From positions 2,976,001-3,040,000 of the forward strand of contig NZ_CP032317.1 in NCBI RefSeq assembly GCF_003574965.1: a DNA stretch of 64,000 bases. The letters run 5' to 3'. Position numbers and translations under genes: made by a program. This document shows positions 1-64,000 of the stretch, one piece after another. The notes beneath the pieces are model-generated. The model saw nothing but the letters and a program-made list of their open reading frames with translations, searched no databases and was not told the DNA's origin. The stretch comes from Hymenobacter oligotrophus (lineage in GTDB: Bacteria > Bacteroidota > Bacteroidia > Cytophagales > Hymenobacteraceae). How positions within the stretch are numbered: position 1 is the first letter of the stretch; each line of letters opens with the position of its first letter.

Positions 1-521
1 CCCAAGCGTAACGGTACTTCATAACTCTCTCTGCTATTGTCGCAAAGGTACGACGTAGCAGGACAGCAATTACTTTATAAAGCGAGGGACTTCCCTATTC
101 AAGCAATAGACAAACAATTGTTTTTCAAACAGTTATCAACTTACAAACTATAAATAGCCAATACTAAGTTTTCACTTCTTGATGATTACGTCTTCGTGCA
201 CGCCGCCAAACCCGTGTATAAACACGTGTTCGGGGTGCTACAAGGTCTAACTGTTGTGCGTTGCCAAGTCCGGCAAAGCGTCCACCTAGCAAAAACATTA
301 TTCGCAAACCGTTGGCTTGCTGCCGGCTCCCCGCTGGGCTTCGGACACCTAGGGCTTCTGGGCACTCGGCTTGACTTGCCAGCCAATTAGCTGATTGGGT
401 TTAACGCACACTGATTTAATTATTTTAATAATCGATTATTTACTTAATACATAAGGTCAATATTATAAAAGATAAAGTCTAAACTTAACACTATGGTAAC
501 ATACTGGCTGCAAACGTCATC
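1..521. other. AT-rich intergenic region without a gene
   Basis: No convincing coding region is seen. Short open frames here lack family features and overlap each other on both strands. The stretch is much more AT-rich than the genes that follow. It probably holds divergent promoters: a minus-strand -7 element near the left edge and the promoter of the nuclease gene at the right. Confidence 0.6.
43..50 (-). promoter_or_regulatory. Possible -7 promoter element reading out of the window
   Basis: The minus strand reads TACCTTTG, a full match to the Bacteroidetes -7 consensus TAnnTTTG. A TTG lies only 16 bases upstream instead of about 19-21, so the -33 part is weak. It would serve a gene to the left of the window. 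Confidence 0.35.
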
Positions 522-529
522 TACTTTTG
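522..529 (+). promoter_or_regulatory. -7 promoter element for the secreted nuclease gene
   Basis: TACTTTTG fits TAnnTTTG exactly and lies about 75 bases before the chosen ATG at 605. No clear TTG is seen at -33. Its position argues against a start upstream of 605. Confidence 0.45.
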
Positions 530-604
530 CAGCTTGAATGCACTACATGTCTACATAGATTAAGTGCAATCTTCTTCTCTCTTCATTCCTCCACTGCCCA
601 CCAA

Positions 605-1954
605 ATGAAGAAACACCTACTGCAACGCAGCAAATGGCCTTTGTTGCTCGTTTTGCTTTGCTTACAGCTGCACACCAGCAATGCTGCAGGCAGCTTAACT
701 TGGTTTACCCCGCCTAGTGCCGCCACGCAAGAAACATTCGAAACAGGTACCAAACCAGATTACGGCACCGGCAGCGTTGCCCTCGGGTCCGGCACTTGGG
801 CGCTCAACGACGCTGTGCTGGCCAGTTCGGCCGCCGACCGCAAAAACGGCAGCCAGGCCGTGCGCTTGCAGCAAGCCGGCACGCTTACCATGGATTTTTA
901 CCTGCCCAACGGCGCGGCCAGCGTAACGGTGCAGCACGCCGTTTACGGCACCGATGGCAGCAGCAGCTGGGAACTGTGGGCGCAGCCCGAGGCCTGCGGC
1001 TGCAACAAGTGGACGAAGGTAGGCGCTACCGTACTGACGACGAGCAGCACCTTGCAGTCGGCCGCTTTTACCGTGAACATCCCGGGCAAGGTGAAATTCC
1101 AGATTCGGAAAACCTCGGGCGGCGCGGCCCGGCTGAACATCGACGACTTTACGGCGGTGGAGTACGGCGAGACCCCCACTTCCGTCGACAACGACCACAT
1201 GGCCCTGGGCAACCCCAGCGGCGCCACTGCCGATGTAAACAACCCCAACAACTACCTCATGCGCAAGCCTCAGTTTGCGCTCAGCTACTCGCGCGACCGG
1301 GGCACGCCCAACTGGGTATCGTGGCACCTGGATATTGCGGACCGGGGCAGTGTTAACCGGCAGGAGGATTTCCGGGCCGACCCGGATGTGCCCGCCGGCT
1401 GGTACCAGGTGCAGGGCAGCTCGTACCTAGGCTCGGGCTTCGACCGCGGCCACAACTGCCCTTCGGCCGACCGCACTTCCAGCCCCGAGAACAACTCGGC
1501 CACGTTCCTGATGACGAACATGATTCCGCAGGCACCGCAAAACAACCAAGGCACCTGGGCCAACCTCGAGAACTACACGCGCTCCTTCCTGCCCGGCAAC
1601 GAGGTGTACGTCATCATGGGCAGCTACGGCGTGGGCGGCAAAAACGCTAGCGACGTGACGAACAACACCGTTACGAACACCATTGACCAGGGCCGGGTAA
1701 CGGTGCCCAAGCGTGTGTGGAAGGTAGTAGTGGTGTTGCCGGTGGGCAACAACGATGTGTCGCGCATCAACGCCAACACGCGCATCATTGCCATCGACAC
1801 GCCCAACGAAAACTCGATCAGCCCGGATTGGGGCAACTACCGCACCAGCGTCGACAAAATTGAGGAAGCTACGGGGCTCGACTTGCTTTCGGGCCTACCG
1901 GTAGAAGTGCAGGCCATTATCGAATCGAAAGTAGACAATGGCCCGGTACTCTAA
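605..1954 (+). CDS. Secreted DNA/RNA non-specific endonuclease (NUC1 family)
   Basis: A protein of 449 residues beginning MKKHLLQR followed by a hydrophobic signal peptide ending near SNAAG. I chose the ATG at 605 because it gives a normal signal peptide, whereas the open frame extends upstream to a TTG that overlaps the promoter. Residues about 30-195 look like a beta-rich accessory domain. The C-terminal half carries DRGHNCPSADR (D280, R281, G282, H283), the beta-beta-alpha-metal nuclease signature with histidine as general base, followed by NNQGTWANLE with the metal-binding Asn. The family hydrolyses DNA and RNA without sequence specificity. An extracellular or periplasmic role in nucleic acid scavenging is inferred. 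The next gene starts 43 bases downstream and may be co-transcribed. Confidence 0.9.
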   Translation: MKKHLLQRSKWPLLLVLLCLQLHTSNAAGSLTWFTPPSAATQETFETGTKPDYGTGSVALGSGTWALNDAVLASSAADRKNGSQAVRLQQAGTLTMDFYLPNGAASVTVQHAVYGTDGSSSWELWAQPEACGCNKWTKVGATVLTTSSTLQSAAFTVNIPGKVKFQIRKTSGGAARLNIDDFTAVEYGETPTSVDNDHMALGNPSGATADVNNPNNYLMRKPQFALSYSRDRGTPNWVSWHLDIADRGSVNRQEDFRADPDVPAGWYQVQGSSYLGSGFDRGHNCPSADRTSSPENNSATFLMTNMIPQAPQNNQGTWANLENYTRSFLPGNEVYVIMGSYGVGGKNASDVTNNTVTNTIDQGRVTVPKRVWKVVVVLPVGNNDVSRINANTRIIAIDTPNENSISPDWGNYRTSVDKIEEATGLDLLSGLPVEVQAIIESKVDNGPVL

Positions 1955-1997
1955 CGCTCCTGCTTCGGCTTACTCCCACCCTGTAGCTACTCCTCGC

Positions 1998-4900
1998 ATG
2001 ATACACGCTTATTTGTTTCGCTGGCGGGCCACCTGGTTGCTGCTTGCGGGCCTCCTGCTTGGCTGGTTTGCGCCGCAAGCCTGGGCCCAAACACCGTATT
2101 CGCTGTCGGCGGGCCCTTACGCCGAGAACTTCGACAACATTGGCAGCTGGACCGCCGACTTTGGGGCGGGTACCGGCGCCAACCGCTTCAGCAAGGCTTT
2201 TGCGCAACCTACGCTGCCCAACACCAACAACGTGTTTACCACGGGTACGGCCGGGGGTGTGCAAAAAGGCACCAACGATGCCCTAGGTAAAATTGTGCTG
2301 TTGGCCACTGGCACCACCGATGGCCAGAACGCCGCCGCCTTCGACCTGAACCTAGATTTCAGCAACGCCACGGCCGGCACCATCAGCCTCGATTGGGCTT
2401 CGGTGAACAACTCGACCGGCGACCGTAGATCGACCTTTAAGCTGCAAACCAACACCGGCGCCAACGGCGTGTTCGTGGATTTGCCGCACCCCGCGGTGGT
2501 TGTAGCCAACAACGTACCGACTTCGGGCGCCCTGAACAACATTGCATTGCCGGCGGCCTTCAGCAACAATGCCGGGGCCAAGATTCGCTTCTTCCTCGTT
2601 ACCTCGGGCGGTGGCACTACGGGCAGCCGCCCCAAAATCAGCATCGACAACCTGCGCGTAACGGCCGGCAGCCCCGACGGCGGCCCTGCGGCAAGCATTG
2701 GCGCGGCGGGCGTGCAGGCTACGTCGTTCTGCGTTACGGCCACGGCGGCTAGCTCCTCGTTTGCGGTTACGTTTAGCAGCACCGGTAGCTTTGCCGAAGC
2801 ATTTGGGGTGCAGCTGTCGGACGCCAACGGCAATTTCCCGCAGAACACGACCAGCAACCTCATCGGCACCGGCGCGGCTTCGCCCATTACGGCGGCTATT
2901 CCGGCCAATACGCCCAGCGGCGCCGGCTACCGCGTACGCGTGGTGAACGGCAGCCCCGCTACGTATGGCCCCGGCAACGGCAGCAACCTGGGTGTAGCCC
3001 TGGCCCCTGCCAGCAACGGCGTAACGGTGGCTCCGGCTGCCGAGCAAATCATCGTCGGCTCGAACCTAGGCACTTCCCTTACGTCTACTGCCACAGCACC
3101 ATCGGCTTTTGCTTGGTACTACGCTACCAGCGCCGCCGGTCCGTTTGACAACAGCATTGCTGGCGCTACCGGCGCGGCGTATCAGCCCAAGGGCAGTGAT
3201 TTTGGCGCCGCCGGCACCTACTACGTGGTGGCCAAGGCCACCAGCACTTGCGGCAACGTAGAGGGCCAAAGCATGCCCGTAACCATTCGGGTGATGAACT
3301 CGATGCCGGTGATTACCACCTCACTCGCTGCGGTGCCTGCCTTTGGCAGCGTGGCCGTGGGTGCGGCCGCCAACGCGCAAAGCTTCACGGTAAGTGGCGA
3401 AGGCCTGACCAGCAACCTGCTGCTGGCTCCGCCCGCAGGTTTCGAAATCCGGACCGGCAACCAGCCGTTTGCGTGCTGCACCATTTCGCTGGCTCCCACC
3501 AACGGCACCGTAAACCCCACCACCGTTGAGGTACGCCTTGCCCCCACGGCCGCGCAAGCCTACCAAGCGGCCATTGCCGTGAGCAGCACCGGCGCCGCCG
3601 ACCAAGCCGTGGCGGTATCGGGTAGCGGCACCGAGCCCATTTACCCCGCCACCGTAGGTACGGCGGCAGTAACCAACCTAGCTCCTACCAGCGCCAGTGC
3701 TGGCGGCAGCATTACCACCGACGGCGGCAGCGCCGTAGCAGCCCGCGGCGTGGTGTGGGGCACGGCTCCCAACCCCGCACTGGGCACCAGCCAAACCTCC
3801 GACGGCACCGGCAGCGGTGAGTTTACCAGCGTCATCACCGGCTTGTTGCCCGGCACCACGTACTACGTGCGCGCCTACGCCACCAACACGGCCGGCACCA
3901 CCTACGGCGACGAGCTGACCTTTACCACGCCTGCCGTACCGCTGGCCGACGAACCCACGGCTGCCGCCCAGCTGGTGGCGAGCCAAGTAACCACCAACTC
4001 GCTACAGCTAACCATTAGCGGCGGCAACGGCGCCAAGCACCTTGTGCTGGCCCGCCTAGGTGCTCCCGTCGATGCTACGCCCGAGGACGCCAAGACCTAC
4101 CTAGCCGATGCCGCTTTTGGCAAGGGTAACCAAGTAGGTGCAGGCAACTTTGTGGTGTACGGCGGCAGCAATAACACGCTTACCGTTACCGACCTGCGCC
4201 CGAACACGGCTTACTACTTTGCGGTGTTCGAATACAACGACAATGGCACGCCTTACGCCGAAAACTACCTGACCTCGGCTAAGGGCGAAGTTGCGGCCAC
4301 CACACAGCCCGTACCGGCCAAACTGCTGCTCGAAGAAAACTTTGTGTACACCGCCGGCTCGCTGCTGACTGCCAACAACTGGGCAGCGCACAGCGGCACC
4401 GCCGCCCCTGTTGCCGTGGCCACCGGTAGCCTTGCCTACCCCAATTACGGCGCCAGCAACCTAGGCAACTCGGCGGCTATTGTAGCCAACGGCCAAGATG
4501 TAAACCGCTCGTTCGAGACGACCTACGCCCGGACGCCGGTGTACACCGCCTTCCTGGTGAAGGTGAACAACGCCAGCAGCACCGCCGACTACTTTCTGCA
4601 CCTAGGCGCCTCCACGCTGGGCACTAACTTCCGGGCCCGCGTATTCGTGCGCAAGAACACGGCCACCAACAAGGTGCAATTTGGCGTTAGCGGCAGCAGC
4701 AGCACCGTTGTTTACGCCCCTGCCGAGTACGACCTAGGCACCACCCACCTGCTGGTGCTGAAGTACACTTTCGACGAGACCAGCAACGAAACCAAGCTGT
4801 TCATCAACCCCGCCGCCAACGTTGAGCCTGCCACGGCCAACGCTACCGCCACCGAGGCCGGCAGCACTTCGCTTTCCGATATCGGCACCGTTGCGCTGCG

Positions 4901-6464
4901 CCAAGGCACCAACTCGCCCAACCTGCTGATCGACGGTATTCGGGTGGGCAATACTTACCGTGTGGTAAAAACCGGCCTTACTTGCGAGCAACCTGCCCCG
5001 GCTTTTTCGGCCACTACGGCTTGCGCTGGCACGGCTACCACCTTCACCGATGCTTCTGCCAGCATACAGGCCGATGCGGTGTATGGTTGGGACGTGAACA
5101 ACGACGGCCAGGTTGACTACACCACCAAGGGCAACATCGAGCACACGTATGCGGTGGCTGGCACCTACACGGCCAAGCTCACCATCACGCAGGGCCAGTG
5201 CTCCGATACCTACACGCAAACCGTAACGGTAAACGGCTTGCCCGAGCTGGCTGCGTTACATAACCTCACGGCCACCAGCAAAGCCGATGACTGCGGCGCT
5301 TCGGTAGCTTTTGCCGCAGCGGCCACCGGCACGCCCGCACCCGAGGTTACTTTCTCGGCAGTGCTGAACGGCGTACCCACGCCCATCAGCTCACCTTACT
5401 TTTTCCCAGTAGGCACCACCACCGTAACGGCTACGGCCACCAACGGCTGCGGCAGCGTCAGCAAAACCTTCGCGGTAACCGTCACCGACGAAACAGCTCC
5501 CACAGTACGCACGCGCAACCTAACGGTAACGCTGGTAAACGGTGCGGCCACTATCACGGCAGAACAAATCAGCAACGGCAGCTCCGATGCTTGTGGCATT
5601 GCTACGCTTGCGCTCGACAATAGCAGCTTCGATTGCGCCAACCTCGGCCCGAACACCGTGACCCTGACTGTTACCGATGTGCACGGCAACCAAGCCAGCG
5701 CGCAAGCTACGGTTACGGTTACGGGGACCATTCCGGAATTCACCATTTCCGTTACGCCTGCCACGCCAGTATACACGGGCGGCGTGGCCACCAACTTGTA
5801 CTTGGGCTACGGGCCGCAGCGCGTAACCCTCGCGGCCACCGGCGGCGTGCGCTACACCTGGAGCCCGGCTACCGGCCTAAGCGACGCCAGCGCAGCCAAC
5901 CCCACCTTTACGGCTACAGCGCCGGGCACTTTCACCTACACCGTAACGGCGTACAGCGCCTCGGGCTGCACGGCTACTAAGCAGGTAACCCTTACGGTGC
6001 TGGACGTGCGCTGCGGCAACAAAAACGATAAAGTACTGGTGTGCCACAACGGCAAAGCTCTGTGCCTCGACGCCCAAGGCGCTGCCGACCACCTCGCCCA
6101 TGGCGACAAGCTAGGCGACTGCCGTACTCAGGCTGCTCCTACGGCTAGCCCCAACACCGCAGCTTTGGTAGCAGGTAGTACCCCAGCTAGCACGGCAAAG
6201 GGAGAGCAGGTATTCGAAGCCTTCCCGAACCCCTTCGCGGAGCAAACGGTGGTGCGCGTACGCACTACCGAGGCCAGCCGGGCTCAGCTGCAACTCTACA
6301 ACAGCCTGGGGCAGCTGGTGGCTACCTTGTTCGAAGGTACTGCCGAGGCTGGCCGCACCTACGAGTTTACGGTGCAGGGCGCCTCGCTCGCCCCGGGCGT
6401 GTACACCTGCCGCTTGGCCCTAAATGGCAAAGTGGAAGTGAAGCGCCTGATTGTGGCGAAGTAA
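1998..6464 (+). CDS. Giant secreted multidomain protein with T9SS type A sorting domain
   Basis: About 1488 residues. I chose the ATG at 1998 (MIHAYLFRW) because it directly precedes a signal peptide ending AWAQ; the frame also opens at 1938, overlapping the previous gene. The body is Thr/Ala/Gly-rich repeat-like beta domains: a fibronectin-III-like segment (TYYVRAYATNTAGT), a PKD-like segment (YGWDVNNDGQVDY, followed by HTYAVAGTYTAKLTIT) and a HYR-like segment (FPVGTTTVTATATNGCG). The last roughly 85 residues, from EAFPNPF to KRLIVAK, form a T9SS type A sorting domain, so the protein should cross the outer membrane by the type IX system and be surface-attached or released. Function is probably adhesion or matrix formation; no catalytic motif was recognised. 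It ends at a strong hairpin terminator. Confidence 0.88.
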   Translation: MIHAYLFRWRATWLLLAGLLLGWFAPQAWAQTPYSLSAGPYAENFDNIGSWTADFGAGTGANRFSKAFAQPTLPNTNNVFTTGTAGGVQKGTNDALGKIVLLATGTTDGQNAAAFDLNLDFSNATAGTISLDWASVNNSTGDRRSTFKLQTNTGANGVFVDLPHPAVVVANNVPTSGALNNIALPAAFSNNAGAKIRFFLVTSGGGTTGSRPKISIDNLRVTAGSPDGGPAASIGAAGVQATSFCVTATAASSSFAVTFSSTGSFAEAFGVQLSDANGNFPQNTTSNLIGTGAASPITAAIPANTPSGAGYRVRVVNGSPATYGPGNGSNLGVALAPASNGVTVAPAAEQIIVGSNLGTSLTSTATAPSAFAWYYATSAAGPFDNSIAGATGAAYQPKGSDFGAAGTYYVVAKATSTCGNVEGQSMPVTIRVMNSMPVITTSLAAVPAFGSVAVGAAANAQSFTVSGEGLTSNLLLAPPAGFEIRTGNQPFACCTISLAPTNGTVNPTTVEVRLAPTAAQAYQAAIAVSSTGAADQAVAVSGSGTEPIYPATVGTAAVTNLAPTSASAGGSITTDGGSAVAARGVVWGTAPNPALGTSQTSDGTGSGEFTSVITGLLPGTTYYVRAYATNTAGTTYGDELTFTTPAVPLADEPTAAAQLVASQVTTNSLQLTISGGNGAKHLVLARLGAPVDATPEDAKTYLADAAFGKGNQVGAGNFVVYGGSNNTLTVTDLRPNTAYYFAVFEYNDNGTPYAENYLTSAKGEVAATTQPVPAKLLLEENFVYTAGSLLTANNWAAHSGTAAPVAVATGSLAYPNYGASNLGNSAAIVANGQDVNRSFETTYARTPVYTAFLVKVNNASSTADYFLHLGASTLGTNFRARVFVRKNTATNKVQFGVSGSSSTVVYAPAEYDLGTTHLLVLKYTFDETSNETKLFINPAANVEPATANATATEAGSTSLSDIGTVALRQGTNSPNLLIDGIRVGNTYRVVKTGLTCEQPAPAFSATTACAGTATTFTDASASIQADAVYGWDVNNDGQVDYTTKGNIEHTYAVAGTYTAKLTITQGQCSDTYTQTVTVNGLPELAALHNLTATSKADDCGASVAFAAAATGTPAPEVTFSAVLNGVPTPISSPYFFPVGTTTVTATATNGCGSVSKTFAVTVTDETAPTVRTRNLTVTLVNGAATITAEQISNGSSDACGIATLALDNSSFDCANLGPNTVTLTVTDVHGNQASAQATVTVTGTIPEFTISVTPATPVYTGGVATNLYLGYGPQRVTLAATGGVRYTWSPATGLSDASAANPTFTATAPGTFTYTVTAYSASGCTATKQVTLTVLDVRCGNKNDKVLVCHNGKALCLDAQGAADHLAHGDKLGDCRTQAAPTASPNTAALVAGSTPASTAKGEQVFEAFPNPFAEQTVVRVRTTEASRAQLQLYNSLGQLVATLFEGTAEAGRTYEFTVQGASLAPGVYTCRLALNGKVEVKRLIVAK

Positions 6465-6477
6465 TTGGCTTAGCACA

Positions 6478-6527
6478 AACCCAAAGCGGCCCCGCTGGCA
6501 CTGCCGGCGGGGCCGCTTTGGGTTTTA
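6478..6527 (+). terminator. Hairpin terminator after the T9SS protein gene
   Basis: Perfect 18-bp inverted arms at 6478-6495 and 6507-6524, GC-rich and ending in TTTT, begin 14 bases after the stop codon. Confidence 0.85.
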
Positions 6528-6602
6528 GGCAATAGGCTTGCGTGGCTCTTTGGTTTGCCGGGGCCTACCGTACCTAGGACAGCACAGCCGGGAGCACAAA
6601 GC

Positions 6603-6639
6603 AAAAACGCCAGGCGTCTGGAAGACACCTGGCGTTTTT
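6603..6639 (-). terminator. Original terminator of tRNA-fMet, now displaced to the far side of the island
   Basis: A 12-bp stem (6603-6614 with 6628-6639) with runs of five A and five T at its ends. It sits two bases from the 17-bp repeat that copies the 3' end of the tRNA at the other end of the island. Before integration it would have lain directly after tRNA-fMet on the minus strand. It may also act on the plus strand. Confidence 0.7.
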
Positions 6640-6641
6640 CG

Positions 6642-6670
6642 AGGTAGCGGGGACAGGAATACACCCCGCA
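6642..6670. other. attL of the integrative element
   Basis: AGGTAGCGGGGACAGGA at 6642-6658 is identical to 27937-27953, which is the 3' end of tRNA-fMet. Immediately inside, ACACCCCGCA (6661-6670) is an imperfect inverted partner of AGCGGGGACA (6646-6655) with five bases between. Such inverted core half-sites around a short overlap are what tyrosine integrases bind. Confidence 0.85.
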
Positions 6671-6783
6671 TTTTCAAACAGACCTACACCGATATAAATA
6701 AGCCTCTGCAGAGCGTTTCAATGGGTTTTCCGTGTTCTTGCAACCAGTATAAGTCGGGTTAAACATGATTTAAATCGGCGAGT

Positions 6784-6803
6784 GTGTACCCCTACGTGTA
6801 CCC
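6784..6803 (+). repeat. Left copy of the island-end 20-bp repeat
   Basis: GTGTACCCCTACGTGTACCC matches 27873-27892 at 19 of 20 positions in the same orientation. It is itself a tandem of GTGTACCC units. It lies 13 bases before the integrase start. A role as integrase arm-type site or operator is inferred. Confidence 0.7.
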
Positions 6804-6815
6804 CGAGGAAGACAT

Positions 6816-8156
6816 ATGCGTACCCGTGTGAAGGCAAACACAATACCTTCAATGGCTACTGTTTCTTTTCACTTGAAAGACCCCGGGGCAGATCGCCCCA
6901 CGGCTATTTATGCACTGCTCACCATTAACCGGCGGCACCGCGTGAAGGCCTATACGGGACAGAGCATACACCCTGCCCGCTGGAACAAATCCGATCAACG
7001 CGCCCACGTACGCGGCAAGGGAAATGAGCTAAACGGGCACTTAAATGACGCACTGGTTAGGGCAAGCGAGCGAATACTGATAGCCTATAACCAAAGCCTA
7101 GCTGCCGGCACTCTTCCCACAACTGCGGCCTTACGTGAGGCCGCAGCCCCTGAGCGTCCCGTCGAGCCGGCCCCGCCACTCGTAGCCGCTTCCGGCGGGC
7201 TGTTCTGGCAACGTTATGAGGAATGGGTAAACTATACCCGTGCCGCCGGTACCGTACGTACAGCGCAAGCCCACGCCACCGCCGGACGACACCTACGAGA
7301 GTTTGGCGAAGCCAACGGCTACGCCATCGACTTCGACACTCTGACGACTACCGTGGGCGACCGATGGGCGGCCTACTTGCTGAATGTGGCCGGCCTGACC
7401 GACAATACCATTAACAAACACTTAGGGCGACTCAAGTCGTTTATGAAGTGGGCTATCAAACGGGGTTACACTGAAAACACATCTCTTGACCGAGTAAGCT
7501 GGGCGAGACGAGAGCCAGATGTAGTTGCCCTTAGCGCTGCGGAACTGAAGGCATTGGTGGACTTATCCCTACCAGTAGGTTCCCGGCTGGAAAAGGCCCG
7601 AGCCTGGTTTCTGCTGGCTTGCTATACTGGCTTACGGTACTCAGATCTGGTAAGTATTAAGCTCCAACACTTGCGCCCTGCCACAGATAATTTGCCAGCC
7701 CACTTGCGGTTAACTGCAAAGAAGACACGCGCAGTGGTAAACGTGCCCTTGACCGCGCAGGCGCTGGACATAGTCAACCGGTTGCTGAGAGGGGAATTGG
7801 ATAGCTCCAAAAACCAGCCCATCACCAACCCTGTGCTTAACCGCTTTCTGAAGGAGTTGGGCAAGCTTGCGGGCATCGATGCCCCTGTGGAAGTAATCCG
7901 CTACAGGGGTGGCGTGGCCGATGTGACCACTGCTGCAAAATATGAATGCTTAACAGTTCACACCGCCCGCCGCACGTTTGTGACCTTGAACTTGGGCAAA
8001 GGCATGAGTGCAGAGTTCGTCATGAAATTAACGGGGCACACCTCTTATAAATCGTTTCAGCGGTACGTGAATTTAACACCTCAGCGAGTAGCCGAGGAGT
8101 TTGCCCGATTTCACGAGATGCCTACACTGGCAAATGAGCCCGCAAAAGGATCATAG
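6816..8156 (+). CDS. int: Tyrosine recombinase (integrase) of the island
   Basis: 446 residues. An N-terminal arm-binding region (about 14-110), a core-binding SAM-like domain (about 128-225) and a C-terminal catalytic domain (about 235-425) are recognisable. Catalytic residues fit the family: R274 in TGLRYSDL, H382 and R385 in HTARR, H408 in LTGHTS and nucleophile Y417 in FQRYV. It lies 158 bases inside attL, the usual place for the integrase of a tRNA-borne island, and should catalyse integration into and excision from tRNA-fMet. The ATG at 6816 is preceded by GAGGAA; MATVSF, 36 bases later, is an alternative start. The repeat just upstream could give autoregulation. Confidence 0.95.
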   Translation: MRTRVKANTIPSMATVSFHLKDPGADRPTAIYALLTINRRHRVKAYTGQSIHPARWNKSDQRAHVRGKGNELNGHLNDALVRASERILIAYNQSLAAGTLPTTAALREAAAPERPVEPAPPLVAASGGLFWQRYEEWVNYTRAAGTVRTAQAHATAGRHLREFGEANGYAIDFDTLTTTVGDRWAAYLLNVAGLTDNTINKHLGRLKSFMKWAIKRGYTENTSLDRVSWARREPDVVALSAAELKALVDLSLPVGSRLEKARAWFLLACYTGLRYSDLVSIKLQHLRPATDNLPAHLRLTAKKTRAVVNVPLTAQALDIVNRLLRGELDSSKNQPITNPVLNRFLKELGKLAGIDAPVEVIRYRGGVADVTTAAKYECLTVHTARRTFVTLNLGKGMSAEFVMKLTGHTSYKSFQRYVNLTPQRVAEEFARFHEMPTLANEPAKGS

Positions 8157-8251
8157 AGGTGCTGGTACTGGTTAGCGCCATTGAATCTGAAATATCAATT
8201 AGTGCCAGTGATTCTTGTCACCAGCCCAAACCCTTAAAGCTAAGCCTCAAG

Positions 8252-9178
8252 ATGTCTATGCTCTCTCCTGTCCCACCATTTGAAAGAGCGCTGAAGCTTC
8301 ATGCCTATTTCTCAAAGGTATTTGATGCTTTTTCCGAACTACCTATATCTGATATCCAGCGCACACTACGCGAACAATCAAAACGTTACACAGGCTACAG
8401 AGGCTCTTATTATAAATACCGCCTTTTCTTGGAGCGTATCAGGAGCTTTGTTGAAAAACGAAAATTAGACCCTGCTCGAAGAAAGGTTGTTTTAGAATTT
8501 CTCGATTATGAGGAGCCGCTGAATCAAAGCATGATACAATTTCCAGAGTGTCGCCATGAGCTATGGGAGCGCGACAGAGCTGATCTACGAATGAGGCTTT
8601 ATACTTTATCAACTGGAGAGAAAATCAGCTTACAAGCACTAGCCTGGGCTAGTAGCTACCGCCCTATTGGTGATTTAAACCAGCTTGAAAAAATACAAAT
8701 TGATGAAGATTCCAAGCAACGAATAGCGGTCATAATTAAAAGACTTTCCCTTCTGGATAGTTGGAGAAGCAAGGAACAGGTAAGCCAGATGATTTTACAA
8801 ATAGGTGTTCCTACTAGTCCCTTGCCAGGAATCTCCCAGCAAGCCCCTATTATTAATAATAACTATAATACGCTGCCTCCTGTAGAACGTATTTTGGGAA
8901 GCGGCTTTACTCTTGGAGAACTCACAGCTCTGGCTCACCAAATCAGTCTTATAGATGAGGCTGAAAACTTCAGTTTGGATGCGCGCAAAAAGGGAGCTTT
9001 AGTGGGATTTTGCCAAGCCCTTCAACATCTTGGTAAGCTGCAGGGAAAGCTATCTGATTTGATCCCAACGGTAGGCCAACATTTTAATGTAGAAGTCTTG
9101 ACCCGCAAGGCTACTACTGATATAGCCCGGCACTACTACGCACTTACCAAGAAAGCACTAAACGACTCCGGCCGATAG
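8252..9178 (+). CDS. Hypothetical protein of the island, unknown function
   Basis: About 308 residues from the ATG at 8252 (MSMLSP); the frame is open back to a GTG at 8159, three bases after the integrase stop, so the start is uncertain. The DNA is clearly AT-richer than the host flanks. The protein is mostly helical, charged and without signal peptide or membrane segment. The C-terminal third has YNTLPPVERILGSGFTLGEL followed by a helical region. No family was recognised. Tight placement after the integrase suggests co-transcription and perhaps a role in the mobility or maintenance of the element. Confidence 0.65.
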   Translation: MSMLSPVPPFERALKLHAYFSKVFDAFSELPISDIQRTLREQSKRYTGYRGSYYKYRLFLERIRSFVEKRKLDPARRKVVLEFLDYEEPLNQSMIQFPECRHELWERDRADLRMRLYTLSTGEKISLQALAWASSYRPIGDLNQLEKIQIDEDSKQRIAVIIKRLSLLDSWRSKEQVSQMILQIGVPTSPLPGISQQAPIINNNYNTLPPVERILGSGFTLGELTALAHQISLIDEAENFSLDARKKGALVGFCQALQHLGKLQGKLSDLIPTVGQHFNVEVLTRKATTDIARHYYALTKKALNDSGR

Positions 9179-9200
9179 ATTAGGGGAACATTTACAGCCC

Positions 9201-9230
9201 AAGGCACCCATTTACGCCCCGTGCTTTTTT
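9201..9230 (+). terminator. Possible terminator after the hypothetical gene
   Basis: AAGGCAC (9201-9207) can pair with GTGCTTT (9221-9227), with one wobble pair, followed by further T residues. The stem is short, so the call is weak. Confidence 0.4.
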
Positions 9231-9299
9231 GGGGCTGTGGTGTAACCGCTATTTGTGGCAGAGCTGCCCGGCGTACCTATCCGACAGCCCTAACCGCCG

Positions 9300-9623
9300 A
9301 TGCAGGCCGTTATACCAGTAGGCGTTGCCTACTCCCAACTACTAGACGACGTGAGGGCCGTGGTGCGGCACGAACTGCAGCACCAGCCCCAGGCGTGCGT
9401 AACCATTGCGGATAAGCCAACAGATGACGAACTGCTAAGTATTCGTGAAGCGGCTACATTACTTGGTGTTACCGTCCAAACGGTGCACGATTGGAAGCGC
9501 AGGGGGCTTCTTAAATATCACAAGTTGGGAAGCCGAAGCTACCTCAAGCGGATCGATGTCATGAACGCGTTGAAAGGCTATCAACGTGCCGTAAAGCCCC
9601 CAGGACACGGACGGCATGGCTAA
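9300..9623 (+). CDS. Excisionase-like helix-turn-helix protein
   Basis: 107 residues. The C-terminal half (about 40-95) is a MerR/excisionase-type winged helix: LSIREAATLLGVTVQTVHDW followed by a wing with SRSYLKRIDVMNAL. Such small proteins on Bacteroidetes elements bind att DNA or regulate transfer and replication genes. The N-terminal 38 residues are less typical, so the true start could be further downstream. The stop overlaps the start of the next gene by 8 bases (ATGGCTAA), indicating translational coupling with the VirE-N gene. Confidence 0.8.
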   Translation: MQAVIPVGVAYSQLLDDVRAVVRHELQHQPQACVTIADKPTDDELLSIREAATLLGVTVQTVHDWKRRGLLKYHKLGSRSYLKRIDVMNALKGYQRAVKPPGHGRHG

Positions 9624-10515
9624 GCAGACTGCTTTACCAGATGTAGCGCTCCCAGCCGATTCAACTATCTCTCTGGCCGCATGGGGCCCTGATGATCTAT
9701 CTGTTGCATTAGCGTTAACCGGCACTTTCACCCCCACGCCAGACCAGCTGGCCCTGGCGTTGCGAACACTATACCCCAACAGCCGCCACCCTTCGGTCGC
9801 TGACATACTAGCCGCCGGGTGGCTTGTGCCAGACACTTATGGCAAGTGCTTACGGTACCCTCCTATTTCAACAGAAGAGTTATGGAGCCGTATACACCAC
9901 CCACCCCGACCGGAGGCCGCAGCTCCTCAGGATGATAAGCCCGATACCCCGCAGCTTTCTTATTTCACAGGGCCTATCACCAACACACTTCCCCACTTAA
10001 CCATTACCCTGGCTGCCCTGCACCAGGTGATAGTGACGCCCCCACAGACGCTGTTAGAGCGCACACGGGCCGCTAGGACAGAGTACAAAGCCCAAGGGAA
10101 AAGCGCTCGTTACAAGGAGCTAAAATGCCAGCTCGATTACTTCACCGCCGGCGGGATCTTTTCCCGTCGACAAGACCAAGCGTTGCTTGCTCCTTCCGGG
10201 CTCCTCATTCTTGACTTTGATGAACTTGGGAGCCGGGTAGAAGAGGCTAAGCATGCACTGCTGACCGATAGCGCGCTATCTGCAGCCTTGTGCCTTGTGT
10301 TTGTGAGTCCATCTGGCGACGGGCTCAAGGCCGTGCTATCCGCCGATCCTCGGTACCCTCGTCGGACAAACTACGAACACATCGCACGGTACCTGGGCAG
10401 GCAGTATGGCTGGGGCCCCAGCCTGGACGCAAAAACAGCCGATGTGTCGCGTGCCTGCTTCGTGAGCCACGACCCTACGGCATGGCTATCCCCCCATTTA
10501 CATATGGATATCTAA
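9616..10515 (+). CDS. VirE N-terminal/BT4734-like domain protein (primase-like)
   Basis: 299 residues. The N-terminal 100 or so residues are of unknown fold. Residues about 115-295 match the BT4734-like domain (VirE N-terminal domain of Bacteroidetes elements): LILDFDELGSR with D200 and D202, then SPSGDGLKAV near 231, and a closing DVSRACFVSHD. These acidic and SPSGxGLK motifs resemble archaeo-eukaryotic primase-type active sites. In many elements this domain is fused to or followed by DUF3987, as here with the next gene 40 bases downstream. Together they probably serve replication or maintenance of the excised element. Confidence 0.82.
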   Translation: MAKQTALPDVALPADSTISLAAWGPDDLSVALALTGTFTPTPDQLALALRTLYPNSRHPSVADILAAGWLVPDTYGKCLRYPPISTEELWSRIHHPPRPEAAAPQDDKPDTPQLSYFTGPITNTLPHLTITLAALHQVIVTPPQTLLERTRAARTEYKAQGKSARYKELKCQLDYFTAGGIFSRRQDQALLAPSGLLILDFDELGSRVEEAKHALLTDSALSAALCLVFVSPSGDGLKAVLSADPRYPRRTNYEHIARYLGRQYGWGPSLDAKTADVSRACFVSHDPTAWLSPHLHMDI

Positions 10516-10555
10516 CAGCAGGTCGTCACAACCACCCTGTTAACTCCACCAACCA

Positions 10556-12235
10556 ATGGCAACTCTTGACCTTGACAAGCTCATCTCCCTACCCGCGGAT
10601 ACCGGGCAGACAAAGCCCTCCAGCACGCTAGCTTGGTGCTTAAGCAAACACAGCGGCGGCCCGTGCCCTGACGACGGACGCAACATATGGCTAACTGGGC
10701 TTGCCCTATTCTGCAACGAGCAGGGTGTACCGGAAGCGGAACTGTTGGATTGGGCATTGTCCCATCCCCCCCTGGCTACTCACAGGGAAGATCGGATACG
10801 CACTACAATACGCGGGAACTATACCCGACATTCGGCAGCATTTGCCAGTAAGGCCTATCGCGATTCTGTATCATACGGGGTAGATACCACGACCTCTGCC
10901 CTTCTCCCGAACCAGACGGAAGCATCGCCCTTTGCTAACACCCCTATTATACCCGGGGATGTTTACGCTAGCCTGCCCCCACTGCTTCTTGAAGTAGTGG
11001 CGCCCTTCCATAGCGGCCGCGAGCGAGATGTAGTCCTAACGGGAGCACTTGCCGTACTCAGTGGTTGTGCTCCTGGAGTATGGGGCACTTATGGCGACAG
11101 CCGCCACGGTACGAACCTCTTCGCATTTATCGTTGCTCCGCCTGCTTCAGGCAAAGGCAATATGCGCTGGGCGCGTGCCTTGGCGACTCCGGCCCACCAA
11201 GCCCGCGTACTCGAAAGCCAACAAGCACACGATCAGTACACCTTGGAACTTGCTGCCTACGAGGCAGCCAAACGATTGGCCCCTAAAGGAGCTGCCCCTC
11301 CGACCTCACCTGTAGTTCCACCCTTCCGGTTACTTATCATTCCAGGAAACAATAGCGCAGCGGGTATTCTCAAAACTCTTTATCACAATGACGGGCACGG
11401 CATCATCTGCGAGAGTGAAGCCGATACCCTCAGCGGGGCCTTGAAACAGGATTGGGGCAACTTCTCTGACCTTTTGCGCAAAGCCTTTCATCATGAGCCC
11501 GCCAGTGTCAACCGCAAAACCAACAGCGAGTACTTGGAGGTTGTACGCCCCTGCTTGAGTATCGCCCTCACCGGTACCCCTGGACAAGTAGTTGGTCTAA
11601 TTCCCACTGCGGAGAACGGCCTGTTTAGTCGCTTTTTGTTTTATTGTTATGATAGCCCGGCCGTTTGGCGTGATGTAGGGCCAACTGCGGGACGCGAGGA
11701 CCTGGACCGCTACTTCGCTAGCTTGGGCAAGCGGGTTCACAAGATGATGTCCCTTGTTCAACCACCCAATCCAGACGGCACAGGCGGCTTGCAAGCGCAG
11801 TTGGCTCAAGCGCAATGGGAGGCGATCAACGCCACCGGTCATCGTTGGCTTAGCCGGGCAAAGGCCTTGCCTGAAGCGGATGGGGCAGCAAGTATTGTAT
11901 TCCGTATGGGTCTCTCCATGTTCCGCGTTGCAATGCTGCTGGCGCTGCTGCGCGCTTATGATCAAGGGCACCGCCTCAACGGACAATTGCCCATGGAAGA
12001 CCGTGATTTGACTACTGCGTTAGCCTTAGGGGACGTTTACCTGTCTCACTCGTTGGTTCTACTAGATCGGATGCCCAGCTCCGCCAGTGGCCTGACAGCA
12101 CCGCGCAGCAAATGGGCCGACAAGGCAGAACAACAAGAGCGTGTCAAGGAGTTACACAGTCAGGGACTGAGTGTTCGCACAATTGCTGAGCGAACAGGTT
12201 TAGGGAAATCAACTGTTGACCGTTGGCTTAAGTAA
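10556..12235 (+). CDS. DUF3987 P-loop ATPase with C-terminal HTH
   Basis: 559 residues. A primase-C-terminal-like region occupies the first 110. A P-loop APPASGKGN lies near 193-201, an acidic Walker B-like CESEADTL near 285, and a VRPCLSIALTGTP segment near 335; all fit DUF3987, a helicase-like ATPase family. The last 25 residues form a resolvase-type helix-turn-helix (LSVRTIAERTGLGKSTVDRW) ending at the stop. Pairing with the VirE-N protein upstream suggests a replication-initiation pair for the element. The stop codon lies inside a 26-bp perfect inverted repeat, which the C-terminal HTH could conceivably bind. Confidence 0.85.
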   Translation: MATLDLDKLISLPADTGQTKPSSTLAWCLSKHSGGPCPDDGRNIWLTGLALFCNEQGVPEAELLDWALSHPPLATHREDRIRTTIRGNYTRHSAAFASKAYRDSVSYGVDTTTSALLPNQTEASPFANTPIIPGDVYASLPPLLLEVVAPFHSGRERDVVLTGALAVLSGCAPGVWGTYGDSRHGTNLFAFIVAPPASGKGNMRWARALATPAHQARVLESQQAHDQYTLELAAYEAAKRLAPKGAAPPTSPVVPPFRLLIIPGNNSAAGILKTLYHNDGHGIICESEADTLSGALKQDWGNFSDLLRKAFHHEPASVNRKTNSEYLEVVRPCLSIALTGTPGQVVGLIPTAENGLFSRFLFYCYDSPAVWRDVGPTAGREDLDRYFASLGKRVHKMMSLVQPPNPDGTGGLQAQLAQAQWEAINATGHRWLSRAKALPEADGAASIVFRMGLSMFRVAMLLALLRAYDQGHRLNGQLPMEDRDLTTALALGDVYLSHSLVLLDRMPSSASGLTAPRSKWADKAEQQERVKELHSQGLSVRTIAERTGLGKSTVDRWLK

Positions 12236-12286
12236 CGTCCCGATCGTCCCGTCCCAACTATGGGACGGGACGATCGGGACGTTACT
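12231..12286. repeat. Perfect 26-bp inverted repeat at the end of the replication module
   Basis: Arms at 12231-12256 and 12261-12286 are exact reverse complements around a 4-base loop (ACTA). Each arm contains iterated GGGACG-like units. The arm begins in the last codons of the DUF3987 gene. No T-run follows on the plus strand, so it is not a classical intrinsic terminator. A single-strand origin, nicking site or protein-binding site is possible; terminator function cannot be excluded. Confidence 0.85.
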
Positions 12287-12336
12287 ATAATCAAGCTCAG
12301 CATTGCATCCAGGCGACAGCAATATCAAACCCGGTT

Positions 12337-13836
12337 TTACTTAAAGCTTTCTACTAATCGCCATTGCGCGGCAGTTTCGGGAGAACGAGGAATTCGGTGG
12401 CTTTTCTCTACCCCCTGCCACTGTCGGGCAATCAATGCCAGAGCAGCCGGCCCGCTCAGTTTCTGTTGACGCACCAGATAGCAACCCACTACAGTGCCGG
12501 TGCGGCCAACGCCACCCCAACAATGCACGGCTGCTTTTCTGCCGGCCGCAACCGACATAGCCAATTCTGCCAGCACTGATTCCAAAATTGCACTGCTGGG
12601 GACGTCGGCGTCTTTGATTGGGAACCTATGGTAGTATATCTCTTGGCCGTGTGCAGTCGCTACTTCCTGGAGCAAGCTTTCATACGGAATTAATTCTCCG
12701 GCTTCAGTCAGGTCAAAAAAATCCGTGATGCCGGCGTTTAGCAGTCGTGCCAGTTTATTTCGCGCTGTTTCCACATTTCTATCTCCAGGATATTCGCAAG
12801 CCAACACCGTAGGTGTTGCCCAATAGCTGTTGGGTAAGGGCTTAGCGGGATAGGTTTCCGGCGCCGCAGTTGCGCAGCTGTGCGCCAAGCGAGAAGCCAA
12901 GTTCTCGATGTCGGCTCGGCGGGCCACAACCGCTAACCATTCGCTGGGGATACCGGTTTCCCCGTAGCACATCCCGGCCAGCCCACCCGCAACGGCCCCA
13001 GTCGTGTCGGTATCGTCGCCCAGGTTGACCGCCGCTAGTACTGTCTCTGCAAAGGTTTCGTGATGCAGCAAGCACCACAAAGCGGCCTCTAGCGTGTGCA
13101 ACACGTAGCCGCTACTGCTGATGTCGGCCTCAGCCAAGTCATACAGGCGCCCGCTTAGCACCCGTTCAAAAAGGGCCATTTCGCTCGCTGGAATGCGGAG
13201 TTGCTGTAGCTGCGAGGGCGCCTGCTGACACAGCTGTGCATAGGCTGCAGGCGGCGCAAGCCCCGCCTGCAGGGCGCGTGCCATTTCCAAATACAGCCAA
13301 CAGGCTACCGCGGAGCGTATGTGCCCGTGGGTAAGCGCCGACACTTCTTGGATGCGCTGGAAGCGCTCAGCTATGGGAGCCTCCGCCTGGTAAAATACCA
13401 AGGGCAGAATGCGCATCAACGCGCCATTGCCGTTGCTCCATTCGTCTTTGCCCCCAGCGTTTACTGGGTCGCTACCTCGTTCCAAGCGGTGCAGGGCTTC
13501 CCTGGTAGTGATGCCGATATCGAAGACCTGCTGGTGGGCTGTCCACCACGCTTCCCGGTACCACCGTTGAACATTCAGGGCCAGCCTTAGGGCGGAATAA
13601 CCTGAAGCCAATGCTTCTGCCAAGCATAAGGTCAAAGATGTATCATCCGACCAGGTCCCCATTGGTTGGTGGTGCGTCCCATAGCCACGCATGCTGACCA
13701 CTGGATCGGCGCGCCGCATTTCTCGGTTCTGAAATTCCACAGGCACCCCTAGGGCATCACCTACGGCTACGCCAAGCAAGGCGGCACGGCAGGTCGACTC
13801 TAACGGGGAATATGGTGGCAAAAAGGCAGCATTCAT
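12337..13836 (-). CDS. ADP-ribosylglycohydrolase fused to a cysteine protein phosphatase
   Basis: 499 residues. Residues about 13-325 are a DraG-type ADP-ribosylglycohydrolase: GDALGVPVEF (26-35), WSDDTS (62-67) and NLGDDTDTTGAVAGG (271-285), supplying the acidic ligands of the two-metal site. Residues about 335-499 are a dual-specificity/tyrosine phosphatase domain with P-loop HCWGGVGRT (C439 nucleophile, R445) and candidate general acids D409/D411 in IKDADVPS. It should remove ADP-ribose from a macromolecule and dephosphorylate a protein or small phosphate; the substrates are unknown. It stands alone on the opposite strand to its neighbours and contains one of only two CCTAGG sites in the island. 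It could be an immunity or counter-defence enzyme, or a separate cargo gene. Confidence 0.9.
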   Translation of the reverse strand: MNAAFLPPYSPLESTCRAALLGVAVGDALGVPVEFQNREMRRADPVVSMRGYGTHHQPMGTWSDDTSLTLCLAEALASGYSALRLALNVQRWYREAWWTAHQQVFDIGITTREALHRLERGSDPVNAGGKDEWSNGNGALMRILPLVFYQAEAPIAERFQRIQEVSALTHGHIRSAVACWLYLEMARALQAGLAPPAAYAQLCQQAPSQLQQLRIPASEMALFERVLSGRLYDLAEADISSSGYVLHTLEAALWCLLHHETFAETVLAAVNLGDDTDTTGAVAGGLAGMCYGETGIPSEWLAVVARRADIENLASRLAHSCATAAPETYPAKPLPNSYWATPTVLACEYPGDRNVETARNKLARLLNAGITDFFDLTEAGELIPYESLLQEVATAHGQEIYYHRFPIKDADVPSSAILESVLAELAMSVAAGRKAAVHCWGGVGRTGTVVGCYLVRQQKLSGPAALALIARQWQGVEKSHRIPRSPETAAQWRLVESFK

Positions 13837-14649
13837 AAAAGGATGAGTTAAGGGCGTGAAGTATGGCGCAGTTCTCTGCCGCGTCAGTTCGGAACTCCAA
13901 GTAGCAGCTGTTGTAATAGAGAATTCTATGTCGAATCAACCGTAATGCTGGCTTTACCAATCCGCTTTAAATGATAATAGCCTGCGGACTGTAAAAGGAT
14001 CAGCTTAATAGCAGCACACTCAACGAGCCTTACTACTTACAAACAATAGCCTTCCGCCCCAGCGGAATTTATTGTTTTACAAGATTAAACTGTGTTTTAC
14101 CTTTATGCAACTCATGTGCACAGTGTTTTAATCGGATAGCAGAATGTTGCTGCACGTCCCTCCCCTTAGCCAGACGCGGTGCTTGCCGCGACGGCAACAC
14201 AAGGCCACTGCGTCCTTACGGCAGGTTTTCAACTGCGAATTTAGCGTACACGCTAATTAGCAACATCGCACTCCGAAAAGCACGCTATTATGGCCATGTT
14301 TTGGGATGCGACCTTGCTATGGGAAGTGTTGTGCTAGCCGTTTTTAGCGTGTACTAACCCTGGGTGGCTACGCCAGTCGGCTTGCGTGCTAAGCAGGGGC
14401 TGAACGGCTCGACTCCGCGGATTGCAACTCCTATTCCTCCCACTGTTGAGCGTGTGTTGTTGCAACGGCAGTGGTTGAGCAAAACGGATCAAATCATGGG
14501 GTTCTGCTGGAAGCTTAAACGCAAAACGAATCTTTCCCTTAGCTGCTCAATGTTATGGTTGTATTTGTATTAATACTAAGATAAAAGCCGGTTACCTTGC
14601 ATAACGGCGGTTCAACCTTTCTGCTGCCTCCCACCCTGCTTACCCTTAT
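13837..14649. other. Long intergenic region between divergent island genes
   Basis: About 810 bases without a convincing gene; a 69-residue open frame at 14364 has no family features. It contains two inverted repeats. One, at 14041-14077, pairs AAACAATA/TATTGTTT and TTCCGC/GCGGAA. The other, TTAGCGT-AC-ACGCTAA at 14241-14256, has a degenerate relative, TTAGCGTGTACTAA, near 14343. The second type looks operator-like and could control the restriction operon. No tRNA or clear gene remnant was recognised. Confidence 0.5.
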
Positions 14650-16821
14650 ATGACCGCTATAGAACAACTGGAACGCCGCCTTTGGAGCGCGGCCGACCAG
14701 CTGCGAGCCAACTCGAAGCTTACCTCCACAGAATACTCCATGCCCGTGCTCGGGCTCATCTTCCTCCGCCATGCCAGCAACCGCTACCTGGACGTGGAGC
14801 CTGAAATCCTGGCCAGCCTACCCAGCCGCGGCGGCCAGACGCGCCCGCTCACCAAGGACGACTTTACCCGCAAGGGCGCGCTGTACCTGCGGCCCGAGGC
14901 GCAGTACGACTACCTGCTCAGCCTGCCCAAGGGCCAGGACGTGGCACAGGCCATCATCGACGCGATGCGCTCTATCGAGGCCGACTACGCCGAGATGCTA
15001 GCTGGGGTGCTACCTAAGGACTACCAGATCTTTGAGCCGGAGCTGCTGCGCAACCTGCTCAAGACGTTTAACGACGAGGGCTTACGAGATGCTGGCGGGG
15101 ATGTGCTGGGCCGCATCTACGAGTACTTCCTGATGAAGTTTGCCATGGTCGGCGCGCAGGACAACGGCGAATTCTTTACGCCGCCCTCCCTGGTGCAAAC
15201 CATTGTGAACTTCATAGAGCCGAATCACGGCGTGGTGCTTGATCCGGCTTGTGGCTCGGGGGGTATGTTTGTGCAAACAGCCCACTTCCTGCAGGAAAGC
15301 GGTACTACAGCCAGCCGAGCTGGCGTGGTGTTTCGGGGACAAGAGAAAACAGAGTTAACCATCCGCTTGGCCAAGATGAACTTGGCCGTGCATGGGCTAG
15401 AGGGAAAGATTGAAGAAGGCAACACATTCTACGAAGACAAGCACGAGCTGCTGGGCAAGGCCGACTTCGTGATGGCCAATCCGCCGTTCAACGTTGACGA
15501 GGTTGACGCCGAGAAGGTAAAAAAGGACCCTCGCCTGCCCTTCGGCCTGCCGGGCGTGAATGCCAAGAGCAAGGTGAGCAACGGCAACTACCTGTGGGTG
15601 TCGTACTTCTACTCTTACCTGACCGCTACCGGCCGGGCGGGCTTCGTAATGAGCAGCCAGACCAGCAGCGCCGGCCACGGCGAAAAGGAAGTGCGCCGCA
15701 AGCTGGTGGAAAGCGGGGCCGTGGACGCTATGGTGGCCGTGCGCTCCAACTTCTTCTACACCCGCACTGTGCCCTGCGAGCTGTGGTTCCTCGACAAAGG
15801 CAAGCCGGCCGAGCGCCGCGACCAAGTGCTGATGCTCGACGCCCGCAACGTGTTCCGGAAGGTGACGCGCAAGGTGTACGACTTCTCGCCCGAGCAGGAA
15901 AAGAACCTCACGGCCATCATGTGGCTGTACCGCGGTCAGACCGTCCGTTACCTGGGCTTGGTGCGCGAGTACCTGCGCCAGCTGGAAGCCGAATGCACGC
16001 TCATCCCCGATGCGCTGACGCCGGCGGATGCCTGCCTGAACCTGCTGCTGGAAGCCGTCCAGGCTTTTCTGGCGCGCACCGATGAGGCCGCCGAGCAGCG
16101 CGAAGCCCTGGCTACCGCCGTACAGGAGTGGGAAACCGCCCAGACGGCCTACCGCCTCGACCAGCAAGCCCTGCTCAAGGACCTAGCAGCCTACGCCGCC
16201 ACCTGGGGCCACGTAGCCAAGCCGCAGGCCGTGGCTGGGGCCAACGGGCAAACCAGCTTGTTTGCCCCACCCGCTGCCAACGGCGCCGCCGACTACGAGC
16301 GGCAGAACGCGGAGCAGCAGCAGGCCCGGCAGGCGTTTGGGCCGCTGGCCGCGCAGTGCAAGGGCCTGAGCAAGCAGCTCGACCTACTGGCTAAGCTAGC
16401 GGCCCGCGCCTACGAGTTGGCCGAAGGCCCGGCCCTGAACGCCAAAGCCGACCCCGACTGGGACACCAGCACCCTAAAAAAGGCCCGCAAGGCCCTGGAC
16501 GAGCAGCGCCACTACGCCGCCGAGCAGCTGCAGCAGGCCACCTACTTCCACCGGCAGGCCACCTGGCTGCAAACGCGCTTTCCCGAGGCCCGCTTGCAGG
16601 ACGTGCCCGCCCTGGTGAAGCTGGTAAGCCGCGCTGACATCGAAGCCAACGACTGGAGCCTGACGCCCGGCCGCTACGTGGGCGTGGCCCCGGCCGAAAC
16701 CGACGAGGACTTTGACTTTGAGGAGGAACTACGCGACTTACACTTGGAACTGGCTGGCCTAAACGAGGAAGCTGGCGAGCTAGCGCGGATTATTCAATCG
16801 AATTTTGAGGAATTGCTATGA
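14650..16821 (+). CDS. hsdM: Type I restriction-modification system, methylase subunit HsdM
   Basis: 723 residues, longer than the usual 480-530, with an extended C-terminal coiled-coil region (about 430-660). The N-terminal helical domain (about 5-130) is followed by the N6-adenine methylase core: motif I DPACGSGGMF starting at D198 and motif IV NPPF at 277-280. It uses S-adenosylmethionine to methylate adenine in the target chosen by HsdS and is also part of the restriction complex. Its last codons overlap the hsdS start (ATGA), so the three subunits are translationally coupled. The gene is GC-rich, unlike the centre of hsdS. The start ATG at 14650 follows an AT-rich promoter region. Confidence 0.96.
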   Translation: MTAIEQLERRLWSAADQLRANSKLTSTEYSMPVLGLIFLRHASNRYLDVEPEILASLPSRGGQTRPLTKDDFTRKGALYLRPEAQYDYLLSLPKGQDVAQAIIDAMRSIEADYAEMLAGVLPKDYQIFEPELLRNLLKTFNDEGLRDAGGDVLGRIYEYFLMKFAMVGAQDNGEFFTPPSLVQTIVNFIEPNHGVVLDPACGSGGMFVQTAHFLQESGTTASRAGVVFRGQEKTELTIRLAKMNLAVHGLEGKIEEGNTFYEDKHELLGKADFVMANPPFNVDEVDAEKVKKDPRLPFGLPGVNAKSKVSNGNYLWVSYFYSYLTATGRAGFVMSSQTSSAGHGEKEVRRKLVESGAVDAMVAVRSNFFYTRTVPCELWFLDKGKPAERRDQVLMLDARNVFRKVTRKVYDFSPEQEKNLTAIMWLYRGQTVRYLGLVREYLRQLEAECTLIPDALTPADACLNLLLEAVQAFLARTDEAAEQREALATAVQEWETAQTAYRLDQQALLKDLAAYAATWGHVAKPQAVAGANGQTSLFAPPAANGAADYERQNAEQQQARQAFGPLAAQCKGLSKQLDLLAKLAARAYELAEGPALNAKADPDWDTSTLKKARKALDEQRHYAAEQLQQATYFHRQATWLQTRFPEARLQDVPALVKLVSRADIEANDWSLTPGRYVGVAPAETDEDFDFEEELRDLHLELAGLNEEAGELARIIQSNFEELL

Positions 16822-18020
16822 GTTGGGAAGTTGTCAAGCTAGGTTCCGTTTGCAAGGTCCTGCCTGGGTTTGCCTTCAAAAGTCAATTGATGGGTTCCTC
16901 AGGAATACCTGTAATCAAGATTAAAAATATCAATGATAATCTTGGAGTTGATACACTAGACTGTCAGTGTATTGACGAAGCATATGTGCCCGAAAAGCTA
17001 GCCAAGTTTTTTGTAAGCAAAGGTGATATCCTTCTTGCAATGACTGGAGCTACTGCTGGTAAATTTGGAAGAGTACATGACAATGGTCGGTATTTACTAA
17101 ATCAGCGAGTAGCTAAAATCATTCCCTTTGATGCTGATGCCGATTATATATGGAGTTGCTTAAGTGATTCTAAATATAGAGACCTGCTGTTCAATATTGG
17201 ACAAGGAGCTGCACAGCCAAATATTAGCGGCGGTCAAATAGAGGCCCTTGATATTCCGCTCCCACCTAAGCCAGTTCAAAAGAAGATATCATCAATAATA
17301 TCTGCATACAACGACCTCATTGACAACAACCGCAAGCGTATTGCCCTGCTGGAAAAGGCGGCGCGGTTGCTGTATGAGGAGTGGTTTGTGCGCTTGCGCT
17401 TTCCGGGGCACGAGCATACGCCGGTAGTTGATGGAGTGCCGGTGGGGTGGGAAAAGGATGATATAAGAAGCTGCTCCTCCTATATATCAAGAGGCATTTC
17501 ACCCTCTTACGATGAAGAGGCACCTGGTTTGGTGATCAACCAGAAATGCATCCGAAACAATCAGGTGGACTTAACACCTGCTAGAAACCAGAAGAAGCCT
17601 TTTAAAGACGATAAACAGGTCTTAAAGGGAGATGTACTTATTAATTCAACTGGAGCTGGAACACTCGGCCGGGTTGCTCAATTGTGGAAGGATCTGCCTA
17701 ATTGCACAGTGGATTCACACGTTACTATTGTTCGGCCAAAAGCGGAATCGGGTATTTGTTGGCTGGGTTATCAATTGTCAGTGTTAGAACCTCTGCTTGA
17801 GAATATGGGTGAAGGTTCCACTAATCAGAAAGAATTAGGGCGCGATAGAATAGCAAGCTTGCGGGTACTAGTACCAAGCAGCTCAATTCAACATGCTTTT
17901 GATCAGGTTGTAGCGCCAGTGAAGGAGCAGATGAATGTACTGTCTGCTCAAAACCAAAAGCTCCAACAAGCCCGTGACCTGTTACTGCCCCGCCTGATGA
18001 GCGGTGAACTTGCCGTATGA
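16818..18020 (+). CDS. hsdS: Type I restriction-modification system, specificity subunit HsdS
   Basis: 400 residues with the classic layout of two target recognition domains (about 1-150 and 210-355), each followed by a conserved helix (PLPPKPVQKKISSIISAYND near 152-171 and QNQKLQQARDLLLPRLMSGE near the end). The variable domains are AT-rich, whereas the central conserved helix, 17310-17450, is GC-rich like hsdM and hsdR. This points to exchange of recognition domains by recombination. The two domains should read the two halves of a bipartite target and bring HsdM and HsdR to it. It overlaps hsdM by four bases and its stop overlaps the hsdR start (ATGA). Confidence 0.95.
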   Translation: MSWEVVKLGSVCKVLPGFAFKSQLMGSSGIPVIKIKNINDNLGVDTLDCQCIDEAYVPEKLAKFFVSKGDILLAMTGATAGKFGRVHDNGRYLLNQRVAKIIPFDADADYIWSCLSDSKYRDLLFNIGQGAAQPNISGGQIEALDIPLPPKPVQKKISSIISAYNDLIDNNRKRIALLEKAARLLYEEWFVRLRFPGHEHTPVVDGVPVGWEKDDIRSCSSYISRGISPSYDEEAPGLVINQKCIRNNQVDLTPARNQKKPFKDDKQVLKGDVLINSTGAGTLGRVAQLWKDLPNCTVDSHVTIVRPKAESGICWLGYQLSVLEPLLENMGEGSTNQKELGRDRIASLRVLVPSSSIQHAFDQVVAPVKEQMNVLSAQNQKLQQARDLLLPRLMSGELAV

Positions 18021-21000
18021 GCCAGATGACCGAGGACCGGCTGGTCCAGCAAACAATGGCCGACTACCTGCGCGATGAGCTGCAGTGGCAGTCGGTGTAC
18101 GCCCAAGACCACGAAGTCCTCGGTCAGGGCCCGGAAAGCACGCTGGGCCGCGCCAGCCAGCGCGAAGTGTACCTGGTGCGCTACCTGCGCAAGGCCCTGG
18201 AAAAGCTGAACCCCAAGCTGCCCGCCGCCGCTTACGAAACGGCCATCCGCCAGCTCACCGAAACCAGCTACAAGCGCCAGGATCTGCCGCTGAACCGCAC
18301 CCGCTACCAGGAGTTCCGCGACGGCGTGCTGGTGGAGTATCTCAACGATGATAGCGAGCGGGAAGAGCGCCGCCTGCGGGTGTTCGACTTCAACGAGCCC
18401 ACCAACAACCACTTCCTGGCCGTGCGCGAGCTGTGGGTGCAAGGGCCCACCTACCGCCGCCGGCCCGACATCGTGGGCTTCGTGAATGGGGTGCCGCTGC
18501 TGCTGGTGGAGTTGAAGAACGTGCACCGCAAGCTGCGGGCCGCCTACGAAGAGAACATCCGCGACTACAAGGACACCATCCCGCACCTGTTCGACGCCAA
18601 CGCCGTGGTGCTGATTTCCAACGGTATCGACGCCAAGATTGGGAGCATGTCGGGCAAGTACGAGCACTTTCACGAATGGAAGCGCCTGCAGGAGCAGGAG
18701 CCCGGCGTGGTGCAGCTGGAAACCCTGCTGAAGGGCGTGTGCGCCAAGGCCAACTTCCTGGATTTATTCGAGAACTTCATCTTGTTCGACGACAGCGCCG
18801 GCAAGCTGGTGAAGATTGTGGCCCGCAACCACCAGTTTCTGGGTGTGAACAAGGCCGTGGAGGCCGTGCGCCGCCGGCACGAGCAGCCGGCCGAGCGGGC
18901 CGGGCAACTGGGGGTGTTCTGGCACACCCAGGGCTCGGGCAAAAGCTACTCCATGGTGCTGTTCGCGGAGAAGGTGCGGCGCAAGCTGTCCGGCAACTTT
19001 ACCTACCTAGTCGTCACCGACCGCACCGACCTCAACAACCAGATTTACAAAACCTTTGCCGGCTGCGGCGTGGTCGACAACGACGCCAACCCCTGCCGGC
19101 CGGAGTCGGGCCGGGAGCTGAAGCGCATGTTTCAGGAGGATAAGCCTTACCTGTTCTCGCTCATCAACTTGTTCAACCAGCCCGTCACGGCCGAGGAGCC
19201 GTACACCCGCCGCCCCGATGTCATCGTGATGAGCGACGAGGCCCACCGCAGCCAGTACGGTCGCTTGGCCATCAACATGCGCTTGGCTTTGCCCCAGGCG
19301 CAGTACATCGGCTTCACGGGCACGCCGCTGATGAAGGACGACGAACTGACGCGCCGCATCTTTGGCGACTACGTGAGTACATACAACTTCCAGCGGGCCG
19401 TGGACGACGGCGCCACCGTGCCGCTGTACTACGACAGCCGCGGCGAGAAGCTGCAGCTGAAGAACCCCGAGGTGAACGAGGAGCTGGCGGCCAAGCTGGA
19501 AGAGCTGGAAGACAGCCACAACCTCACCAACGACCAGCGCCGGCAGCTGGAGCAGGCTTTGGCGAAGTCGTACCCTGTGCTCACGGCCGCGACGCGCCTA
19601 GAGCCCATCGCCCGCGACTTCGTGGAGCACTACACCACGGCCTGGGAATCGGGGAAGGCCATGTTCGTGTGCCTGGACAAGGTAACGACGGTGCGCGTGT
19701 ACGAAATGGTGCAGCGCTTCTGGGCCGAGAAAGAAAAGACGCTAGCCCAGGAAATAGCCAAGTGCGCCGACGACCAAGAGCAGGCTCAGCTGCAACGTAA
19801 GCTGGCCTGGATGCAAGCCACCAAGATGGCGGTCGTGATTTCGGAGGAGCAGAACGAAGTGGCTACCTTCCGGCAGTGGGAAATCGACATCGAGCCGTAC
19901 CGTGCCTTGCTCAAGAAGGGCTATGAGGGCACCGATGGCAAGCGTATCGACGTGGAATCTGCCTTCAAGGACGACCAGCACCCACTGCGGGTGGCCTTCG
20001 TGTGCGCCATGTGGCTCACGGGCTTCGACGTGCCTAGCCTGAGCACGCTGTACCTCGACAAGCCACTAAAGGCCCACACGCTGATGCAGGCTATAGCGCG
20101 AGCCAACCGCGTGTACCAAGACAAAACCAACGGCTTAGTGGTGGACTACTGCGGCATCCTGAAAAGCCTACGCGAGGCCCTCGCCACCTTTGGCGGCAAC
20201 TTGCCCGGCGACGAGGGCGGCGGAGGCTTGGGCGAAGTGGGCGGTTCGGGCGACGGCCCCAGCGGCGGCGACTCGCCCATCAAGCCCGAAGAGGAGCTGC
20301 TGGATGAGCTGGCTAAAAGCCTGATGACGGCCCGGCAGTTCCTGCTCAAGAGCGGCTTCGAACTGAACGATTTGCTCAACGCCACAGGCTTTGCTCGCAA
20401 TGCTGCCATCGCTAAGGCCGCGGAGCTGCTGAACGTGAAGGAAGAGGTACGCAAACACTACCAGGCCCTGAATCGCGATGCGGAGGTGAAGCTGAAAGCC
20501 TGCGTGAACATCGCCGGCGTACATGCCTACCTAAACGAGTACGACGCGCTGCGCATCATAAGCAAGAAGCTGGACGAGGACCGCGACAAGGCCGACATCA
20601 CGGCCCTGCTGCGGCAGATGCAGTCGGTGGTGGACAGCGCAATCACGGCCGTGGCCGAGCCGCTTGTGGGCTACAAGAAGCCCTACGACATGAGCAAGAT
20701 CAACTTCGAGCGGCTGAGCCAGGAGTTTGCCAAGTCGGAGAAGAAGAACACGCTCACGCAGCAACTCAAGCAAGAAGTAGAAGAGCAGCTGAAGCAGATG
20801 GTGGCCCAGAATCCCACCCGCATCGACTTCAACCAGCGCTACCAGCAGATCATCGCCGACTACAATCACGAAAAGGAGCGGCAGACGATCGAGGAGACGT
20901 TTGAGCAACTGCTCAACTTCGTGCAGGAGTTGACGGAGGAGCAGAAGCGGGCCATGCAGGAAGGGTTGAGCGAACCGGAATTGGCGCTATATGACCAGCT

Positions 21001-21268
21001 GCTGAAGCCGAACCTGAAGTCGACGGAGCGGGAAAAGCTGAAGAAGGTAGCCCACGAGCTGCTGGAAGCTCTGCAGCGCGAGAAGCTACAGCTGCGCTGG
21101 CGCGAGACGGAGGAAACGAAGGCGGAGGTGAAGACCTTCATCTACGACTTCCTCTATGACGAGCAAAAGGGTTTGCCGGAGTCGTACACGCCGGAGGAGA
21201 TAGAGGTGAAGAGTGGACTGCTGTACGAGTTTTTCTACCAGCATCAACAAGTGCATATGGCAGCGTAG
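18017..21268 (+). CDS. hsdR: Type I restriction-modification system, endonuclease/translocase subunit HsdR
   Basis: 1083 residues. The N-terminal nuclease domain has D151 (RRPDIVGF) and E165-x-K167 (LLVELKN), the PD-(D/E)XK site. The two RecA-like motor domains follow: Walker A HTQGSGKS from H303, DEAH box starting D407 (MSDEAHRSQYGRL), motif III GFTGTPL and a C-terminal helicase motif AIARANRVY. The helical C-terminal region (about 760-1083) binds the methylase. A Gly/Glu-rich linker lies near 735-755. All key residues are intact, so the enzyme should translocate and cut unmodified DNA. The next gene begins 39 bases after the stop, suggesting read-through into the downstream nuclease genes. 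Confidence 0.96.
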   Translation: MSQMTEDRLVQQTMADYLRDELQWQSVYAQDHEVLGQGPESTLGRASQREVYLVRYLRKALEKLNPKLPAAAYETAIRQLTETSYKRQDLPLNRTRYQEFRDGVLVEYLNDDSEREERRLRVFDFNEPTNNHFLAVRELWVQGPTYRRRPDIVGFVNGVPLLLVELKNVHRKLRAAYEENIRDYKDTIPHLFDANAVVLISNGIDAKIGSMSGKYEHFHEWKRLQEQEPGVVQLETLLKGVCAKANFLDLFENFILFDDSAGKLVKIVARNHQFLGVNKAVEAVRRRHEQPAERAGQLGVFWHTQGSGKSYSMVLFAEKVRRKLSGNFTYLVVTDRTDLNNQIYKTFAGCGVVDNDANPCRPESGRELKRMFQEDKPYLFSLINLFNQPVTAEEPYTRRPDVIVMSDEAHRSQYGRLAINMRLALPQAQYIGFTGTPLMKDDELTRRIFGDYVSTYNFQRAVDDGATVPLYYDSRGEKLQLKNPEVNEELAAKLEELEDSHNLTNDQRRQLEQALAKSYPVLTAATRLEPIARDFVEHYTTAWESGKAMFVCLDKVTTVRVYEMVQRFWAEKEKTLAQEIAKCADDQEQAQLQRKLAWMQATKMAVVISEEQNEVATFRQWEIDIEPYRALLKKGYEGTDGKRIDVESAFKDDQHPLRVAFVCAMWLTGFDVPSLSTLYLDKPLKAHTLMQAIARANRVYQDKTNGLVVDYCGILKSLREALATFGGNLPGDEGGGGLGEVGGSGDGPSGGDSPIKPEEELLDELAKSLMTARQFLLKSGFELNDLLNATGFARNAAIAKAAELLNVKEEVRKHYQALNRDAEVKLKACVNIAGVHAYLNEYDALRIISKKLDEDRDKADITALLRQMQSVVDSAITAVAEPLVGYKKPYDMSKINFERLSQEFAKSEKKNTLTQQLKQEVEEQLKQMVAQNPTRIDFNQRYQQIIADYNHEKERQTIEETFEQLLNFVQELTEEQKRAMQEGLSEPELALYDQLLKPNLKSTEREKLKKVAHELLEALQREKLQLRWRETEETKAEVKTFIYDFLYDEQKGLPESYTPEEIEVKSGLLYEFFYQHQQVHMAA

Positions 21269-21307
21269 CCGAAGCGAAGAAATATTCACTTACTCAAAAG
21301 CTTATTC

Positions 21308-23389
21308 ATGTTTGCACTTCTACTCCAAGCTGACACAATGCAGGCTGCCTCCGGAGCCGTTGGTAATGGTGATGGATGGTTATTTTGGGCCACAGCAGGC
21401 CTAGGCGCCATATTATTTTACCTCCTTTATTTTCTTTCACCTAGAAAAGACAAAAAGAAAAATACTGGTTGGCCCAATGAGCCATGGGTTGGGAAGAAGT
21501 CATTTTCTAACCCGTCAGCCGCTAGCGACAAAGTGCCTTCGGCCGTTGCCGCACGTAAGGCACCAGCTGAAATAGTAACAACGACTAAGGCACCTAAACC
21601 CACTATAACGACAGTAGAGACAGTACCTGAGAAAGAGGCAAAGGCTTCACTGTCACCTATTGCTATGAATTCAGAGTCCTCTACAACAAGTAGCCACAAA
21701 CCAATAAAACCTAAATTGCCTACCGCCCAACCGATACCAGCTGACGCTATAGCGCTGGAAGAGATAGAGCGGGAGTTAGCTTTAAAATCCAAGTACGCCG
21801 CGCTAGTTAAGGGCACCCCAAAGGCCGCTTCGGCGCGTCCTGCGGCCAGCACGGGTGCAACTGGGCACCAGCAATCGGGGGTAGGTAAGCCCATCGCCGT
21901 TTCGCTTCCGGACATAGAAAAGGTATCGGCGACGGCAAAGTTTATTGGCTACGAGCCGATACCGGTGCCCGACACGGGTGCGTTTCCAAAGGTGCGCCTG
22001 CCCAAGCTAGGCTGCGTCATCAAGTTTCCGCGGGTGGGACGCTCGGGGCGCCGTGGCTACAAGGAAGCCGATTTCATGCAGGTGATGAGCCAGTGGCTGA
22101 GCAGCGGCGCGGTGAAGGTCTACAACGACCGGCACGTGCCCACGCCCAACGCCGTTAGCCCGTACGAGCCCGACCTGGTGGTCATCAACGAGCAGAACGG
22201 GCTAAACTTGTTTCTGAACATTGAGATCGACGAGCCCTATGACGGGGTATTCCGCCAGCCCATTCACTGCCTCCAAGAAGACGACGCGCGCGATGAGTTT
22301 TTCACCCGGCGCGGCTGGGTGGTGGTGCGGTTTGCGGAAATCCAGGTGCACCAGCAGCCGGAGGCGTGCTGCGCGTATGTAGCGCAGCTGATCAAGCGCC
22401 TGGCTCCTGACTACGCGGTGCCAGCTGCGCTTCAAGGGCTAGCTCTGCAACCCGTCACTTGCTGGGACAACGTACAAGCCCAAAAATGGGCCAAGCAGCG
22501 CTACCGGGAAAGCTACCTGGGCATTGCCGATTTCGGGCGGCGGGACGTGGCGACGGACTGGCAGCCCGCCGCGGCCCTGGACGTGGAGTTGGCCATCGAA
22601 GAACTGGTAGATAAAACGCCTTTGAAAGCGGCGGCGGAGCCACGCAACCGCAGGCAACTCGAGGCGGTGAACGGTCACCCGCGGGATGCCCGCTTGCAGT
22701 TTGACCCCGAAGCGCACCAGTACTTCATCAACGGGCAGCCGGCAACGGCGGTCAGCACCTTGGTCGACCGGTTCTTCCCCGAGTTCGACAAGCACTACTG
22801 GGCCCCCCGCACCGCGGCGAAGCGCGGCATGACGGCGGGAGCAGTGCTCGAGGAGTGGGAGCAAAAGGGCCGCACGTCGGCGGACCTGGGCACCCGCCTG
22901 CACGAACACATCGAGGCGTTCTACAACAGCGGGCACGCGGGCGTTGTCACGCCCGAATTCCAGCAGTTCCTGGATTTTCACGCCGACCACGGCCATTTGG
23001 AGCCTTACCGGACGGAGTGGCGGGTGTTCAACGAGGAGCTCATGATGGCCGGGACGGTGGACTTCGTGGCGCGCAACGCGGATGGCACGGTATCGATCTA
23101 CGACTGGAAGCGCAGCGCCAAGGTTATCCACGCGGACGGGAGCATCCAGCGAAACAATTACCAAACCGCCGAAGGCCCGCTGAACGACCTGGACGATTCC
23201 CGGTTCAGCCGCTACTCCATCCAGCAAAACATTTACAAGTGGCTGCTGGAATCCAAGTACGGCTGTCGGGTGCGCAGCATGCACTTGGTTGTCCTGCACC
23301 CGGATTACGACGAGTACACGGTCTTGGAAGTACCCGACCGCGCCGCCCACGTGGCGAAGATCGTTGCCTCGTTGCGGGCTGGTTGCTAA
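21308..23389 (+). CDS. Membrane-anchored protein with two different nuclease-like domains
   Basis: 693 residues; no named family recognised. Residues 24-44 form one membrane segment followed by a basic RKDKKK stop, so most of the protein should face the cytoplasm. Residues about 50-200 are a Thr/Ala/Pro/Lys-rich linker. Residues about 225-375 resemble Vsr/DUF559-type endonucleases: EPDLVVI with D289, NIEIDE (E306, D308), then DEFFTRRGWVVVRFAE. Residues about 455-690 resemble RecB/Cas4-type PD-(D/E)XK nucleases: H532 in RLHEHIE, D585 in AGTVDFVAR, D599-W-K601, and QxxxY (Q639, Y643). The linker-coding DNA is AT-rich while the nuclease-coding DNA is very GC-rich, suggesting a composite origin. 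The gene follows hsdR by 39 bases and precedes another nuclease-like gene by 44, so it may work with the restriction operon. Confidence 0.8.
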   Translation: MFALLLQADTMQAASGAVGNGDGWLFWATAGLGAILFYLLYFLSPRKDKKKNTGWPNEPWVGKKSFSNPSAASDKVPSAVAARKAPAEIVTTTKAPKPTITTVETVPEKEAKASLSPIAMNSESSTTSSHKPIKPKLPTAQPIPADAIALEEIERELALKSKYAALVKGTPKAASARPAASTGATGHQQSGVGKPIAVSLPDIEKVSATAKFIGYEPIPVPDTGAFPKVRLPKLGCVIKFPRVGRSGRRGYKEADFMQVMSQWLSSGAVKVYNDRHVPTPNAVSPYEPDLVVINEQNGLNLFLNIEIDEPYDGVFRQPIHCLQEDDARDEFFTRRGWVVVRFAEIQVHQQPEACCAYVAQLIKRLAPDYAVPAALQGLALQPVTCWDNVQAQKWAKQRYRESYLGIADFGRRDVATDWQPAAALDVELAIEELVDKTPLKAAAEPRNRRQLEAVNGHPRDARLQFDPEAHQYFINGQPATAVSTLVDRFFPEFDKHYWAPRTAAKRGMTAGAVLEEWEQKGRTSADLGTRLHEHIEAFYNSGHAGVVTPEFQQFLDFHADHGHLEPYRTEWRVFNEELMMAGTVDFVARNADGTVSIYDWKRSAKVIHADGSIQRNNYQTAEGPLNDLDDSRFSRYSIQQNIYKWLLESKYGCRVRSMHLVVLHPDYDEYTVLEVPDRAAHVAKIVASLRAGC

Positions 23390-23433
23390 GCCTCGACCGT
23401 GCGCCATCCCGCTTTACCCGACACGCCCTTCGC

Positions 23434-25059
23434 ATGACCGACTTCTTTACGCCGGCCGACTTGGCCCTGCTGCATACCTACGCCAACGAGCCGCACGACG
23501 GCAGCCCGGGCCACGCCCTTGCCGAACGCCAACTGCTGGCGGGGGTGTGGGCCAAAACGGTTTACTGGGCCGAGCAATTGGCCGGGGACGGGTTTGAAGC
23601 GCAGGTGCGCAAGTCGGCCATCCGGCGCGCGGGCACGGTGACAAACGCCGCGGGCCAGAAGCGCATGAACCGGGTGTTCAAACATTTCACTTGGGCCCGG
23701 CTTTACCGGCCGGGGCACGAAGCGTTCAAAATCTTCTTCACCATCGGTGTCGACGGGCTTCGGCAGGAGCTGGTCTGGAAGCTTGACTGCCAGCACGACG
23801 GCACCGGGGCCTTGGACAAGCGCTTGGTCCGCCGCTTCCAAGAGTTCGTCGCGCACCAAGCTCCTCAGGTAGCCTGGCAAGCCATTCCCGCGGCCCAGCT
23901 CAAGCGCCACGATTGGGACACGGTGGTGCAGGCCTCCCAACAATTCATCCAAGTGCAGACCCACGTGTACGACCAGGCGCTGGACTATGTCTGGCAGGGG
24001 CGCCGGCCCGAGGAAGACAAGCTGGCGCGCATCTGCTGGAACACCCACGACTGGCAAACCCCCTCCGGTCCGGAAGGGAAAAGCCAGGCGGCCGGCTCGC
24101 ACGAAAGCGACGCGTTCGGCGGCTTCGGCGGCGAGGAATGGCTTTTCGACTTCAGCCGTCTGTGGAAGGGTTACCACTACGCGTTCCTGCAGCCGCTCAA
24201 CACCGACTCCGACGTGTACGGCGGGCGGGTGATGAACATCCGCTTGTTTACCCGCAACGCGGACACGGGCGAGTACTTTTACGTGGGCCGCATCCGGCAA
24301 GCCGAAATCCTGACCGACCAGCAAGTAACCCAATCGCGGGCCCACGCGGATGCCCAGGGATGGCTGGACGGCATGCGCCACGAGTTAAGAGCCGCCGGCA
24401 GCGCCGGCACCTTCGATCCGAAAATGTTCGGCCGGGGCCCGTTCAACCTCCGCTTCAAGCCCGAGCAGGTCGAGCGCCCGGCCACCCCCGACGGGCTGGT
24501 ACGCATCGAGGACATCAGCACGTGGACGGACAGCCAGCGGTACGTGTTGTTCGACGACGTGTCGCCGGACGAGACCTACACTCCATCCTGGCAGCGGAAC
24601 GCCCCGCCGGTGGCGCCCCAGGTCGTTCTCAACCCTCGCACCAAACGCGGCGCCACCGCCCGCGCCCGCCACGTCCAAGCCCGCAGCATCGAACTGCGCG
24701 CCCTGCACGAGCAGGTGCAGTCGCGGTTAATCAAGCACCTGCGGCAGCAGTTTCCGGGGGAGGAAGTGGTCAAGGAAGCCTTAATTAAGCCGTTTAACAG
24801 CTACATCGACGCGGTCCGCCGGCCGGCCAGCGGCCGCGATGTGTTCTACGAAGTGAAGGTGCTGCCTACGCTCAAGGCCTGCATCCGGGAAGCGCTGGGG
24901 CAGCTGCTGGAATACGCGTGCTGGCCCGACCAGGTGTTGTCGCGCGAGTGGGTCGTGGTTTCTTACCACCCCGCCACCGCCGAATCCACGCGCTACTTAA
25001 ATAAGTTGCGGGCGGAATTCAACCTGCCCGTGGAATATCTGCAAATCCCCCTAACCTAG
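23434..25059 (+). CDS. Large protein with C-terminal PD-(D/E)XK-like nuclease domain
   Basis: 541 residues from the ATG at 23434 (MTDFFTPAD), 44 bases after the previous stop; the frame is open much further upstream but that part overlaps the preceding gene. Residues about 1-150 are helical with an FKIFFTIGVD strand. Residues about 225-300 (LFDFSRLWKGYHYAFLQPL to YFYVGRIRQAEIL) could be a reader or nucleic-acid-binding domain, a weak inference. Residues about 430-541 fit a PD-(D/E)XK fold: D459 in SYIDAVRR, E473-x-K475 in YEVKV, and QLLEY (Q490, Y494), ending in beta strands. Strongly GC-rich. The spacing suggests a two-gene module with the membrane-anchored protein, attached to the hsd operon. 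A restriction-like or anti-phage role is inferred. Confidence 0.78.
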   Translation: MTDFFTPADLALLHTYANEPHDGSPGHALAERQLLAGVWAKTVYWAEQLAGDGFEAQVRKSAIRRAGTVTNAAGQKRMNRVFKHFTWARLYRPGHEAFKIFFTIGVDGLRQELVWKLDCQHDGTGALDKRLVRRFQEFVAHQAPQVAWQAIPAAQLKRHDWDTVVQASQQFIQVQTHVYDQALDYVWQGRRPEEDKLARICWNTHDWQTPSGPEGKSQAAGSHESDAFGGFGGEEWLFDFSRLWKGYHYAFLQPLNTDSDVYGGRVMNIRLFTRNADTGEYFYVGRIRQAEILTDQQVTQSRAHADAQGWLDGMRHELRAAGSAGTFDPKMFGRGPFNLRFKPEQVERPATPDGLVRIEDISTWTDSQRYVLFDDVSPDETYTPSWQRNAPPVAPQVVLNPRTKRGATARARHVQARSIELRALHEQVQSRLIKHLRQQFPGEEVVKEALIKPFNSYIDAVRRPASGRDVFYEVKVLPTLKACIREALGQLLEYACWPDQVLSREWVVVSYHPATAESTRYLNKLRAEFNLPVEYLQIPLT

Positions 25060-25213
25060 AAGTTGAATGCGCGAACTACCCCATAAGAATCTAGGCGGAG
25101 GTTTGCTGCATGCAGGCGAACAAGAGTGTTCCTTTCCCGGATGAGCCCCATTAATTACCTAGTTTGTGTTAGACATAACCGGGACCAGTGTGAACTTAAT
25201 AGGCGACAAACTG

Positions 25214-26056
25214 CTATTTACACAGCGTTTTCGCCACATAGCCTATTCGCCCATCTACACTAACCTTATAATAACGTGGATTATTATCCTCAATCACGTT
25301 AACGATGGATGTCAACGGGCATAGATAGACTTGGTCTGCATCAATGTGGGGCGCAGACCTAAGCGGCACTCCTATAGGGGAATCGAAGTGTGTTCGGTAC
25401 TTGTATTTCACATTGCTCTTTTCCACAACAGTAGTCTCTCTACCAAATGACCCGTAGAGAGATGTAACCTGAGTGAGGGCGGATTTATTTGTGGTGGATG
25501 TGCTATTAGTAGGTTGGCGATATGTATATGGGCTGGTAGTATTTCCTACTTGGCTTTCTATTAAAAATCCTTTGGAGATATAACCTGTATACCCATGCGC
25601 TTGCACTTTACAATAAATGTCATTCACGTCCTCAATAACATATACGGTTGAATTTCTGAGGCACGTATAAATTTCTGCGGATGATACTGCTGGTGCTGCC
25701 CTTAACGGTACATCCATAGGAGACTGGATTCGATAAGTACCGCTGGAAATTCTACGGACTGTAGCGGTCGTTGAACTACGACTGGCAGATGATCTAGATG
25801 TCCCTGTTGAAGCGGGTACATAGGTGGGAGGACTCGTGCGCCGCCTGCCTCCAGTGACTAGCCCAGTATTCGGGTTATAGTTACCGGGATAGCTATAGTT
25901 ATCTGTAACTGTGTGATTAGGTGATGTTCTATAATGAGGCTGTACATAGGTTCCATCCCTACGTGTATAGCCTTTAACATAAACTTGAGCAAAGCTCCCG
26001 TAAGCAATACACTCAATCACTATAACAAGCCAAAGGCAGAATGTAGAAATTTTCAT
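25214..26056 (-). CDS. Secreted protein with two bacterial SH3 domains
   Basis: 280 residues with a signal peptide (MKISTFCLWLVIVIECIAYG, cleavage near FAQ). After it comes the widespread surface motif VKGYTRRDGTYVQPHYRTSP and NYNPNTG. Two SH3-like repeats follow, at about 107-163 (MDVPLRAAP to GYISKGFL) and 218-278 (IGVPLRSAP to GYVAKTLC). Such domains usually bind cell-wall peptides or serve as adaptors in the periplasm. AT-rich compared with the preceding nuclease genes and on the opposite strand, converging on them. Function in the island is unknown. Confidence 0.85.
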   Translation of the reverse strand: MKISTFCLWLVIVIECIAYGSFAQVYVKGYTRRDGTYVQPHYRTSPNHTVTDNYSYPGNYNPNTGLVTGGRRRTSPPTYVPASTGTSRSSASRSSTTATVRRISSGTYRIQSPMDVPLRAAPAVSSAEIYTCLRNSTVYVIEDVNDIYCKVQAHGYTGYISKGFLIESQVGNTTSPYTYRQPTNSTSTTNKSALTQVTSLYGSFGRETTVVEKSNVKYKYRTHFDSPIGVPLRSAPHIDADQVYLCPLTSIVNVIEDNNPRYYKVSVDGRIGYVAKTLCK

Positions 26057-26228
26057 TGCATATAATTTTGTGAAAACGAATATATATAAAAAGCGATTTT
26101 TACCTCGCTCACTTTAAAACTGGGCCATATGGATACCTATTGAAAGGACATGGGACACTTACACTTCGCCGGAAAGCAGGATGAATATGTGGATAGTTAT
26201 CAGGCCTCATAGCAGCCAAGTGGGCATG

Positions 26229-26262
26229 AAAAAGCCCCGCTGCTGTGTTGAGCGGGGCTTTA
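26229..26262 (-). terminator. Terminator of the small membrane protein gene
   Basis: AAAGCCCCGCT pairs with AGCGGGGCTTT around a 9-base loop, with A-run and T-run at the two ends, just after the minus-strand stop at 26269. The minus strand reads into a T-run. Confidence 0.85.
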
Positions 26263-26268
26263 GAATAC

Positions 26269-26475
26269 TTAGCCTATTTGGAATGAGACAAACTTCAGAA
26301 TGAGCATAAGGGCAACAGCACTGAAGACTAGTCTTCGTCCTGGAATGTCACCGGGCAATGTCCAGCGTCTCAACACTGGAATAAAACCGATTGTATACTC
26401 CATGACCAGGTAGATAGCACTGAACACCATCCCAAATGAAGCCAAATAAGACAGCAGATGATGCATAGTATTCAT
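26269..26475 (-). CDS. Small two-helix membrane protein
   Basis: 68 residues with two membrane segments (about 8-30 and 48-66) separated by a short basic loop with PVLRRWTLPGDIPGRR. No family was recognised. It lies 45 bases downstream of the EVE-like gene on the same strand and ends at a strong terminator, so the two probably form one operon. A small membrane partner beside a possible DNA-reader protein is a pattern seen in some anti-phage systems, but this is inference only. Confidence 0.65.
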   Translation of the reverse strand: MNTMHHLLSYLASFGMVFSAIYLVMEYTIGFIPVLRRWTLPGDIPGRRLVFSAVALMLILKFVSFQIG

Positions 26476-26520
26476 GGCTTAACAACGCTTGAAATCAGTT
26501 AATTAGTTCTCAAGTGCGTC

Positions 26521-27684
26521 TTATTGCTTCTCCTGCTTTTCGTCGGCTGGGGACGCAGGTTTAGAGCTGGATGCTAAAGTAGCAGAAGTTTTACCGCTTG
26601 TCAAAGAAGCAGTTTTGGTAGTGTCTGCCTTCCCTGCCGAAGCAGAATCACTAGCTTGAGAGGCAGGCTCCTTTCCTTCCACTATACGCAGGGCATCTAA
26701 GGTGAGTTTGGCGTCAACTTTACTCATCTTCCCTGACAAAATAGTGTTGATGTTTTCCTGCTTGTGATACTCTTTGTAGAAGCCCAGTAATTCGTGAGTC
26801 AGTTGTCCAGATTCCATGTGCACCTTAACCCCAGTCTCCGTTATCTCTAGATCACCCTTGTCAAGTGCGAAGTAGGAAGCGCAAACCAAGAACACGGTCA
26901 GCATCTTATTCTTGCTGATAAATTCAAGTACGCCCTTAGATTGAACGTTTTGTCTAACATCAATCTCGCGAAAGGCTTCGTCAATGCCAGCGCTCAAGCG
27001 GAATTCTTCCGCAAGTTGAAGAAGGATGCTTCCCATTGGGAAGTAGTCGTTGCCATTGATGGCTCCCTCTGAATCAATATTCAATCTGAAATGCGTTTTG
27101 CCGTTCTTCGTGTAAAGGGCGTGCATTTCTCTGTCAATGAAACTCGCGTATTGGTTTAGCTTAGAGAGAGCTTGTGGCGCACGGAAAGCCTGATACAAGT
27201 TGGAGTCCAAGTCGTAAAAGTCCTTTTCGACAATCCATCTCACGGGCCGACGTTTCCTGTAAATTTCTTCGTCATCAAAAGATGCGGAGTCAACCTCAAA
27301 CGGCGCACCATCAGTAACAACACCAAAAGCGTACTTGGATGACCCGCTAGTGGGCATGACAACAACGTCACCAGCCTTCATTTCCTCAAAAAACCGGAAG
27401 AATAAGCCAGCAGGCTTACCTATGGTTTTGTTATCGAACTCCTCTGGGTACTTGGCAATAATCGCTTTTACCAATTCATTGTAGGGGTTCGGCTCGTGGT
27501 CTAATGCTTTTTTGATTTGAGGCCAACTCACAAGATTATAACCAATCCCTACGCTGTTGCTGTAGTGAAAGTCATCGTAAAATTTCCCGCGGTTAGTTCT
27601 GATAAACCAGTATTGGCGCTCAGCGTCAATCTCGGGGACTCGGTCAGCAATTCTTTGCAGCGCGTCAAGTAAATCTTGATTCAT
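26521..27684 (-). CDS. EVE/PUA-like domain protein of the defence island
   Basis: 387 residues. Residues about 20-155 look like the EVE-like reader found at the N-terminus of many modification-dependent restriction proteins: QYWFIRTNRGKFYDDF, then SVGIGYN and AGDVVVMPTSG with KYAFGVVTD. Residues about 190-330 are a helical domain with one moderately hydrophobic stretch (LTVFLVCASYFAL). The last 55 residues are a Ser/Ala/Lys-rich low-complexity tail. No nuclease motif was found. EVE domains often recognise modified bases, so a sensor role in defence is plausible. It is the last gene before attR and begins about 190 bases inside the right-end repeat. Confidence 0.7.
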   Translation of the reverse strand: MNQDLLDALQRIADRVPEIDAERQYWFIRTNRGKFYDDFHYSNSVGIGYNLVSWPQIKKALDHEPNPYNELVKAIIAKYPEEFDNKTIGKPAGLFFRFFEEMKAGDVVVMPTSGSSKYAFGVVTDGAPFEVDSASFDDEEIYRKRRPVRWIVEKDFYDLDSNLYQAFRAPQALSKLNQYASFIDREMHALYTKNGKTHFRLNIDSEGAINGNDYFPMGSILLQLAEEFRLSAGIDEAFREIDVRQNVQSKGVLEFISKNKMLTVFLVCASYFALDKGDLEITETGVKVHMESGQLTHELLGFYKEYHKQENINTILSGKMSKVDAKLTLDALRIVEGKEPASQASDSASAGKADTTKTASLTSGKTSATLASSSKPASPADEKQEKQ

Positions 27685-27872
27685 TGAGCAATAGGAAAGT
27701 CTGTTACAAATCTTCTGGCTGCGAATCTAGTAAAATCACCCGCCGAGCTGGACTAGACATATAATACTCCAAATACAAATGCAAAAATTCCTCAGAAGGT
27801 ATGCTGAGGAGGTTCTATCGCAACAGTTCAAGTTATAATAAACGCCGTTTGGGATGACCCTTTGTTCAAAGC

Positions 27873-27892
27873 GTGTACCCCTACGCGTACCC
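27873..27892 (+). repeat. Right copy of the island-end 20-bp repeat
   Basis: GTGTACCCCTACGCGTACCC differs from 6784-6803 at a single base. It lies 44 bases inside attR. The same orientation at both ends fits arm-type integrase or accessory-protein binding sites. Confidence 0.7.
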
Positions 27893-27900
27893 TCAAAAGG

Positions 27901-27936
27901 AAAAAGAGCCGTTTTCGCATTGAAAACGGCTCTTTT
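27901..27936 (-). terminator. Replacement tRNA terminator carried by the island
   Basis: AAAAGAGCCGTTTTC pairs with GAAAACGGCTCTTTT around a 5-base loop and ends one base from the tRNA-derived repeat. On the minus strand it lies directly after tRNA-fMet, in the same position that the displaced hairpin at 6603-6639 would have had before integration. Confidence 0.85.
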
Positions 27937-27939
27937 AGG

Positions 27940-28012
<73 letters not shown>

Positions 28013-28025
28013 CTGTTTGGTGATG

Positions 28026-28033
28026 CAAAAGTA
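28026..28033 (-). promoter_or_regulatory. -7 element of the tRNA-fMet promoter
   Basis: The minus strand reads TACTTTTG, matching TAnnTTTG, 13 bases before the tRNA 5' end. CTG rather than TTG lies about 20 bases upstream. Confidence 0.6.
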
Positions 28034-28247
28034 GTAGCGTTTTTCGGATTTGCAGCATGCTGCGTTACGATTTGCGGTTTACAATCCGTTTAGCCCTGAC
28101 AATCAGACACAAATATTTTACCAAATTATTATCCGTGGTTCTCGATAAGGCAATGGGCTTTTCGGTTGAACACCCGATAACGACCCGGCGCGGGTAGCCA
28201 AGCAACCGATTTCTGCGTAAGGCTAAGCACACGCTAAGCACCTGCGC

Positions 28248-28436
28248 ATGAAACGTTTTGTTGCCTACACCTCGGCCGGCCTGCTGCTTGCCCTCTCCTT
28301 GCTGGCCTGCGACAGTCAGCAACGCGACATGGACCAAATATCCACCGAATCGCCTACTACCACCAACAGCACCAATCCCGAGGCTGACTCCGATACCAGC
28401 GTAGCACCCGAAGACACCGCCACCGTACGGCTTTAG
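28248..28436 (+). CDS. Small lipoprotein
   Basis: 62 residues: MKRF, a hydrophobic segment and the lipobox LLAC (C21), followed by a Ser/Thr/Asp/Glu-rich tail with no recognisable domain. It should be lipidated and anchored in the envelope. Its stop codon overlaps that of the convergent Omp85 gene: the four bases TTAG serve as TAG on plus and TAA on minus. Function unknown. Confidence 0.65.
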   Translation: MKRFVAYTSAGLLLALSLLACDSQQRDMDQISTESPTTTNSTNPEADSDTSVAPEDTATVRL

Positions 28437-30310
28437 AAGCGGCTGGTGATACCAAAATGGATTTTGGAAGCACCCAAGGAAAAGCGCTGGCTGTTGCTGC
28501 GCCCCACCGAGTACACAAACTGAAACAGGCCGGCGCCCGTTCGGAAGCTGAGGCCGGCACCTAGGCCGGTGGGCGCGTCCTCGCCTAGGTCGCCGGGCAA
28601 CGCGCGGCGCAGGTAGGCCTGGTCGGCAAACAGAAACACGTAGGCATCGGGCCCGGTAAATTGCCGCAGCTCCACGGTGCCTATGCCGTACTGCGCGGCA
28701 TAAAACTGCAGCTCGCTGAAACCGCGCAGCGTGGCCAAGCCACCTAGGCGGAACAGATCGTTGAGGAACAAGCGCCGGTTGAGCAGCGCCTCGCCGCGCA
28801 CGCGCCCCAGCAACACGCCCTGCTGGCCTATGCGCAAGTAGTATTCGGCCCGGCCGCTCAGGCTTACTTGGGTGGTGCGCAACGGCAAGCCCTCGTACAA
28901 CTCGGGGTTGACGTAGGCGTTGCGGCTGATGATTTTATTGCCCACTGCCGCCTGCCCTGTCAGGAGCAGGCCCTGCCGCGGAAACAGCAGATCATCGAGC
29001 GTGGAGCGGCTAAAATCGACGCCGTAGGCCGTGTAGCGCGAATCAATGTTTTCGGGCAAGGCCTGCAGCGTGGGCAAGTTGCGCCGCGGGTAAAGGCGCG
29101 AGCTGCGCTGCTCCACAAACACGCTAAAGCGCCCGGCTTTGGCCGCCGGGTAGCCTATTTGCAAGCGCGGCCGCAGCGTCAGGAAAGTGCTGTCTTGCTT
29201 GAACAGGTTGAAGCTGGCGGCCACATCCAAGGGCGAGCCGAAGAAGCTGGGGTGCTGGTACCCGACATCGAGCAGCTGGGAGGCCGTCCCGATTTTGCGC
29301 CACTGCAAGCCCAACTGCTTGCCGCCGCCGCCTAGGTTGCGCAGGTTCAGGGTAACGTCGCCGGTGAGCTGCACGCGCCGCTGCTCAGCCGTAGGGTTGG
29401 GATTGGGCAGCACACCCACAATGGCATCGAACTGGTTGGCGTTGCGGTCGTCGAGCAGTAGGTACACACGGGCCCGGCCGCGAGCGAAGCGCACCTCGGG
29501 CTCGGCTTTCAGCTGCACATAGGGCAACTGCCGCAGCAGGCGCACGGCCGCATCTACTCGTTGCTGGCTATAAGGTTGCCCGGGCAAAATCTGCAGGTAT
29601 TTGCTCAGGAAGCGCTTGCGCGTTTTGGTGTTGCCGATGATCTGCAACGAATCGAACTCCACCACTGGGCCGCGGTCGAGGGTAAGCCGCGCCGTAATGT
29701 CGGAGCCTTCGAGCTGTACCGAGTCGAGGCGAATTTGCGCAAACGGGAAGCCTTCGTTTTCGGCGTTTTCGAGCACGCGCTGCTGCAAGCGCGCCAGCTC
29801 GGTGGGCACCAGCGGTTGGCCTAGGTACAGCCGCTCCCGAAAGCCGGTGTGCGTTAGCACATCCTCCGTGAGGTTGCCCCGCTGCAGCCGCGCCCATCGA
29901 AACTGCTCGCCCACGTACAGGCGCACGGCCAGCGTATCGCCGCGCCACTGCATGGTGTCGGCCGAGGCGGTAAGGTAGGCATCGGCTTGCATAGCCAGCA
30001 GCAACTCGCGCACGCTCCGCATTGCCTCCAAGGTATCGGCGGCTGTGGCACGTACGCGGTACCGGCGCAGTACGATTTGGTCGGCTGCTTCGGTTTCGAT
30101 GCGCAGGTGTTTGGGCCGGGCAGGCGCTACACGCCGCTTGGCTTGCCCGACCGAATCGGGTTGGTTGGGGCGCGGCGGCAAGGGCGGCGCTTGGGTAGCG
30201 GGCAAGTTAGGCGCTGTTACCGGCGAGGTGGTTTGAGCCCATGCGCCTTCTGCCACTCCGAGCAGGAGCAGGCTAGCCAACCGCAAGAAGCGCACGAAGC
30301 TGGTATACAT
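28433..30310 (-). CDS. Omp85 family outer membrane protein (BamA/TamA-like)
   Basis: About 625 residues. I chose the ATG at 30310 (MYTSFVRF) leading into a signal peptide ending GAWAQ; the frame opens four codons earlier at a TTG. After a Pro-rich linker, residues about 60-320 contain POTRA-like repeats, clearest around VEFDSLQIIGNTKTRKRFLS and PYSQQRVDAAVRLLRQLPYV. The C-terminal half is a 16-strand-type barrel ending in Phe (FGITSRF), with the FSRSTLDDLLFPRQGLLLTG surface-antigen pattern. The family inserts or exports outer membrane proteins or lipids. It is shorter than BamA (about 800), so an accessory TamA-like role is more likely. Confidence 0.85.
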   Translation of the reverse strand: MYTSFVRFLRLASLLLLGVAEGAWAQTTSPVTAPNLPATQAPPLPPRPNQPDSVGQAKRRVAPARPKHLRIETEAADQIVLRRYRVRATAADTLEAMRSVRELLLAMQADAYLTASADTMQWRGDTLAVRLYVGEQFRWARLQRGNLTEDVLTHTGFRERLYLGQPLVPTELARLQQRVLENAENEGFPFAQIRLDSVQLEGSDITARLTLDRGPVVEFDSLQIIGNTKTRKRFLSKYLQILPGQPYSQQRVDAAVRLLRQLPYVQLKAEPEVRFARGRARVYLLLDDRNANQFDAIVGVLPNPNPTAEQRRVQLTGDVTLNLRNLGGGGKQLGLQWRKIGTASQLLDVGYQHPSFFGSPLDVAASFNLFKQDSTFLTLRPRLQIGYPAAKAGRFSVFVEQRSSRLYPRRNLPTLQALPENIDSRYTAYGVDFSRSTLDDLLFPRQGLLLTGQAAVGNKIISRNAYVNPELYEGLPLRTTQVSLSGRAEYYLRIGQQGVLLGRVRGEALLNRRLFLNDLFRLGGLATLRGFSELQFYAAQYGIGTVELRQFTGPDAYVFLFADQAYLRRALPGDLGEDAPTGLGAGLSFRTGAGLFQFVYSVGRSNSQRFSLGASKIHFGITSRF

Positions 30311-30483
30311 TTGCAGGCTCAAACGCAGCAGCGGCTGTTTTCATTTCCTGCCGCAACTTTTGGTTCGCCATTTACCTAGGTGGGTGTTTCCAGCAGCCAC
30401 TTTGGCACCGCCTTAGGCACTCGGCAAAGCGCGAACTCCAAAGTACGCGCTACTGTTGCACAATCTTAGCACATCCTTCTTTC

Positions 30484-31629
30484 GTGGCCGGACTCTACCT
30501 TCATATCCCGTTCTGCAAGCAGGCTTGCCACTACTGCGATTTCCATTTCAGCACCTCCCTAGGTCGGAAAGCGCAAGTGGTGCAGGCTTTGCTGCATGAG
30601 CTGGAGCTGCGCCGCGATTACCTAGGCGGTGCCGCCCTGAGCACTATTTACTTTGGCGGAGGCACGCCGTCGCTGCTTACCGAAGCCGAGCTGCTCACGC
30701 TCTTCGAAGCCATTTATAAACACTTCGACGTAGCCGCCGACGCCGAAATAACCCTCGAGGCCAACCCCGACGACCTCGGCACCGCCAAGCTGCGCGAGCT
30801 TGCGGCGTCGCCCGTCAACCGGCTCAGCATCGGGCTGCAGAGCTTTCACGAGCCGCACCTACGCCTCATGAACCGCGCCCATTCGGCCGAGGAGTCGCGC
30901 CGCTCGGTGCAGCTTGCCCAAGATGCCGGCCTCAGCAACATCAGCATCGACCTCATCTACGGCGTACCCGCCGCCGACCACAGCATTTGGCAGCACGATT
31001 TGCAGCAGGCCGTGGCCTTGGGCGTGCCTCACCTCTCCTGCTACGCCCTCACCATCGAGCCGCAAACCGTATTTGGCCGCCGGCTGAAAAAGGGCACCTT
31101 TCGCGGCGCCCCCGAGGAATTTGTGGCGCAGGAGTTTGAGATGCTGCTGACCGCCGCCCGCGAGGCCGGCTACGAGCAGTACGAAATCAGCAACTTTGCT
31201 AAGCCCGGCGGCCACTCGCGCCACAACTCCAGCTACTGGCAGGGTGTGCCCTACCTAGGCCTGGGCCCGAGCGCGCACTCTTTCGATGGGCGTAGCCGGC
31301 AGTACACAGTGCCCAGCAACACGCAGTACGTGCAGCAAGTGTTGGAGCATCACACCGTACCCGCCACCATCGAGCAGCTGTCGGCCACCGACCGCGCCAA
31401 CGAGTACCTCATGACGAGCCTGCGCACCGCCCAAGGCTGCAACCTGGCTCACCTGCGCAAGCACCTAGGCGTTGACTTGGCTACCGAACGAGCGGCGTAC
31501 TTGCAGCAGCTGCAGCACGATGGTTGGGCTACCATCGACAACGACACGCTGCGCCTTACCGACCGCGGCAAGCTGCTCGCCGACCAGATTACCCTCGAGC
31601 TGTTCTTGGAGGCGCCCGAAGAAGTGTAG
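30484..31629 (+). CDS. hemW: Radical SAM heme chaperone HemW
   Basis: 381 residues, GTG start. C11-x3-C15-x2-C18 (CKQACHYC) binds the radical SAM 4Fe-4S cluster. IYFGGGTPSLL and the SIGLQSF segment are typical of the HemN/HemW family, and the C-terminal winged-helix domain follows. Its length and the lack of the long N-terminal HemN extension fit HemW, which inserts heme into proteins, rather than true coproporphyrinogen dehydrogenase. A non-coding stretch of about 170 bases follows. Confidence 0.92.
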   Translation: MAGLYLHIPFCKQACHYCDFHFSTSLGRKAQVVQALLHELELRRDYLGGAALSTIYFGGGTPSLLTEAELLTLFEAIYKHFDVAADAEITLEANPDDLGTAKLRELAASPVNRLSIGLQSFHEPHLRLMNRAHSAEESRRSVQLAQDAGLSNISIDLIYGVPAADHSIWQHDLQQAVALGVPHLSCYALTIEPQTVFGRRLKKGTFRGAPEEFVAQEFEMLLTAAREAGYEQYEISNFAKPGGHSRHNSSYWQGVPYLGLGPSAHSFDGRSRQYTVPSNTQYVQQVLEHHTVPATIEQLSATDRANEYLMTSLRTAQGCNLAHLRKHLGVDLATERAAYLQQLQHDGWATIDNDTLRLTDRGKLLADQITLELFLEAPEEV

Positions 31630-31808
31630 CGTTATGTGGTCCGGCCTCAACCGCTGGGCTGAGCTATCCACTGCTACTACTTGAAGCTCAGCAATAAGCC
31701 GCTGTGCGCTGCAAAATTTCCGGTTGTCGATTCGGCAAAAAGCCAGCTTTTGCGTAAATCCAAGGGTAATTTGTCGTATACCCATCAACTCCGTACCCGC
31801 TTCCCCGC

Positions 31809-32249
31809 ATGCAACGCCTCATTGACGCCGTTGAATACGGTGCTGATTTCTTTGTGGAGGAAGTACAAGTGCGCGCCATTGTTTTCGACAACTCCGACGA
31901 CGTGACGCTGTGGGCTACCACCGTGTTCGATGGCCAAACGTACTTTTTTCACCTAGGGCTGCCGTTTGCGCAGCTCGATTTGCTGCTGCGCCAAGCCGGC
32001 GTGCGCTCCGGCGAGCTGCAAGAAGAAGTAGCCGATGCCTTGGCCACGGCGCCGCGGCCCTGCCTGCTCGAGTACACCGCCGAAGGCCACGAGCCCTTTG
32101 TGCTGCCCGAAATTGCCTTAAAACTCTCCTTCACGTACCCCGCCGACGAGGAAGAGTTTGAGGACGACGAAGACGAAGAAAGCGAAGAACGCTCGGCCGC
32201 CGACAACGTGTTTTACCTAGAGGGCATTTACCGCCGCTTGGATGTCTGA
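31809..32249 (+). CDS. Conserved hypothetical protein with acidic C-terminal segment
   Basis: 146 residues, no signal or membrane segment. The N-terminal two thirds look like a compact alpha/beta domain (VRAIVFDNSDDVTLWATTVF). Residues 113-129 are nearly all Asp/Glu, followed by NVFYLEGIYRRLDV at the end. No family was recognised. Its stop overlaps the following hydrolase start by 8 bases, so the two are translationally coupled. Confidence 0.7.
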   Translation: MQRLIDAVEYGADFFVEEVQVRAIVFDNSDDVTLWATTVFDGQTYFFHLGLPFAQLDLLLRQAGVRSGELQEEVADALATAPRPCLLEYTAEGHEPFVLPEIALKLSFTYPADEEEFEDDEDEESEERSAADNVFYLEGIYRRLDV

Positions 32250-32946
32250 TTTCGCCGCGTCGCAGCAACCAGCTTTGTACCTTATTCCCGGCCTAGGTGC
32301 CGACGAACGCATTTTTCAGCGGCTGCTTCCGCAGTTGCGTGGGCACGCAAAGGTATTGAACTGGATACCGCCCACCCATCCCGATGAGCCCTTGTCCGCC
32401 TATGCCGAGCGCATGGCCGAGGGAATTCCGCTCGATCAGCGCTGCTGGTTGGTGGGCGTGTCGTTTGGCGGCACCGTAGCGCTGGAAATTGCCCGGTTGC
32501 GTCCGTTGGCCTTGGTTGCCCTGATTTCGAGCATCCCCGGCGCCGATCAGCTTCCGCCGCTGCTGCGCGTTATTAGGGCCACGGGCGTACAGCACTGGGT
32601 GCCGCCGCAGCTTCTCAAACTGTTTCCGCGAGCCGGCAAATGGTACTTTGGCATTGGCGGTGGCTCCGAGTACCAGCTGTTCAAAGAAGTCTTGCGCGAC
32701 CAAGAGCCGCGCTACACCCGTTGGGCCATCCGCAGCCTACTGCGCTGGGATAGCCGCGACATCGGCCCGTGCGTGCAAATTCGCGGCACCCGCGACCGGG
32801 TCTTTCCGGCCGGCCCCGCCAAAGTCGAATACCTGATCGAAGGCGGCACGCACTTCATGGTTTACAGCCGCGCCGATGAGGTGGCGCGTATTCTAAACGA
32901 ACTGACGGCGGAGTTCACCGCTGAGCCACCCGTCGTGAACACCTAG
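32242..32946 (+). CDS. Alpha/beta hydrolase
   Basis: 234 residues. IPGLGADERIF forms the oxyanion region, GVSFGG the nucleophile elbow with its Ser, RGTRDRVFP carries the acid and GGTHFMV the catalytic His. It lacks a signal peptide and should be a cytoplasmic esterase or related hydrolase of unknown substrate. It lies between the coupled acidic-tail protein and a cyclase-family gene 11 bases downstream, likely one operon. Confidence 0.85.
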   Translation: MSDFAASQQPALYLIPGLGADERIFQRLLPQLRGHAKVLNWIPPTHPDEPLSAYAERMAEGIPLDQRCWLVGVSFGGTVALEIARLRPLALVALISSIPGADQLPPLLRVIRATGVQHWVPPQLLKLFPRAGKWYFGIGGGSEYQLFKEVLRDQEPRYTRWAIRSLLRWDSRDIGPCVQIRGTRDRVFPAGPAKVEYLIEGGTHFMVYSRADEVARILNELTAEFTAEPPVVNT

Positions 32947-32957
32947 CGCGTAATTAC

Positions 32958-33728
32958 ATGCTCTCCGCTTCCATTCAGTACGGCGGCCGCGCCTTCAACT
33001 ACAATCCGGCCGCCCCCATCAGCGTTGCGCTACCCTTGGCGCCTGGGTCCGAGCAGGTCAATTGTTTTTGGGCTGAGCCCGTACAAATCGACGTTATTCG
33101 AGTGGGCAGCTTTGTGGGCAGCGTAGCCGAAGGGGGCAGCACCAACTACAAGCGGGTGCACGTAACGCCCCACGGCAACGGCACGCATACCGAGTGCTTC
33201 GGCCACATCAGCCCCGACGCGGCTACGCTGCCGAGTTGCCTGCAGCAGTACCTGTTTGTTGCTTGGCTGATTTCGGTGGAACCGCGCCACCAACTTGATG
33301 GCGACTACGTGGTAGAACTCTTCGATGTGCAGCCGCTGCTGCAAGCTGCCCCGGTGCCGCCTCAAGCTCTGGTTATTCGCACCCTGCCCAACGACGAAGC
33401 CAAGCGCACTCGCCAGTACTCGGGCCAGAACCCACCGTACCTATCGGCCGAGCTGGCGCAGTATTTAGTCGGCCAAGGCATTGACCACCTGCTGCTCGAC
33501 CTGCCCAGCGTCGACCGAGAGCTGGACAACGGCGTGCTGGCCGCGCACCACATTTTCTGGCAGTACCCCGCCAACACCCGCCGCCAAGCCACTATCACCG
33601 AGCTCATCTTCGTGCCCAATGCCGTGCTCGATGGCTTATACTTACTCAACCTGCAGGTAACTGCCCTCGAGCTTGATGCCAGCCCTAGTAATCCGGTGCT
33701 TTATGCCCTTACCGAGGCCACAGGTTAG
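32958..33728 (+). CDS. Cyclase family protein (kynurenine formamidase-like)
   Basis: 256 residues. The motif HGNGTHTECFGH matches the HxGTHxD/E metal-binding signature of the cyclase/KynB family, and LLLDLPSVDRELDNG continues the fold. Members hydrolyse N-formylkynurenine or related amides using zinc. The residue after THT is Glu where many members have Asp, so the exact substrate is open. It follows the hydrolase gene by 11 bases. Confidence 0.82.
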   Translation: MLSASIQYGGRAFNYNPAAPISVALPLAPGSEQVNCFWAEPVQIDVIRVGSFVGSVAEGGSTNYKRVHVTPHGNGTHTECFGHISPDAATLPSCLQQYLFVAWLISVEPRHQLDGDYVVELFDVQPLLQAAPVPPQALVIRTLPNDEAKRTRQYSGQNPPYLSAELAQYLVGQGIDHLLLDLPSVDRELDNGVLAAHHIFWQYPANTRRQATITELIFVPNAVLDGLYLLNLQVTALELDASPSNPVLYALTEATG

Positions 33729-33743
33729 ACGCCCGCCCGAGGC

Positions 33744-34307
33744 TTAGCGCCAGCTTACCCTGAACCGCTTCAAGCCAGCTGAGCTATTTGCAGGCAATTT
33801 TTCGGGCGTAACCTGTACCCGCAGGGCACCGGCGGGCTTAAACTTTCGGGCCAGCCCCATTATAATGCCCGATTCGTAGTCGGGCGGGGCTGGGGTAAAG
33901 CACTCTACTTGTATCTCGTTCGGGCCGATGGGATGGCTGCGGTAGTAACCGATATTTCCGCCCTGAATGTTACACCGCAGTGCGGTATTCATGGACTCAA
34001 TGGCCTGGGGCAAAGTACGCAGGCCCGCGGGCCAAATGCATTGCTCCACTATGTGCAACCCGGCCGCGTACTGCGTTGAGCTACCGTACTCCTTGCCCAA
34101 ATCCGCCAGCACGTTCAGCCAAGCCCGAAGCGAGTACCACGCGTTTGCATCGGGGTTGGCCGGCAACCCGTGCTTTTTGAGCAGGTTTTGGGCCTGTTGC
34201 GGAATGCGAAACGCCTTAAGCACCACGCTTAACGTGGCCCCGTTTACCTGCGCATCGGCATCAACTACCAAATAATCTGCCGCCGCAGGACTTGCTAACG
34301 TAGTCAT
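33744..34307 (-). CDS. Conserved hypothetical protein
   Basis: 187 residues without signal or membrane segment. The helical N-terminal half (AWYSLRAWLNVLADLGKEYG) and beta-rich C-terminal half (NEIQVECFTPAPPDYESGII) vaguely resemble small sensor domains of the heme-NO-binding or V4R type, but no ligand residue can be assigned. It converges on the cyclase gene with 15 bases between the stops. A long hairpin lies 57 bases upstream. Confidence 0.7.
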   Translation of the reverse strand: MTTLASPAAADYLVVDADAQVNGATLSVVLKAFRIPQQAQNLLKKHGLPANPDANAWYSLRAWLNVLADLGKEYGSSTQYAAGLHIVEQCIWPAGLRTLPQAIESMNTALRCNIQGGNIGYYRSHPIGPNEIQVECFTPAPPDYESGIIMGLARKFKPAGALRVQVTPEKLPANSSAGLKRFRVSWR

Positions 34308-34363
34308 ACCACACAGTTTATCGTAAGGCAGGACATTAACTACCTAAACAGCAACGAAATGTT

Positions 34364-34425
34364 TTGTGGCGATGCCATTGGGGCGCGCAAGTTTCCACTT
34401 CGGCACCCCAATGGCATCGCCACAA
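34364..34425. repeat. Perfect 20-bp inverted repeat between two minus-strand genes
   Basis: Arms at 34364-34383 and 34406-34425 are exact reverse complements around a 22-base loop. It lies immediately after the rpmA terminator and before the hypothetical gene. It has no T-run of its own, so it may be a second terminator, a repeated palindromic element or an mRNA leader structure. Confidence 0.8.
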
Positions 34426-34429
34426 GCAT

Positions 34430-34459
34430 AAAAAGCCCACCTGTGCGGCGGGCTTTTTT
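34430..34459 (-). terminator. Terminator of the rplU-rpmA operon
   Basis: AAAAAGCCC pairs with GGGCTTTTT, 20 bases after the rpmA stop; the minus strand reads into the T-run. Confidence 0.85.
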
Positions 34460-34480
34460 GATGCTGATTGCAGCAGCTAC

Positions 34481-34753
34481 TTAAGCAGCTACCTCTTCGG
34501 CAGCCGGCACAACCGTTACGAACGAACGGTCTTTGCGGCCTTTGCGGAACTGAACCGTACCGTCAATCAGAGCGAACAAGGTGTGGTCTTTGCCAATACC
34601 TACGTTCTGACCGGGGTGGTGCTTGGTACCGCGCTGACGCACGATTACGTTGCCGGCAATGGCCAGCTGGCCGCCGTAAATTTTAACGCCGAGACGCTTC
34701 GAATGCGATTCGCGGCCGTTGTTGGAGCTACCTACGCCTTTCTTGTGAGCCAT
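34481..34753 (-). CDS. rpmA: 50S ribosomal protein bL27
   Basis: 90 residues beginning [20 protein letters not shown], the canonical bL27 N-terminus that reaches the peptidyl transferase centre, followed by [20 protein letters not shown]. Full length with a short Ala/Glu tail. It follows rplU by about 108 bases on the same strand, the usual L21-L27 pair. Confidence 0.98.
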
Positions 34754-34861
34754 TTTATTTGAGCTGTTAGCTATTAGCTATCGGCTATTAGCTGAGGTTC
34801 AGAGAAAAAGCCCGGTTGGGAAAGCAAGCCAACAGCTAAAAGCCATTAGCCAACAGCTTTC

Positions 34862-35170
34862 TTAGCCGATGCTGTTGATCATTACTTTCGTGTAGTCCTG
34901 GCGGTGCGTATTGAGCTTCTTGTAGCCCTTACGACGCTTCTTCTTGAACACGATTTGCTTATCGCCGCGAACGTGTGCGAGGATGGTGCCTTTTACTTTA
35001 ACGTCCGACAGGAAGGGGGCGCCTACACTCAGCGTGCCGTTATTGTCGGTCAGCAGTACATTGCCCAGTTCTACTTCGTCGCCGACGTTGCCGGCCAGTT
35101 TGTGGGCGTACACAAATTTATTGGCTTCGACCTTGGTCTGCTTGCCGGCTATGTCTACGATTGCGTACAT
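34862..35170 (-). CDS. rplU: 50S ribosomal protein bL21
   Basis: 102 residues: MYAIVDIAGKQTKVEANKFV at the N-terminus and KKKRRKGYKKLNTHRQDYT at the 23S-rRNA-binding end, both typical of bL21. First gene of the operon with rpmA, preceded by a good Bacteroidetes promoter. Confidence 0.98.
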   Translation of the reverse strand: MYAIVDIAGKQTKVEANKFVYAHKLAGNVGDEVELGNVLLTDNNGTLSVGAPFLSDVKVKGTILAHVRGDKQIVFKKKRRKGYKKLNTHRQDYTKVMINSIG

Positions 35171-35202
35171 CGGTTTTCCGCAGGTTTTCTGAAAATGGAA
35201 GG

Positions 35203-35233
35203 CAAAAGTACGAGTAACGTTTCACATAAGCAA
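35203..35233 (-). promoter_or_regulatory. Promoter of rplU-rpmA
   Basis: On the minus strand TTG (35231-35233) is followed after 20 bases by TACTTTTG (35203-35210), close to the TTTG-N19-21-TAnnTTTG consensus of Bacteroidetes. It lies about 33 bases before the rplU start. Confidence 0.75.
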
Positions 35234-35326
35234 GCCTAACTCACTAATCCTCTTTCACTCGCCCTAAAATCATTCCTTCGCACCAGCTCAACACTTCCGC
35301 GCACCGCGAGCACGCGATACAAAATA

Positions 35327-35367
35327 AGTGGATAACTTCTTTTGTCCACACACGAAATGTGGATAAC
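35327..35367 (+). promoter_or_regulatory. DnaA-box-like sites upstream of nrdB
   Basis: TGTGGATAAC at 35358-35367 is a perfect DnaA box (reverse of TTATCCACA) and AGTGGATAAC at 35327-35336 has one change. TTGTCCACA lies between in the other orientation. The same motif recurs before nrdA, so shared cell-cycle control of ribonucleotide reductase by DnaA is suggested. Confidence 0.6.
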
Positions 35368-35505
35368 TATTGCCCAAAGCATAGGATTCTCTCTATTGCT
35401 TTGGGTTTTTACAGGAAAGCAGGATGTATCGCGCCCTACACTGCTTAGCAAAAAATTAACAGACAAAAAAGCCAAACCGTACCTCGTCGGTCGGTTTAGC
35501 GGGAC

Positions 35506-35513
35506 TATCTTTG
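35506..35513 (+). promoter_or_regulatory. -7 element of the nrdB promoter
   Basis: TATCTTTG matches TAnnTTTG about 110 bases before nrdB. No clear -33 TTG is present, which is common for regulated promoters. No gene is seen in the 388-base gap between the rplU promoter region and nrdB. Confidence 0.5.
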
Positions 35514-35624
35514 GTCTTCGCCTAGGTCGAACAATTGCTTGCCCGTCGAGGTTGGCAGTTCAACCATTGGCCCGGCACCGGGCCGGCTTTTCCCTTGTCG
35601 TTTGCTCAACTGTTGCCCTAGCTC

Positions 35625-36587
35625 ATGGAACCGCTACTCGTTGAAAACCCCAACCGCTTCGTCCTCTTTCCCATTCAGAACGACGCTGTGTGGCAGATGT
35701 ACAAGAAAGCCGAGGCCTCGTTCTGGACGGCCGAGGAAATCGACTTGTCGCAGGATCAGAAAGATTGGGAAAACCTGAACGACGGCGAGCGGCACTTCAT
35801 TTCGCACGTGCTGGCCTTCTTCGCAGCCTCCGACGGCATCGTGAACGAAAACCTCGCCGTGAACTTCATGCAAGAGGTGCAGATGCCCGAGGCGCGCTGC
35901 TTCTACGGTTTTCAGGTGATGATGGAAAACATCCACTCGGAAACGTACTCGCTGCTGATCGACACATACATCAAAGACCCCAAGCAGAAGGATTACCTCT
36001 TCAACGCGCTGGAAACCGTACCGGCCGTGACCAAGAAGGGCCAGTGGGCCATCAAGTGGATTAACTCTGAGAACTTCACCGAGCGCCTGATTGCCTTTGC
36101 CGCTGTGGAAGGCATTTTCTTCTCGGGCTCGTTCTGCTCCATTTTCTGGCTGAAAAAGCGCGGTCTGATGCCGGGCCTTACCTTCTCGAACGAGCTCATC
36201 TCGCGCGACGAAGGCTTGCACTGCGACTTTGCCTGCCTGCTCTACGAGAAGTACCTGATAAACAAGCTGCCCGAGGCCCGCGTGCACGAAATCATCCGCG
36301 ACGCGGTAAGCATCGAGCAGGAGTTTGTAACCGACGCGCTGCCCGTAAACCTGATCGGCATGAACGCGCAGCTGATGTCGCAGTACATCGAGTTTGTAGC
36401 CGACCGCCTGCTGGTGGCCCTAGGTTACCGCAAGATTTACAACGCCACCAACCCCTTCGACTTCATGGAAATGATTTCGCTACAGGGCAAAACCAACTTC
36501 TTCGAGAAGCGTGTGGGCGAGTACCAAAAGGCCGGCGTGATGACCGACCGGGAGCAAAACGTTTTCTCCCTCGACGAGGATTTTTAA
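35625..36587 (+). CDS. nrdB: Class Ia ribonucleotide reductase, beta subunit
   Basis: 320 residues. Diiron ligands are in [19 protein letters not shown] and in [20 protein letters not shown], whose final Tyr fits the radical-bearing tyrosine, with later ligands around [13 protein letters not shown] and [10 protein letters not shown]. It supplies the radical for reduction of ribonucleotides by NrdA. The sequence is of the eukaryote-like class Ia type common in Bacteroidetes. It is separated from nrdA by about 3.8 kb with two unrelated genes between, but both carry similar DnaA-box-like sites upstream. Confidence 0.97.
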
Positions 36588-36609
36588 TCGGTCACTTGCC
36601 GATTACCCC

Positions 36610-36639
36610 AAGCCCGGAGCAACCGCTCCGGGCTTTTTT
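36610..36639 (+). terminator. Terminator of nrdB
   Basis: AAGCCCGGAGC pairs with GCTCCGGGCTT around AACC, followed by a T-run, 23 bases after the stop. Confidence 0.9.
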
Positions 36640-36753
36640 ATTGCCCGTTGTGCGTACTGGCAATTCGTCTATCGGCTTTTTACTGCGCGGCTTGTGATAT
36701 TGTGAGGTAGTGTTGTATTCTTAGCCACGTATTCACCGGTTACCGTTTTGCAT

Positions 36754-37695
36754 ATGCTTAAGTCTGTATTATTTAGCGCGGTACTGCTTATGACAAGCCA
36801 TTTGGCCCAAGCCCAAACCGCCTTCGCGGCCTATAACCAGCAGGCCACCGATGCTTACCAACGCAAGCACTACGCCGAATCGGGCAAGCTCTACGACCAG
36901 GCGTTTGCCGACCGCAAAGGCCTGCCTACGGCCACGCACTACTACAACGCGGCTTGCAGTTGGGCGTTAGCCGGCAACAAAGACAAAGCCTTTCGATACC
37001 TCGACCAAGCCACCGCCGCCGGCTGGGACAATGTGCCGCACCTAAAGCAAGATGCCGACCTAGGTGCTTTGCGCACCGACAAGCGTTGGCAACCTATGGT
37101 AGCTAAGCTGGAAGCCACCCGGGCGCAAGCCGAAGCCAAATACAACTTGCCACTTAAGCAAGAGCTGGAAGCCATTTACGCTACCGATCAGGCCATCCGG
37201 CTTAAAATCGATTCGGTGGAGAAAAAGCTGGGCATGCAGGCCGCTCAAAGCCAGGCGCTACTCGATGAAATGGACGCCGTGGACGAGCGCAACACCGCCC
37301 GCGTAACGGCCATCATCGATCAGTACGGCTGGCCTGGGCAAAGCATGGTGGGCCGCCTAGGTAGCACCGCTGCTTTTTTGGTGATTCAACACGCGCGGCC
37401 TTCGGTGCAGCGCAAATACCTACCCATCATGCGCGAGGCCGCGGCCAAAGGCGAGCTTGCCAAATCGAGCTTGGCGCTGCTCGAAGACCGCATATTGGTG
37501 GAGCAAGGCAAGCCGCAGCTTTACGGCAGCCAGCTGCGCAGCAACGCCGCCACCGGCAAATACGAGCTGGAACCCATTGAAGACGAAGCCCGCGTGGACG
37601 AGCGCCGCGCCGCCGTGGGCCTCGGGCCGCTACGCGAGTACGTCAAACATTTCGGCTTGACTTACACGCCTCCAGTAACAGCTCCCAAACGCTAG
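36754..37695 (+). CDS. Secreted TPR-like protein with DUF6624-like domain
   Basis: 313 residues from the ATG at 36754 (MLKSVLFS); the frame also opens two codons earlier at a TTG. Signal peptide ends near LAQAQ. Residues about 25-105 resemble a tetratricopeptide pair (YNQQATDAYQRKHYAESGKL, YNAACSWALAGNKDKAFRYL). Residues about 170-285 carry the pattern YGWPGQSMVG, VIQHA and LEDRILVEQGKPQLYGSQL typical of DUF6624. Exported; function unknown. Confidence 0.78.
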   Translation: MLKSVLFSAVLLMTSHLAQAQTAFAAYNQQATDAYQRKHYAESGKLYDQAFADRKGLPTATHYYNAACSWALAGNKDKAFRYLDQATAAGWDNVPHLKQDADLGALRTDKRWQPMVAKLEATRAQAEAKYNLPLKQELEAIYATDQAIRLKIDSVEKKLGMQAAQSQALLDEMDAVDERNTARVTAIIDQYGWPGQSMVGRLGSTAAFLVIQHARPSVQRKYLPIMREAAAKGELAKSSLALLEDRILVEQGKPQLYGSQLRSNAATGKYELEPIEDEARVDERRAAVGLGPLREYVKHFGLTYTPPVTAPKR

Positions 37696-37718
37696 GCACG
37701 TTTTGCAACCCTGCGCTC

Positions 37719-37750
37719 AAAGCCCACGGCATAACCGCGGGCTTTTCTTT
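37719..37750 (+). terminator. Terminator after the DUF6624-like gene
   Basis: AAAGCCC-A-CGG pairs with CCG-C-GGGCTTT and is followed by TCTTTT. Confidence 0.8.
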
Positions 37751-38264
37751 TGGCCCGTTAGTGCAAGAGTGTTATTTCAGACAAAGCAAATAATATCAAC
37801 CATCGATGACACTGTATAAATTATCTACAAATAACCAACCTAAAGCTTCCTGCTTGGCTATTTGTTTGTAAATCGCACCCCGCTTGTCGAAAATCGATTG
37901 TTGGCATTGGCCATATTATGCTGCGCTCGGTTACTGCTTACTCCGCCTATTTTCAACCGCAACGCTGCTATTTGCCTGTTTTAATTATTTCCGTTTGGTG
38001 CAATAGCTAATTGTAAAATAACCGAATTACCCGCTCCGCGGCCTTACCGTTTACTACCCCAAACTTAGTACCGCCTCCTTTGGGCTGCCGGCCAAGTGCG
38101 CACCTAGGGACCCGCAACTGATTTTGATGGGCCATGCAACCATCGTCGACCGTTGCAGCTCACTAGCCCCGAATCCCTGCCTGCATTGCGGGGTGCTAAC
38201 TCGCTTGTGCCGCCACTTCCGGAATAAATATTTTCAAAAGCAATAACGCTTACTGCCATTACTC
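37751..38264. other. AT-rich intergenic region upstream of the CotH gene
   Basis: About 510 bases with no open frame that looks coding. Probably holds the promoter of the CotH-kinase gene, but no convincing TTTG/TAnnTTTG pair was identified. One CCTAGG lies near 38102. Confidence 0.45.
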
Positions 38265-39983
38265 ATGCCCAAAATATTTACCAACAAACTGCTACCACTC
38301 GCCTTTTTCCTTACGCTTATTACCCAGCTCGGCGCTACGGCCGGCGACACGCTTGTAATTGCTCGTAATTACTACCACGTCGATCGTAAAAATCACCTGA
38401 TTCTGATCAATCAAAAGCCAGAGGTAATTAACCGGGCCTACGCGGATGTAAAAAGCCACCTCTCGCTCGACGGGGTATATGAGTTTACGCAAAGCGTGCC
38501 GCAAGTAGAAAGCAATACCTCCTACGAGGTAAAGCACGAAAACAACCTGTACCAACTGTATTTCACGCAGTTGCCGGTGGTGCACATCAGCTCCAAAAAC
38601 AAGATCGTGGACAGCCCCAGCGTGTACGCGCGGTTTGCGCTCGACGAGGCCGACGGCAAAACCACCGATTCGTTTCTGAAGATTGAAATCCGGGGCAACT
38701 TCTCCCAAACGTTTCCCAAGAAATCGTACGAACTGGGTTTCGTGAACGATACCCTGGCCGGAGCCTCGCGCGATGTGGGCCTGCTGGGCCTGCGCACCGA
38801 CAACAAGTACAACCTGCAGGCCATGTACAACGAGCCGTTGCGCATTCGTAGCAAAACCAGCAACGAGCTGTGGCAGCAAGTGCACCAGATTTACTACAAA
38901 AACTTGGAGCCCGAGGCCAAAAACGGCATCGACATGGAGTACGTGGAGGTGTTCCTGAACGAGGAATACCAGGGTATTTACGCACTGAGCGAGCGGGTCG
39001 ACCGCAAGCAGCTAAAGCTTAAGAAGTACAGCAATGCCATTACGGGCGAGCTGTACAAAGGCGAATCGTGGGACGGCGCCGTGACGTTTACGCTGCTGCC
39101 GCCTTATGACAATGCCAGCGAAACCTGGGGCGGCTTCGAGTACAAGCACCCGGAGGAGAAAGTCGATTGGAAGAACCTCTACGACTTCGTCAATTTCGTG
39201 AAGAACAGCCCCAAGCAGGAGTTCAACAGCACCTACCGGCAAAAATTTCACCTAGGCAACGCGGTCGATTATTTCATTTTCCTGAACCTCTCCCGCGCCG
39301 GCGACAACACGGGCAAGAACATTTACATCGCCAAGTACAAGCAGGGCGAGCCGTACTACTACGTGCCCTGGGATTTGGACGGCGTGTTCGGCACCGACTG
39401 GATGGGCATCGATCAGCCGACCACCAACGATGTGCTTTCCAACGGTTTTTACGACCGGCTGCTGCAGGACTGCTCCTCCACGGGCTTCCGCGATGCGCTG
39501 CGTACCCGCTGGGCCGAGCTGCGCACCACTGTGCTTACCGAGCCGAACATCATGGCCAAGTTCCGGGCCAACCACGACTACCTGCTGGCCAACAACGCCT
39601 TCGAGCGTGAGAAGCGCGCCTGGCCGGGCTTTGAGCAAACGCCGGAGCAATTCACCTACATCAACACCTGGCTAAAGGCGCGTTTGGCGTTTCTCGATAC
39701 TGAGTTCAGCCGCAGTTGCCTCACGCTGGCCGCCAAGCCCACGCGCCAAAGCCAAGCGCTGCAGTTGTACCCCAACCCCGCCGCCAATGTGCTGAACATT
39801 GACACCGACGCTGCCGCCTCGTACGAGCTGAGCATCCGCGACTTGAGTGGCCGCGAGGTGCTGCGCTCCGCCCTGCACGGCAAGCAGCACAAGCTCTCCG
39901 TTGCGCACCTGCAGAAAGGCGTGTACGTGGTTACCCTACAAAACGCAGCCGAGGTACGCACCCAAAAGCTGGTGCTTAACTAA
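38265..39983 (+). CDS. CotH-kinase family protein with T9SS sorting domain
   Basis: 572 residues with a signal peptide (MPKIFTNKLLPLAFF, cleavage near ATAGD). The CotH kinase-like domain spans about 95-440: FLKIEIRGNFSQTFPKKSYE with basic nucleotide-binding residues, VEVFLNEEYQGIYALSERVD, and YYYVPWDLDGVFGTDW holding the catalytic acidic residue. Residues about 495-572 (LQLYPNPAANVLNI to RTQKLVLN) form a T9SS type A sorting domain. The family is an atypical kinase fold; here it should act outside the cell. The gene stands alone with a terminator after it. Confidence 0.9.
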   Translation: MPKIFTNKLLPLAFFLTLITQLGATAGDTLVIARNYYHVDRKNHLILINQKPEVINRAYADVKSHLSLDGVYEFTQSVPQVESNTSYEVKHENNLYQLYFTQLPVVHISSKNKIVDSPSVYARFALDEADGKTTDSFLKIEIRGNFSQTFPKKSYELGFVNDTLAGASRDVGLLGLRTDNKYNLQAMYNEPLRIRSKTSNELWQQVHQIYYKNLEPEAKNGIDMEYVEVFLNEEYQGIYALSERVDRKQLKLKKYSNAITGELYKGESWDGAVTFTLLPPYDNASETWGGFEYKHPEEKVDWKNLYDFVNFVKNSPKQEFNSTYRQKFHLGNAVDYFIFLNLSRAGDNTGKNIYIAKYKQGEPYYYVPWDLDGVFGTDWMGIDQPTTNDVLSNGFYDRLLQDCSSTGFRDALRTRWAELRTTVLTEPNIMAKFRANHDYLLANNAFEREKRAWPGFEQTPEQFTYINTWLKARLAFLDTEFSRSCLTLAAKPTRQSQALQLYPNPAANVLNIDTDAAASYELSIRDLSGREVLRSALHGKQHKLSVAHLQKGVYVVTLQNAAEVRTQKLVLN

Positions 39984-40022
39984 GCACCTAGGGCAGGCCT
40001 GCGTGGCCCGCCGCCGTTGCCC

Positions 40023-40055
40023 AACGGCCCGCCCTAGGTGGCGGGCCGTTTTTGT
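40023..40055 (+). terminator. Terminator of the CotH-kinase gene
   Basis: AACGGCCCGCC pairs with GGCGGGCCGTT; the loop holds a CCTAGG-derived CTAGGT, and TTT follows. Confidence 0.85.
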
Positions 40056-40217
40056 GTGCAGGGGTGGGCAGCCCGGCAGCGGCGGGCCGTATGCTTTGGC
40101 CGGGCGCAGGGGACGGGGGTCCTGATCTGCCAGGCTACCCCGAGTACCTAGGGAGCTTACCAAATCCGGCGGAAACCCGCAACCCGATTTGGCCAACATT
40201 GGCAGCCGCTCGGCGCT

Positions 40218-40273
40218 TGTGGATAACTTCAGAAAATCGGGCCGCGCACGGGCGCCAGGCCATTGTGGAAAAC
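40218..40273 (+). promoter_or_regulatory. DnaA-box-like sites upstream of nrdA
   Basis: TGTGGATAAC at 40218-40227 is identical to the site before nrdB, and TGTGGAAAAC at 40264-40273 differs by one base. They lie 155-210 bases before nrdA in a 440-base gap that otherwise holds only the preceding terminator and no gene. Confidence 0.6.
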
Positions 40274-40427
40274 TTTCTGCTGAGTTTGCTCTTGAGGAGA
40301 GCAGCAGGGCCGAGTATATTCCGGTCATGATCGGCGCGGGCTTGGGAGAGATTAACAGGTATCAACTAGTTCCTCCTCTCACAGGCCCGCGCCGCTGTAT
40401 AATCTTCACCCCCACAACTTTCCGCCT

Positions 40428-42803
40428 ATGCTGGTAATTAAACGCGACGGTCGGCGCGAGTCCGTCAAGTTCGATAAGGTTACGGCTCGCATCGAGAAGC
40501 TCTGCTACGGGCTGAACATGATTTACGTCTCGCCCATTGAGGTGGCCAAAAAGGTCATCGACGGGATTTACGACGGCGTAACGACGGTAGAGCTGGACAA
40601 CCTGGCGGCCGAAACCGCCGCTTCGCTTACCACCAAGCACCCCGATTACGCCATTCTGGCGGCGCGCATCGCGGTGAGCAACCTGCATAAGGTTACCTCC
40701 AAGTCGTTCAGCAGCACCATGAAGCGGCTGTACACCTACGAGGACCCCAAAACCGGCGAAAACGCTTCGCTGATTGCCCGCGACGTGTGGGAGGTGGTGC
40801 ACAAGCACGCCGCCCAGCTCGACTCGGCCATCATCTACGACCGCGACTACAACTACGACTACTTCGGCTTCAAAACGCTGGAGCGCTCCTACCTGCTGCG
40901 CCTCGACGGCAAGGTGGTGGAGCGCCCGCAGCACATGCTGATGCGCGTGGCCGTGGGCATTCACCGCGACGACATCGAGCAGGCCATCGAGACGTACAAC
41001 CTGATGTCGGAACGGTGGTTTACGCACGCTACGCCTACCCTCTTCAACGCGGGCACGCCCAAGCCGCAACTCAGCTCGTGCTTCTTGCTCACGATGAAGG
41101 ACGACTCCATTGAGGGTATCTACGACACGCTGAAAAACTGCGCGCTCATTTCGCAGAGCGCCGGCGGCATTGGCCTGGCCGTGCACAACGTGCGCGCCAC
41201 GGGCAGCTACATCAAGGGCACCAACGGCACCTCCAACGGCCTCACGCCCATGCTGAAGGTGTTCAACGACACGGCCCGCTACGTTGACCAGGGCGGCGGC
41301 AAGCGCAAGGGCGCTTTTGCGGTGTACCTCGAGCCCTGGCACGCCGATATCTTCGACTTCCTGGAGCTGAAGAAGAACCACGGCAAGGAAGAGATGCGCG
41401 CCCGCGACCTGTTCTACGCCCTCTGGATCAACGACTTGTTCATGAAGCGTGTGGAGGGCAACGACCTCTGGACGCTGATGTGCCCCCACGAGTGCCCGGG
41501 CCTCGATACGAGCTGGGGCGACGACTTTGAGCGGCTGTACCAGAAGTACGAGCGCGAAGGCCGCGGCCGCAAAACCATCAAGGCGCAAGACCTGTGGTTT
41601 GCCATTCTGGAAAGCCAGACCGAGACTGGCACGCCCTACATGCTGTTCAAGGACGCTGCCAACCGCAAGAGCAACCAGCAGAACCTAGGCACGATTAAGT
41701 CGAGCAACCTGTGCACCGAGATTATCGAGTACACCGACGCCGACGAAATTGCCGTGTGTAACCTGGCCTCGCTGGCCCTGCCCCGCTACGTACGCGAGGA
41801 AAACGGCCGCACGTTCTTCGACCACCAGCGCCTGTTTGAGGTGACGTACCACGCCACCAAGAACCTGAACAAGGTAATCGACATTAACTACTACCCCGTG
41901 CCCGAGGCCGAGCGCAGCAACAAGCGCCACCGCCCCATTGGCCTGGGTGTGCAGGGCCTGGCCGATACCTTTATCGCGCTGCGCATGCCTTTCGAAAGCG
42001 ACGAGGCAATCGGCTTAAACAAGGATATCTTCGAGACCATCTACTTCGCGGCCGTTACGGCCTCGAAGGACCTGGCCAAGCGCGACGGCCACTACGAAAC
42101 CTACCCCGGCTCGCCCATCAGCAAAGGCCAGTTCCAGTTCGATATGTGGGGCGTTGCGCCCGAGTCGGGCCGCTGGGATTGGGAAGCGCTGCGTGCGGAG
42201 GTACAGGAGTACGGCGTGCGCAACTCGCTGCTGGTAGCCCCCATGCCTACGGCCTCTACGGCCCAAATCCTGGGCAACAACGAGTCGTTCGAGCCTTACA
42301 CCTCCAACATTTACGTGCGCCGCGTGCTGAGCGGCGAGTTTATGGTGGTGAACAAGCACCTGCTCAAAGACCTGGTGAAGCTGGGCCTCTGGAACGAGCA
42401 GATGAAGAACGACATCATCGCCGCCAACGGCTCGGTGCAGAACATCCCGAGCATTCCGCAGCACATCAAGGACCTGTACAAAACGGTTTGGGAAATCTCG
42501 CAGCGCACCATTATCGATATGGCTGCCGACCGCGGGGCGTACATCTGCCAAAGCCAGAGCCTGAACCTGCACGTACAGAACCCGAACTTCGGCAAGCTCA
42601 CCTCCATGCACTTCCACGCCTGGAAGCGCGGCCTGAAGACCGGCATGTACTACCTGCGCACCAAAGCCGCCGTCGACGCCATCAAGTTCACGGTGCAGAA
42701 GCAAGCCGCCGAAACGCTGGAGCCCGTGTACGCCGAGCAGAACCGTAACGACATGGCCTGCTCACTGGATAATCCCGATGCCTGCGAAGCTTGCAGCGCA
42801 TAA
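40428..42803 (+). CDS. nrdA: Class Ia ribonucleotide reductase, alpha subunit
   Basis: 791 residues. An ATP-cone (about 1-92) opens with [18 protein letters not shown] and gives allosteric activity control by ATP/dATP. The barrel carries [17 protein letters not shown] with a redox cysteine, [20 protein letters not shown] with the active-site Cys and Glu, and [19 protein letters not shown] near the substrate. The C-terminus ends CEAC-SA, the cysteine pair re-reduced by thioredoxin. It reduces ribonucleoside diphosphates with the NrdB radical. The start is the ATG at 40428. Confidence 0.98.
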
Positions 42804-42812
42804 GTTGTCACC

Positions 42813-42858
42813 ACGCAACAAAAAAGCCTGGCACAAGTGCCGGGCTTTTTTGTTGCGT
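42813..42858 (+). terminator. Terminator of nrdA
   Basis: A stem of about 21 pairs from ACGCAACAAAAAAGCC to GGCTTTTTTGTTGCGT, enclosing GGCAC-AA-GTGCC with one mismatch, 9 bases after the stop. Confidence 0.9.
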
Positions 42859-42922
42859 GATTATCTAAGCCGCCGATGAAGTTATTATTTACGGATTGCC
42901 TCACTAGCCCTGAACAAACGCT

Positions 42923-43219
42923 ATGCCTCATACTTCTGTGCATTGGCCCCACACAATAGATTGGCCTTTTCCAGATTTGTTGGAAGAGCTTTGGGCAAGA
43001 GCCTATACAGCAACAGTTAAAGTTCTAGCACATCCGAACCCGGCTGAGTTGGACATCAACGAGCAGAGCCTGGGAAATCATAAGCTGGAAGATTTAGTCA
43101 TTGAGTTTAGCGGGTTATCGATTCGACTGGATGCCCACCGCCCTACGCATTACTACCGGGTTGTGCACAACATAGGACCTGAGCCAAAGAATGGTCCGAT
43201 GTTCCCGCTGTTCGTGTAA
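42923..43219 (+). CDS. Hypothetical small protein
   Basis: 98 residues, no signal peptide or membrane segment. Patterns such as TIDWPFPDLLEELWARAYTA and VVHNIGPEPKNGPMFPLFV suggest a real, compact cytoplasmic protein, but no family was recognised. It stands alone after nrdA. AT-richer than its neighbours, so it may be an accessory gene. Confidence 0.5.
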   Translation: MPHTSVHWPHTIDWPFPDLLEELWARAYTATVKVLAHPNPAELDINEQSLGNHKLEDLVIEFSGLSIRLDAHRPTHYYRVVHNIGPEPKNGPMFPLFV

Positions 43220-43298
43220 GAGTTGGAGTTTTCACCCGAAGGCGAAGTTTGGGATGAGTATTTCTACTTTTTCTGAACTGGTACACTATTTCGTAACT

Positions 43299-43321
43299 GG
43301 CACGAGCTTGCAGCTCGTGCC
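43299..43321. repeat. REP-like palindrome
   Basis: GGCACGAGCT and AGCTCGTGCC are perfect 10-bp arms around a 3-base loop TGC, with no following T-run. The compact hairpin resembles repetitive extragenic palindromes mobilised by TnpA-REP transposases in other bacteria; repetition in this genome cannot be tested from one window. Confidence 0.5.
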
Positions 43322-43458
43322 TAGCGCATGATCTGGAGATTGTGTTTCCTATACCGCGCAGCGGCAAGTCGGCTGCCTTAGTTATGTTGATATATAGATG
43401 CTTCTAAGTGAGTCTGAGTTATCAAACCAACGCCCCCTAGGTACCAAGGAGACATTTT

Positions 43459-43725
43459 GTGTACTTTGTCAGTACAATGACTACTTCCGCTGACGCCTCT
43501 CTACTGGCACGCATCACCGTCGACCCGAACATTTGCCACGGGCAACCGACCGTGCGCGGGCTGCGCTACCCGGTGCAGAACGTGCTAGAACTTCTCGCTT
43601 CTGGCATGACTGACGCTGAAATTCTGGAAGATTACCCCGACTTGGAGGCCGATGATTTACGCGCCTGCCAAGCCTACGCGGCAGAGTTGCTGCGCACCAA
43701 AACCATTTACCGGCTGGCTTCGTGA
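43459..43725 (+). CDS. DUF433 family antitoxin
   Basis: 88 residues. ARITVDPNICHGQPTVRGLR and MTDAEILEDYPDLEADDLRA are the DUF433 hallmarks: a small winged helix-turn-helix. I took the GTG at 43459 because AAGGAG lies 7 bases before it; the ATG at 43477 (MTTSADAS) is the alternative. It overlaps the DUF5615 gene by four bases (GTGA), the usual antitoxin-toxin order, and likely represses the operon. Confidence 0.88.
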   Translation: MYFVSTMTTSADASLLARITVDPNICHGQPTVRGLRYPVQNVLELLASGMTDAEILEDYPDLEADDLRACQAYAAELLRTKTIYRLAS

Positions 43726-44093
43726 GCGGGGCGGTGCCCAAGGTGCTGGTAGATGCGCAACTGCCGCGGCGGCTGGCGCAGCTTTTGGCCAGCGAAGCCG
43801 GGCTCGATGCTTTGCACACGCTCGATCTACCCGAAGCCAACCATACATCCGATGGAGCTATTAGTGAATTATCGGTGCGCGAGCGACGCTGGGTAATTAC
43901 CAAAGACGCCGACTTCGTCAATACCTTTCTGCTGCACCAACGACCCCACAAGCTGCTGTTGGTGTCGACGGGCAACATTCGCACCAATGAACTGCTTGAC
44001 CTGTTTCGCCAGCACTTAGGAGTTTTGGCTCAGGCTCTCGCGCATCATAGTTATTTGGAACTAACGCGCTTTGCCTTGACAGTGCATCGATAA
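43722..44093 (+). CDS. DUF5615 PIN-like toxin
   Basis: 123 residues with GTG start overlapping the antitoxin stop. VDAQLPRRLAQLLASE gives the first acidic residue of the PIN-like fold and ITKDADFVNTF the second cluster; HKLLLVSTGNI and FRQHLGVL complete the family pattern. Such proteins are VapC-like ribonucleases, predicted to cut RNA when not bound by the partner antitoxin. Acts in the cytoplasm. Confidence 0.85.
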   Translation: MSGAVPKVLVDAQLPRRLAQLLASEAGLDALHTLDLPEANHTSDGAISELSVRERRWVITKDADFVNTFLLHQRPHKLLLVSTGNIRTNELLDLFRQHLGVLAQALAHHSYLELTRFALTVHR

Positions 44094-44136
44094 AGCTGCT
44101 TAATGTCGTGCATTAAGTCAGATAGTCTTTTTCCTA

Positions 44137-44179
44137 AAACACAGCCGGCTCTTGCACGAAGCAAGAGCCGGCTGTGTTT
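44137..44179. terminator. Bidirectional terminator between convergent genes
   Basis: Perfect 19-bp arms at 44137-44155 and 44161-44179, with AAA and TTT at the ends, between the toxin gene and the minus-strand gene that follows. Confidence 0.9.
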
Positions 44180-44192
44180 CTAGTAGCGTGAT

Positions 44193-44456
44193 TTAGTGAC
44201 GACCGTGCCCGTGGCCCCGGCTGCGGTGGCCGCCCTTGGGGCCGTAATACACCGGCTGAGCGGGCACCAACATTACGGGCCGCGGCCGCGAGTAGTAGCG
44301 GTGTTTCTTGTACTTGTATTTAACTGGGTCTACTTCGCGCACCACTACCGGCGCGGGGCGGCCGATGTTGATGGTGACTTGGGCACGGGCCGGAGCAGCG
44401 CTAAAAGCCAAGGCGGCGCCGACGAGCAAAGCGGAGAAGAGGAGAGATGGACGCAT
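44193..44456 (-). CDS. Small secreted basic protein
   Basis: 87 residues from the ATG at 44456 (MRPSLLFSALLVGAALAFSA), the start of a good signal peptide ending APARAQ; the open frame continues 16 codons upstream. The mature part has VTINIGRPAPVVV, a Lys/Arg/Tyr-rich centre and a Gly/His/Arg tail (GGHRSRGHGHGRH). No family assigned. The His-rich tail might bind metal, which is inference. Confidence 0.68.
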   Translation of the reverse strand: MRPSLLFSALLVGAALAFSAAPARAQVTINIGRPAPVVVREVDPVKYKYKKHRYYSRPRPVMLVPAQPVYYGPKGGHRSRGHGHGRH

Positions 44457-44654
44457 GCGGTGGAGGTTAAGCTGAACAGTAAAGGGCAGCTCACCCACCG
44501 ACAAAGATTAAGCCAACCCCTCCTCGCCCGGCACGCAGCCAGTGCCGCGAAACGCTGCCAGCTGCATCATCCAATACACCCTTGTACAACAAACCCGCTC
44601 GGCCGCTTTGCAACAGCCGGGCGGGTGCCTTGCCTAGTACAAGGGCCAACCCAC

Positions 44655-45704
44655 CTAGGGGCTCACGAGGTTTACGCTGAGGTTGAAATAAAGCGGGTTG
44701 CCGAGCGTGTTGGTGTACACCTCGCGGTTGGAGCCACCGGGGTTTTGCGAGTCGTACACATCGAAGCGCCAGTTGTAGCGGTAGCCCACCTGCGCCGAGA
44801 GCCACACGAAGCCCGCCAGCTGCCGCTCGTAGGTGATACGGGGCTTCATTTCGCCGCGGCGCAAAAACAGCTCCTGCCCGCCCACGGGCCCTAGGTAGTA
44901 GGTGTTGCCCTCGAGCTCGTAGCCAAACATGAGCAGCGAGCTGGTACCGAAACTGCGGCGCAGGTTGACGCGGGCCGGAAACACGGCCTCTACGCCCCAA
45001 CGCGGGCTAAACGTGCGGTTGTAAAACACCACCGGGATGTGCAGCAGCTGGCCGGCGCGGTAGGTGCGCGTAAGACCCAAGCCCCACATAAAGTTGTCGT
45101 TGGGTTTCCAGCCGTAAATGGCCGTGCCGCTGTAGGTAAGCGCCTCGCCGCTGAGGTCGTCGAAGCCGCGGTAGTTGCCGTTGAGGTCGGCGTTGGCTTG
45201 CAGCAGCAGAAAGTGCTTGTTGTCGAAGGGCTTGAACACGGTGGCGTTGACGCCCGTAGAGCGCAAGCCGCGGCGCAGGGCCGTAAACAAGGGGCGCTGC
45301 TCGGCGTTGTCGAGGCCGACGCCGGTGTTCCAGTACGTGAGGCCCAGGTTCAGGATGAAGCTGGAGCGCGAAATAACGGGCGCGTTGAAACCCAGGCGCA
45401 GCCCCCCGAAGCGGTTGACGGGCGTGGTAACCTCGGGCGCGGTGCCCGAGGCCGCCTGCGGCCCGCGGGCCGTGAGGTCGAAGCCGGTTTGGGTTTCGTA
45501 GCCCACCGAGATAAGCTTGGTGGGGCTCAGGTACAGCACCTTTTGCGTGGCATAGGCGCGCGAGGCCTGGGCGTCGGCATCGCCGAACTCGCCGAAGTCG
45601 AGCGAATCGGCGGGGGCGGCGGGCGGCGGGGTGGGCGTGGTTTGGGCCAGCGCCGGGGCGGCCGCCAGCAGTAACCCGGCCAGGAGGCAGGAGCGTAGTT
45701 GCAT
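44655..45704 (-). CDS. Outer membrane beta-barrel protein, DUF6268-like
   Basis: 349 residues with signal peptide (MQLRSCLLAGLLLAAAPALA) and a Pro-rich N-terminal linker. From about 60 on it alternates amphipathic strands and turns such as FILNLGLTYWNTGVGLD and YSGTAIYGWKPNDNFMWGLG, typical of a DUF6268-type barrel, ending FNLSVNLVSP. Likely located in the outer membrane; function unknown. The DUF2147 gene lies 12 bases upstream on the same strand, so the two are probably co-transcribed. Confidence 0.75.
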   Translation of the reverse strand: MQLRSCLLAGLLLAAAPALAQTTPTPPPAAPADSLDFGEFGDADAQASRAYATQKVLYLSPTKLISVGYETQTGFDLTARGPQAASGTAPEVTTPVNRFGGLRLGFNAPVISRSSFILNLGLTYWNTGVGLDNAEQRPLFTALRRGLRSTGVNATVFKPFDNKHFLLLQANADLNGNYRGFDDLSGEALTYSGTAIYGWKPNDNFMWGLGLTRTYRAGQLLHIPVVFYNRTFSPRWGVEAVFPARVNLRRSFGTSSLLMFGYELEGNTYYLGPVGGQELFLRRGEMKPRITYERQLAGFVWLSAQVGYRYNWRFDVYDSQNPGGSNREVYTNTLGNPLYFNLSVNLVSP

Positions 45705-45716
45705 GAGGCGCGCGGC

Positions 45717-46172
45717 TTAAGCCTTCTTAACCTGGCGCTTCCACACATCGGTGCGGCCAAAAAGCGACACGCCGATGTAGCCGCGCACCTCCAGCGTGTT
45801 GGCGTCCACGAGCTTCATCTCGCAGGAGTAGTCGTTGCCGGTTTTGGGGTCGTAAATCTGGCCCGATTCCCACTCGTTCTCGCCCACGTACACGAACTCG
45901 CGCATGTTTTCGAGGCCTTTGAGCGGGCGTTTGCGCAGCTTTTCGTCGGGGTTGTTGATGTCGGTGCGGGGCGTGCCGTCGGGGTTGTTGGGCACTTTCA
46001 GCCACACCACGCGGCCGTAGTATTTGTCGCCTTTCTTGTAGATCTGCACCATGCCGGTGCCTTCGCCGTTTTTCCAGACGCCCAACACGGCATCGGGGTT
46101 GTTGGCGCACGCCAAGCCGACCACAGTCAGCAGCAACAAGGTCGTCAGTAGAGTTTTCTTCAACCAGTTCAT
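45717..46172 (-). CDS. DUF2147 family secreted protein
   Basis: 151 residues from the ATG at 46172 (MNWLKKTLL), which gives a clear signal peptide; the frame continues upstream. The mature part fits DUF2147: VLGVWKNGEGTGMVQIYKK, YYGRVVWLKVPN, NPDEKLRKRPLKGL and a closing FGRTDVWKR. The family is a lipocalin-like periplasmic barrel of unknown ligand. It lies 12 bases upstream of the DUF6268-like gene. Confidence 0.88.
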   Translation of the reverse strand: MNWLKKTLLTTLLLLTVVGLACANNPDAVLGVWKNGEGTGMVQIYKKGDKYYGRVVWLKVPNNPDGTPRTDINNPDEKLRKRPLKGLENMREFVYVGENEWESGQIYDPKTGNDYSCEMKLVDANTLEVRGYIGVSLFGRTDVWKRQVKKA

Positions 46173-46214
46173 GATAGGTACAGGGTTTTGTTGAGCCAAA
46201 ATAGAGCGGCGCAC

Positions 46215-46518
46215 TCATGTTTTAAAGTATTACTATCATTATTTTGTTTGATCGTGCTTTTAAAGGCACCAGCTCGAGCGTAATCGGAGCAGGTACAACG
46301 GCCCGAAACCCTTGGCAAGCACCCGCATTGGCACTAGGTCGGCAACGCGGCGCCGGCCTCAGGCACCGGTGGCCAGCCCGGCCGAGGCACCGCAGGAGCT
46401 GCACAAGAAACCCGGCGTGCGGCGCCGCGCAGAGCACCTATCCTAGGTTCAGCTAGGCGCGTAGCCACAAGGAGCAAAGCAGTACTTTAGCCCGCATTTA
46501 TTAGCACGACGTATCTGC
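46215..46518. other. Intergenic region between divergent genes, with a promoter-like element
   Basis: About 300 bases without a convincing gene. TACTTTAG at 46483-46490 is one base from TAnnTTTG and lies 29 bases before the next plus-strand gene. The remainder shows nothing recognisable. Confidence 0.4.
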
Positions 46519-47409
46519 ATGAACCGATTGTTACTGCCGGGTTTGCTGGCCCTTGCCAGCCTGTTTGGGTGCGCCACTGCGCAAAAATCAACCACTGCTT
46601 CGGCAACCAACGCGGGCCCGCGCACGGCCATTTGGGTGCTTGGCTGCGACCACCTGGCCCAGCTGTACAAACCCGACAAGCCCCACACCGATGTGCTCAT
46701 GCCGCAGCGGCAGGCCGAGCTAACCGCCTTCAACCACCAACTCGAGCGTTTTCGGCCCGATGCGATTATGGTGGAGCAGCTGCCCGAGCAGCAAGGCCGC
46801 ATCGATAGCTTGTACCGGTTGTACCGCCAGGGCCAACTCGAGCTGGCGACCTTGCCCGATGGCCGCTCCGAGGTGTTTCAGGTGGCATTTGTGCTGGGCA
46901 AGCGCCTGGGTCACGAGCGCATTTACTGCGTAAACGCGCCCGGCGGTACTTCGCAAAGCATTTTGCACGAGGGCACCAACATCGAGCTGTACCAGCAAGC
47001 CACTGCCCGGCTGCGCGAGAAAACCAAGGCCGTGGGCCAGCAAATGCAAAGCGGCTCGCTTACAATGGGCCAGTACCTGACATACCTGAACAGCCCCGCC
47101 CTGGTGCAAGAGCTACACACGCTGGTGTACCGCACGCCCGCGCGGGTAACCCACGGCACCCTAAAGCCCGATGCCATGGTGGATGCCGGCTTTATCAACC
47201 CGCGCTACGTGGGTGCCGAGTTCATTTCGGTAATCTACAACCGCGACCTGAAGATTTACTCCAACGTGGCCACCACCCAGCTGGCCACGGGCAGCAAGCG
47301 CATTCTGGCCATTTTCGGCGCGCGTCATACGGTTTCGTTGCAAGGCATTTTTGGCACCGATCCGGCTTTTGAGCTGGTACCAGCATCGGCGTACCTCAAG
47401 CAGAAATAA
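46519..47409 (+). CDS. Lipoprotein, DUF5694-like
   Basis: 296 residues with lipobox LFGC (C18). The body, with IWVLGCDHLAQLY, FRPDAIMVEQLPEQ, NPRYVGAEFISVIYNRDLKI and RILAIFGARHTVSLQGI, matches DUF5694, which has a TraB/PrgY-like fold with conserved His and Glu residues. It should face the periplasm or cell surface. A peptidase-like activity has been proposed for related folds but is not shown here. Confidence 0.8.
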   Translation: MNRLLLPGLLALASLFGCATAQKSTTASATNAGPRTAIWVLGCDHLAQLYKPDKPHTDVLMPQRQAELTAFNHQLERFRPDAIMVEQLPEQQGRIDSLYRLYRQGQLELATLPDGRSEVFQVAFVLGKRLGHERIYCVNAPGGTSQSILHEGTNIELYQQATARLREKTKAVGQQMQSGSLTMGQYLTYLNSPALVQELHTLVYRTPARVTHGTLKPDAMVDAGFINPRYVGAEFISVIYNRDLKIYSNVATTQLATGSKRILAIFGARHTVSLQGIFGTDPAFELVPASAYLKQK

Positions 47410-47556
47410 CCGCTGCTCCGAGCTGCGCCGTAACTCGGTTTGCTGATTTGCCTTATCCGGCGTTGGCCGCCCGCCTAAGCATGTAGCCCTGCTGGTTGCG
47501 TAGGCGTACAACAGGGGCAGCGCGGGCGTGCTCCGCGGCTTTACCCCCGATACCTC

Positions 47557-48876
47557 ATGTACCGCTTTCTGATTGTTTGCTTGCTGGTGGTGGCCGGATG
47601 GGGCCAACCCCTGCTAGCCGCGCCGGCCGGTGAACTGCCGCCGCGACCCAACCCGTTTAAGTTTGTAACCGACGCGGCGCAGCTGCTAAGCCCCGCCGAT
47701 GCCAACACCTTGGAGCGCGGCCTGCGCCGCTACGCCGACAACACCGGCACCCAAATAGTGGTGGTAACCGTGCCCACGCTGGGCGGCCGCCCCGTAGCCG
47801 ACTACGCCCGCGACCTAGGCGAGGCCTGGGGCGTGGGCCAACGCGCCCAAAACAACGGCGTGGTGGTGCTGCTAGCCGGGCAAGAGCGGCAGGTAAGCAT
47901 CCAAGCCGGGGCGGGGCTGCGCCAGCAGATTACGCCCGCGCTAACGCAGCGCATAATTGGCCAGCAAATGACTCCCGAGTTCAAGCAAGGCCGCTACTTT
48001 GCCGGGCTGCGCACGGGGCTGAACGAGCTAATGCTGGCGGCCAACCCCGAGTCGGCACCGCGGCGCGAGCCCGCCGCCGCGGCAAGCAGCACCGCTCCCG
48101 CGGGCGGCAGCAATTCAAGCCTGGGCGCCGGCAGCCCCAGTAGCAGCAGCGTGCAAGCTCCCCCGCCGAGCTACGGCGACGAACCTTTTTCGCCCAACTC
48201 GCAACCCGCTGCCGCGCCGGCTGGCCCCGGCCTAGGTATCGGCAGCATGGTGCTGGGGGCGCTGGTGCTCGGAGGCGGCGTGTGGTTACTCATGCGGCTG
48301 TTTCGGCGCAAGCAAACCCCGGCGGCACCCAGCGGCCCGGTACCCGACTTTTACCCCAACCGGCCCGCCGGCCCAAGCGGCGGCTACGGCACCGGCGGCG
48401 GCTACGGTGCCACGGGCGGCCACAACCAAGCGGGCAGCTACGGCCGCGCACCCATGCAGCAACCCGCTCCCGACTTTTACCCCAACCGCGGCGGAGGCGG
48501 CCTAAGCAGCGGCATGGGCGGCGCGCTGCTTACCGGCGCGGCCGCCGCAGCCGGCGCCTACTTGGGCAACCGCATGGCCTCGGCTTCCGACAACCATCCC
48601 AACTTTACGGGCAAAGACCTAGGTGCCGGCGGCACCCCGCCGCTGCCCACCGCGCCGGCTGCTGGCGCTGCGGGCGGCTTTGCGGCTCTAGGCGACAGCG
48701 GCACCAACGACCTAGGCGCCGAGCCCGCCCCCGACTTCTTCAGCGAAGAAGCCTTGCAGGACAACTCGGCCGACTACTTTTCCAACGACGATGCCGCGGC
48801 CTACGACGATCCTTCGTCGGAGGATACCGGCGGGGGCGGCTTCGACGATACCAACGATAACAGCGGCTCGTGGTAA
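47557..48876 (+). CDS. TPM-domain membrane protein with low-complexity C-terminus
   Basis: 439 residues: signal peptide (MYRFLIVCLLVVAGWG), a TPM domain at about 35-170 (FVTDAAQLLSPADANTLERG, TQIVVVTVPTLGG, NNGVVVLLAGQERQVSIQAG), a Pro/Ser/Ala linker, one membrane segment near 228-250 (IGSMVLGALVLGGGVWLLM) and a long Gly/Asp/Pro-rich cytoplasmic tail with repeated DFYPNR. TPM proteins include YgcG-like phosphatases and photosystem II repair proteins. The function here is unknown. A 25-bp hairpin follows. Confidence 0.85.
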   Translation: MYRFLIVCLLVVAGWGQPLLAAPAGELPPRPNPFKFVTDAAQLLSPADANTLERGLRRYADNTGTQIVVVTVPTLGGRPVADYARDLGEAWGVGQRAQNNGVVVLLAGQERQVSIQAGAGLRQQITPALTQRIIGQQMTPEFKQGRYFAGLRTGLNELMLAANPESAPRREPAAAASSTAPAGGSNSSLGAGSPSSSSVQAPPPSYGDEPFSPNSQPAAAPAGPGLGIGSMVLGALVLGGGVWLLMRLFRRKQTPAAPSGPVPDFYPNRPAGPSGGYGTGGGYGATGGHNQAGSYGRAPMQQPAPDFYPNRGGGGLSSGMGGALLTGAAAAAGAYLGNRMASASDNHPNFTGKDLGAGGTPPLPTAPAAGAAGGFAALGDSGTNDLGAEPAPDFFSEEALQDNSADYFSNDDAAAYDDPSSEDTGGGGFDDTNDNSGSW

Positions 48877-48890
48877 GTGCTGGGGTCTAG

Positions 48891-48953
48891 GCCCCGCAGC
48901 AACGCCACGGCCCGGTTGCGCCGCGCAGCCGGGCCGTGGCGTTGCTGCGGGGC
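48891..48953 (+). terminator. Long perfect hairpin after the TPM gene
   Basis: 25-bp perfect arms (48891-48915 and 48929-48953) around a 13-base loop, GC-rich, 15 bases after the stop. It lacks a T-run, so it may act through stem strength or stabilise the mRNA end. Confidence 0.7.
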
Positions 48954-49156
48954 AGCGGTTGGCCAGGCCCCGTACCACATATATGGGTTATTTCACCCCC
49001 GAAACCGCACTAAAAAACTGGTTTTCAGCAAGCATCACATGAATATGTGAAACGAAGCAGGCAACGGTAGGGCGTAATTTAGTGCCTACTAACCCGAACG
49101 CCAGGCAGGTGCCCGGCACTGGTTACAAGCCAACCCACTCCCAACCTTACCCTACT

Positions 49157-49543
49157 ATGAAAACGCTTCTGCAAACCGCCCCCCGAGTACTGATGATGGC
49201 CGCCTTCGCCGGCCTGGGTTTCGCGCAACCTACCCTGGCGCAGTCGCCCAACGGACAACCCGTGCACGTAGATAAAGTGGCCGACTTTACATACCTGGTG
49301 CGCGTGAGCAACCCCACCCAACAAGCGGCCAAAGTGCAGCTTGTGCGCTTGCGCGACGGCAACGTATTGTATCAGGGCAACAGCTCGCGTCCTACCTTCG
49401 GCGAGAAGATAAACGTAGGCAGCCTGCCCGACGGCCAATATGCGTTTGTGGTTCGCATTGGCAACCAAACCCACCGCTACAGCCTCGACTTGCACACCAC
49501 GCGCAGCGTGGCCCTGAGCTCCGGCGCCACGGCCATGCGCTAA
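49157..49543 (+). CDS. Small secreted protein, paralogue family member 1
   Basis: 128 residues from the ATG at 49157 (MKTLLQTAPR) with signal peptide ending TLAQ; the frame is open upstream to 49082. The mature part reads GQPVHVDKVADFTYLVRVSN, then GEKINVGSLPDGQYAFVVRI and THRYSLDLHTTRSVAL. The same order of motifs occurs in the two genes at 51099 and 51936, so the three are paralogues. The single beta-sandwich-like domain resembles T9SS C-terminal or DUF3244-like folds. Function unknown. Confidence 0.78.
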   Translation: MKTLLQTAPRVLMMAAFAGLGFAQPTLAQSPNGQPVHVDKVADFTYLVRVSNPTQQAAKVQLVRLRDGNVLYQGNSSRPTFGEKINVGSLPDGQYAFVVRIGNQTHRYSLDLHTTRSVALSSGATAMR

Positions 49544-49563
49544 CCCCGCCGCTTTACCGCACT

Positions 49564-49608
49564 ACCACGGCAACGCCAGCGCCCCCAGGGCGCTGGCGTT
49601 GCCGTGGT
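49564..49608. terminator. Hairpin terminator between convergent genes
   Basis: Perfect 21-bp arms (49564-49584 and 49588-49608) around CCA, 20 bases after the stop and 16 bases from the stop of the minus-strand gene that follows. Confidence 0.8.
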
Positions 49609-49624
49609 ATTTGGCTCTTGGGCT

Positions 49625-49996
49625 TCAGGTCAAATGGGTACCGCTGGGGCCATCCGTAGCAGCCGGCGGGTTGGCAGCCGGGGGCGCGGGCGTAGCAGCG
49701 CCCCCGGGCTTGCGGTTGAGCAGCACGGCCAACACCAGAAAAATAACCGGCACGCAAAGCAAAACGCCCGGCAGCCACACCTCGTCGCGGTTGGAGTACC
49801 AATAGCCTGCGAAGAGCAAGGCAAAGAAGTTGAGTCCGTGGATAAGCCGGTAGCGCCCCCGGGGCGGGTCGGCGGCCGCGTTGCGCAGCAACAGCAGCAC
49901 AAACAAGCACACCAACACAAAAGGCACTGTTACCAGCGTCGAGCGAAACACTTGACCAAACGGGATGTGCAGTAAAACAGTAGCGTAAGGTAGCAT
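49625..49996 (-). CDS. Hypothetical membrane protein
   Basis: 123 residues with three hydrophobic segments (about 18-38, 50-66 and 73-93) and a Pro/Ala-rich cytoplasmic tail. A positive loop (DPPRGRYRLIHG) separates the first two. No family was recognised. The ATG at 49996 is the first in frame. Confidence 0.65.
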   Translation of the reverse strand: MLPYATVLLHIPFGQVFRSTLVTVPFVLVCLFVLLLLRNAAADPPRGRYRLIHGLNFFALLFAGYWYSNRDEVWLPGVLLCVPVIFLVLAVLLNRKPGGAATPAPPAANPPAATDGPSGTHLT

Positions 49997-50159
49997 GGCA
50001 AGGCTAAGTTGATGAGCGCAGCAGCTACCTAATGTAAAGCAAAGCAGTCAATTATGGCTTCGCCGAGCTGTCCCCCTTGTTGCTTGCTGCGGGCCAGTAC
50101 CTAGGACACCAAGCCGGGCCGCGCTTGCTCGCTACCGGTGCAGGGCCGTTGTTTGCGCC

Positions 50160-50678
50160 ATGAACATTCGGGCCCTTACCCCCGCCGAAGTACCTCCTAG
50201 GTTGGCGGCTCTTGGCGAATTGCTGATTGATGCCGTAGCCAACGGCGCCTCGGTAGGCTACTTGCACCCGCTAACCGCCGCTGCAGCGGCGCAGTACTGG
50301 GCCGGCGTACGGGCCGCGGTAAACGCCGGCGAAACCGTGCTGCTAACCGCCGAAGCCCCCTACGGCCGCGTGTGCGGCACCGTGCAACTGGTGCTGGCTA
50401 CCAAACCCAACGCCCCGCACCGCGCCGAGGTAAGCAAGCTGCTGGTGCACTCAGCCTACCGCCGCCAAGGCCTGGCCCGGGCCCTGCTGCAAGCCCTCGA
50501 GGGCTACGCCCGCCAGCACCAACGCAGCACCCTCGTGCTCGATACCCGCCGCGGCGACGCCGCCGAGCTGCTGTACCAGCAAATGGGCTACACGTTGGCC
50601 GGCGAAATACCCGCCTACGTGCGCAACGAGGCCGGCACGCTGCAAAGCACCATGGTGTACTACAAGCTGCTTGGCTAA
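50160..50678 (+). CDS. GNAT family N-acetyltransferase
   Basis: 172 residues. The acetyl-CoA-binding motif A is HRAEVSKLLVHSAYRRQGLA followed by RALLQALEGYA, with the R/QxxG turn (RRQGLA), and the closing region LLYQQMGYTLAGEIPAYV is typical of GNAT enzymes. Substrate unknown. The downstream small gene starts 64 bases after the stop. Confidence 0.92.
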   Translation: MNIRALTPAEVPPRLAALGELLIDAVANGASVGYLHPLTAAAAAQYWAGVRAAVNAGETVLLTAEAPYGRVCGTVQLVLATKPNAPHRAEVSKLLVHSAYRRQGLARALLQALEGYARQHQRSTLVLDTRRGDAAELLYQQMGYTLAGEIPAYVRNEAGTLQSTMVYYKLLG

Positions 50679-50742
50679 TCCGCAGCCCGCGCCACCTAGG
50701 GCATATTTCCGCTACCTTACTGCACCCCCGAGCTCAACCCCT

Positions 50743-51024
50743 ATGCAGGACCAAATTTTGGCGCTTGTGCACCAGGCGCACGCCCTTACCGAAAGCACCG
50801 CCGTAGCCGAAACTAATTTGCTGGAGCGCAAGAAGCTGGTGCTGGCCGACTTGGCGCTGCACTTGGTGCAGGCGGCGCTGCGCCACGAGCAGCCCAACCC
50901 CGCCGAGTTGAAACGCTACCTGTTTTCGGTGTTGACGGTAGCCGATGTATTCGTCGACGACCTCGACCTGAAAGCCATGGCCAATACGTTGCTGCCCGCT
51001 ACCCCGACCCCGGCAGCCCCCTAA
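50743..51024 (+). CDS. Hypothetical helical protein
   Basis: 93 residues from the ATG at 50743 (MQDQILALVHQAHALTESTA); an open frame extends upstream but overlaps the GNAT gene. Almost entirely helical, with LLERKKLVLADLALHLVQAAL and KRYLFSVLTVADVFVDDLDL. No family assigned. Probably co-transcribed with the acetyltransferase. Confidence 0.62.
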   Translation: MQDQILALVHQAHALTESTAVAETNLLERKKLVLADLALHLVQAALRHEQPNPAELKRYLFSVLTVADVFVDDLDLKAMANTLLPATPTPAAP

Positions 51025-51034
51025 CTACGCGCAA

Positions 51035-51074
51035 GCCCGCCCCGGCCTGCATAAAGTAGCAGGCCGGGGCGGGC
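51035..51074. terminator. Bidirectional hairpin between convergent genes
   Basis: Perfect 16-bp GC-rich arms (51035-51050 and 51059-51074) around an 8-base loop, lying between the stops at 51024 and 51099. Confidence 0.8.
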
Positions 51075-51098
51075 CACTAGCAAGCGGGCCAGTGGCCC

Positions 51099-51605
51099 TT
51101 ACAACTGAGCCACCGGACGAACGACCGGCGTAGCCGCCAGCGTGGCCGGCGTGGTTTTGCCCATGCGCACCTTAATGCTGCGCATGGCCACGGCGCGCTG
51201 CTTGCCCGCGGCCTGCAGCGTGTAGCGGTACTGCTGCGCGCCTGCTTTCACCACCAGGGCGTAGCGGCCTGCCGGCAGCACGCCAAAGTTGAAGCGGTGG
51301 CCGTAAGTGGCATCGGCGTAGGTTTCGCTGAAGAGCGTTTTGCCGCTGCTCAGGCTTACCACCTGCACTTGACCCGGTTGCAGGCCAGGGTTGCTGATGC
51401 GCACCCGAAAGCTCACCTCGTCGACGCGCTCTACCGAAACGGGTTGGCCCGGCAAGGCCTGCACGGGCGATGCGGCCAGCGCGCCACCTAGGGCCAGGAG
51501 ACCCAGCAGCACCCGCGAAGCGTAGGAGCCGCCGGCCTGAGCAGGCGCGGCAACCGAGGCAGTTGGCAATTGGGCGCGGAGGGCAGAAGCGAAGAAGGTT
51601 TTCAT
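51099..51605 (-). CDS. Small secreted protein, paralogue family member 2
   Basis: 168 residues from the ATG at 51605 (MKTFFASALR); signal-type hydrophobic segment LLGLLALGGALAA. The mature core GQPVSVERVDEVSFRVRISN, FNFGVLPAGRYALVVKAG and QQYRYTLQAAGKQRAVAMRS closely parallels the genes at 49157 and 51936. It has an extra C-terminal tail of about 25 residues. About 250 AT-rich bases upstream probably hold its promoter. Confidence 0.78.
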   Translation of the reverse strand: MKTFFASALRAQLPTASVAAPAQAGGSYASRVLLGLLALGGALAASPVQALPGQPVSVERVDEVSFRVRISNPGLQPGQVQVVSLSSGKTLFSETYADATYGHRFNFGVLPAGRYALVVKAGAQQYRYTLQAAGKQRAVAMRSIKVRMGKTTPATLAATPVVRPVAQL

Positions 51606-51857
51606 AGCGGTATGGGAAAAAGGTTGGGGTATGCGATGATGAAGAATTAGTGTCCTGCTTTGCCGGGAGCCGGTTGCCACCCGAGCGGTGTGCAGTTCCG
51701 GACAGCCTCAGCATAGGAGCCAGCTTATATTTTCAATACCGATGCCAAATTTATAAATCGGTTATTATCAGCATTTTAACCACAAATTATCGTTGCTATA
51801 CCTTTCCAAATGTGTCCACTTGCGGGCACCGTGTTCGGTTTTGCACGGCCGCAAAAA

Positions 51858-51910
51858 GCCCCGCAGCGGCTTGCTACAGGGCAAAAGCCACAAGCAAGCC
51901 GCTGCGGGGC
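51858..51910 (-). terminator. Terminator of the third paralogue gene
   Basis: Perfect 17-bp arms (51858-51874 and 51894-51910) around a 19-base loop. On the minus strand a T-run follows (AAAAA on plus at 51853). Confidence 0.85.
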
Positions 51911-51935
51911 GGGTTGGGGCCTTGGGCCGCCGTGG

Positions 51936-52445
51936 CTACAGGCCGCCGGCTGCCGACCGAGTTGCTGGAGCAGCAGCCAACGAGCCCGGGCTCTGCTTAG
52001 CCAGGCGCACGCGTATGCCGCGCACAGCTACGGCCCGTTGCGCGCCGCTACGCTGCAAGCGCACGGTGTAGCGGTACTGCAGTTTATCGGTCTTCACTAC
52101 AATGGCGTAGCGCCCCTCGGCCAGGTTACCGAAGCCAAAGCGGTGCCCATAGGCCTTGTCGGCGTAATCCTGGCTGAAAAGCAACTGGCCGGTTGCGAGG
52201 TTTTGTACCTCCACGCGGCCCGGGTGCAGGCCAGGGTTGTGCACGCGCACCCGAAAGCTCACGTCGTCGACTTTTTGCACGGTTACGGGCTGGGTCGCTT
52301 CCTGGGCCTTGGCGGGCTGCGTAACAAAAGCGGCACCTAGGGCCAGCAGGCCCAGCAAGGCATGCGGCAAGCGGGTGCTCGTGGCAAACGAAACGGGCAG
52401 GGCAAGCGCAGCGGTTTGGGGGGCAGGCATTGGGTTGGTTTTCAT
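51936..52445 (-). CDS. Small secreted protein, paralogue family member 3
   Basis: 169 residues from the ATG at 52445 (MKTNPMPAPQ), with hydrophobic segment LLGLLALGAAFVT and AKAQ cleavage site. The core QPVTVQKVDDVSFRVRVHN, HRFGFGNLAEGRYAIVVKTD and QYRYTVRLQR shows it is the closest relative of the gene at 51099. Both share the context TACCGCTATGAAAAC around the start. About 260 non-coding bases lie upstream. Confidence 0.78.
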   Translation of the reverse strand: MKTNPMPAPQTAALALPVSFATSTRLPHALLGLLALGAAFVTQPAKAQEATQPVTVQKVDDVSFRVRVHNPGLHPGRVEVQNLATGQLLFSQDYADKAYGHRFGFGNLAEGRYAIVVKTDKLQYRYTVRLQRSGAQRAVAVRGIRVRLAKQSPGSLAAAPATRSAAGGL

Positions 52446-52645
52446 AGCGGTAGGGTTTAGTGCGTGTTCCGAATGCAATGCTACTCGCTTCGGGTACCCG
52501 GTCGGCTATTTCAACCCGACATGATCGTGCTACAACCAGCTGTCGTTCAAGCAGTAGTTAAGAAAATATCGGCACTGCGCATCACATGCTTATGCTGCCG
52601 TGGGCAGATTTGGCCTAGGGCCAGCGCGGGCACGGCGCAAGCAAC

Positions 52646-52680
52646 AAGCCGGCCGGCAGCACGTGGCTACCGGCCGGCTT
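52646..52680 (-). terminator. Hairpin after aspA
   Basis: AAGCCGGCCGG pairs with CCGGCCGGCTT, 30 bases beyond the minus-strand stop. Confidence 0.7.
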
Positions 52681-52709
52681 GGCTTCGGTTCACTAGGCAA
52701 TGGGGTGGG

Positions 52710-54116
52710 CTACTGAATAAAGTGCGGGCGGATAAGGTTTTCGAACGTGAAAATTTCATCCCACTTGGCCTGCGAAAGCAGCTGGCGCTCGGTTACGGCA
52801 ATTTGGTACACCGATTTGCCGGTGCGCAGGGCTTCTTTGGCTATTTCGGCCGAGGTTTCGTAGCCCAATACGGGGTTGAGCTGAGTTACGATGCCCACGC
52901 TGTTGCGCACCATATCTTCGGCGTGTTTGGCGTTGGCCGTGATGCCCACCACGCACTTTTCGCGCAGGGTGCGGCAGGCGCGGCTCATGTACGAGATGCT
53001 CGTGAACAGCGAAAACGATATTACCGGCTCCATCACGTTCAGCTGCAACTGGCCGGCTTCGGCCGCCATGGTTACCGTTAGGTCGGCGCCGATTACGTAG
53101 AAGGCCGTTTGGTTTACCACTTCGGGCACTACGGGGTTCACTTTGCCGGGCATGATGCTGGAGCCCGGCTGCAGCGGCGGCAGGTTAATCTCGAACAAGC
53201 CAGCCCGCGGGCCCGAGGAGAGCAGGCGCAAATCGTTGCAAATCTTAGAAAGCTTTACGGCTGTGCGCTTCAGCACGCCCGAGAGCTGCACGTAGGCACC
53301 GGTGTCGTAAGTGGCCTCAATCAAGTCGCCGGCCAGCACCAAGTCGAGGCCGGTGAGGTCGCGCAGGTATTGGGTTACCAGCTCCGCGTAGCCGTTGGGG
53401 GCGTTTACGCGCGTGCCGATGGCCGTAGCGCCCATGTTGATTTCGCTGATGAGGTGACGCGAGTCGTCGATGCGCAGCAGCTCCTCGCGCAGGTTGGTGG
53501 CAAAGGCCTTAAACTCGTCGCCCATGCTCATGGGCACGGCGTCTTGCAGTTGGGTGCGGCCCATTTTCAGCACGTTCCGAAACTCCTCGCCCTTGGCGGC
53601 AAAGGCATCGGCCAGCATGGAAAGCTCGTCGCGGTAGCCCGCCAGCTTGTTGTTGAGGGCAATGCGGAACGCCGTGGGGTACGCGTCGTTTGTCGACTGC
53701 GAGCAGTTTACGTGGTTGTTGGGGTGGCAAAACTCGTACTGGCCCTTCTTTTTGCCCATCAGCTCCAGCGCCACGTTGGCAATTACCTCGTTGGCGTTCA
53801 TGTTCACGGAGGTGCCGGCCCCGCCCTGGATCATGTCCGTCAGAAACTGATCGTCGTGCTGGCCGGCAATTACCTGGTCGCAGGCGTCGGCAATGCAGCG
53901 GGCAATAGCGGGGTCGAGCACGCCTAGGTCGCGGTTGGCCAAGGCAGCGGCTTTCTTCACGTAGCCCAACGACTGCACAAACAGCGGCTCGGCGCGCAGC
54001 GGAATACCCGTGATGTCGAAGTTCTCGAGGGCGCGCAGGGTTTGAATACCGTAGTAAACGTCGTTGGGAAGGGTGCGTTCCCCAAGAAAATCGTGTTCGA
54101 TCCGGGATGTTGGCAT
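52710..54116 (-). CDS. aspA: Aspartate ammonia-lyase
   Basis: 468 residues, full length. GGAGTSVNMNANEVIANVAL and HPNNHVNCSQSTNDAYPTAF are the forms found in AspA rather than in fumarase C, and GSSIMPGKVNPVVPE is the superfamily signature loop carrying the catalytic Ser. The enzyme deaminates L-aspartate reversibly to fumarate and ammonia as a cytoplasmic tetramer. A promoter-like pair lies just upstream and a hairpin follows. Confidence 0.95.
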   Translation of the reverse strand: MPTSRIEHDFLGERTLPNDVYYGIQTLRALENFDITGIPLRAEPLFVQSLGYVKKAAALANRDLGVLDPAIARCIADACDQVIAGQHDDQFLTDMIQGGAGTSVNMNANEVIANVALELMGKKKGQYEFCHPNNHVNCSQSTNDAYPTAFRIALNNKLAGYRDELSMLADAFAAKGEEFRNVLKMGRTQLQDAVPMSMGDEFKAFATNLREELLRIDDSRHLISEINMGATAIGTRVNAPNGYAELVTQYLRDLTGLDLVLAGDLIEATYDTGAYVQLSGVLKRTAVKLSKICNDLRLLSSGPRAGLFEINLPPLQPGSSIMPGKVNPVVPEVVNQTAFYVIGADLTVTMAAEAGQLQLNVMEPVISFSLFTSISYMSRACRTLREKCVVGITANAKHAEDMVRNSVGIVTQLNPVLGYETSAEIAKEALRTGKSVYQIAVTERQLLSQAKWDEIFTFENLIRPHFIQ

Positions 54117-54153
54117 TGGGCTGAGCTGGTCGGGTGTGGTGGGATACTTCTAC

Positions 54154-54185
54154 GCAAAGTTGGGGCTGCCGGGGCAAACCCAAAA
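54154..54185 (-). promoter_or_regulatory. Probable aspA promoter
   Basis: On the minus strand TTTTG (54181-54185) is followed after 19 bases by CAACTTTG (54154-54161), one base from TAnnTTTG, about 38 bases before the aspA start. Confidence 0.5.
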
Positions 54186-54292
54186 CCAAGTGTAGGCAAT
54201 CGGCCGCAGCCGGGCTTGGCGGCCGGCGCTTCGGCATGCAACCCGTGGGCTTTAAATAGCCTCTTGTCCTCGCCTACTACCTTGTGTTGCAC

Positions 54293-54703
54293 ATGAAATA
54301 CCTCGCCTACCTAGCCGTGGCGGCGGGCATTGCCCTAAGCAGCTGCCACAAAAAACCCACCCCCGCCGAGCCTGCGCCCACCCTCGAGGGCAACTGGCAA
54401 GGGCTTGACGAGCGCCAGGACATGTTCGACGAAAACAACCAGCTGCTGAGCACTTACCTAATGCCCTACCGCACGGGTTTGCACGCCATCAACTTCGACG
54501 AAGTGGACCGCTTGTACACCGTGTACAACAACGGCGCGGTAGTAGGCCGGTTCAGCTACTGGATTACCGACAACCGGTTGCAGCTGCAAGGTGGCGGCGA
54601 GTTCGTTATCGAAGAGCACACCAAAACCAAGCTAGTGTTGCGCGTTCGGCAGGATATCAACACCACCCGCTACCTCGTTCGCACCAGAAGCTACACCCGC
54701 TAA
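54293..54703 (+). CDS. Lipocalin-like lipoprotein
   Basis: 136 residues from the ATG at 54293 (MKYLAYLAVAAGIALSSC) with lipobox LSSC. The mature domain starts LEGNWQGLDERQDMF and continues with beta strands (RFSYWITDNRLQLQGGGEFV, KTKLVLRVRQD), as in small lipocalin-like domains of Bacteroidetes. Envelope-anchored; ligand unknown. Confidence 0.72.
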   Translation: MKYLAYLAVAAGIALSSCHKKPTPAEPAPTLEGNWQGLDERQDMFDENNQLLSTYLMPYRTGLHAINFDEVDRLYTVYNNGAVVGRFSYWITDNRLQLQGGGEFVIEEHTKTKLVLRVRQDINTTRYLVRTRSYTR

Positions 54704-54715
54704 GCGGCAAAAACA

Positions 54716-54750
54716 ATCGGCCGCTCCTGCCAAAGGCAAGAGCGGCCGAT
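54716..54750. terminator. Bidirectional hairpin between convergent genes
   Basis: ATCGGCCGCTC pairs with GAGCGGCCGAT, with an inner TGCC-AAA-GGCA stem. Confidence 0.85.
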
Positions 54751-54769
54751 ACCTAGGGCCGGGCGCGGC

Positions 54770-55093
54770 TTACTTGCTGCGCACGGGCTTGTCGACGGTG
54801 ATTACGCCTTTGCGCGAGCCCGCTTTGCTGGGGTTGGCTTTGTGCGCTGCGCGGATTTTGCGGCGGGTTTTGCGGCGCTTGGCCCAGCGCTTCATGGCGG
54901 CAATGGGGCCGCGCTTGCGGCGGCTGTTGCCTTTGTAACGCTTGTAGTTGGGGCTGGGCACGGGCGTGGCCACGGCAGCCTCGGCTAGAGCCTCGGTGGT
55001 GGCCACTGAGGCCATTGCCACCTCCGCTAAGGCTTCGGCCGGCTCGATGAGCACCATTATGGTGCAAAGGAACAGCAGTAGAAGTTTGCGCAT
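54770..55093 (-). CDS. Small secreted basic protein, paralogue A
   Basis: 107 residues: signal peptide MRKLLLLFLCTIMVLIEPAE, an Ala-rich stretch, then YKRYKGNSRRKRG and a strongly basic region (WAKRRKTRRKIRA) ending GVITVDKPVR. The gene at 55393 has the same layout, including YKRYKGNSRRK and GVITV, so they are tandem duplicates. The basic region could bind nucleic acid or polyanions at the cell surface; function unknown. Confidence 0.72.
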   Translation of the reverse strand: MRKLLLLFLCTIMVLIEPAEALAEVAMASVATTEALAEAAVATPVPSPNYKRYKGNSRRKRGPIAAMKRWAKRRKTRRKIRAAHKANPSKAGSRKGVITVDKPVRSK

Positions 55094-55339
55094 GTCGAAT
55101 GTAAGTTTTAAAAGTTAAAACAAGTTGCGTAAGCAGTTTTCGATTCGAAATGTGCAATAGGTGGCGCGTGTTAACACTAATATAGCCAGTATTCGGCAGA
55201 ACAATGCAAAAAGTTGCTCATCAGTAAAAATTGTACGCTACCGCCAGCGCTTTTATTATAATTTTTACTGTCGAGCGCGTCAAAATCCTACTTAACCCTT
55301 TGCTGCAACGTTTTTAGCTCTGGCCACAAAAGAAAAAAA
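55094..55339. other. AT-rich intergenic region with an inverted repeat
   Basis: No gene seen. CAGTAAAAATT (55222-55232) and AATTTTTACTG (55260-55270) are perfect 11-bp inverted arms. The region should hold the promoter of the paralogue A gene, and the repeat could be an operator. Confidence 0.45.
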
Positions 55340-55367
55340 GCCGCCTGCTCCGGGCGGAGCAGGCGGC
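55340..55367 (-). terminator. Terminator of paralogue B
   Basis: GCCGCCTGCTCC pairs with GGAGCAGGCGGC around GGGC; the minus strand continues into CTTTTTTTCT. Confidence 0.9.
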
Positions 55368-55392
55368 CATATGCGGGCGAACCTCGGCGCGC

Positions 55393-55686
55393 TTAGTTAC
55401 GCACGGGTGGCTCTACGGTAATTACGCCGCGGCGCGGGGCGGTTTTGGCTTTTTGCTTGGCACGGCGCTTGGCCGACCACCGGCGGAAGATGTTGCGGCG
55501 GTACTTGCGGCGGCTGTTGCCTTTGTAGCGCTTGTAGCTGGGGCGCGGCACGCGCGGCGGGGTAGCTACGGTTTCGGGGCCGAGCACGGCCTCGGTGGCG
55601 GCCGGTGCGGAGGGCTCGGCCAGCGCCAAAGCCGGATCGGCGAAGGCAAAGATGAGGCAGAGCAGCAGGAGAAGGAGTTTGTTCAT
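55393..55686 (-). CDS. Small secreted basic protein, paralogue B
   Basis: 97 residues from the ATG at 55686 (MNKLLLLLLCLIFAFADPAL), which starts a signal peptide; the frame is open 24 codons further. It shares YKRYKGNSRRK, a basic segment (RRWSAKRRAKQKAK) and GVITVEPPVRN with paralogue A. Tandem duplication is evident; function unknown. Confidence 0.75.
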   Translation of the reverse strand: MNKLLLLLLCLIFAFADPALALAEPSAPAATEAVLGPETVATPPRVPRPSYKRYKGNSRRKYRRNIFRRWSAKRRAKQKAKTAPRRGVITVEPPVRN

Positions 55687-55853
55687 AGAAAGCAGAAAAA
55701 CCAAGTGGAGGCGCAACAGCCTAAGCCGTGCTGTTTCGCGGCGCAAATTACGGACCAATGCGGTTACTGCCTGCTTATCACCGAATTATGCAGCAACACC
55801 GCGGTTCGCTTATACTCCTGAGCATCAGCCACAACCCCAGGCAGCAGCGGCAC

Positions 55854-56825
55854 TTAGGCTTTGCGCGGCAACTTGCGCGCGAAGGCCATTACGGCTGCCT
55901 GAAACTCTTTGTTGTTTTCGAGGAAGGGATAATGCTTGCCGGGCAGCACCACCACTTGCTGCTGCGGAAACTTAAACGACTTGTAGTGCTCGGGGCCGGT
56001 TACGTAGTCGTCTTTGCCGGTGAGCACCAGCACGGGCGCCTGCAGCTTGGCCGAGGCGGGCGTGAAATCCTGCACGTAATCGGGCAGCTTGTACACGGCG
56101 GCGGCAAAATCCTGGTTCAGGGGCATGCTGCGCACCACTTTGCTCGCGCGTACGGCGGCCGTATCGGTTACGTACATCAGCTTGCCCATGAGCTTTTGCT
56201 GGCCCAGCATGCCCATTACCATACCCCAGCGCTGCGGCAGCGGCATGGCGGGGTCGAGGGGCGGGCGACCGGCTTCGGGCAGCAGGTCGTAGCCGTAGGT
56301 GGCGGTGGTTTCCATGGTAGCGGGCAGGTTGAGGATGCTGTTTACCAGCACCATGGCCTGCACGCGCTCGGGGTATTTGCTGGCGTAGGCCGTGGCAATG
56401 GTGCCGCCAAACGAGTGCGACATCAGCACCCATTTCTCCAGGCCCAGCTGCTGGCGCAGGTCTTCGAGGTCTTGCACCAGGCGCTCCAGCTTGTAATTGC
56501 CGCTTGGGTCGCTGGCCGAGCGGCCGCTGCCCCGCTGGTCGAGGTAAATCATCTGGAAGGTGCTCTCGAGCGAGCGGCCACCTAGGGCCTCGAAGCCGTA
56601 GCTGCCGGCACCCGGCCCGCCGTGCACAAACACGCACGGCAAGCCCTTGCCGGCCACGTGGGTGTAAAGCTTTACGCCATCGGAGGTAGTGATAATGGGC
56701 GTGCCGTTAGCCAGCGTTGCCGCGGCTTTGCGCTGGGCTACCAAGGGCTGCGCCGCGAATAGCGCCAATAGAATTACGGCGAATAGTCGGCTCGTCAGAG
56801 CCGACTTCAGGTAAGCATACTTCAT
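55854..56825 (-). CDS. Exported alpha/beta hydrolase, proline iminopeptidase-like
   Basis: 323 residues with signal peptide (cleavage near PLVAQ). FVHGGPGAGSYGF and LDQRGSGRSASD are the HGGPG and DQRG-S motifs of the prolyl iminopeptidase branch; SHSFGG holds the nucleophile Ser, LTGKDDYVTGPEH the acid and PGKHYPFLE the catalytic His. It probably cleaves peptides or esters in the periplasm; substrate not determinable. Confidence 0.86.
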   Translation of the reverse strand: MKYAYLKSALTSRLFAVILLALFAAQPLVAQRKAAATLANGTPIITTSDGVKLYTHVAGKGLPCVFVHGGPGAGSYGFEALGGRSLESTFQMIYLDQRGSGRSASDPSGNYKLERLVQDLEDLRQQLGLEKWVLMSHSFGGTIATAYASKYPERVQAMVLVNSILNLPATMETTATYGYDLLPEAGRPPLDPAMPLPQRWGMVMGMLGQQKLMGKLMYVTDTAAVRASKVVRSMPLNQDFAAAVYKLPDYVQDFTPASAKLQAPVLVLTGKDDYVTGPEHYKSFKFPQQQVVVLPGKHYPFLENNKEFQAAVMAFARKLPRKA

Positions 56826-56943
56826 GATTGGATGGATTGATGAATGATAATGGAGCTCAATATAGACTTTTCATATGGAGGCTGATAACTACCGGGTTGC
56901 GGCCGGCCAGGCCCTAGGTGGCCTAATCTGCTGCACCAAAAAC

Positions 56944-56976
56944 AACGGCCCGGCTGCCAGTAGCAGCCGGGCCGTT
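56944..56976 (-). terminator. Hairpin after the nitroreductase gene
   Basis: AACGGCCCGGCTGC pairs with GCAGCCGGGCCGTT around a 5-base loop, about 50 bases beyond the minus-strand stop. Confidence 0.75.
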
Positions 56977-57026
56977 GCGCGGGTATGAAGTACTTATCCC
57001 TAAGCCTTGATACCTCAGAACCAGAC

Positions 57027-57659
57027 TTATATCTCCACGAAAAACTTCTCCTTGGTGCGGCGCACTTTTTGGGCGCTGGCCAGGTAGTCATTAGCGGCAT
57101 CGCGGTAGCCCAAGGCCAGCAACGATACGCTGCGCAGGCCCTGCGCGGGCAGGTTCAGCAGCGCGTCGAGGGCGGCAGGGTTAAAGCCTTCTATGGGCGT
57201 GGCGTCTACCTGCTCCACGGCGGCGGCAGTGAGGGCGGTACCCAGGGCAATGTAGGCCTGGCGGGCCGCCCACTGAAAACGCTCGTCGGGCGACTTGCCG
57301 GCCACCACGCCGCCCAGCATGGCCTTGCGGAAATCGGCCAGCGACTCAGCCGACACGCCCCGCACCTCCTGTATGCGGCGCAGGTACTCGTCTATTTGCT
57401 GCTCGGTTACATCGGCCCAGGCGGCAAACACCAGCACGTGCGAGCCCTCCACAATTTGGGGCTGCTTGCAGGCTTGCTCAAAAATTTGCCGGCGCACGGC
57501 GGGGTTCTCTACCACCAGCACCGTGTAAGGTTGCAGGCCCATCGACGAAGCCGACAGGCGGGTAGCTTCCAGAATGGTGGTTAATTTCTCGGCCTCAATG
57601 GCTTGGCCGTTCATGCGTTTGGCGGCGTAGCGCCAGTTCAGTGCTTCTAGCAGGTTCAT
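57027..57659 (-). CDS. NAD(P)H-dependent nitroreductase (NfsB-like)
   Basis: 210 residues from the ATG at 57659 (MNLLEALNWRYAAKRMNGQA); the frame continues 25 codons upstream. ATRLSASSMGLQPYTVLVV binds the FMN edge, ADFRKAMLGG and IALGTALTAAAVEQVDATPI are conserved family segments, and VSLLALGYRD with a basic tail (KVRRTKEKF) closes the fold. Members form FMN-binding dimers that reduce nitroaromatics, quinones or dihydropteridines. Confidence 0.9.
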   Translation of the reverse strand: MNLLEALNWRYAAKRMNGQAIEAEKLTTILEATRLSASSMGLQPYTVLVVENPAVRRQIFEQACKQPQIVEGSHVLVFAAWADVTEQQIDEYLRRIQEVRGVSAESLADFRKAMLGGVVAGKSPDERFQWAARQAYIALGTALTAAAVEQVDATPIEGFNPAALDALLNLPAQGLRSVSLLALGYRDAANDYLASAQKVRRTKEKFFVEI

Positions 57660-57762
57660 AACAGCGTGTGCGGTGCTTTGGGCAGCGCGGCCCGGCGAGC
57701 CGGCGTTGCCAAACAATGGCCAACAACTCCGCACCTAGGCCGAATGTTTGGCGCCGCTCGGT

Positions 57763-58371
57763 TTAGTCCTCAATCACGATGCCCAGCTGGCTTACCAGGC
57801 CCGGCAGCCCGGCCGTGCTAAAGCGGGCCTTGCGCAGGTAGTTCAGGGTGGGGTCGATGATGAAGTTGGCGGCCGTGGTGAAATCGGCGCCGGCCAGCTG
57901 CGTATGCTCGAACACGGTACCGGCCAACGAGCATTCCTGAAACACGGCTTCCGTGAGGTCGGTGTTCGTGAAATCGGCGTCGTGCAGGGTGCAGTGCTCG
58001 AAGCGGGTGCGTGGCATCCGCTTGCCCGCAAACGAGGCGTAGTGCAGCTGGCACCGCTCGAAGTGCACCCCAAACAGCATTTCGCGGCATACCGCAAACT
58101 GCACCCCCGACAGCTTGCACTCGCTGAACGCCACGTTTTGTAGCCCCGTGTTGGCCAGGCTCGCCGAGGCCAGGTTGCAGCGCTCAAACAAGCAATCGAT
58201 GAACAGCAAATTGTTCAGGTTGGCCCCCGAAAAGTCGCAGCTCACAAAGCGGCATTGCTCCAGCTCGTGCGGGTAAGCGGCGAGGTGGGCGGCATCCCAA
58301 CGCTCAAACACGTTTTCGACCGGAAATACGGAGGGTTTGCGCAGGACGGGGGCTGAGCGCCGGGCTTTCAC
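57763..58371 (-). CDS. Pentapeptide-repeat protein
   Basis: About 202 residues from a GTG at 58371 (VKARRSAPVLRKP). The frame opens to 58482, but that part covers the terminator hairpin of the upstream gene, so I prefer the shorter form. Pentapeptide repeats run from about 35 to 175: CDFSGANLNNLLFIDCLFER, CNLASASLAN, CTLHDADFTNTDLTEAVFQE. A central interruption and the ending KARFSTAGLPGLVSQLGI match the Qnr-like/YjbI type with a dimerisation helix. Qnr relatives protect gyrase from quinolones; whether this one does is unknown. Confidence 0.8.
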   Translation of the reverse strand: MKARRSAPVLRKPSVFPVENVFERWDAAHLAAYPHELEQCRFVSCDFSGANLNNLLFIDCLFERCNLASASLANTGLQNVAFSECKLSGVQFAVCREMLFGVHFERCQLHYASFAGKRMPRTRFEHCTLHDADFTNTDLTEAVFQECSLAGTVFEHTQLAGADFTTAANFIIDPTLNYLRKARFSTAGLPGLVSQLGIVIED

Positions 58372-58453
58372 GACGGATGCGGGAATTGGGGTTGGGGCTG
58401 AACAAGCCGGAACAGACGCCGCAAGGTACCCAACAAACCGCAGGGCCTCGGCC

Positions 58454-58488
58454 AAAAACCGCAGCCCGGCTGCCCAAGGCAACCGGGC
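58454..58488 (-). terminator. Terminator of the small hydrophilic protein gene
   Basis: GCCCGGCTGCC pairs with GGCAACCGGGC (one mismatch), followed on the minus strand by TTTTT. It lies about 30 bases beyond the stop at 58517. Confidence 0.65.
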
Positions 58489-58516
58489 CGGGTTGGGGTG
58501 CTAAGCACCTAGGCGC

Positions 58517-58783
58517 TTAGCTGCGCTTGTTGGCTTCTTCGTCCGAGCCGAGGGTGCTGGGGTTGCTGTTCTGACCTTCCATGCCGTTGGTTTGGTCGCT
58601 GTCGCCGTAGCCGCCGCGTTGGCCGCTGCCGTCGCCCATGTTGCCTTGGGTTACCTCGGTGGCGCCGCCGGCGCCCTGCGAGGCCGCACCGGGCGTATGG
58701 TTTTGTTGCGGATTTTCCTGGCGGCTGTTCTGCTCGTCGGCTTCGTTGGGGATGCTGTTGGGTTGGTTTTGTTCGGTGCTCAT
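58517..58783 (-). CDS. Small hydrophilic Gln/Asn/Gly-rich protein
   Basis: 88 residues from the ATG at 58783 (MSTEQNQPNS). The whole protein is polar and low-complexity, without hydrophobic segments, resembling intrinsically disordered stress proteins. No family assigned. It ends at its own hairpin. Confidence 0.6.
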   Translation of the reverse strand: MSTEQNQPNSIPNEADEQNSRQENPQQNHTPGAASQGAGGATEVTQGNMGDGSGQRGGYGDSDQTNGMEGQNSNPSTLGSDEEANKRS

Positions 58784-58940
58784 GGGTATGATCGAAATAA
58801 AAGCTCGGGAGCCGCGGCCCTGCGCCACTGGCTACTCCACTGTACGCCGGCCGCGCCCGGTGGTTGGGGCCCACCGCAGCGGCTGGCGCCGCAGCCGCCG
58901 CGCCCTAGGTACCTTTGCGCCTCTACCCGCTTTTGCCTGC

Positions 58941-59342
58941 ATGAAGATCATCGACAAAATTGCCTGGCTGCTGCTCGATGGCCAGGGGCGCGTGCTGAGC
59001 ACCCGCAGCCGCGGCAAAGACTGCTACTACTTCCCCGGGGGCAAGCGCGAACCCGGCGAAACCGATGCCCAAACGCTGCTGCGCGAAATAAAGGAGGAGC
59101 TGACCGTTGACCTGGACCCCGACAGCCTGCAGCACCTAGGCACTTTTACGGCGCAAGCCCACGGCCACGCCACCGGCATTCGGGTACAGATGACGTGCTA
59201 CGCCGCCCGCTACCACGGTACCTTGCAGCACGCCGCCGAAATCGAAGAAGTGGTGTGGCTCCGTTACCACGACCGCCCCCGCGTGTCGCCCGTCGACCAG
59301 ATTATTATGGATTGGCTGCACGCGCAAGGCCAACTCGCCTAG
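58941..59342 (+). CDS. Nudix hydrolase
   Basis: 133 residues from the ATG at 58941 (MKIIDKIAWLLLD); the frame is open upstream. The Nudix box starts GGKREPGETDAQ and ends REIKEEL, with all metal-binding Glu residues present. It hydrolyses a nucleoside diphosphate linked to another moiety, possibly an oxidised nucleotide; substrate unknown. Confidence 0.92.
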   Translation: MKIIDKIAWLLLDGQGRVLSTRSRGKDCYYFPGGKREPGETDAQTLLREIKEELTVDLDPDSLQHLGTFTAQAHGHATGIRVQMTCYAARYHGTLQHAAEIEEVVWLRYHDRPRVSPVDQIIMDWLHAQGQLA

Positions 59343-59363
59343 GTGGCTCCGGCTAACAACGGG

Positions 59364-60023
59364 CTACTTCGTGTACACCCGAATGATGCCGTTGCGGCCT
59401 TGCTCACCGTAGGTTTGCAACAGCTCGGGGTGGCCGGTGATTACGGACACACCCTTGAAACGCGCGGCGGTTAGGGCGCGCAGCTGGGCCGGTGTGGCCG
59501 CCTGCTGATCGATGTAAAGCAGGCGGCCGGCCAGCTCCTGCTCGGTGAGGGGCTGTCCGGTTATGAATTTCTCGTAAAGCTGTTTGGTGGAGGCATACAG
59601 CTGCGCATCCAGCCCCGGGTGGGTAGCCGGCCGATGCCGTGCCAGGAAAGCGCGCACGGCCGGCTGCTCGGCATTTTGCCTGGTAGTGATAAGCACCACC
59701 ACCGGCGACATGGGCCATAGTAAGCTGCTGCTTAGCCCCTCGCGCTGCAAAAGGGCAGCTGCCTCCGCGTCGCGCAATGCGCTGATTTCGTCAATGGAGT
59801 CGGGAGCAAGTTGGGTAGCGGCGGTGCGCTCGGCCAGCTTGCCGTCGATAAAATACACGGCCTTGCGGGGCAACGTGGCGGGCTCGTGCCTGGGCCGAAA
59901 CAGCGCCATAAATCCGCCGCCAGGCGACGGGTTCTGCTGCGCCGAACTTGAGGCCGCGCCTAACAGCATCGGCAATGCAACAAGCGCCATGCGTAGCGCG
60001 CGGCCCAACAATGGTTTCATCAT
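59364..60023 (-). CDS. Exported protein with TonB-plug-like repeats
   Basis: 219 residues from the ATG at 60023 (MMKPLLGRALRM) with signal peptide ending SSAQ. APDSIDEISALRDAEAAALL resembles the plug pattern of SusC-like receptors and the C-terminus GEQGRNGIIRVYTK matches their GxxGVIxVTTK. No barrel follows, so this is an orphan plug-like domain, possibly a periplasmic adaptor. Confidence 0.65.
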   Translation of the reverse strand: MMKPLLGRALRMALVALPMLLGAASSSAQQNPSPGGGFMALFRPRHEPATLPRKAVYFIDGKLAERTAATQLAPDSIDEISALRDAEAAALLQREGLSSSLLWPMSPVVVLITTRQNAEQPAVRAFLARHRPATHPGLDAQLYASTKQLYEKFITGQPLTEQELAGRLLYIDQQAATPAQLRALTAARFKGVSVITGHPELLQTYGEQGRNGIIRVYTK

Positions 60024-60169
60024 GGCGATAGAGGTGTAATGGTGACGAATGATAAACAATTACACCGGCCTAACGCCTTGCCTGGCTGCACATTGCGCAG
60101 CACCGCGCCGTTTTTGGCTGGCTGCTGCCAAGCCCGCTTGGTGCGGCGGGTCGAACGCCGCCGCGGCAC

Positions 60170-60430
60170 CTAGGCGCGCGTGACTTTGCCTTTCAAATCC
60201 CAATGGCTGGCCTGTACTTGCTGGCTGCCGGGCACGCGCTTAATGGTGCGCACGTACCGCTCGCCGACAATGGCGCCATCGGGCCGGCGCTGGCCGATAA
60301 ACAGCGTAACCGGCTCGCCTAGGTCGTTGGTTACGAAGGTGATGTCGAGGCCGCGAAAACGGTCGTCGATGGTGCTGGAGGGCTCGTAGGTTTTGCTGAG
60401 TTTTTCGGCGAGCTGGCGGTGCAGAGGCAT
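60170..60430 (-). CDS. Conserved small hypothetical protein
   Basis: 86 residues, no signal. FRGLDITFVTNDLGEPVTLF and GERYVRTIKRVPGSQQVQAS look like a compact beta-rich domain. No family recognised. It starts directly at MPLHRQLAEKL and stands alone. Confidence 0.6.
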   Translation of the reverse strand: MPLHRQLAEKLSKTYEPSSTIDDRFRGLDITFVTNDLGEPVTLFIGQRRPDGAIVGERYVRTIKRVPGSQQVQASHWDLKGKVTRA

Positions 60431-60642
60431 GGCTGAAGGGCAGTTGTACCAAGGCCGGTATACGCGCAGCGGTGCGGTTGGGTGGGCGCTGCGCGGCAGC
60501 TGGTGGCACCTAGGGCAACCCGTCCGAAACGGTACTCACATCATCATGTGAGGCGCTGCGCGGGTTTCTGGCATTGTTTTCGAGACTTGACTCAGCAGCT
60601 GTCGAGCTTTCGGCAGCGTCTGCTCTCAACACTTTTCCGCGC

Positions 60643-61230
60643 ATGAAAACACTAGCTCTACTCCTGCTGCCAGCCGCTGCCCTGCTCACGGCTACCTCCT
60701 GCTCCAAAGACTCCGTAAAGCCCAAGCCCGACCCGGCCGTTGAGTTGGGCATGCAGCGCAGCTTTCACTTCACGGCCGACAACACCCACCGCGACACCAC
60801 CTTCGCATCGGGTGCCATGGAGAGCTTGGCCGCGCGCACTTCACAAGAAATGTACTTGTGCTTCGGGCCCGCTGCGGGCGCCGATTACATCAACCTGAAG
60901 CTTGATCCGCGCCAGATGCCCAGCAACTTCGTGGGCACCTACTCGCTGGACTCGAACACCGGCGCCGTGTACTCGCGCTACCTGTACCGCCGCATCACCC
61001 CGAGCGGCTACAGCGCCTCCATTCTCAGCAGCGACGCCCACCCCACCACCGGCACGCTCACCATCAGCCACTACGATGCCGAGCGGAAGCTCATCAGCGG
61101 CTCCTACACGGCGCAGTTTACCGGCGTGTATGACCCTACTTCCACCTCCACCAACCACACGCAGCTGCGCCGTTGCAACTTATCGTTGTCGGGCACATTC
61201 GAGAACGTAAAACTCTCGGTGGTTCCCTAG
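60643..61230 (+). CDS. Lipoprotein of unknown function
   Basis: 195 residues from the ATG at 60643 (MKTLALLLLPAAALLTATSC), lipobox TATSC. The mature part is beta-rich (MYLCFGPAAGADYINLKLDP, GTLTISHYDAERKLISGSY) and ends LSLSGTFENVKLSVVP, a pattern common in Bacteroidetes surface lipoproteins. No catalytic motif was seen. Confidence 0.72.
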   Translation: MKTLALLLLPAAALLTATSCSKDSVKPKPDPAVELGMQRSFHFTADNTHRDTTFASGAMESLAARTSQEMYLCFGPAAGADYINLKLDPRQMPSNFVGTYSLDSNTGAVYSRYLYRRITPSGYSASILSSDAHPTTGTLTISHYDAERKLISGSYTAQFTGVYDPTSTSTNHTQLRRCNLSLSGTFENVKLSVVP

Positions 61231-61250
61231 GTGCCGAAGCGCCTGTAACA

Positions 61251-61289
61251 CAAAACGGCCGGCCTGCACCCTGCAGACCGGCCGTTTTG
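61251..61289. terminator. Bidirectional hairpin between lipoprotein and M13 peptidase genes
   Basis: CAAAACGGCCGG pairs with CCGGCCGTTTTG, with an inner CTGCA-CC-CTGCAG stem, lying between convergent stops. Confidence 0.88.
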
Positions 61290-61316
61290 CTTATGGCACA
61301 TAAGGTTAATGGCGGC

Positions 61317-63437
61317 TTACCACACCTTAGCGCGGCTTACTTGCGGGCGCACCATTTTGTCGCCTTCCTTGCAGCCGAACGCCTGGAAGAACTCCGGCAT
61401 GTTCATGAGGGGGCCGTTCACGCGGAACTGGGCCGGCGAGTGCGGGTCGGTGAGTACTTGCTGGCGCAGGGCCTCGGGGCGCATGCTGGTGCGCCACACC
61501 TGCGCCCACGCCAGGAAGAAGCGCTGCTCCGGCGTGAAGCCATCGTAGCGGGGCGCGTTGCCGTTGGGGTATTTCGCCTTCAGCTGCTTTTGCAGCGCCG
61601 AGTAAGCCAGAGCCGTGCCGCCGAAGTCGGCCAGGTTTTCGCCCATCGTCAGCTTGCCGTTCACGAACACCGAATCGAGCGGCTGGAAAGCCGAGTACTG
61701 TGCCCCTACCAAATCGGCGCGCTTCTGAAATTCGGCCGCGTCTTCCTTGGTCCACCAGTCGCGCAGGTTGCCCTCAGCATCCGATTGGCGGCCGCGGTCG
61801 TCGAAGCCGTGCGTGATTTCGTGGCCGATTACCGCGCCCATGCCGCCGTAGTTCACGGCGTCGTCGGCTTTCGGATCGAAGAACGGCGGCTGCATAATGC
61901 CAGCCGGGAACACAATCTCGTTGAGCGAGGAGTTGTAGTAGGCGTTTACCGTGGGCGGCGTCATGCCCCACACCGAGCGGTCGATGGGTTTGCCGTAGCG
62001 CTGCACGTTATCCTTGTACTCCCACTCGCGGGCGGCCATTACGTTTTTCAGGTACGACTCGCGCGAAATCGTGAGGGCCGAGTAGTCCTTCCATTTGTCG
62101 GGGTAGCCGATTTTCACCGTGAAGGAGTTCAACTTCTTTTGGGCTTCCTGCTTGGTAGCGGGGCTCATCCACTCGAGCTGCTGAATGTGCTCGGCCATGG
62201 CCTCCTTAATGTGGCCCACCATCTCCAAGGCCTTCTGCTTGGTTTCGGGCGTGAAAGCGCGGTCGACGTACAGCTGGCCGAACGCCTCGCCCAGCGAAGC
62301 ATCCGTGGAGCGCAGCATGCGCTTCCAGCGGGGTTGCTGCTGCTTGGCACCCGTGAGCACCTGCTGGAAGCGGAACGACTCATCCACATACGCTTTGGGC
62401 AGCGCCGAAGCCATGCTCGAAGTGAGGTGCCAGCGCAGGTAGGTTTTCCAGTCGCTGAGCGGTTCGGCTTTCATGGCGGCGCTGGCGTCCTTAAAGAAGT
62501 CGGGCTGACCCACGATTACTTCCTTAGCCGCACCTAGGCCCACTTGCTGCAGCACCGCCGGAATAGCCAGGTTGCCGAACTGCTTATCGGCTTCGGCCAC
62601 CGTCATTTTGTTGTAGTTGGCGTACGGGTCGCGCAGGGCTACGCGGTCCTTCGAAGCCTTGGCCAGGCGCGTCTCAAGGCGCATCACCGTTTCGGCGTTC
62701 TTCTTGGCCGTGGCCTCGTTGTCGCCGAGCAGCTTAAAGGTGTTTACCAAATAGGTAGTGTACGCCGAGCGAATGCCCTTGGAGCGCGCATCGTCTTTGA
62801 GGTAGTAGTCGCGGTCGGGCAACGTGAGGCCGCCTTGCGAGAGGTACACCGCGTACTGGGTGCTGTTCTTGCGGTCTTGGTTTACGCCTAGGCCAAATAC
62901 CGAGCGCGTTTGCAGCATTTGCTGACGCGCCAACGAGGTTTGCAGGCCCTTCAGGTCTTTGATGCTGCCAATGCGGGCGAGTTCGGGCTGCAGGTACTTC
63001 AGGCCGGCCGCCTCGATGGCCGCGGTGTCCATGGCCGAGGCGTAGAAGTCGCCCACCTTCTGCAGGTTCGTGCCCTTCTGCGCCCCCTTGTTGGCCGCTG
63101 CTTCTTCCAAGATCTGCCGCATCAGGGCCTGGTTCTTATCGATGAGCGTATTCCAGGAGCCCCACGAGGTTTCGGCGGCCGGAATGGGCGTGTTCTTCAG
63201 CCAAGTGCCCGAGGCGTACTGGAAGAAGTTGTCGCAAGGCGATACTGATTTGTCGATGGTGGCAACATCGAGGCCTACGCCGGGTACGCTGGGCTGCTCG
63301 GTGGTAGTAGCGGTGGCAGTAGCCGCAGTGGGGGCAGCGGTAGCCGCCGTTTGCGTGGTGCTGCTCGAGGAGGCGCAACCACCTAGGAAGCTGGCCAGCG
63401 CGCCGGCAGCCAGCAGCAGGTACTTGTTGTGTGTCAT
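61317..63437 (-). CDS. M13 family zinc metallopeptidase (neprilysin-like lipoprotein)
   Basis: 706 residues with lipobox LGGC (C21). HEITHGFDD carries the zinc-binding HExxH, and GENLADFGGTALAY supplies the third ligand (Glu) and the Asp. SVCDNFFQYASGTW-type N-terminal sequence (here SPCDNFFQYASGTWL) and the final ending VSRAKVW are family hallmarks. It should cleave short peptides outside the cytoplasmic membrane. A second copy lies directly upstream on the same strand, cut by the window end. Confidence 0.95.
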   Translation of the reverse strand: MTHNKYLLLAAGALASFLGGCASSSSTTQTAATAAPTAATATATTTEQPSVPGVGLDVATIDKSVSPCDNFFQYASGTWLKNTPIPAAETSWGSWNTLIDKNQALMRQILEEAAANKGAQKGTNLQKVGDFYASAMDTAAIEAAGLKYLQPELARIGSIKDLKGLQTSLARQQMLQTRSVFGLGVNQDRKNSTQYAVYLSQGGLTLPDRDYYLKDDARSKGIRSAYTTYLVNTFKLLGDNEATAKKNAETVMRLETRLAKASKDRVALRDPYANYNKMTVAEADKQFGNLAIPAVLQQVGLGAAKEVIVGQPDFFKDASAAMKAEPLSDWKTYLRWHLTSSMASALPKAYVDESFRFQQVLTGAKQQQPRWKRMLRSTDASLGEAFGQLYVDRAFTPETKQKALEMVGHIKEAMAEHIQQLEWMSPATKQEAQKKLNSFTVKIGYPDKWKDYSALTISRESYLKNVMAAREWEYKDNVQRYGKPIDRSVWGMTPPTVNAYYNSSLNEIVFPAGIMQPPFFDPKADDAVNYGGMGAVIGHEITHGFDDRGRQSDAEGNLRDWWTKEDAAEFQKRADLVGAQYSAFQPLDSVFVNGKLTMGENLADFGGTALAYSALQKQLKAKYPNGNAPRYDGFTPEQRFFLAWAQVWRTSMRPEALRQQVLTDPHSPAQFRVNGPLMNMPEFFQAFGCKEGDKMVRPQVSRAKVW

Positions 63438-63569
63438 GCGTGGGATGGTAATGACAACAGTGAACGAACGGGGAAAAGCGCGGAGCTTCCGATGGGGTAA
63501 AGTCCCGCGCTTCTAAGTTCGGTATTAATGCCGGGTTTTGTAGCACAGCTTGGCAACAAGCGCGGCACT

Positions 63570-63605
63570 AAAAAAGCAGCTTGGCATTACCAAGCTGCTT
63601 TTTTT
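63570..63605 (-). terminator. Terminator of the second M13 peptidase gene
   Basis: AAAAAAGCAGCTTGG pairs with CCAAGCTGCTTTTTT around CATTA; the minus strand reads into a T-run, about 25 bases after the stop at 63631. Confidence 0.9.
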
Positions 63606-63630
63606 GCGTATTTATCAACAAGCAAGCGGC

Positions 63631-64000
63631 TTACCAGATTTTGGCCCGGTCGGCTTGGGCGCGTACCATCTTTTGGCCTTCTTGGCAGCCAAAAGCCTCG
63701 TAGAACTGCGGCATGTTCATCAGCGGCCCGATGGTGCGGTATTGGCCCGGCGAGTGCGGATCGGTGAGGATTTGCTGACGCAGGGCTTCGGCCCGAATGT
63801 TGGTGCGGCGCAGCTGCGCCCAGGCCAGGAAGAAACGCTGCTCGGGCGTAAAGCCGTCGATTTTGGGGCGCGGGTTGCTGCCGTATTTCTGCTGCAATTG
63901 CTTCTGCAGGGCCCCGTACACTACGGTTAGGCCGGCAAAGTCGGCGAGGTTTTCGCCCATCGTCAGCTTGCCGTTTACGTGCACCGAGTCGAGCGGCGAG
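63631..64000 (-). CDS. Second M13 family metallopeptidase, C-terminal part (cut by window end)
   Basis: The visible 122 codons (SPLDSVHVNGKLTMGENLADF to AQADRAKIW) match the C-terminus of the neighbouring M13 peptidase closely, including the GENLADF zinc-ligand motif. The frame stays open to the window end, so the rest of the gene, with HExxH, lies outside. A tandem duplication with divergence. Confidence 0.9.
   Translation of the reverse strand, partial: SPLDSVHVNGKLTMGENLADFAGLTVVYGALQKQLQQKYGSNPRPKIDGFTPEQRFFLAWAQLRRTNIRAEALRQQILTDPHSPGQYRTIGPLMNMPQFYEAFGCQEGQKMVRAQADRAKIW

What the first reader, a model, noticed from the sequence alone, without database searches (positions are those of the whole stretch)
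21308..25059. Two-gene module with three nuclease-like domains attached to a type I restriction operon
Directly after hsdR, with gaps of 39 and 44 bases, come a membrane-anchored 693-residue protein and a 541-residue protein. The first has a Vsr/DUF559-like domain (D289, E306, D308) and a RecB/Cas4-like domain (H532, D585, D599-x-K601, Q639xxxY643). The second ends in a PD-(D/E)XK-like domain (D459, E473xK475, Q490xxxY494). I know of no described defence system with this arrangement. It could be a back-up to restriction that acts near the membrane.
Basis: partly seen in the sequence, partly recalled or inferred. Interest (0 to 1): 0.88.

Follow-up and report, generated by a model that had tools for sequence, protein, structure and literature searches.

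The report
Extra nucleases riding on restriction operon
Behind a standard bacterial DNA-restriction operon, on a mobile island, sit two extra nuclease genes that are independent add-ons rather than one new system; one belongs to an undescribed, widespread family that looks like an enzyme for cutting chemically modified phage DNA.

Summary
In detail: a 693-aa and a 541-aa gene follow hsdR with gaps of 39 and 44 bases, and every catalytic residue named is present and conserved in relatives. "Two-gene module" does not hold. In 204 genomes of the bacterial family the two genes co-occur no more than by chance, and none of 80 loci with a 541-aa relative has a relative of the 693-aa gene nearby. The 693-aa protein (membrane anchor, weakly supported Vsr/DUF559-like domain, MGME1/RecB-type exonuclease domain) usually has a different partner: an SF1 (UPF1/Dna2-like) helicase gene 0-20 bases downstream in 7 loci, missing here. 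The 541-aa protein belongs to a family of at least 125 loci in many phyla, absent from Pfam, NCBIfam, PHROGs and PADLOC. It is modular: N domain, M domain, PD-(D/E)XK domain. N is also fused to a McrB GTPase, and M to an HNH nuclease. The family recurs inside type I operons (23/80 loci; full-length form 15/22). Best reading: a single-chain, type IV-like (modification-dependent) restriction enzyme riding with type I restriction, as TgvAB does. All five genes are cargo of a 21-kb tRNA-Met island. Nothing was tested experimentally.

The parts
6642..6658 (.). left end repeat of the mobile island (AGGTAGCGGGGACAGGA), 17/17 identical to the tRNA-Met 3' end
   Evidence: repeat search
6816..8156 (+). 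tyrosine integrase of the island
   Evidence: Pfam Phage_integrase E 3.6e-15
9300..12235 (+). HTH_17 excisionase-like gene, PrimPol/BT4734-like primase and DUF3987 gene of the mobile element
14650..16821 (+). hsdM, type I methyltransferase subunit
   Evidence: Pfam N6_Mtase E 1.7e-73 and HsdM_N
16818..18020 (+). hsdS, type I specificity subunit
   Evidence: Pfam Methylase_S E 7e-25
18017..21268 (+). hsdR, type I restriction/translocase subunit
   Evidence: Pfam HSDR_N, SWI2_SNF2, T1R_D3-like; TIGR00348
21308..23389 (+). P0001, 693-aa membrane-anchored putative nuclease
   Evidence: family alignment; AF2
21380..21436 (+). P0001 residues 25-43: predicted transmembrane helix
   Evidence: hydropathy 1.90 over 19 residues, kept in 9/11 sequences
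21980..22522 (+). P0001 residues 225-405: Vsr/DUF559 (MTES_1575)-like domain with D289, E306, D308
   Evidence: weak Pfam hits; invariant residues
22685..23362 (+). P0001 residues 460-685: MGME1/RecB/Cas4-type exonuclease domain with H532, D585, D599-x-K601, Q639, Y643
   Evidence: phrog_298 E 2.2e-25; Foldseek MGME1 E 6e-7
23434..25059 (+). P0002, 541-aa putative modification-dependent restriction enzyme (domains N-M-C)
   Evidence: AF2 pLDDT 90.4; domain architectures
23434..23997 (+). P0002 N domain (residues 1-188), also fused to a McrB GTPase elsewhere
   Evidence: L021, E 1.8e-26; McrC next to it
24007..24633 (+). P0002 M domain (residues 192-400), N203, P210, G212, G232-x-EEWL; fused to an HNH_2 nuclease in Vibrio
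24676..25056 (+). P0002 C domain (residues 415-541): PD-(D/E)XK nuclease with D459, E473-x-K475, Q490, Y494
   Evidence: Foldseek NucS/EndoMS E 7e-4; invariant in 72 sequences
27937..27953 (.). right end repeat of the island, at the 3' end of tRNA-Met
   Evidence: relatives' homology breaks at 27928-27937
27938..28012 (-). tRNA-Met, integration site

Best explanation
Two independent accessory nucleases have joined a type I restriction operon carried by a mobile island. P0002 is most likely a single-polypeptide, type IV-like (modification-dependent) restriction enzyme: one or two N-terminal reader domains (N and M) bind modified DNA, and the C-terminal PD-(D/E)XK domain cuts it. It would catch phages whose modified bases make them immune to HsdMSR. 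P0001 is a membrane-anchored nuclease with a long flexible linker, a Vsr/DUF559-like domain and an MGME1-like single-strand exonuclease domain. Its family often works with an SF1 helicase, as a split Dna2-like nuclease-helicase pair. Here the helicase is missing from the locus, so P0001 either acts alone on DNA near the membrane or uses ends or single strands made by the other enzymes. Shown by computation: folds, residue conservation, domain shuffling, gene neighbourhoods, mobile island. Inferred: that N and M read modified bases, that the domains cleave DNA, and that either gene protects against phage.
For: P0002: the C domain has a PD-(D/E)XK fold and invariant catalytic residues in 72 sequences. 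The N domain occurs on a McrB GTPase (L021, E 1.8e-26) next to a true McrC (E 2.9e-61). An extra ~88-aa N-terminal domain of many relatives also occurs on another McrB (L059, E 6e-6, model built without it; GTPase confirmed E 2.6e-58). The M domain is fused to HNH_2 in Vibrio gigantis (E 3.2e-12). Architectures NMC, MC, NC, N-McrB and M-HNH are swapped like reader and cutter modules. Type I linkage: 23/80 loci have hsd genes within 10 kb, 15 of them adjacent; the full-length NMC form 15/22 (Fisher p 5e-6, related sequences). Roughly 0.6% would be expected by chance, from about 150 specificity domains (about 1.3 hsdS loci per genome) in 60 genomes (my arithmetic). The tree needs 9 changes of the hsd label and supported branches force 5. 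P0001: helicase gene 0-20 bases downstream in L050-L053, L056, L057 and L148; the helicases have diverged to about 31% identity yet the pair is kept; MGME1-like fold.
Against: No modified-base binding was shown. N and M match no solved structure or Pfam family, so 'reader' rests on fusion partners and context. About 70% of P0002-family loci show no hsd genes in the sequence at hand, although many contigs are short. The P0001 model is of modest confidence (mean pLDDT 59.6) and its DUF559-like domain has only sub-threshold matches.
Confidence: 0.6

Rival explanations
1. hsdMSR, P0001 and P0002 form one functional unit: HsdR translocation or damage activates the membrane-anchored nuclease P0001 and P0002 as a back-up.
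For: Same strand, short gaps of 39 and 44 bases, one mobile cargo. A related membrane-anchored DUF559-like protein follows hsdR with a 98-base gap in another genome (L065).
Against: The two genes do not co-occur elsewhere. P0002 relatives stand elsewhere in hsd operons (between hsdS and hsdM, or before hsdM). P0001 relatives more often pair with a helicase.
Confidence: 0.13
2. P0002 is a guard effector of the type I complex, like PrrC or RloC: it is held inactive by Hsd proteins and released when a phage inhibits them.
For: Frequent insertion inside hsd operons. The PrrC comparison is from general knowledge.
Against: It has a PD-(D/E)XK DNase-type fold, not an anticodon nuclease. Most loci show no hsd genes, and the short form sits alone, e.g. 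among GNAT and single-gene cassettes on a Vibrio plasmid.
Confidence: 0.1
3. P0001 is a decayed orphan: it lost its helicase partner and is no longer functional in this island.
For: No SF1 helicase near it; AAA_11 genes of the genome are far away. The partner gene is adjacent in 6 of 10 other full-length-type loci fetched from family genomes.
Against: All catalytic residues, the anchor and the reading frame are intact. Relatives in L054, L055, L058 and L059 also lack the helicase.
Confidence: 0.12
4. P0002 is a structure- or damage-specific repair nuclease (NucS/EndoMS-like) that merely travels with restriction genes.
For: The best fold match of the C domain is NucS/EndoMS.
Against: Patchy distribution over many phyla, domain sharing with McrB and HNH proteins, and a defence-rich context fit defence better than housekeeping repair.
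Confidence: 0.1

Closest known systems
TgvAB, type IV (GmrSD-family) system embedded in the type I operon of Vibrio cholerae VPI-2 (PMC11411939)
   Same: Modification-dependent restriction genes lodged in a type I operon on a genomic island; proposed complementary coverage of modified and unmodified phages.
   Different: TgvAB uses DUF262 and DUF1524 (His-Me) domains and two proteins; P0002 has unrelated domains and a PD-(D/E)XK nuclease in one chain.
McrBC type IV restriction
   Same: The P0002 N domain and the extra N-terminal domain of its relatives are found at the N-terminus of McrB proteins; McrC has a PD-(D/E)XK nuclease; McrBC is often next to type I systems (PMC11090510).
   Different: P0002 has no AAA+ GTPase, no McrC partner and no DUF3578.
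Single-chain reader-nuclease type IV enzymes (reader-HNH types such as ScoMcrA; from general knowledge)
   Same: Recognition module plus nuclease in one chain; the M domain also occurs with HNH_2.
   Different: N and M match no Pfam family or solved structure.
Shield / ShdA (PMC10270631; type I association noted in PMC11090510)
   Same: N-terminal membrane anchor followed by a restriction-fold nuclease, found with type I operons.
   Different: ShdA has an RmuC domain and long coiled coil; P0001 has DUF559-like and MGME1-like domains.
Two-gene nuclease-helicase defences (Hachiman, PMC12278908; Gabija, Mokosh from general knowledge) and Dna2
   Same: P0001 relatives plus an adjacent SF1 helicase make a nuclease-helicase pair.
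   Different: Other nuclease and helicase families; no helicase in this window.

Membership tests
Type I restriction-modification (neighbouring operon) | hsdM, hsdS and hsdR in one operon | tested here: met
Type IV (modification-dependent) restriction enzyme: P0002 | endonuclease domain with intact catalytic residues | tested here: met
   fold; D459, E473, K475 invariant in 72
Type IV (modification-dependent) restriction enzyme: P0002 | domain that recognises modified DNA | tested here: inconclusive
   N and M are shared with McrB and HNH proteins but have no known fold match
Type IV (modification-dependent) restriction enzyme: P0002 | cleaves only modified DNA | not testable with these tools
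   needs biochemistry
McrBC | McrB AAA+ GTPase plus McrC | tested here: not met
   no such domain in P0002 and no match to McrB or McrC models in PADLOC for the scanned genes
GmrSD | DUF262 and DUF1524 domains | tested here: not met
Shield (ShdA) | RmuC domain | tested here: not met
   no RmuC match to P0001
P0001 + SF1 helicase pair | AAA_11/AAA_12 helicase gene directly downstream | tested here: not met
   present in 7 other loci but absent in the window; genome search
RecB/Cas4/MGME1-type PD-(D/E)XK exonuclease: P0001 C-terminus | fold and H...D...DxK...QxxxY motif | tested here: met
Vsr/DUF559 family: P0001 residues 225-405 | match above the curated cut-off | tested here: not met
   15-16 bits against cut-offs of 20.6 and 38.2; motif residues invariant

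The most novel reading that the evidence does not exclude
The island encodes a layered defence on one operon: type I restriction of unmodified DNA, a new class of single-chain type IV enzyme (P0002) with undescribed base-reader domains for modified DNA, and a membrane-tethered two-nuclease protein (P0001) that degrades the products at the entry site, using HsdR as the motor in place of its usual SF1 helicase.
Probability: 0.1. Interest if true: 0.85.

Novelty: new variant of a known kind. Interest (0 to 1): 0.56.

Why it matters
The P0002 family (at least 125 loci across Bacteroidota, Pseudomonadota, Myxococcota, Chloroflexota and others, plus one archaeal bin) has no entry in the libraries searched. 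It offers a new domain pair, probably for sensing modified DNA, with clear catalytic mutants to test. If it is a type IV enzyme it adds a new single-chain class and a further case of type I and type IV restriction travelling together. The pair of P0001 relative and SF1 helicase is a separate, testable candidate defence system with a Dna2/MGME1-like nuclease, mostly tethered to the membrane.

Tried and rejected
Two-gene module: rejected on co-occurrence. P0002 as McrBC or GmrSD: rejected by domain scans. Helicase cluster c4 as a remote P0002 equivalent: the sequences show an SF1 helicase instead. Naming the M and N folds: sequence-to-PDB searches gave only chance hits, and Foldseek of the whole model gave only nuclease matches at the top in PDB and the viral library. 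The extra N-terminal domain against PDB: chance hit only. First genome-contig scan with P0002 alone: no relatives; it worked with an alignment. Promoters and terminators between the genes: no more than in shuffles. Left flank of the island in genus relatives: not conserved, so the empty site rests on the right flank, on the G200 locus and on the 17-bp repeat. Literature: no paper on this P0002 family or on a DUF559-MGME1-helicase pair was found; most preprints and subscription journals are not held.
Full report
Observation. hsdM, hsdS and hsdR are firm. P0001 (21308-23389) and P0002 (23434-25059) follow on the same strand with gaps of 39 and 44 bases, and no terminator-like site lies between the genes beyond chance. 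The residues named are all present. They are conserved: D289, E306, D308 in 11/11 P0001 relatives; H532, D585, D599, K601, Q639, Y643 in 9/9 relatives that have the second nuclease domain; D459, E473, K475, Q490, Y494 in 72/72 P0002 relatives.

P0001. Residues 439-681 match a phage exonuclease family (phrog_298, E 2.2e-25). The AlphaFold2 model, of modest overall confidence (mean pLDDT 59.6, second nuclease domain mostly 75-92), gives human MGME1 as best PDB match (E 6e-7, TM-score by target length 0.60-0.65), followed by Cas4-type, Exo5 and RecE nucleases. Residues 282-360 touch MTES_1575 and DUF559 only below their cut-offs. A single N-terminal transmembrane segment is predicted in 9 of 11 sequences and in all 7 shorter DUF559-type relatives examined. 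Two relatives (L058, L059) keep the anchor and the DUF559-like domain but carry a different C-terminus (WYL match in L058). So the anchored DUF559-like part is the constant unit and the C-terminus is exchanged.

P0001 partners. In six family loci (L050-L053, L056, L057) and in viral contig L148 the next gene, 0 to 20 bases away, is an SF1 helicase with AAA_11 and AAA_12 domains. The helicases of L050 and L056 are about 31% identical, so the pair has been kept over long divergence. The window has no such gene; the nearest AAA_11 hits in its genome are some 280 kb and 2 Mb away. In L059 the partner is instead a McrB GTPase 107 bases downstream. In L065 a membrane-anchored DUF559-like protein with TPR and LRR repeats directly follows hsdR, a second case of such a protein at that position.

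P0002. No family library recognises it. The alignment-based scan found 125 relatives in genome contigs, of which 80 were kept, in Bacteroidota and many other phyla. With 72 sequences AlphaFold2 gives mean pLDDT 90.4. Only the C domain matches solved structures: NucS/EndoMS, Card1/Can2, McrC, EcoO109I. Domain searches over all loci give the architectures NMC 27, MC 59, NC 2, and N fused to a McrB-type AAA+ protein (L021, E 1.8e-26), with N alone in two; L013-L015 and L068-L070 are the same contigs, so these are counts of loci, not of independent events. Next to L021 lies McrC (E 2.9e-61). A further N-terminal domain of about 88 residues in many relatives also occurs on the McrB of L059 (E 6e-6 with a model that left it out). 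The M domain with the motif WN..GW..PSG..GK...GxGHEEWL is joined to HNH_2 in a Vibrio gigantis plasmid protein. Exchange of the same modules between McrB, HNH and PD-(D/E)XK partners is what recognition modules of modification-dependent enzymes do; this is inference, not a test.

Context of P0002. Within 10 kb, 23 of 80 loci hold hsd genes, and in 15 an hsd gene is adjacent on the same strand. Full-length NMC forms: 15 of 22; other forms: 8 of 58 (Fisher p 5e-6, sequences not independent). In 60 family genomes there are about 150 specificity domains, or roughly 1.3 hsdS loci per 5-Mb genome, so below 1% would be expected by chance (own arithmetic). On the tree the hsd label changes at least 9 times, 5 forced by supported branches. 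Positions differ: hsdR-hsdS-P0002h-hsdM in Pontibacter virosus (L070); hsdS-AAA ATPase-unknown-P0002h-hsdM in Flavobacteria (L080); P0002h-hsdM in a Hymenobacter (L068). Other loci hold GmrSD_N, DEAD/ResIII helicases and AAA_15/21 ATPases nearby.

Not a module. In 204 family genomes P0001 matches occur in 26 and P0002 matches in 11; besides the own genome only G037 has both, and only as partial hits on different contigs; about 1.2 shared genomes would be expected by chance. None of the neighbourhood ORFs of the 80 P0002 loci carries the DUF559-like domain of P0001.

Mobile island. A perfect 17-bp repeat at 6642-6658 and 27937-27953 coincides with the 3' end of tRNA-Met. A tyrosine integrase, an HTH_17 gene, a PrimPol-like gene and a DUF3987 gene follow the left end. 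In all 7 genus relatives homology across the tRNA breaks near 27924-27937 (27895 in one), and in one of them sequence matching window 1-77 lies some 350 bases from that break. The hsd genes, P0001 and P0002 are therefore cargo, which by itself explains why unrelated defence genes sit together.

Comparison. Type I operons with embedded type IV genes are known: TgvAB in V. cholerae and, cited there, RloF of Campylobacter (PMC11411939); McrBC systems are often next to type I systems (PMC11090510). A membrane-bound restriction-fold nuclease in type I loci is known from Shield (PMC10270631, PMC11090510). What is new here is the P0002 family with its undescribed N and M domains, and the P0001-helicase pair. 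Hence 'new variant of a known kind'.

Limits. No activity was measured. 'Reader' is inferred from domain shuffling. Literature coverage is partial and the PADLOC copy dates from 2023, so either family may have been described elsewhere.

Noticed in passing
window 6642-27953: A 21-kb element integrated at the 3' end of tRNA-Met, with 17-bp end repeats, integrase, excisionase-like, PrimPol-like and DUF3987 genes; absent at this site from all 7 genus relatives.
   Followed up: yes
window 12337-13836 (-): ADP-ribosylglycohydrolase fused to a dual-specificity (DSP-PTPase) phosphatase domain, on the same island next to hsdM.
   Followed up: no
L050-L053, L056, L057, L148: Conserved two-gene pair: anchored or soluble DUF559+MGME1-like nuclease followed by an SF1 UPF1/Dna2-like helicase; a candidate defence system of its own.
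   Followed up: partly
L077-L080, L083, L086, L099, L136: Flavobacterial operon hsdS - AAA_15/21 ATPase - ~297-aa protein of unknown family - P0002 relative - hsdM; the ~297-aa protein has no Pfam match.
   Followed up: partly
L065 7735-10500 (-): Membrane-anchored DUF559-like domain fused to TPR and LRR repeats, directly after hsdR.
   Followed up: no
G210, G228, G243, G257, G270, G282 and others of family f8: Many small genomes (1.1-1.6 Mb) of one family carry a stand-alone ~250-aa relative of the MGME1-like domain, perhaps a housekeeping exonuclease there.
   Followed up: no
L021, L059: McrB proteins with N-terminal domains that no Pfam family describes, shared with the P0002 family.
   Followed up: partly
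window 527-1954 (+): DNA/RNA non-specific endonuclease (Endonuclease_NS) gene just outside the island.
   Followed up: no
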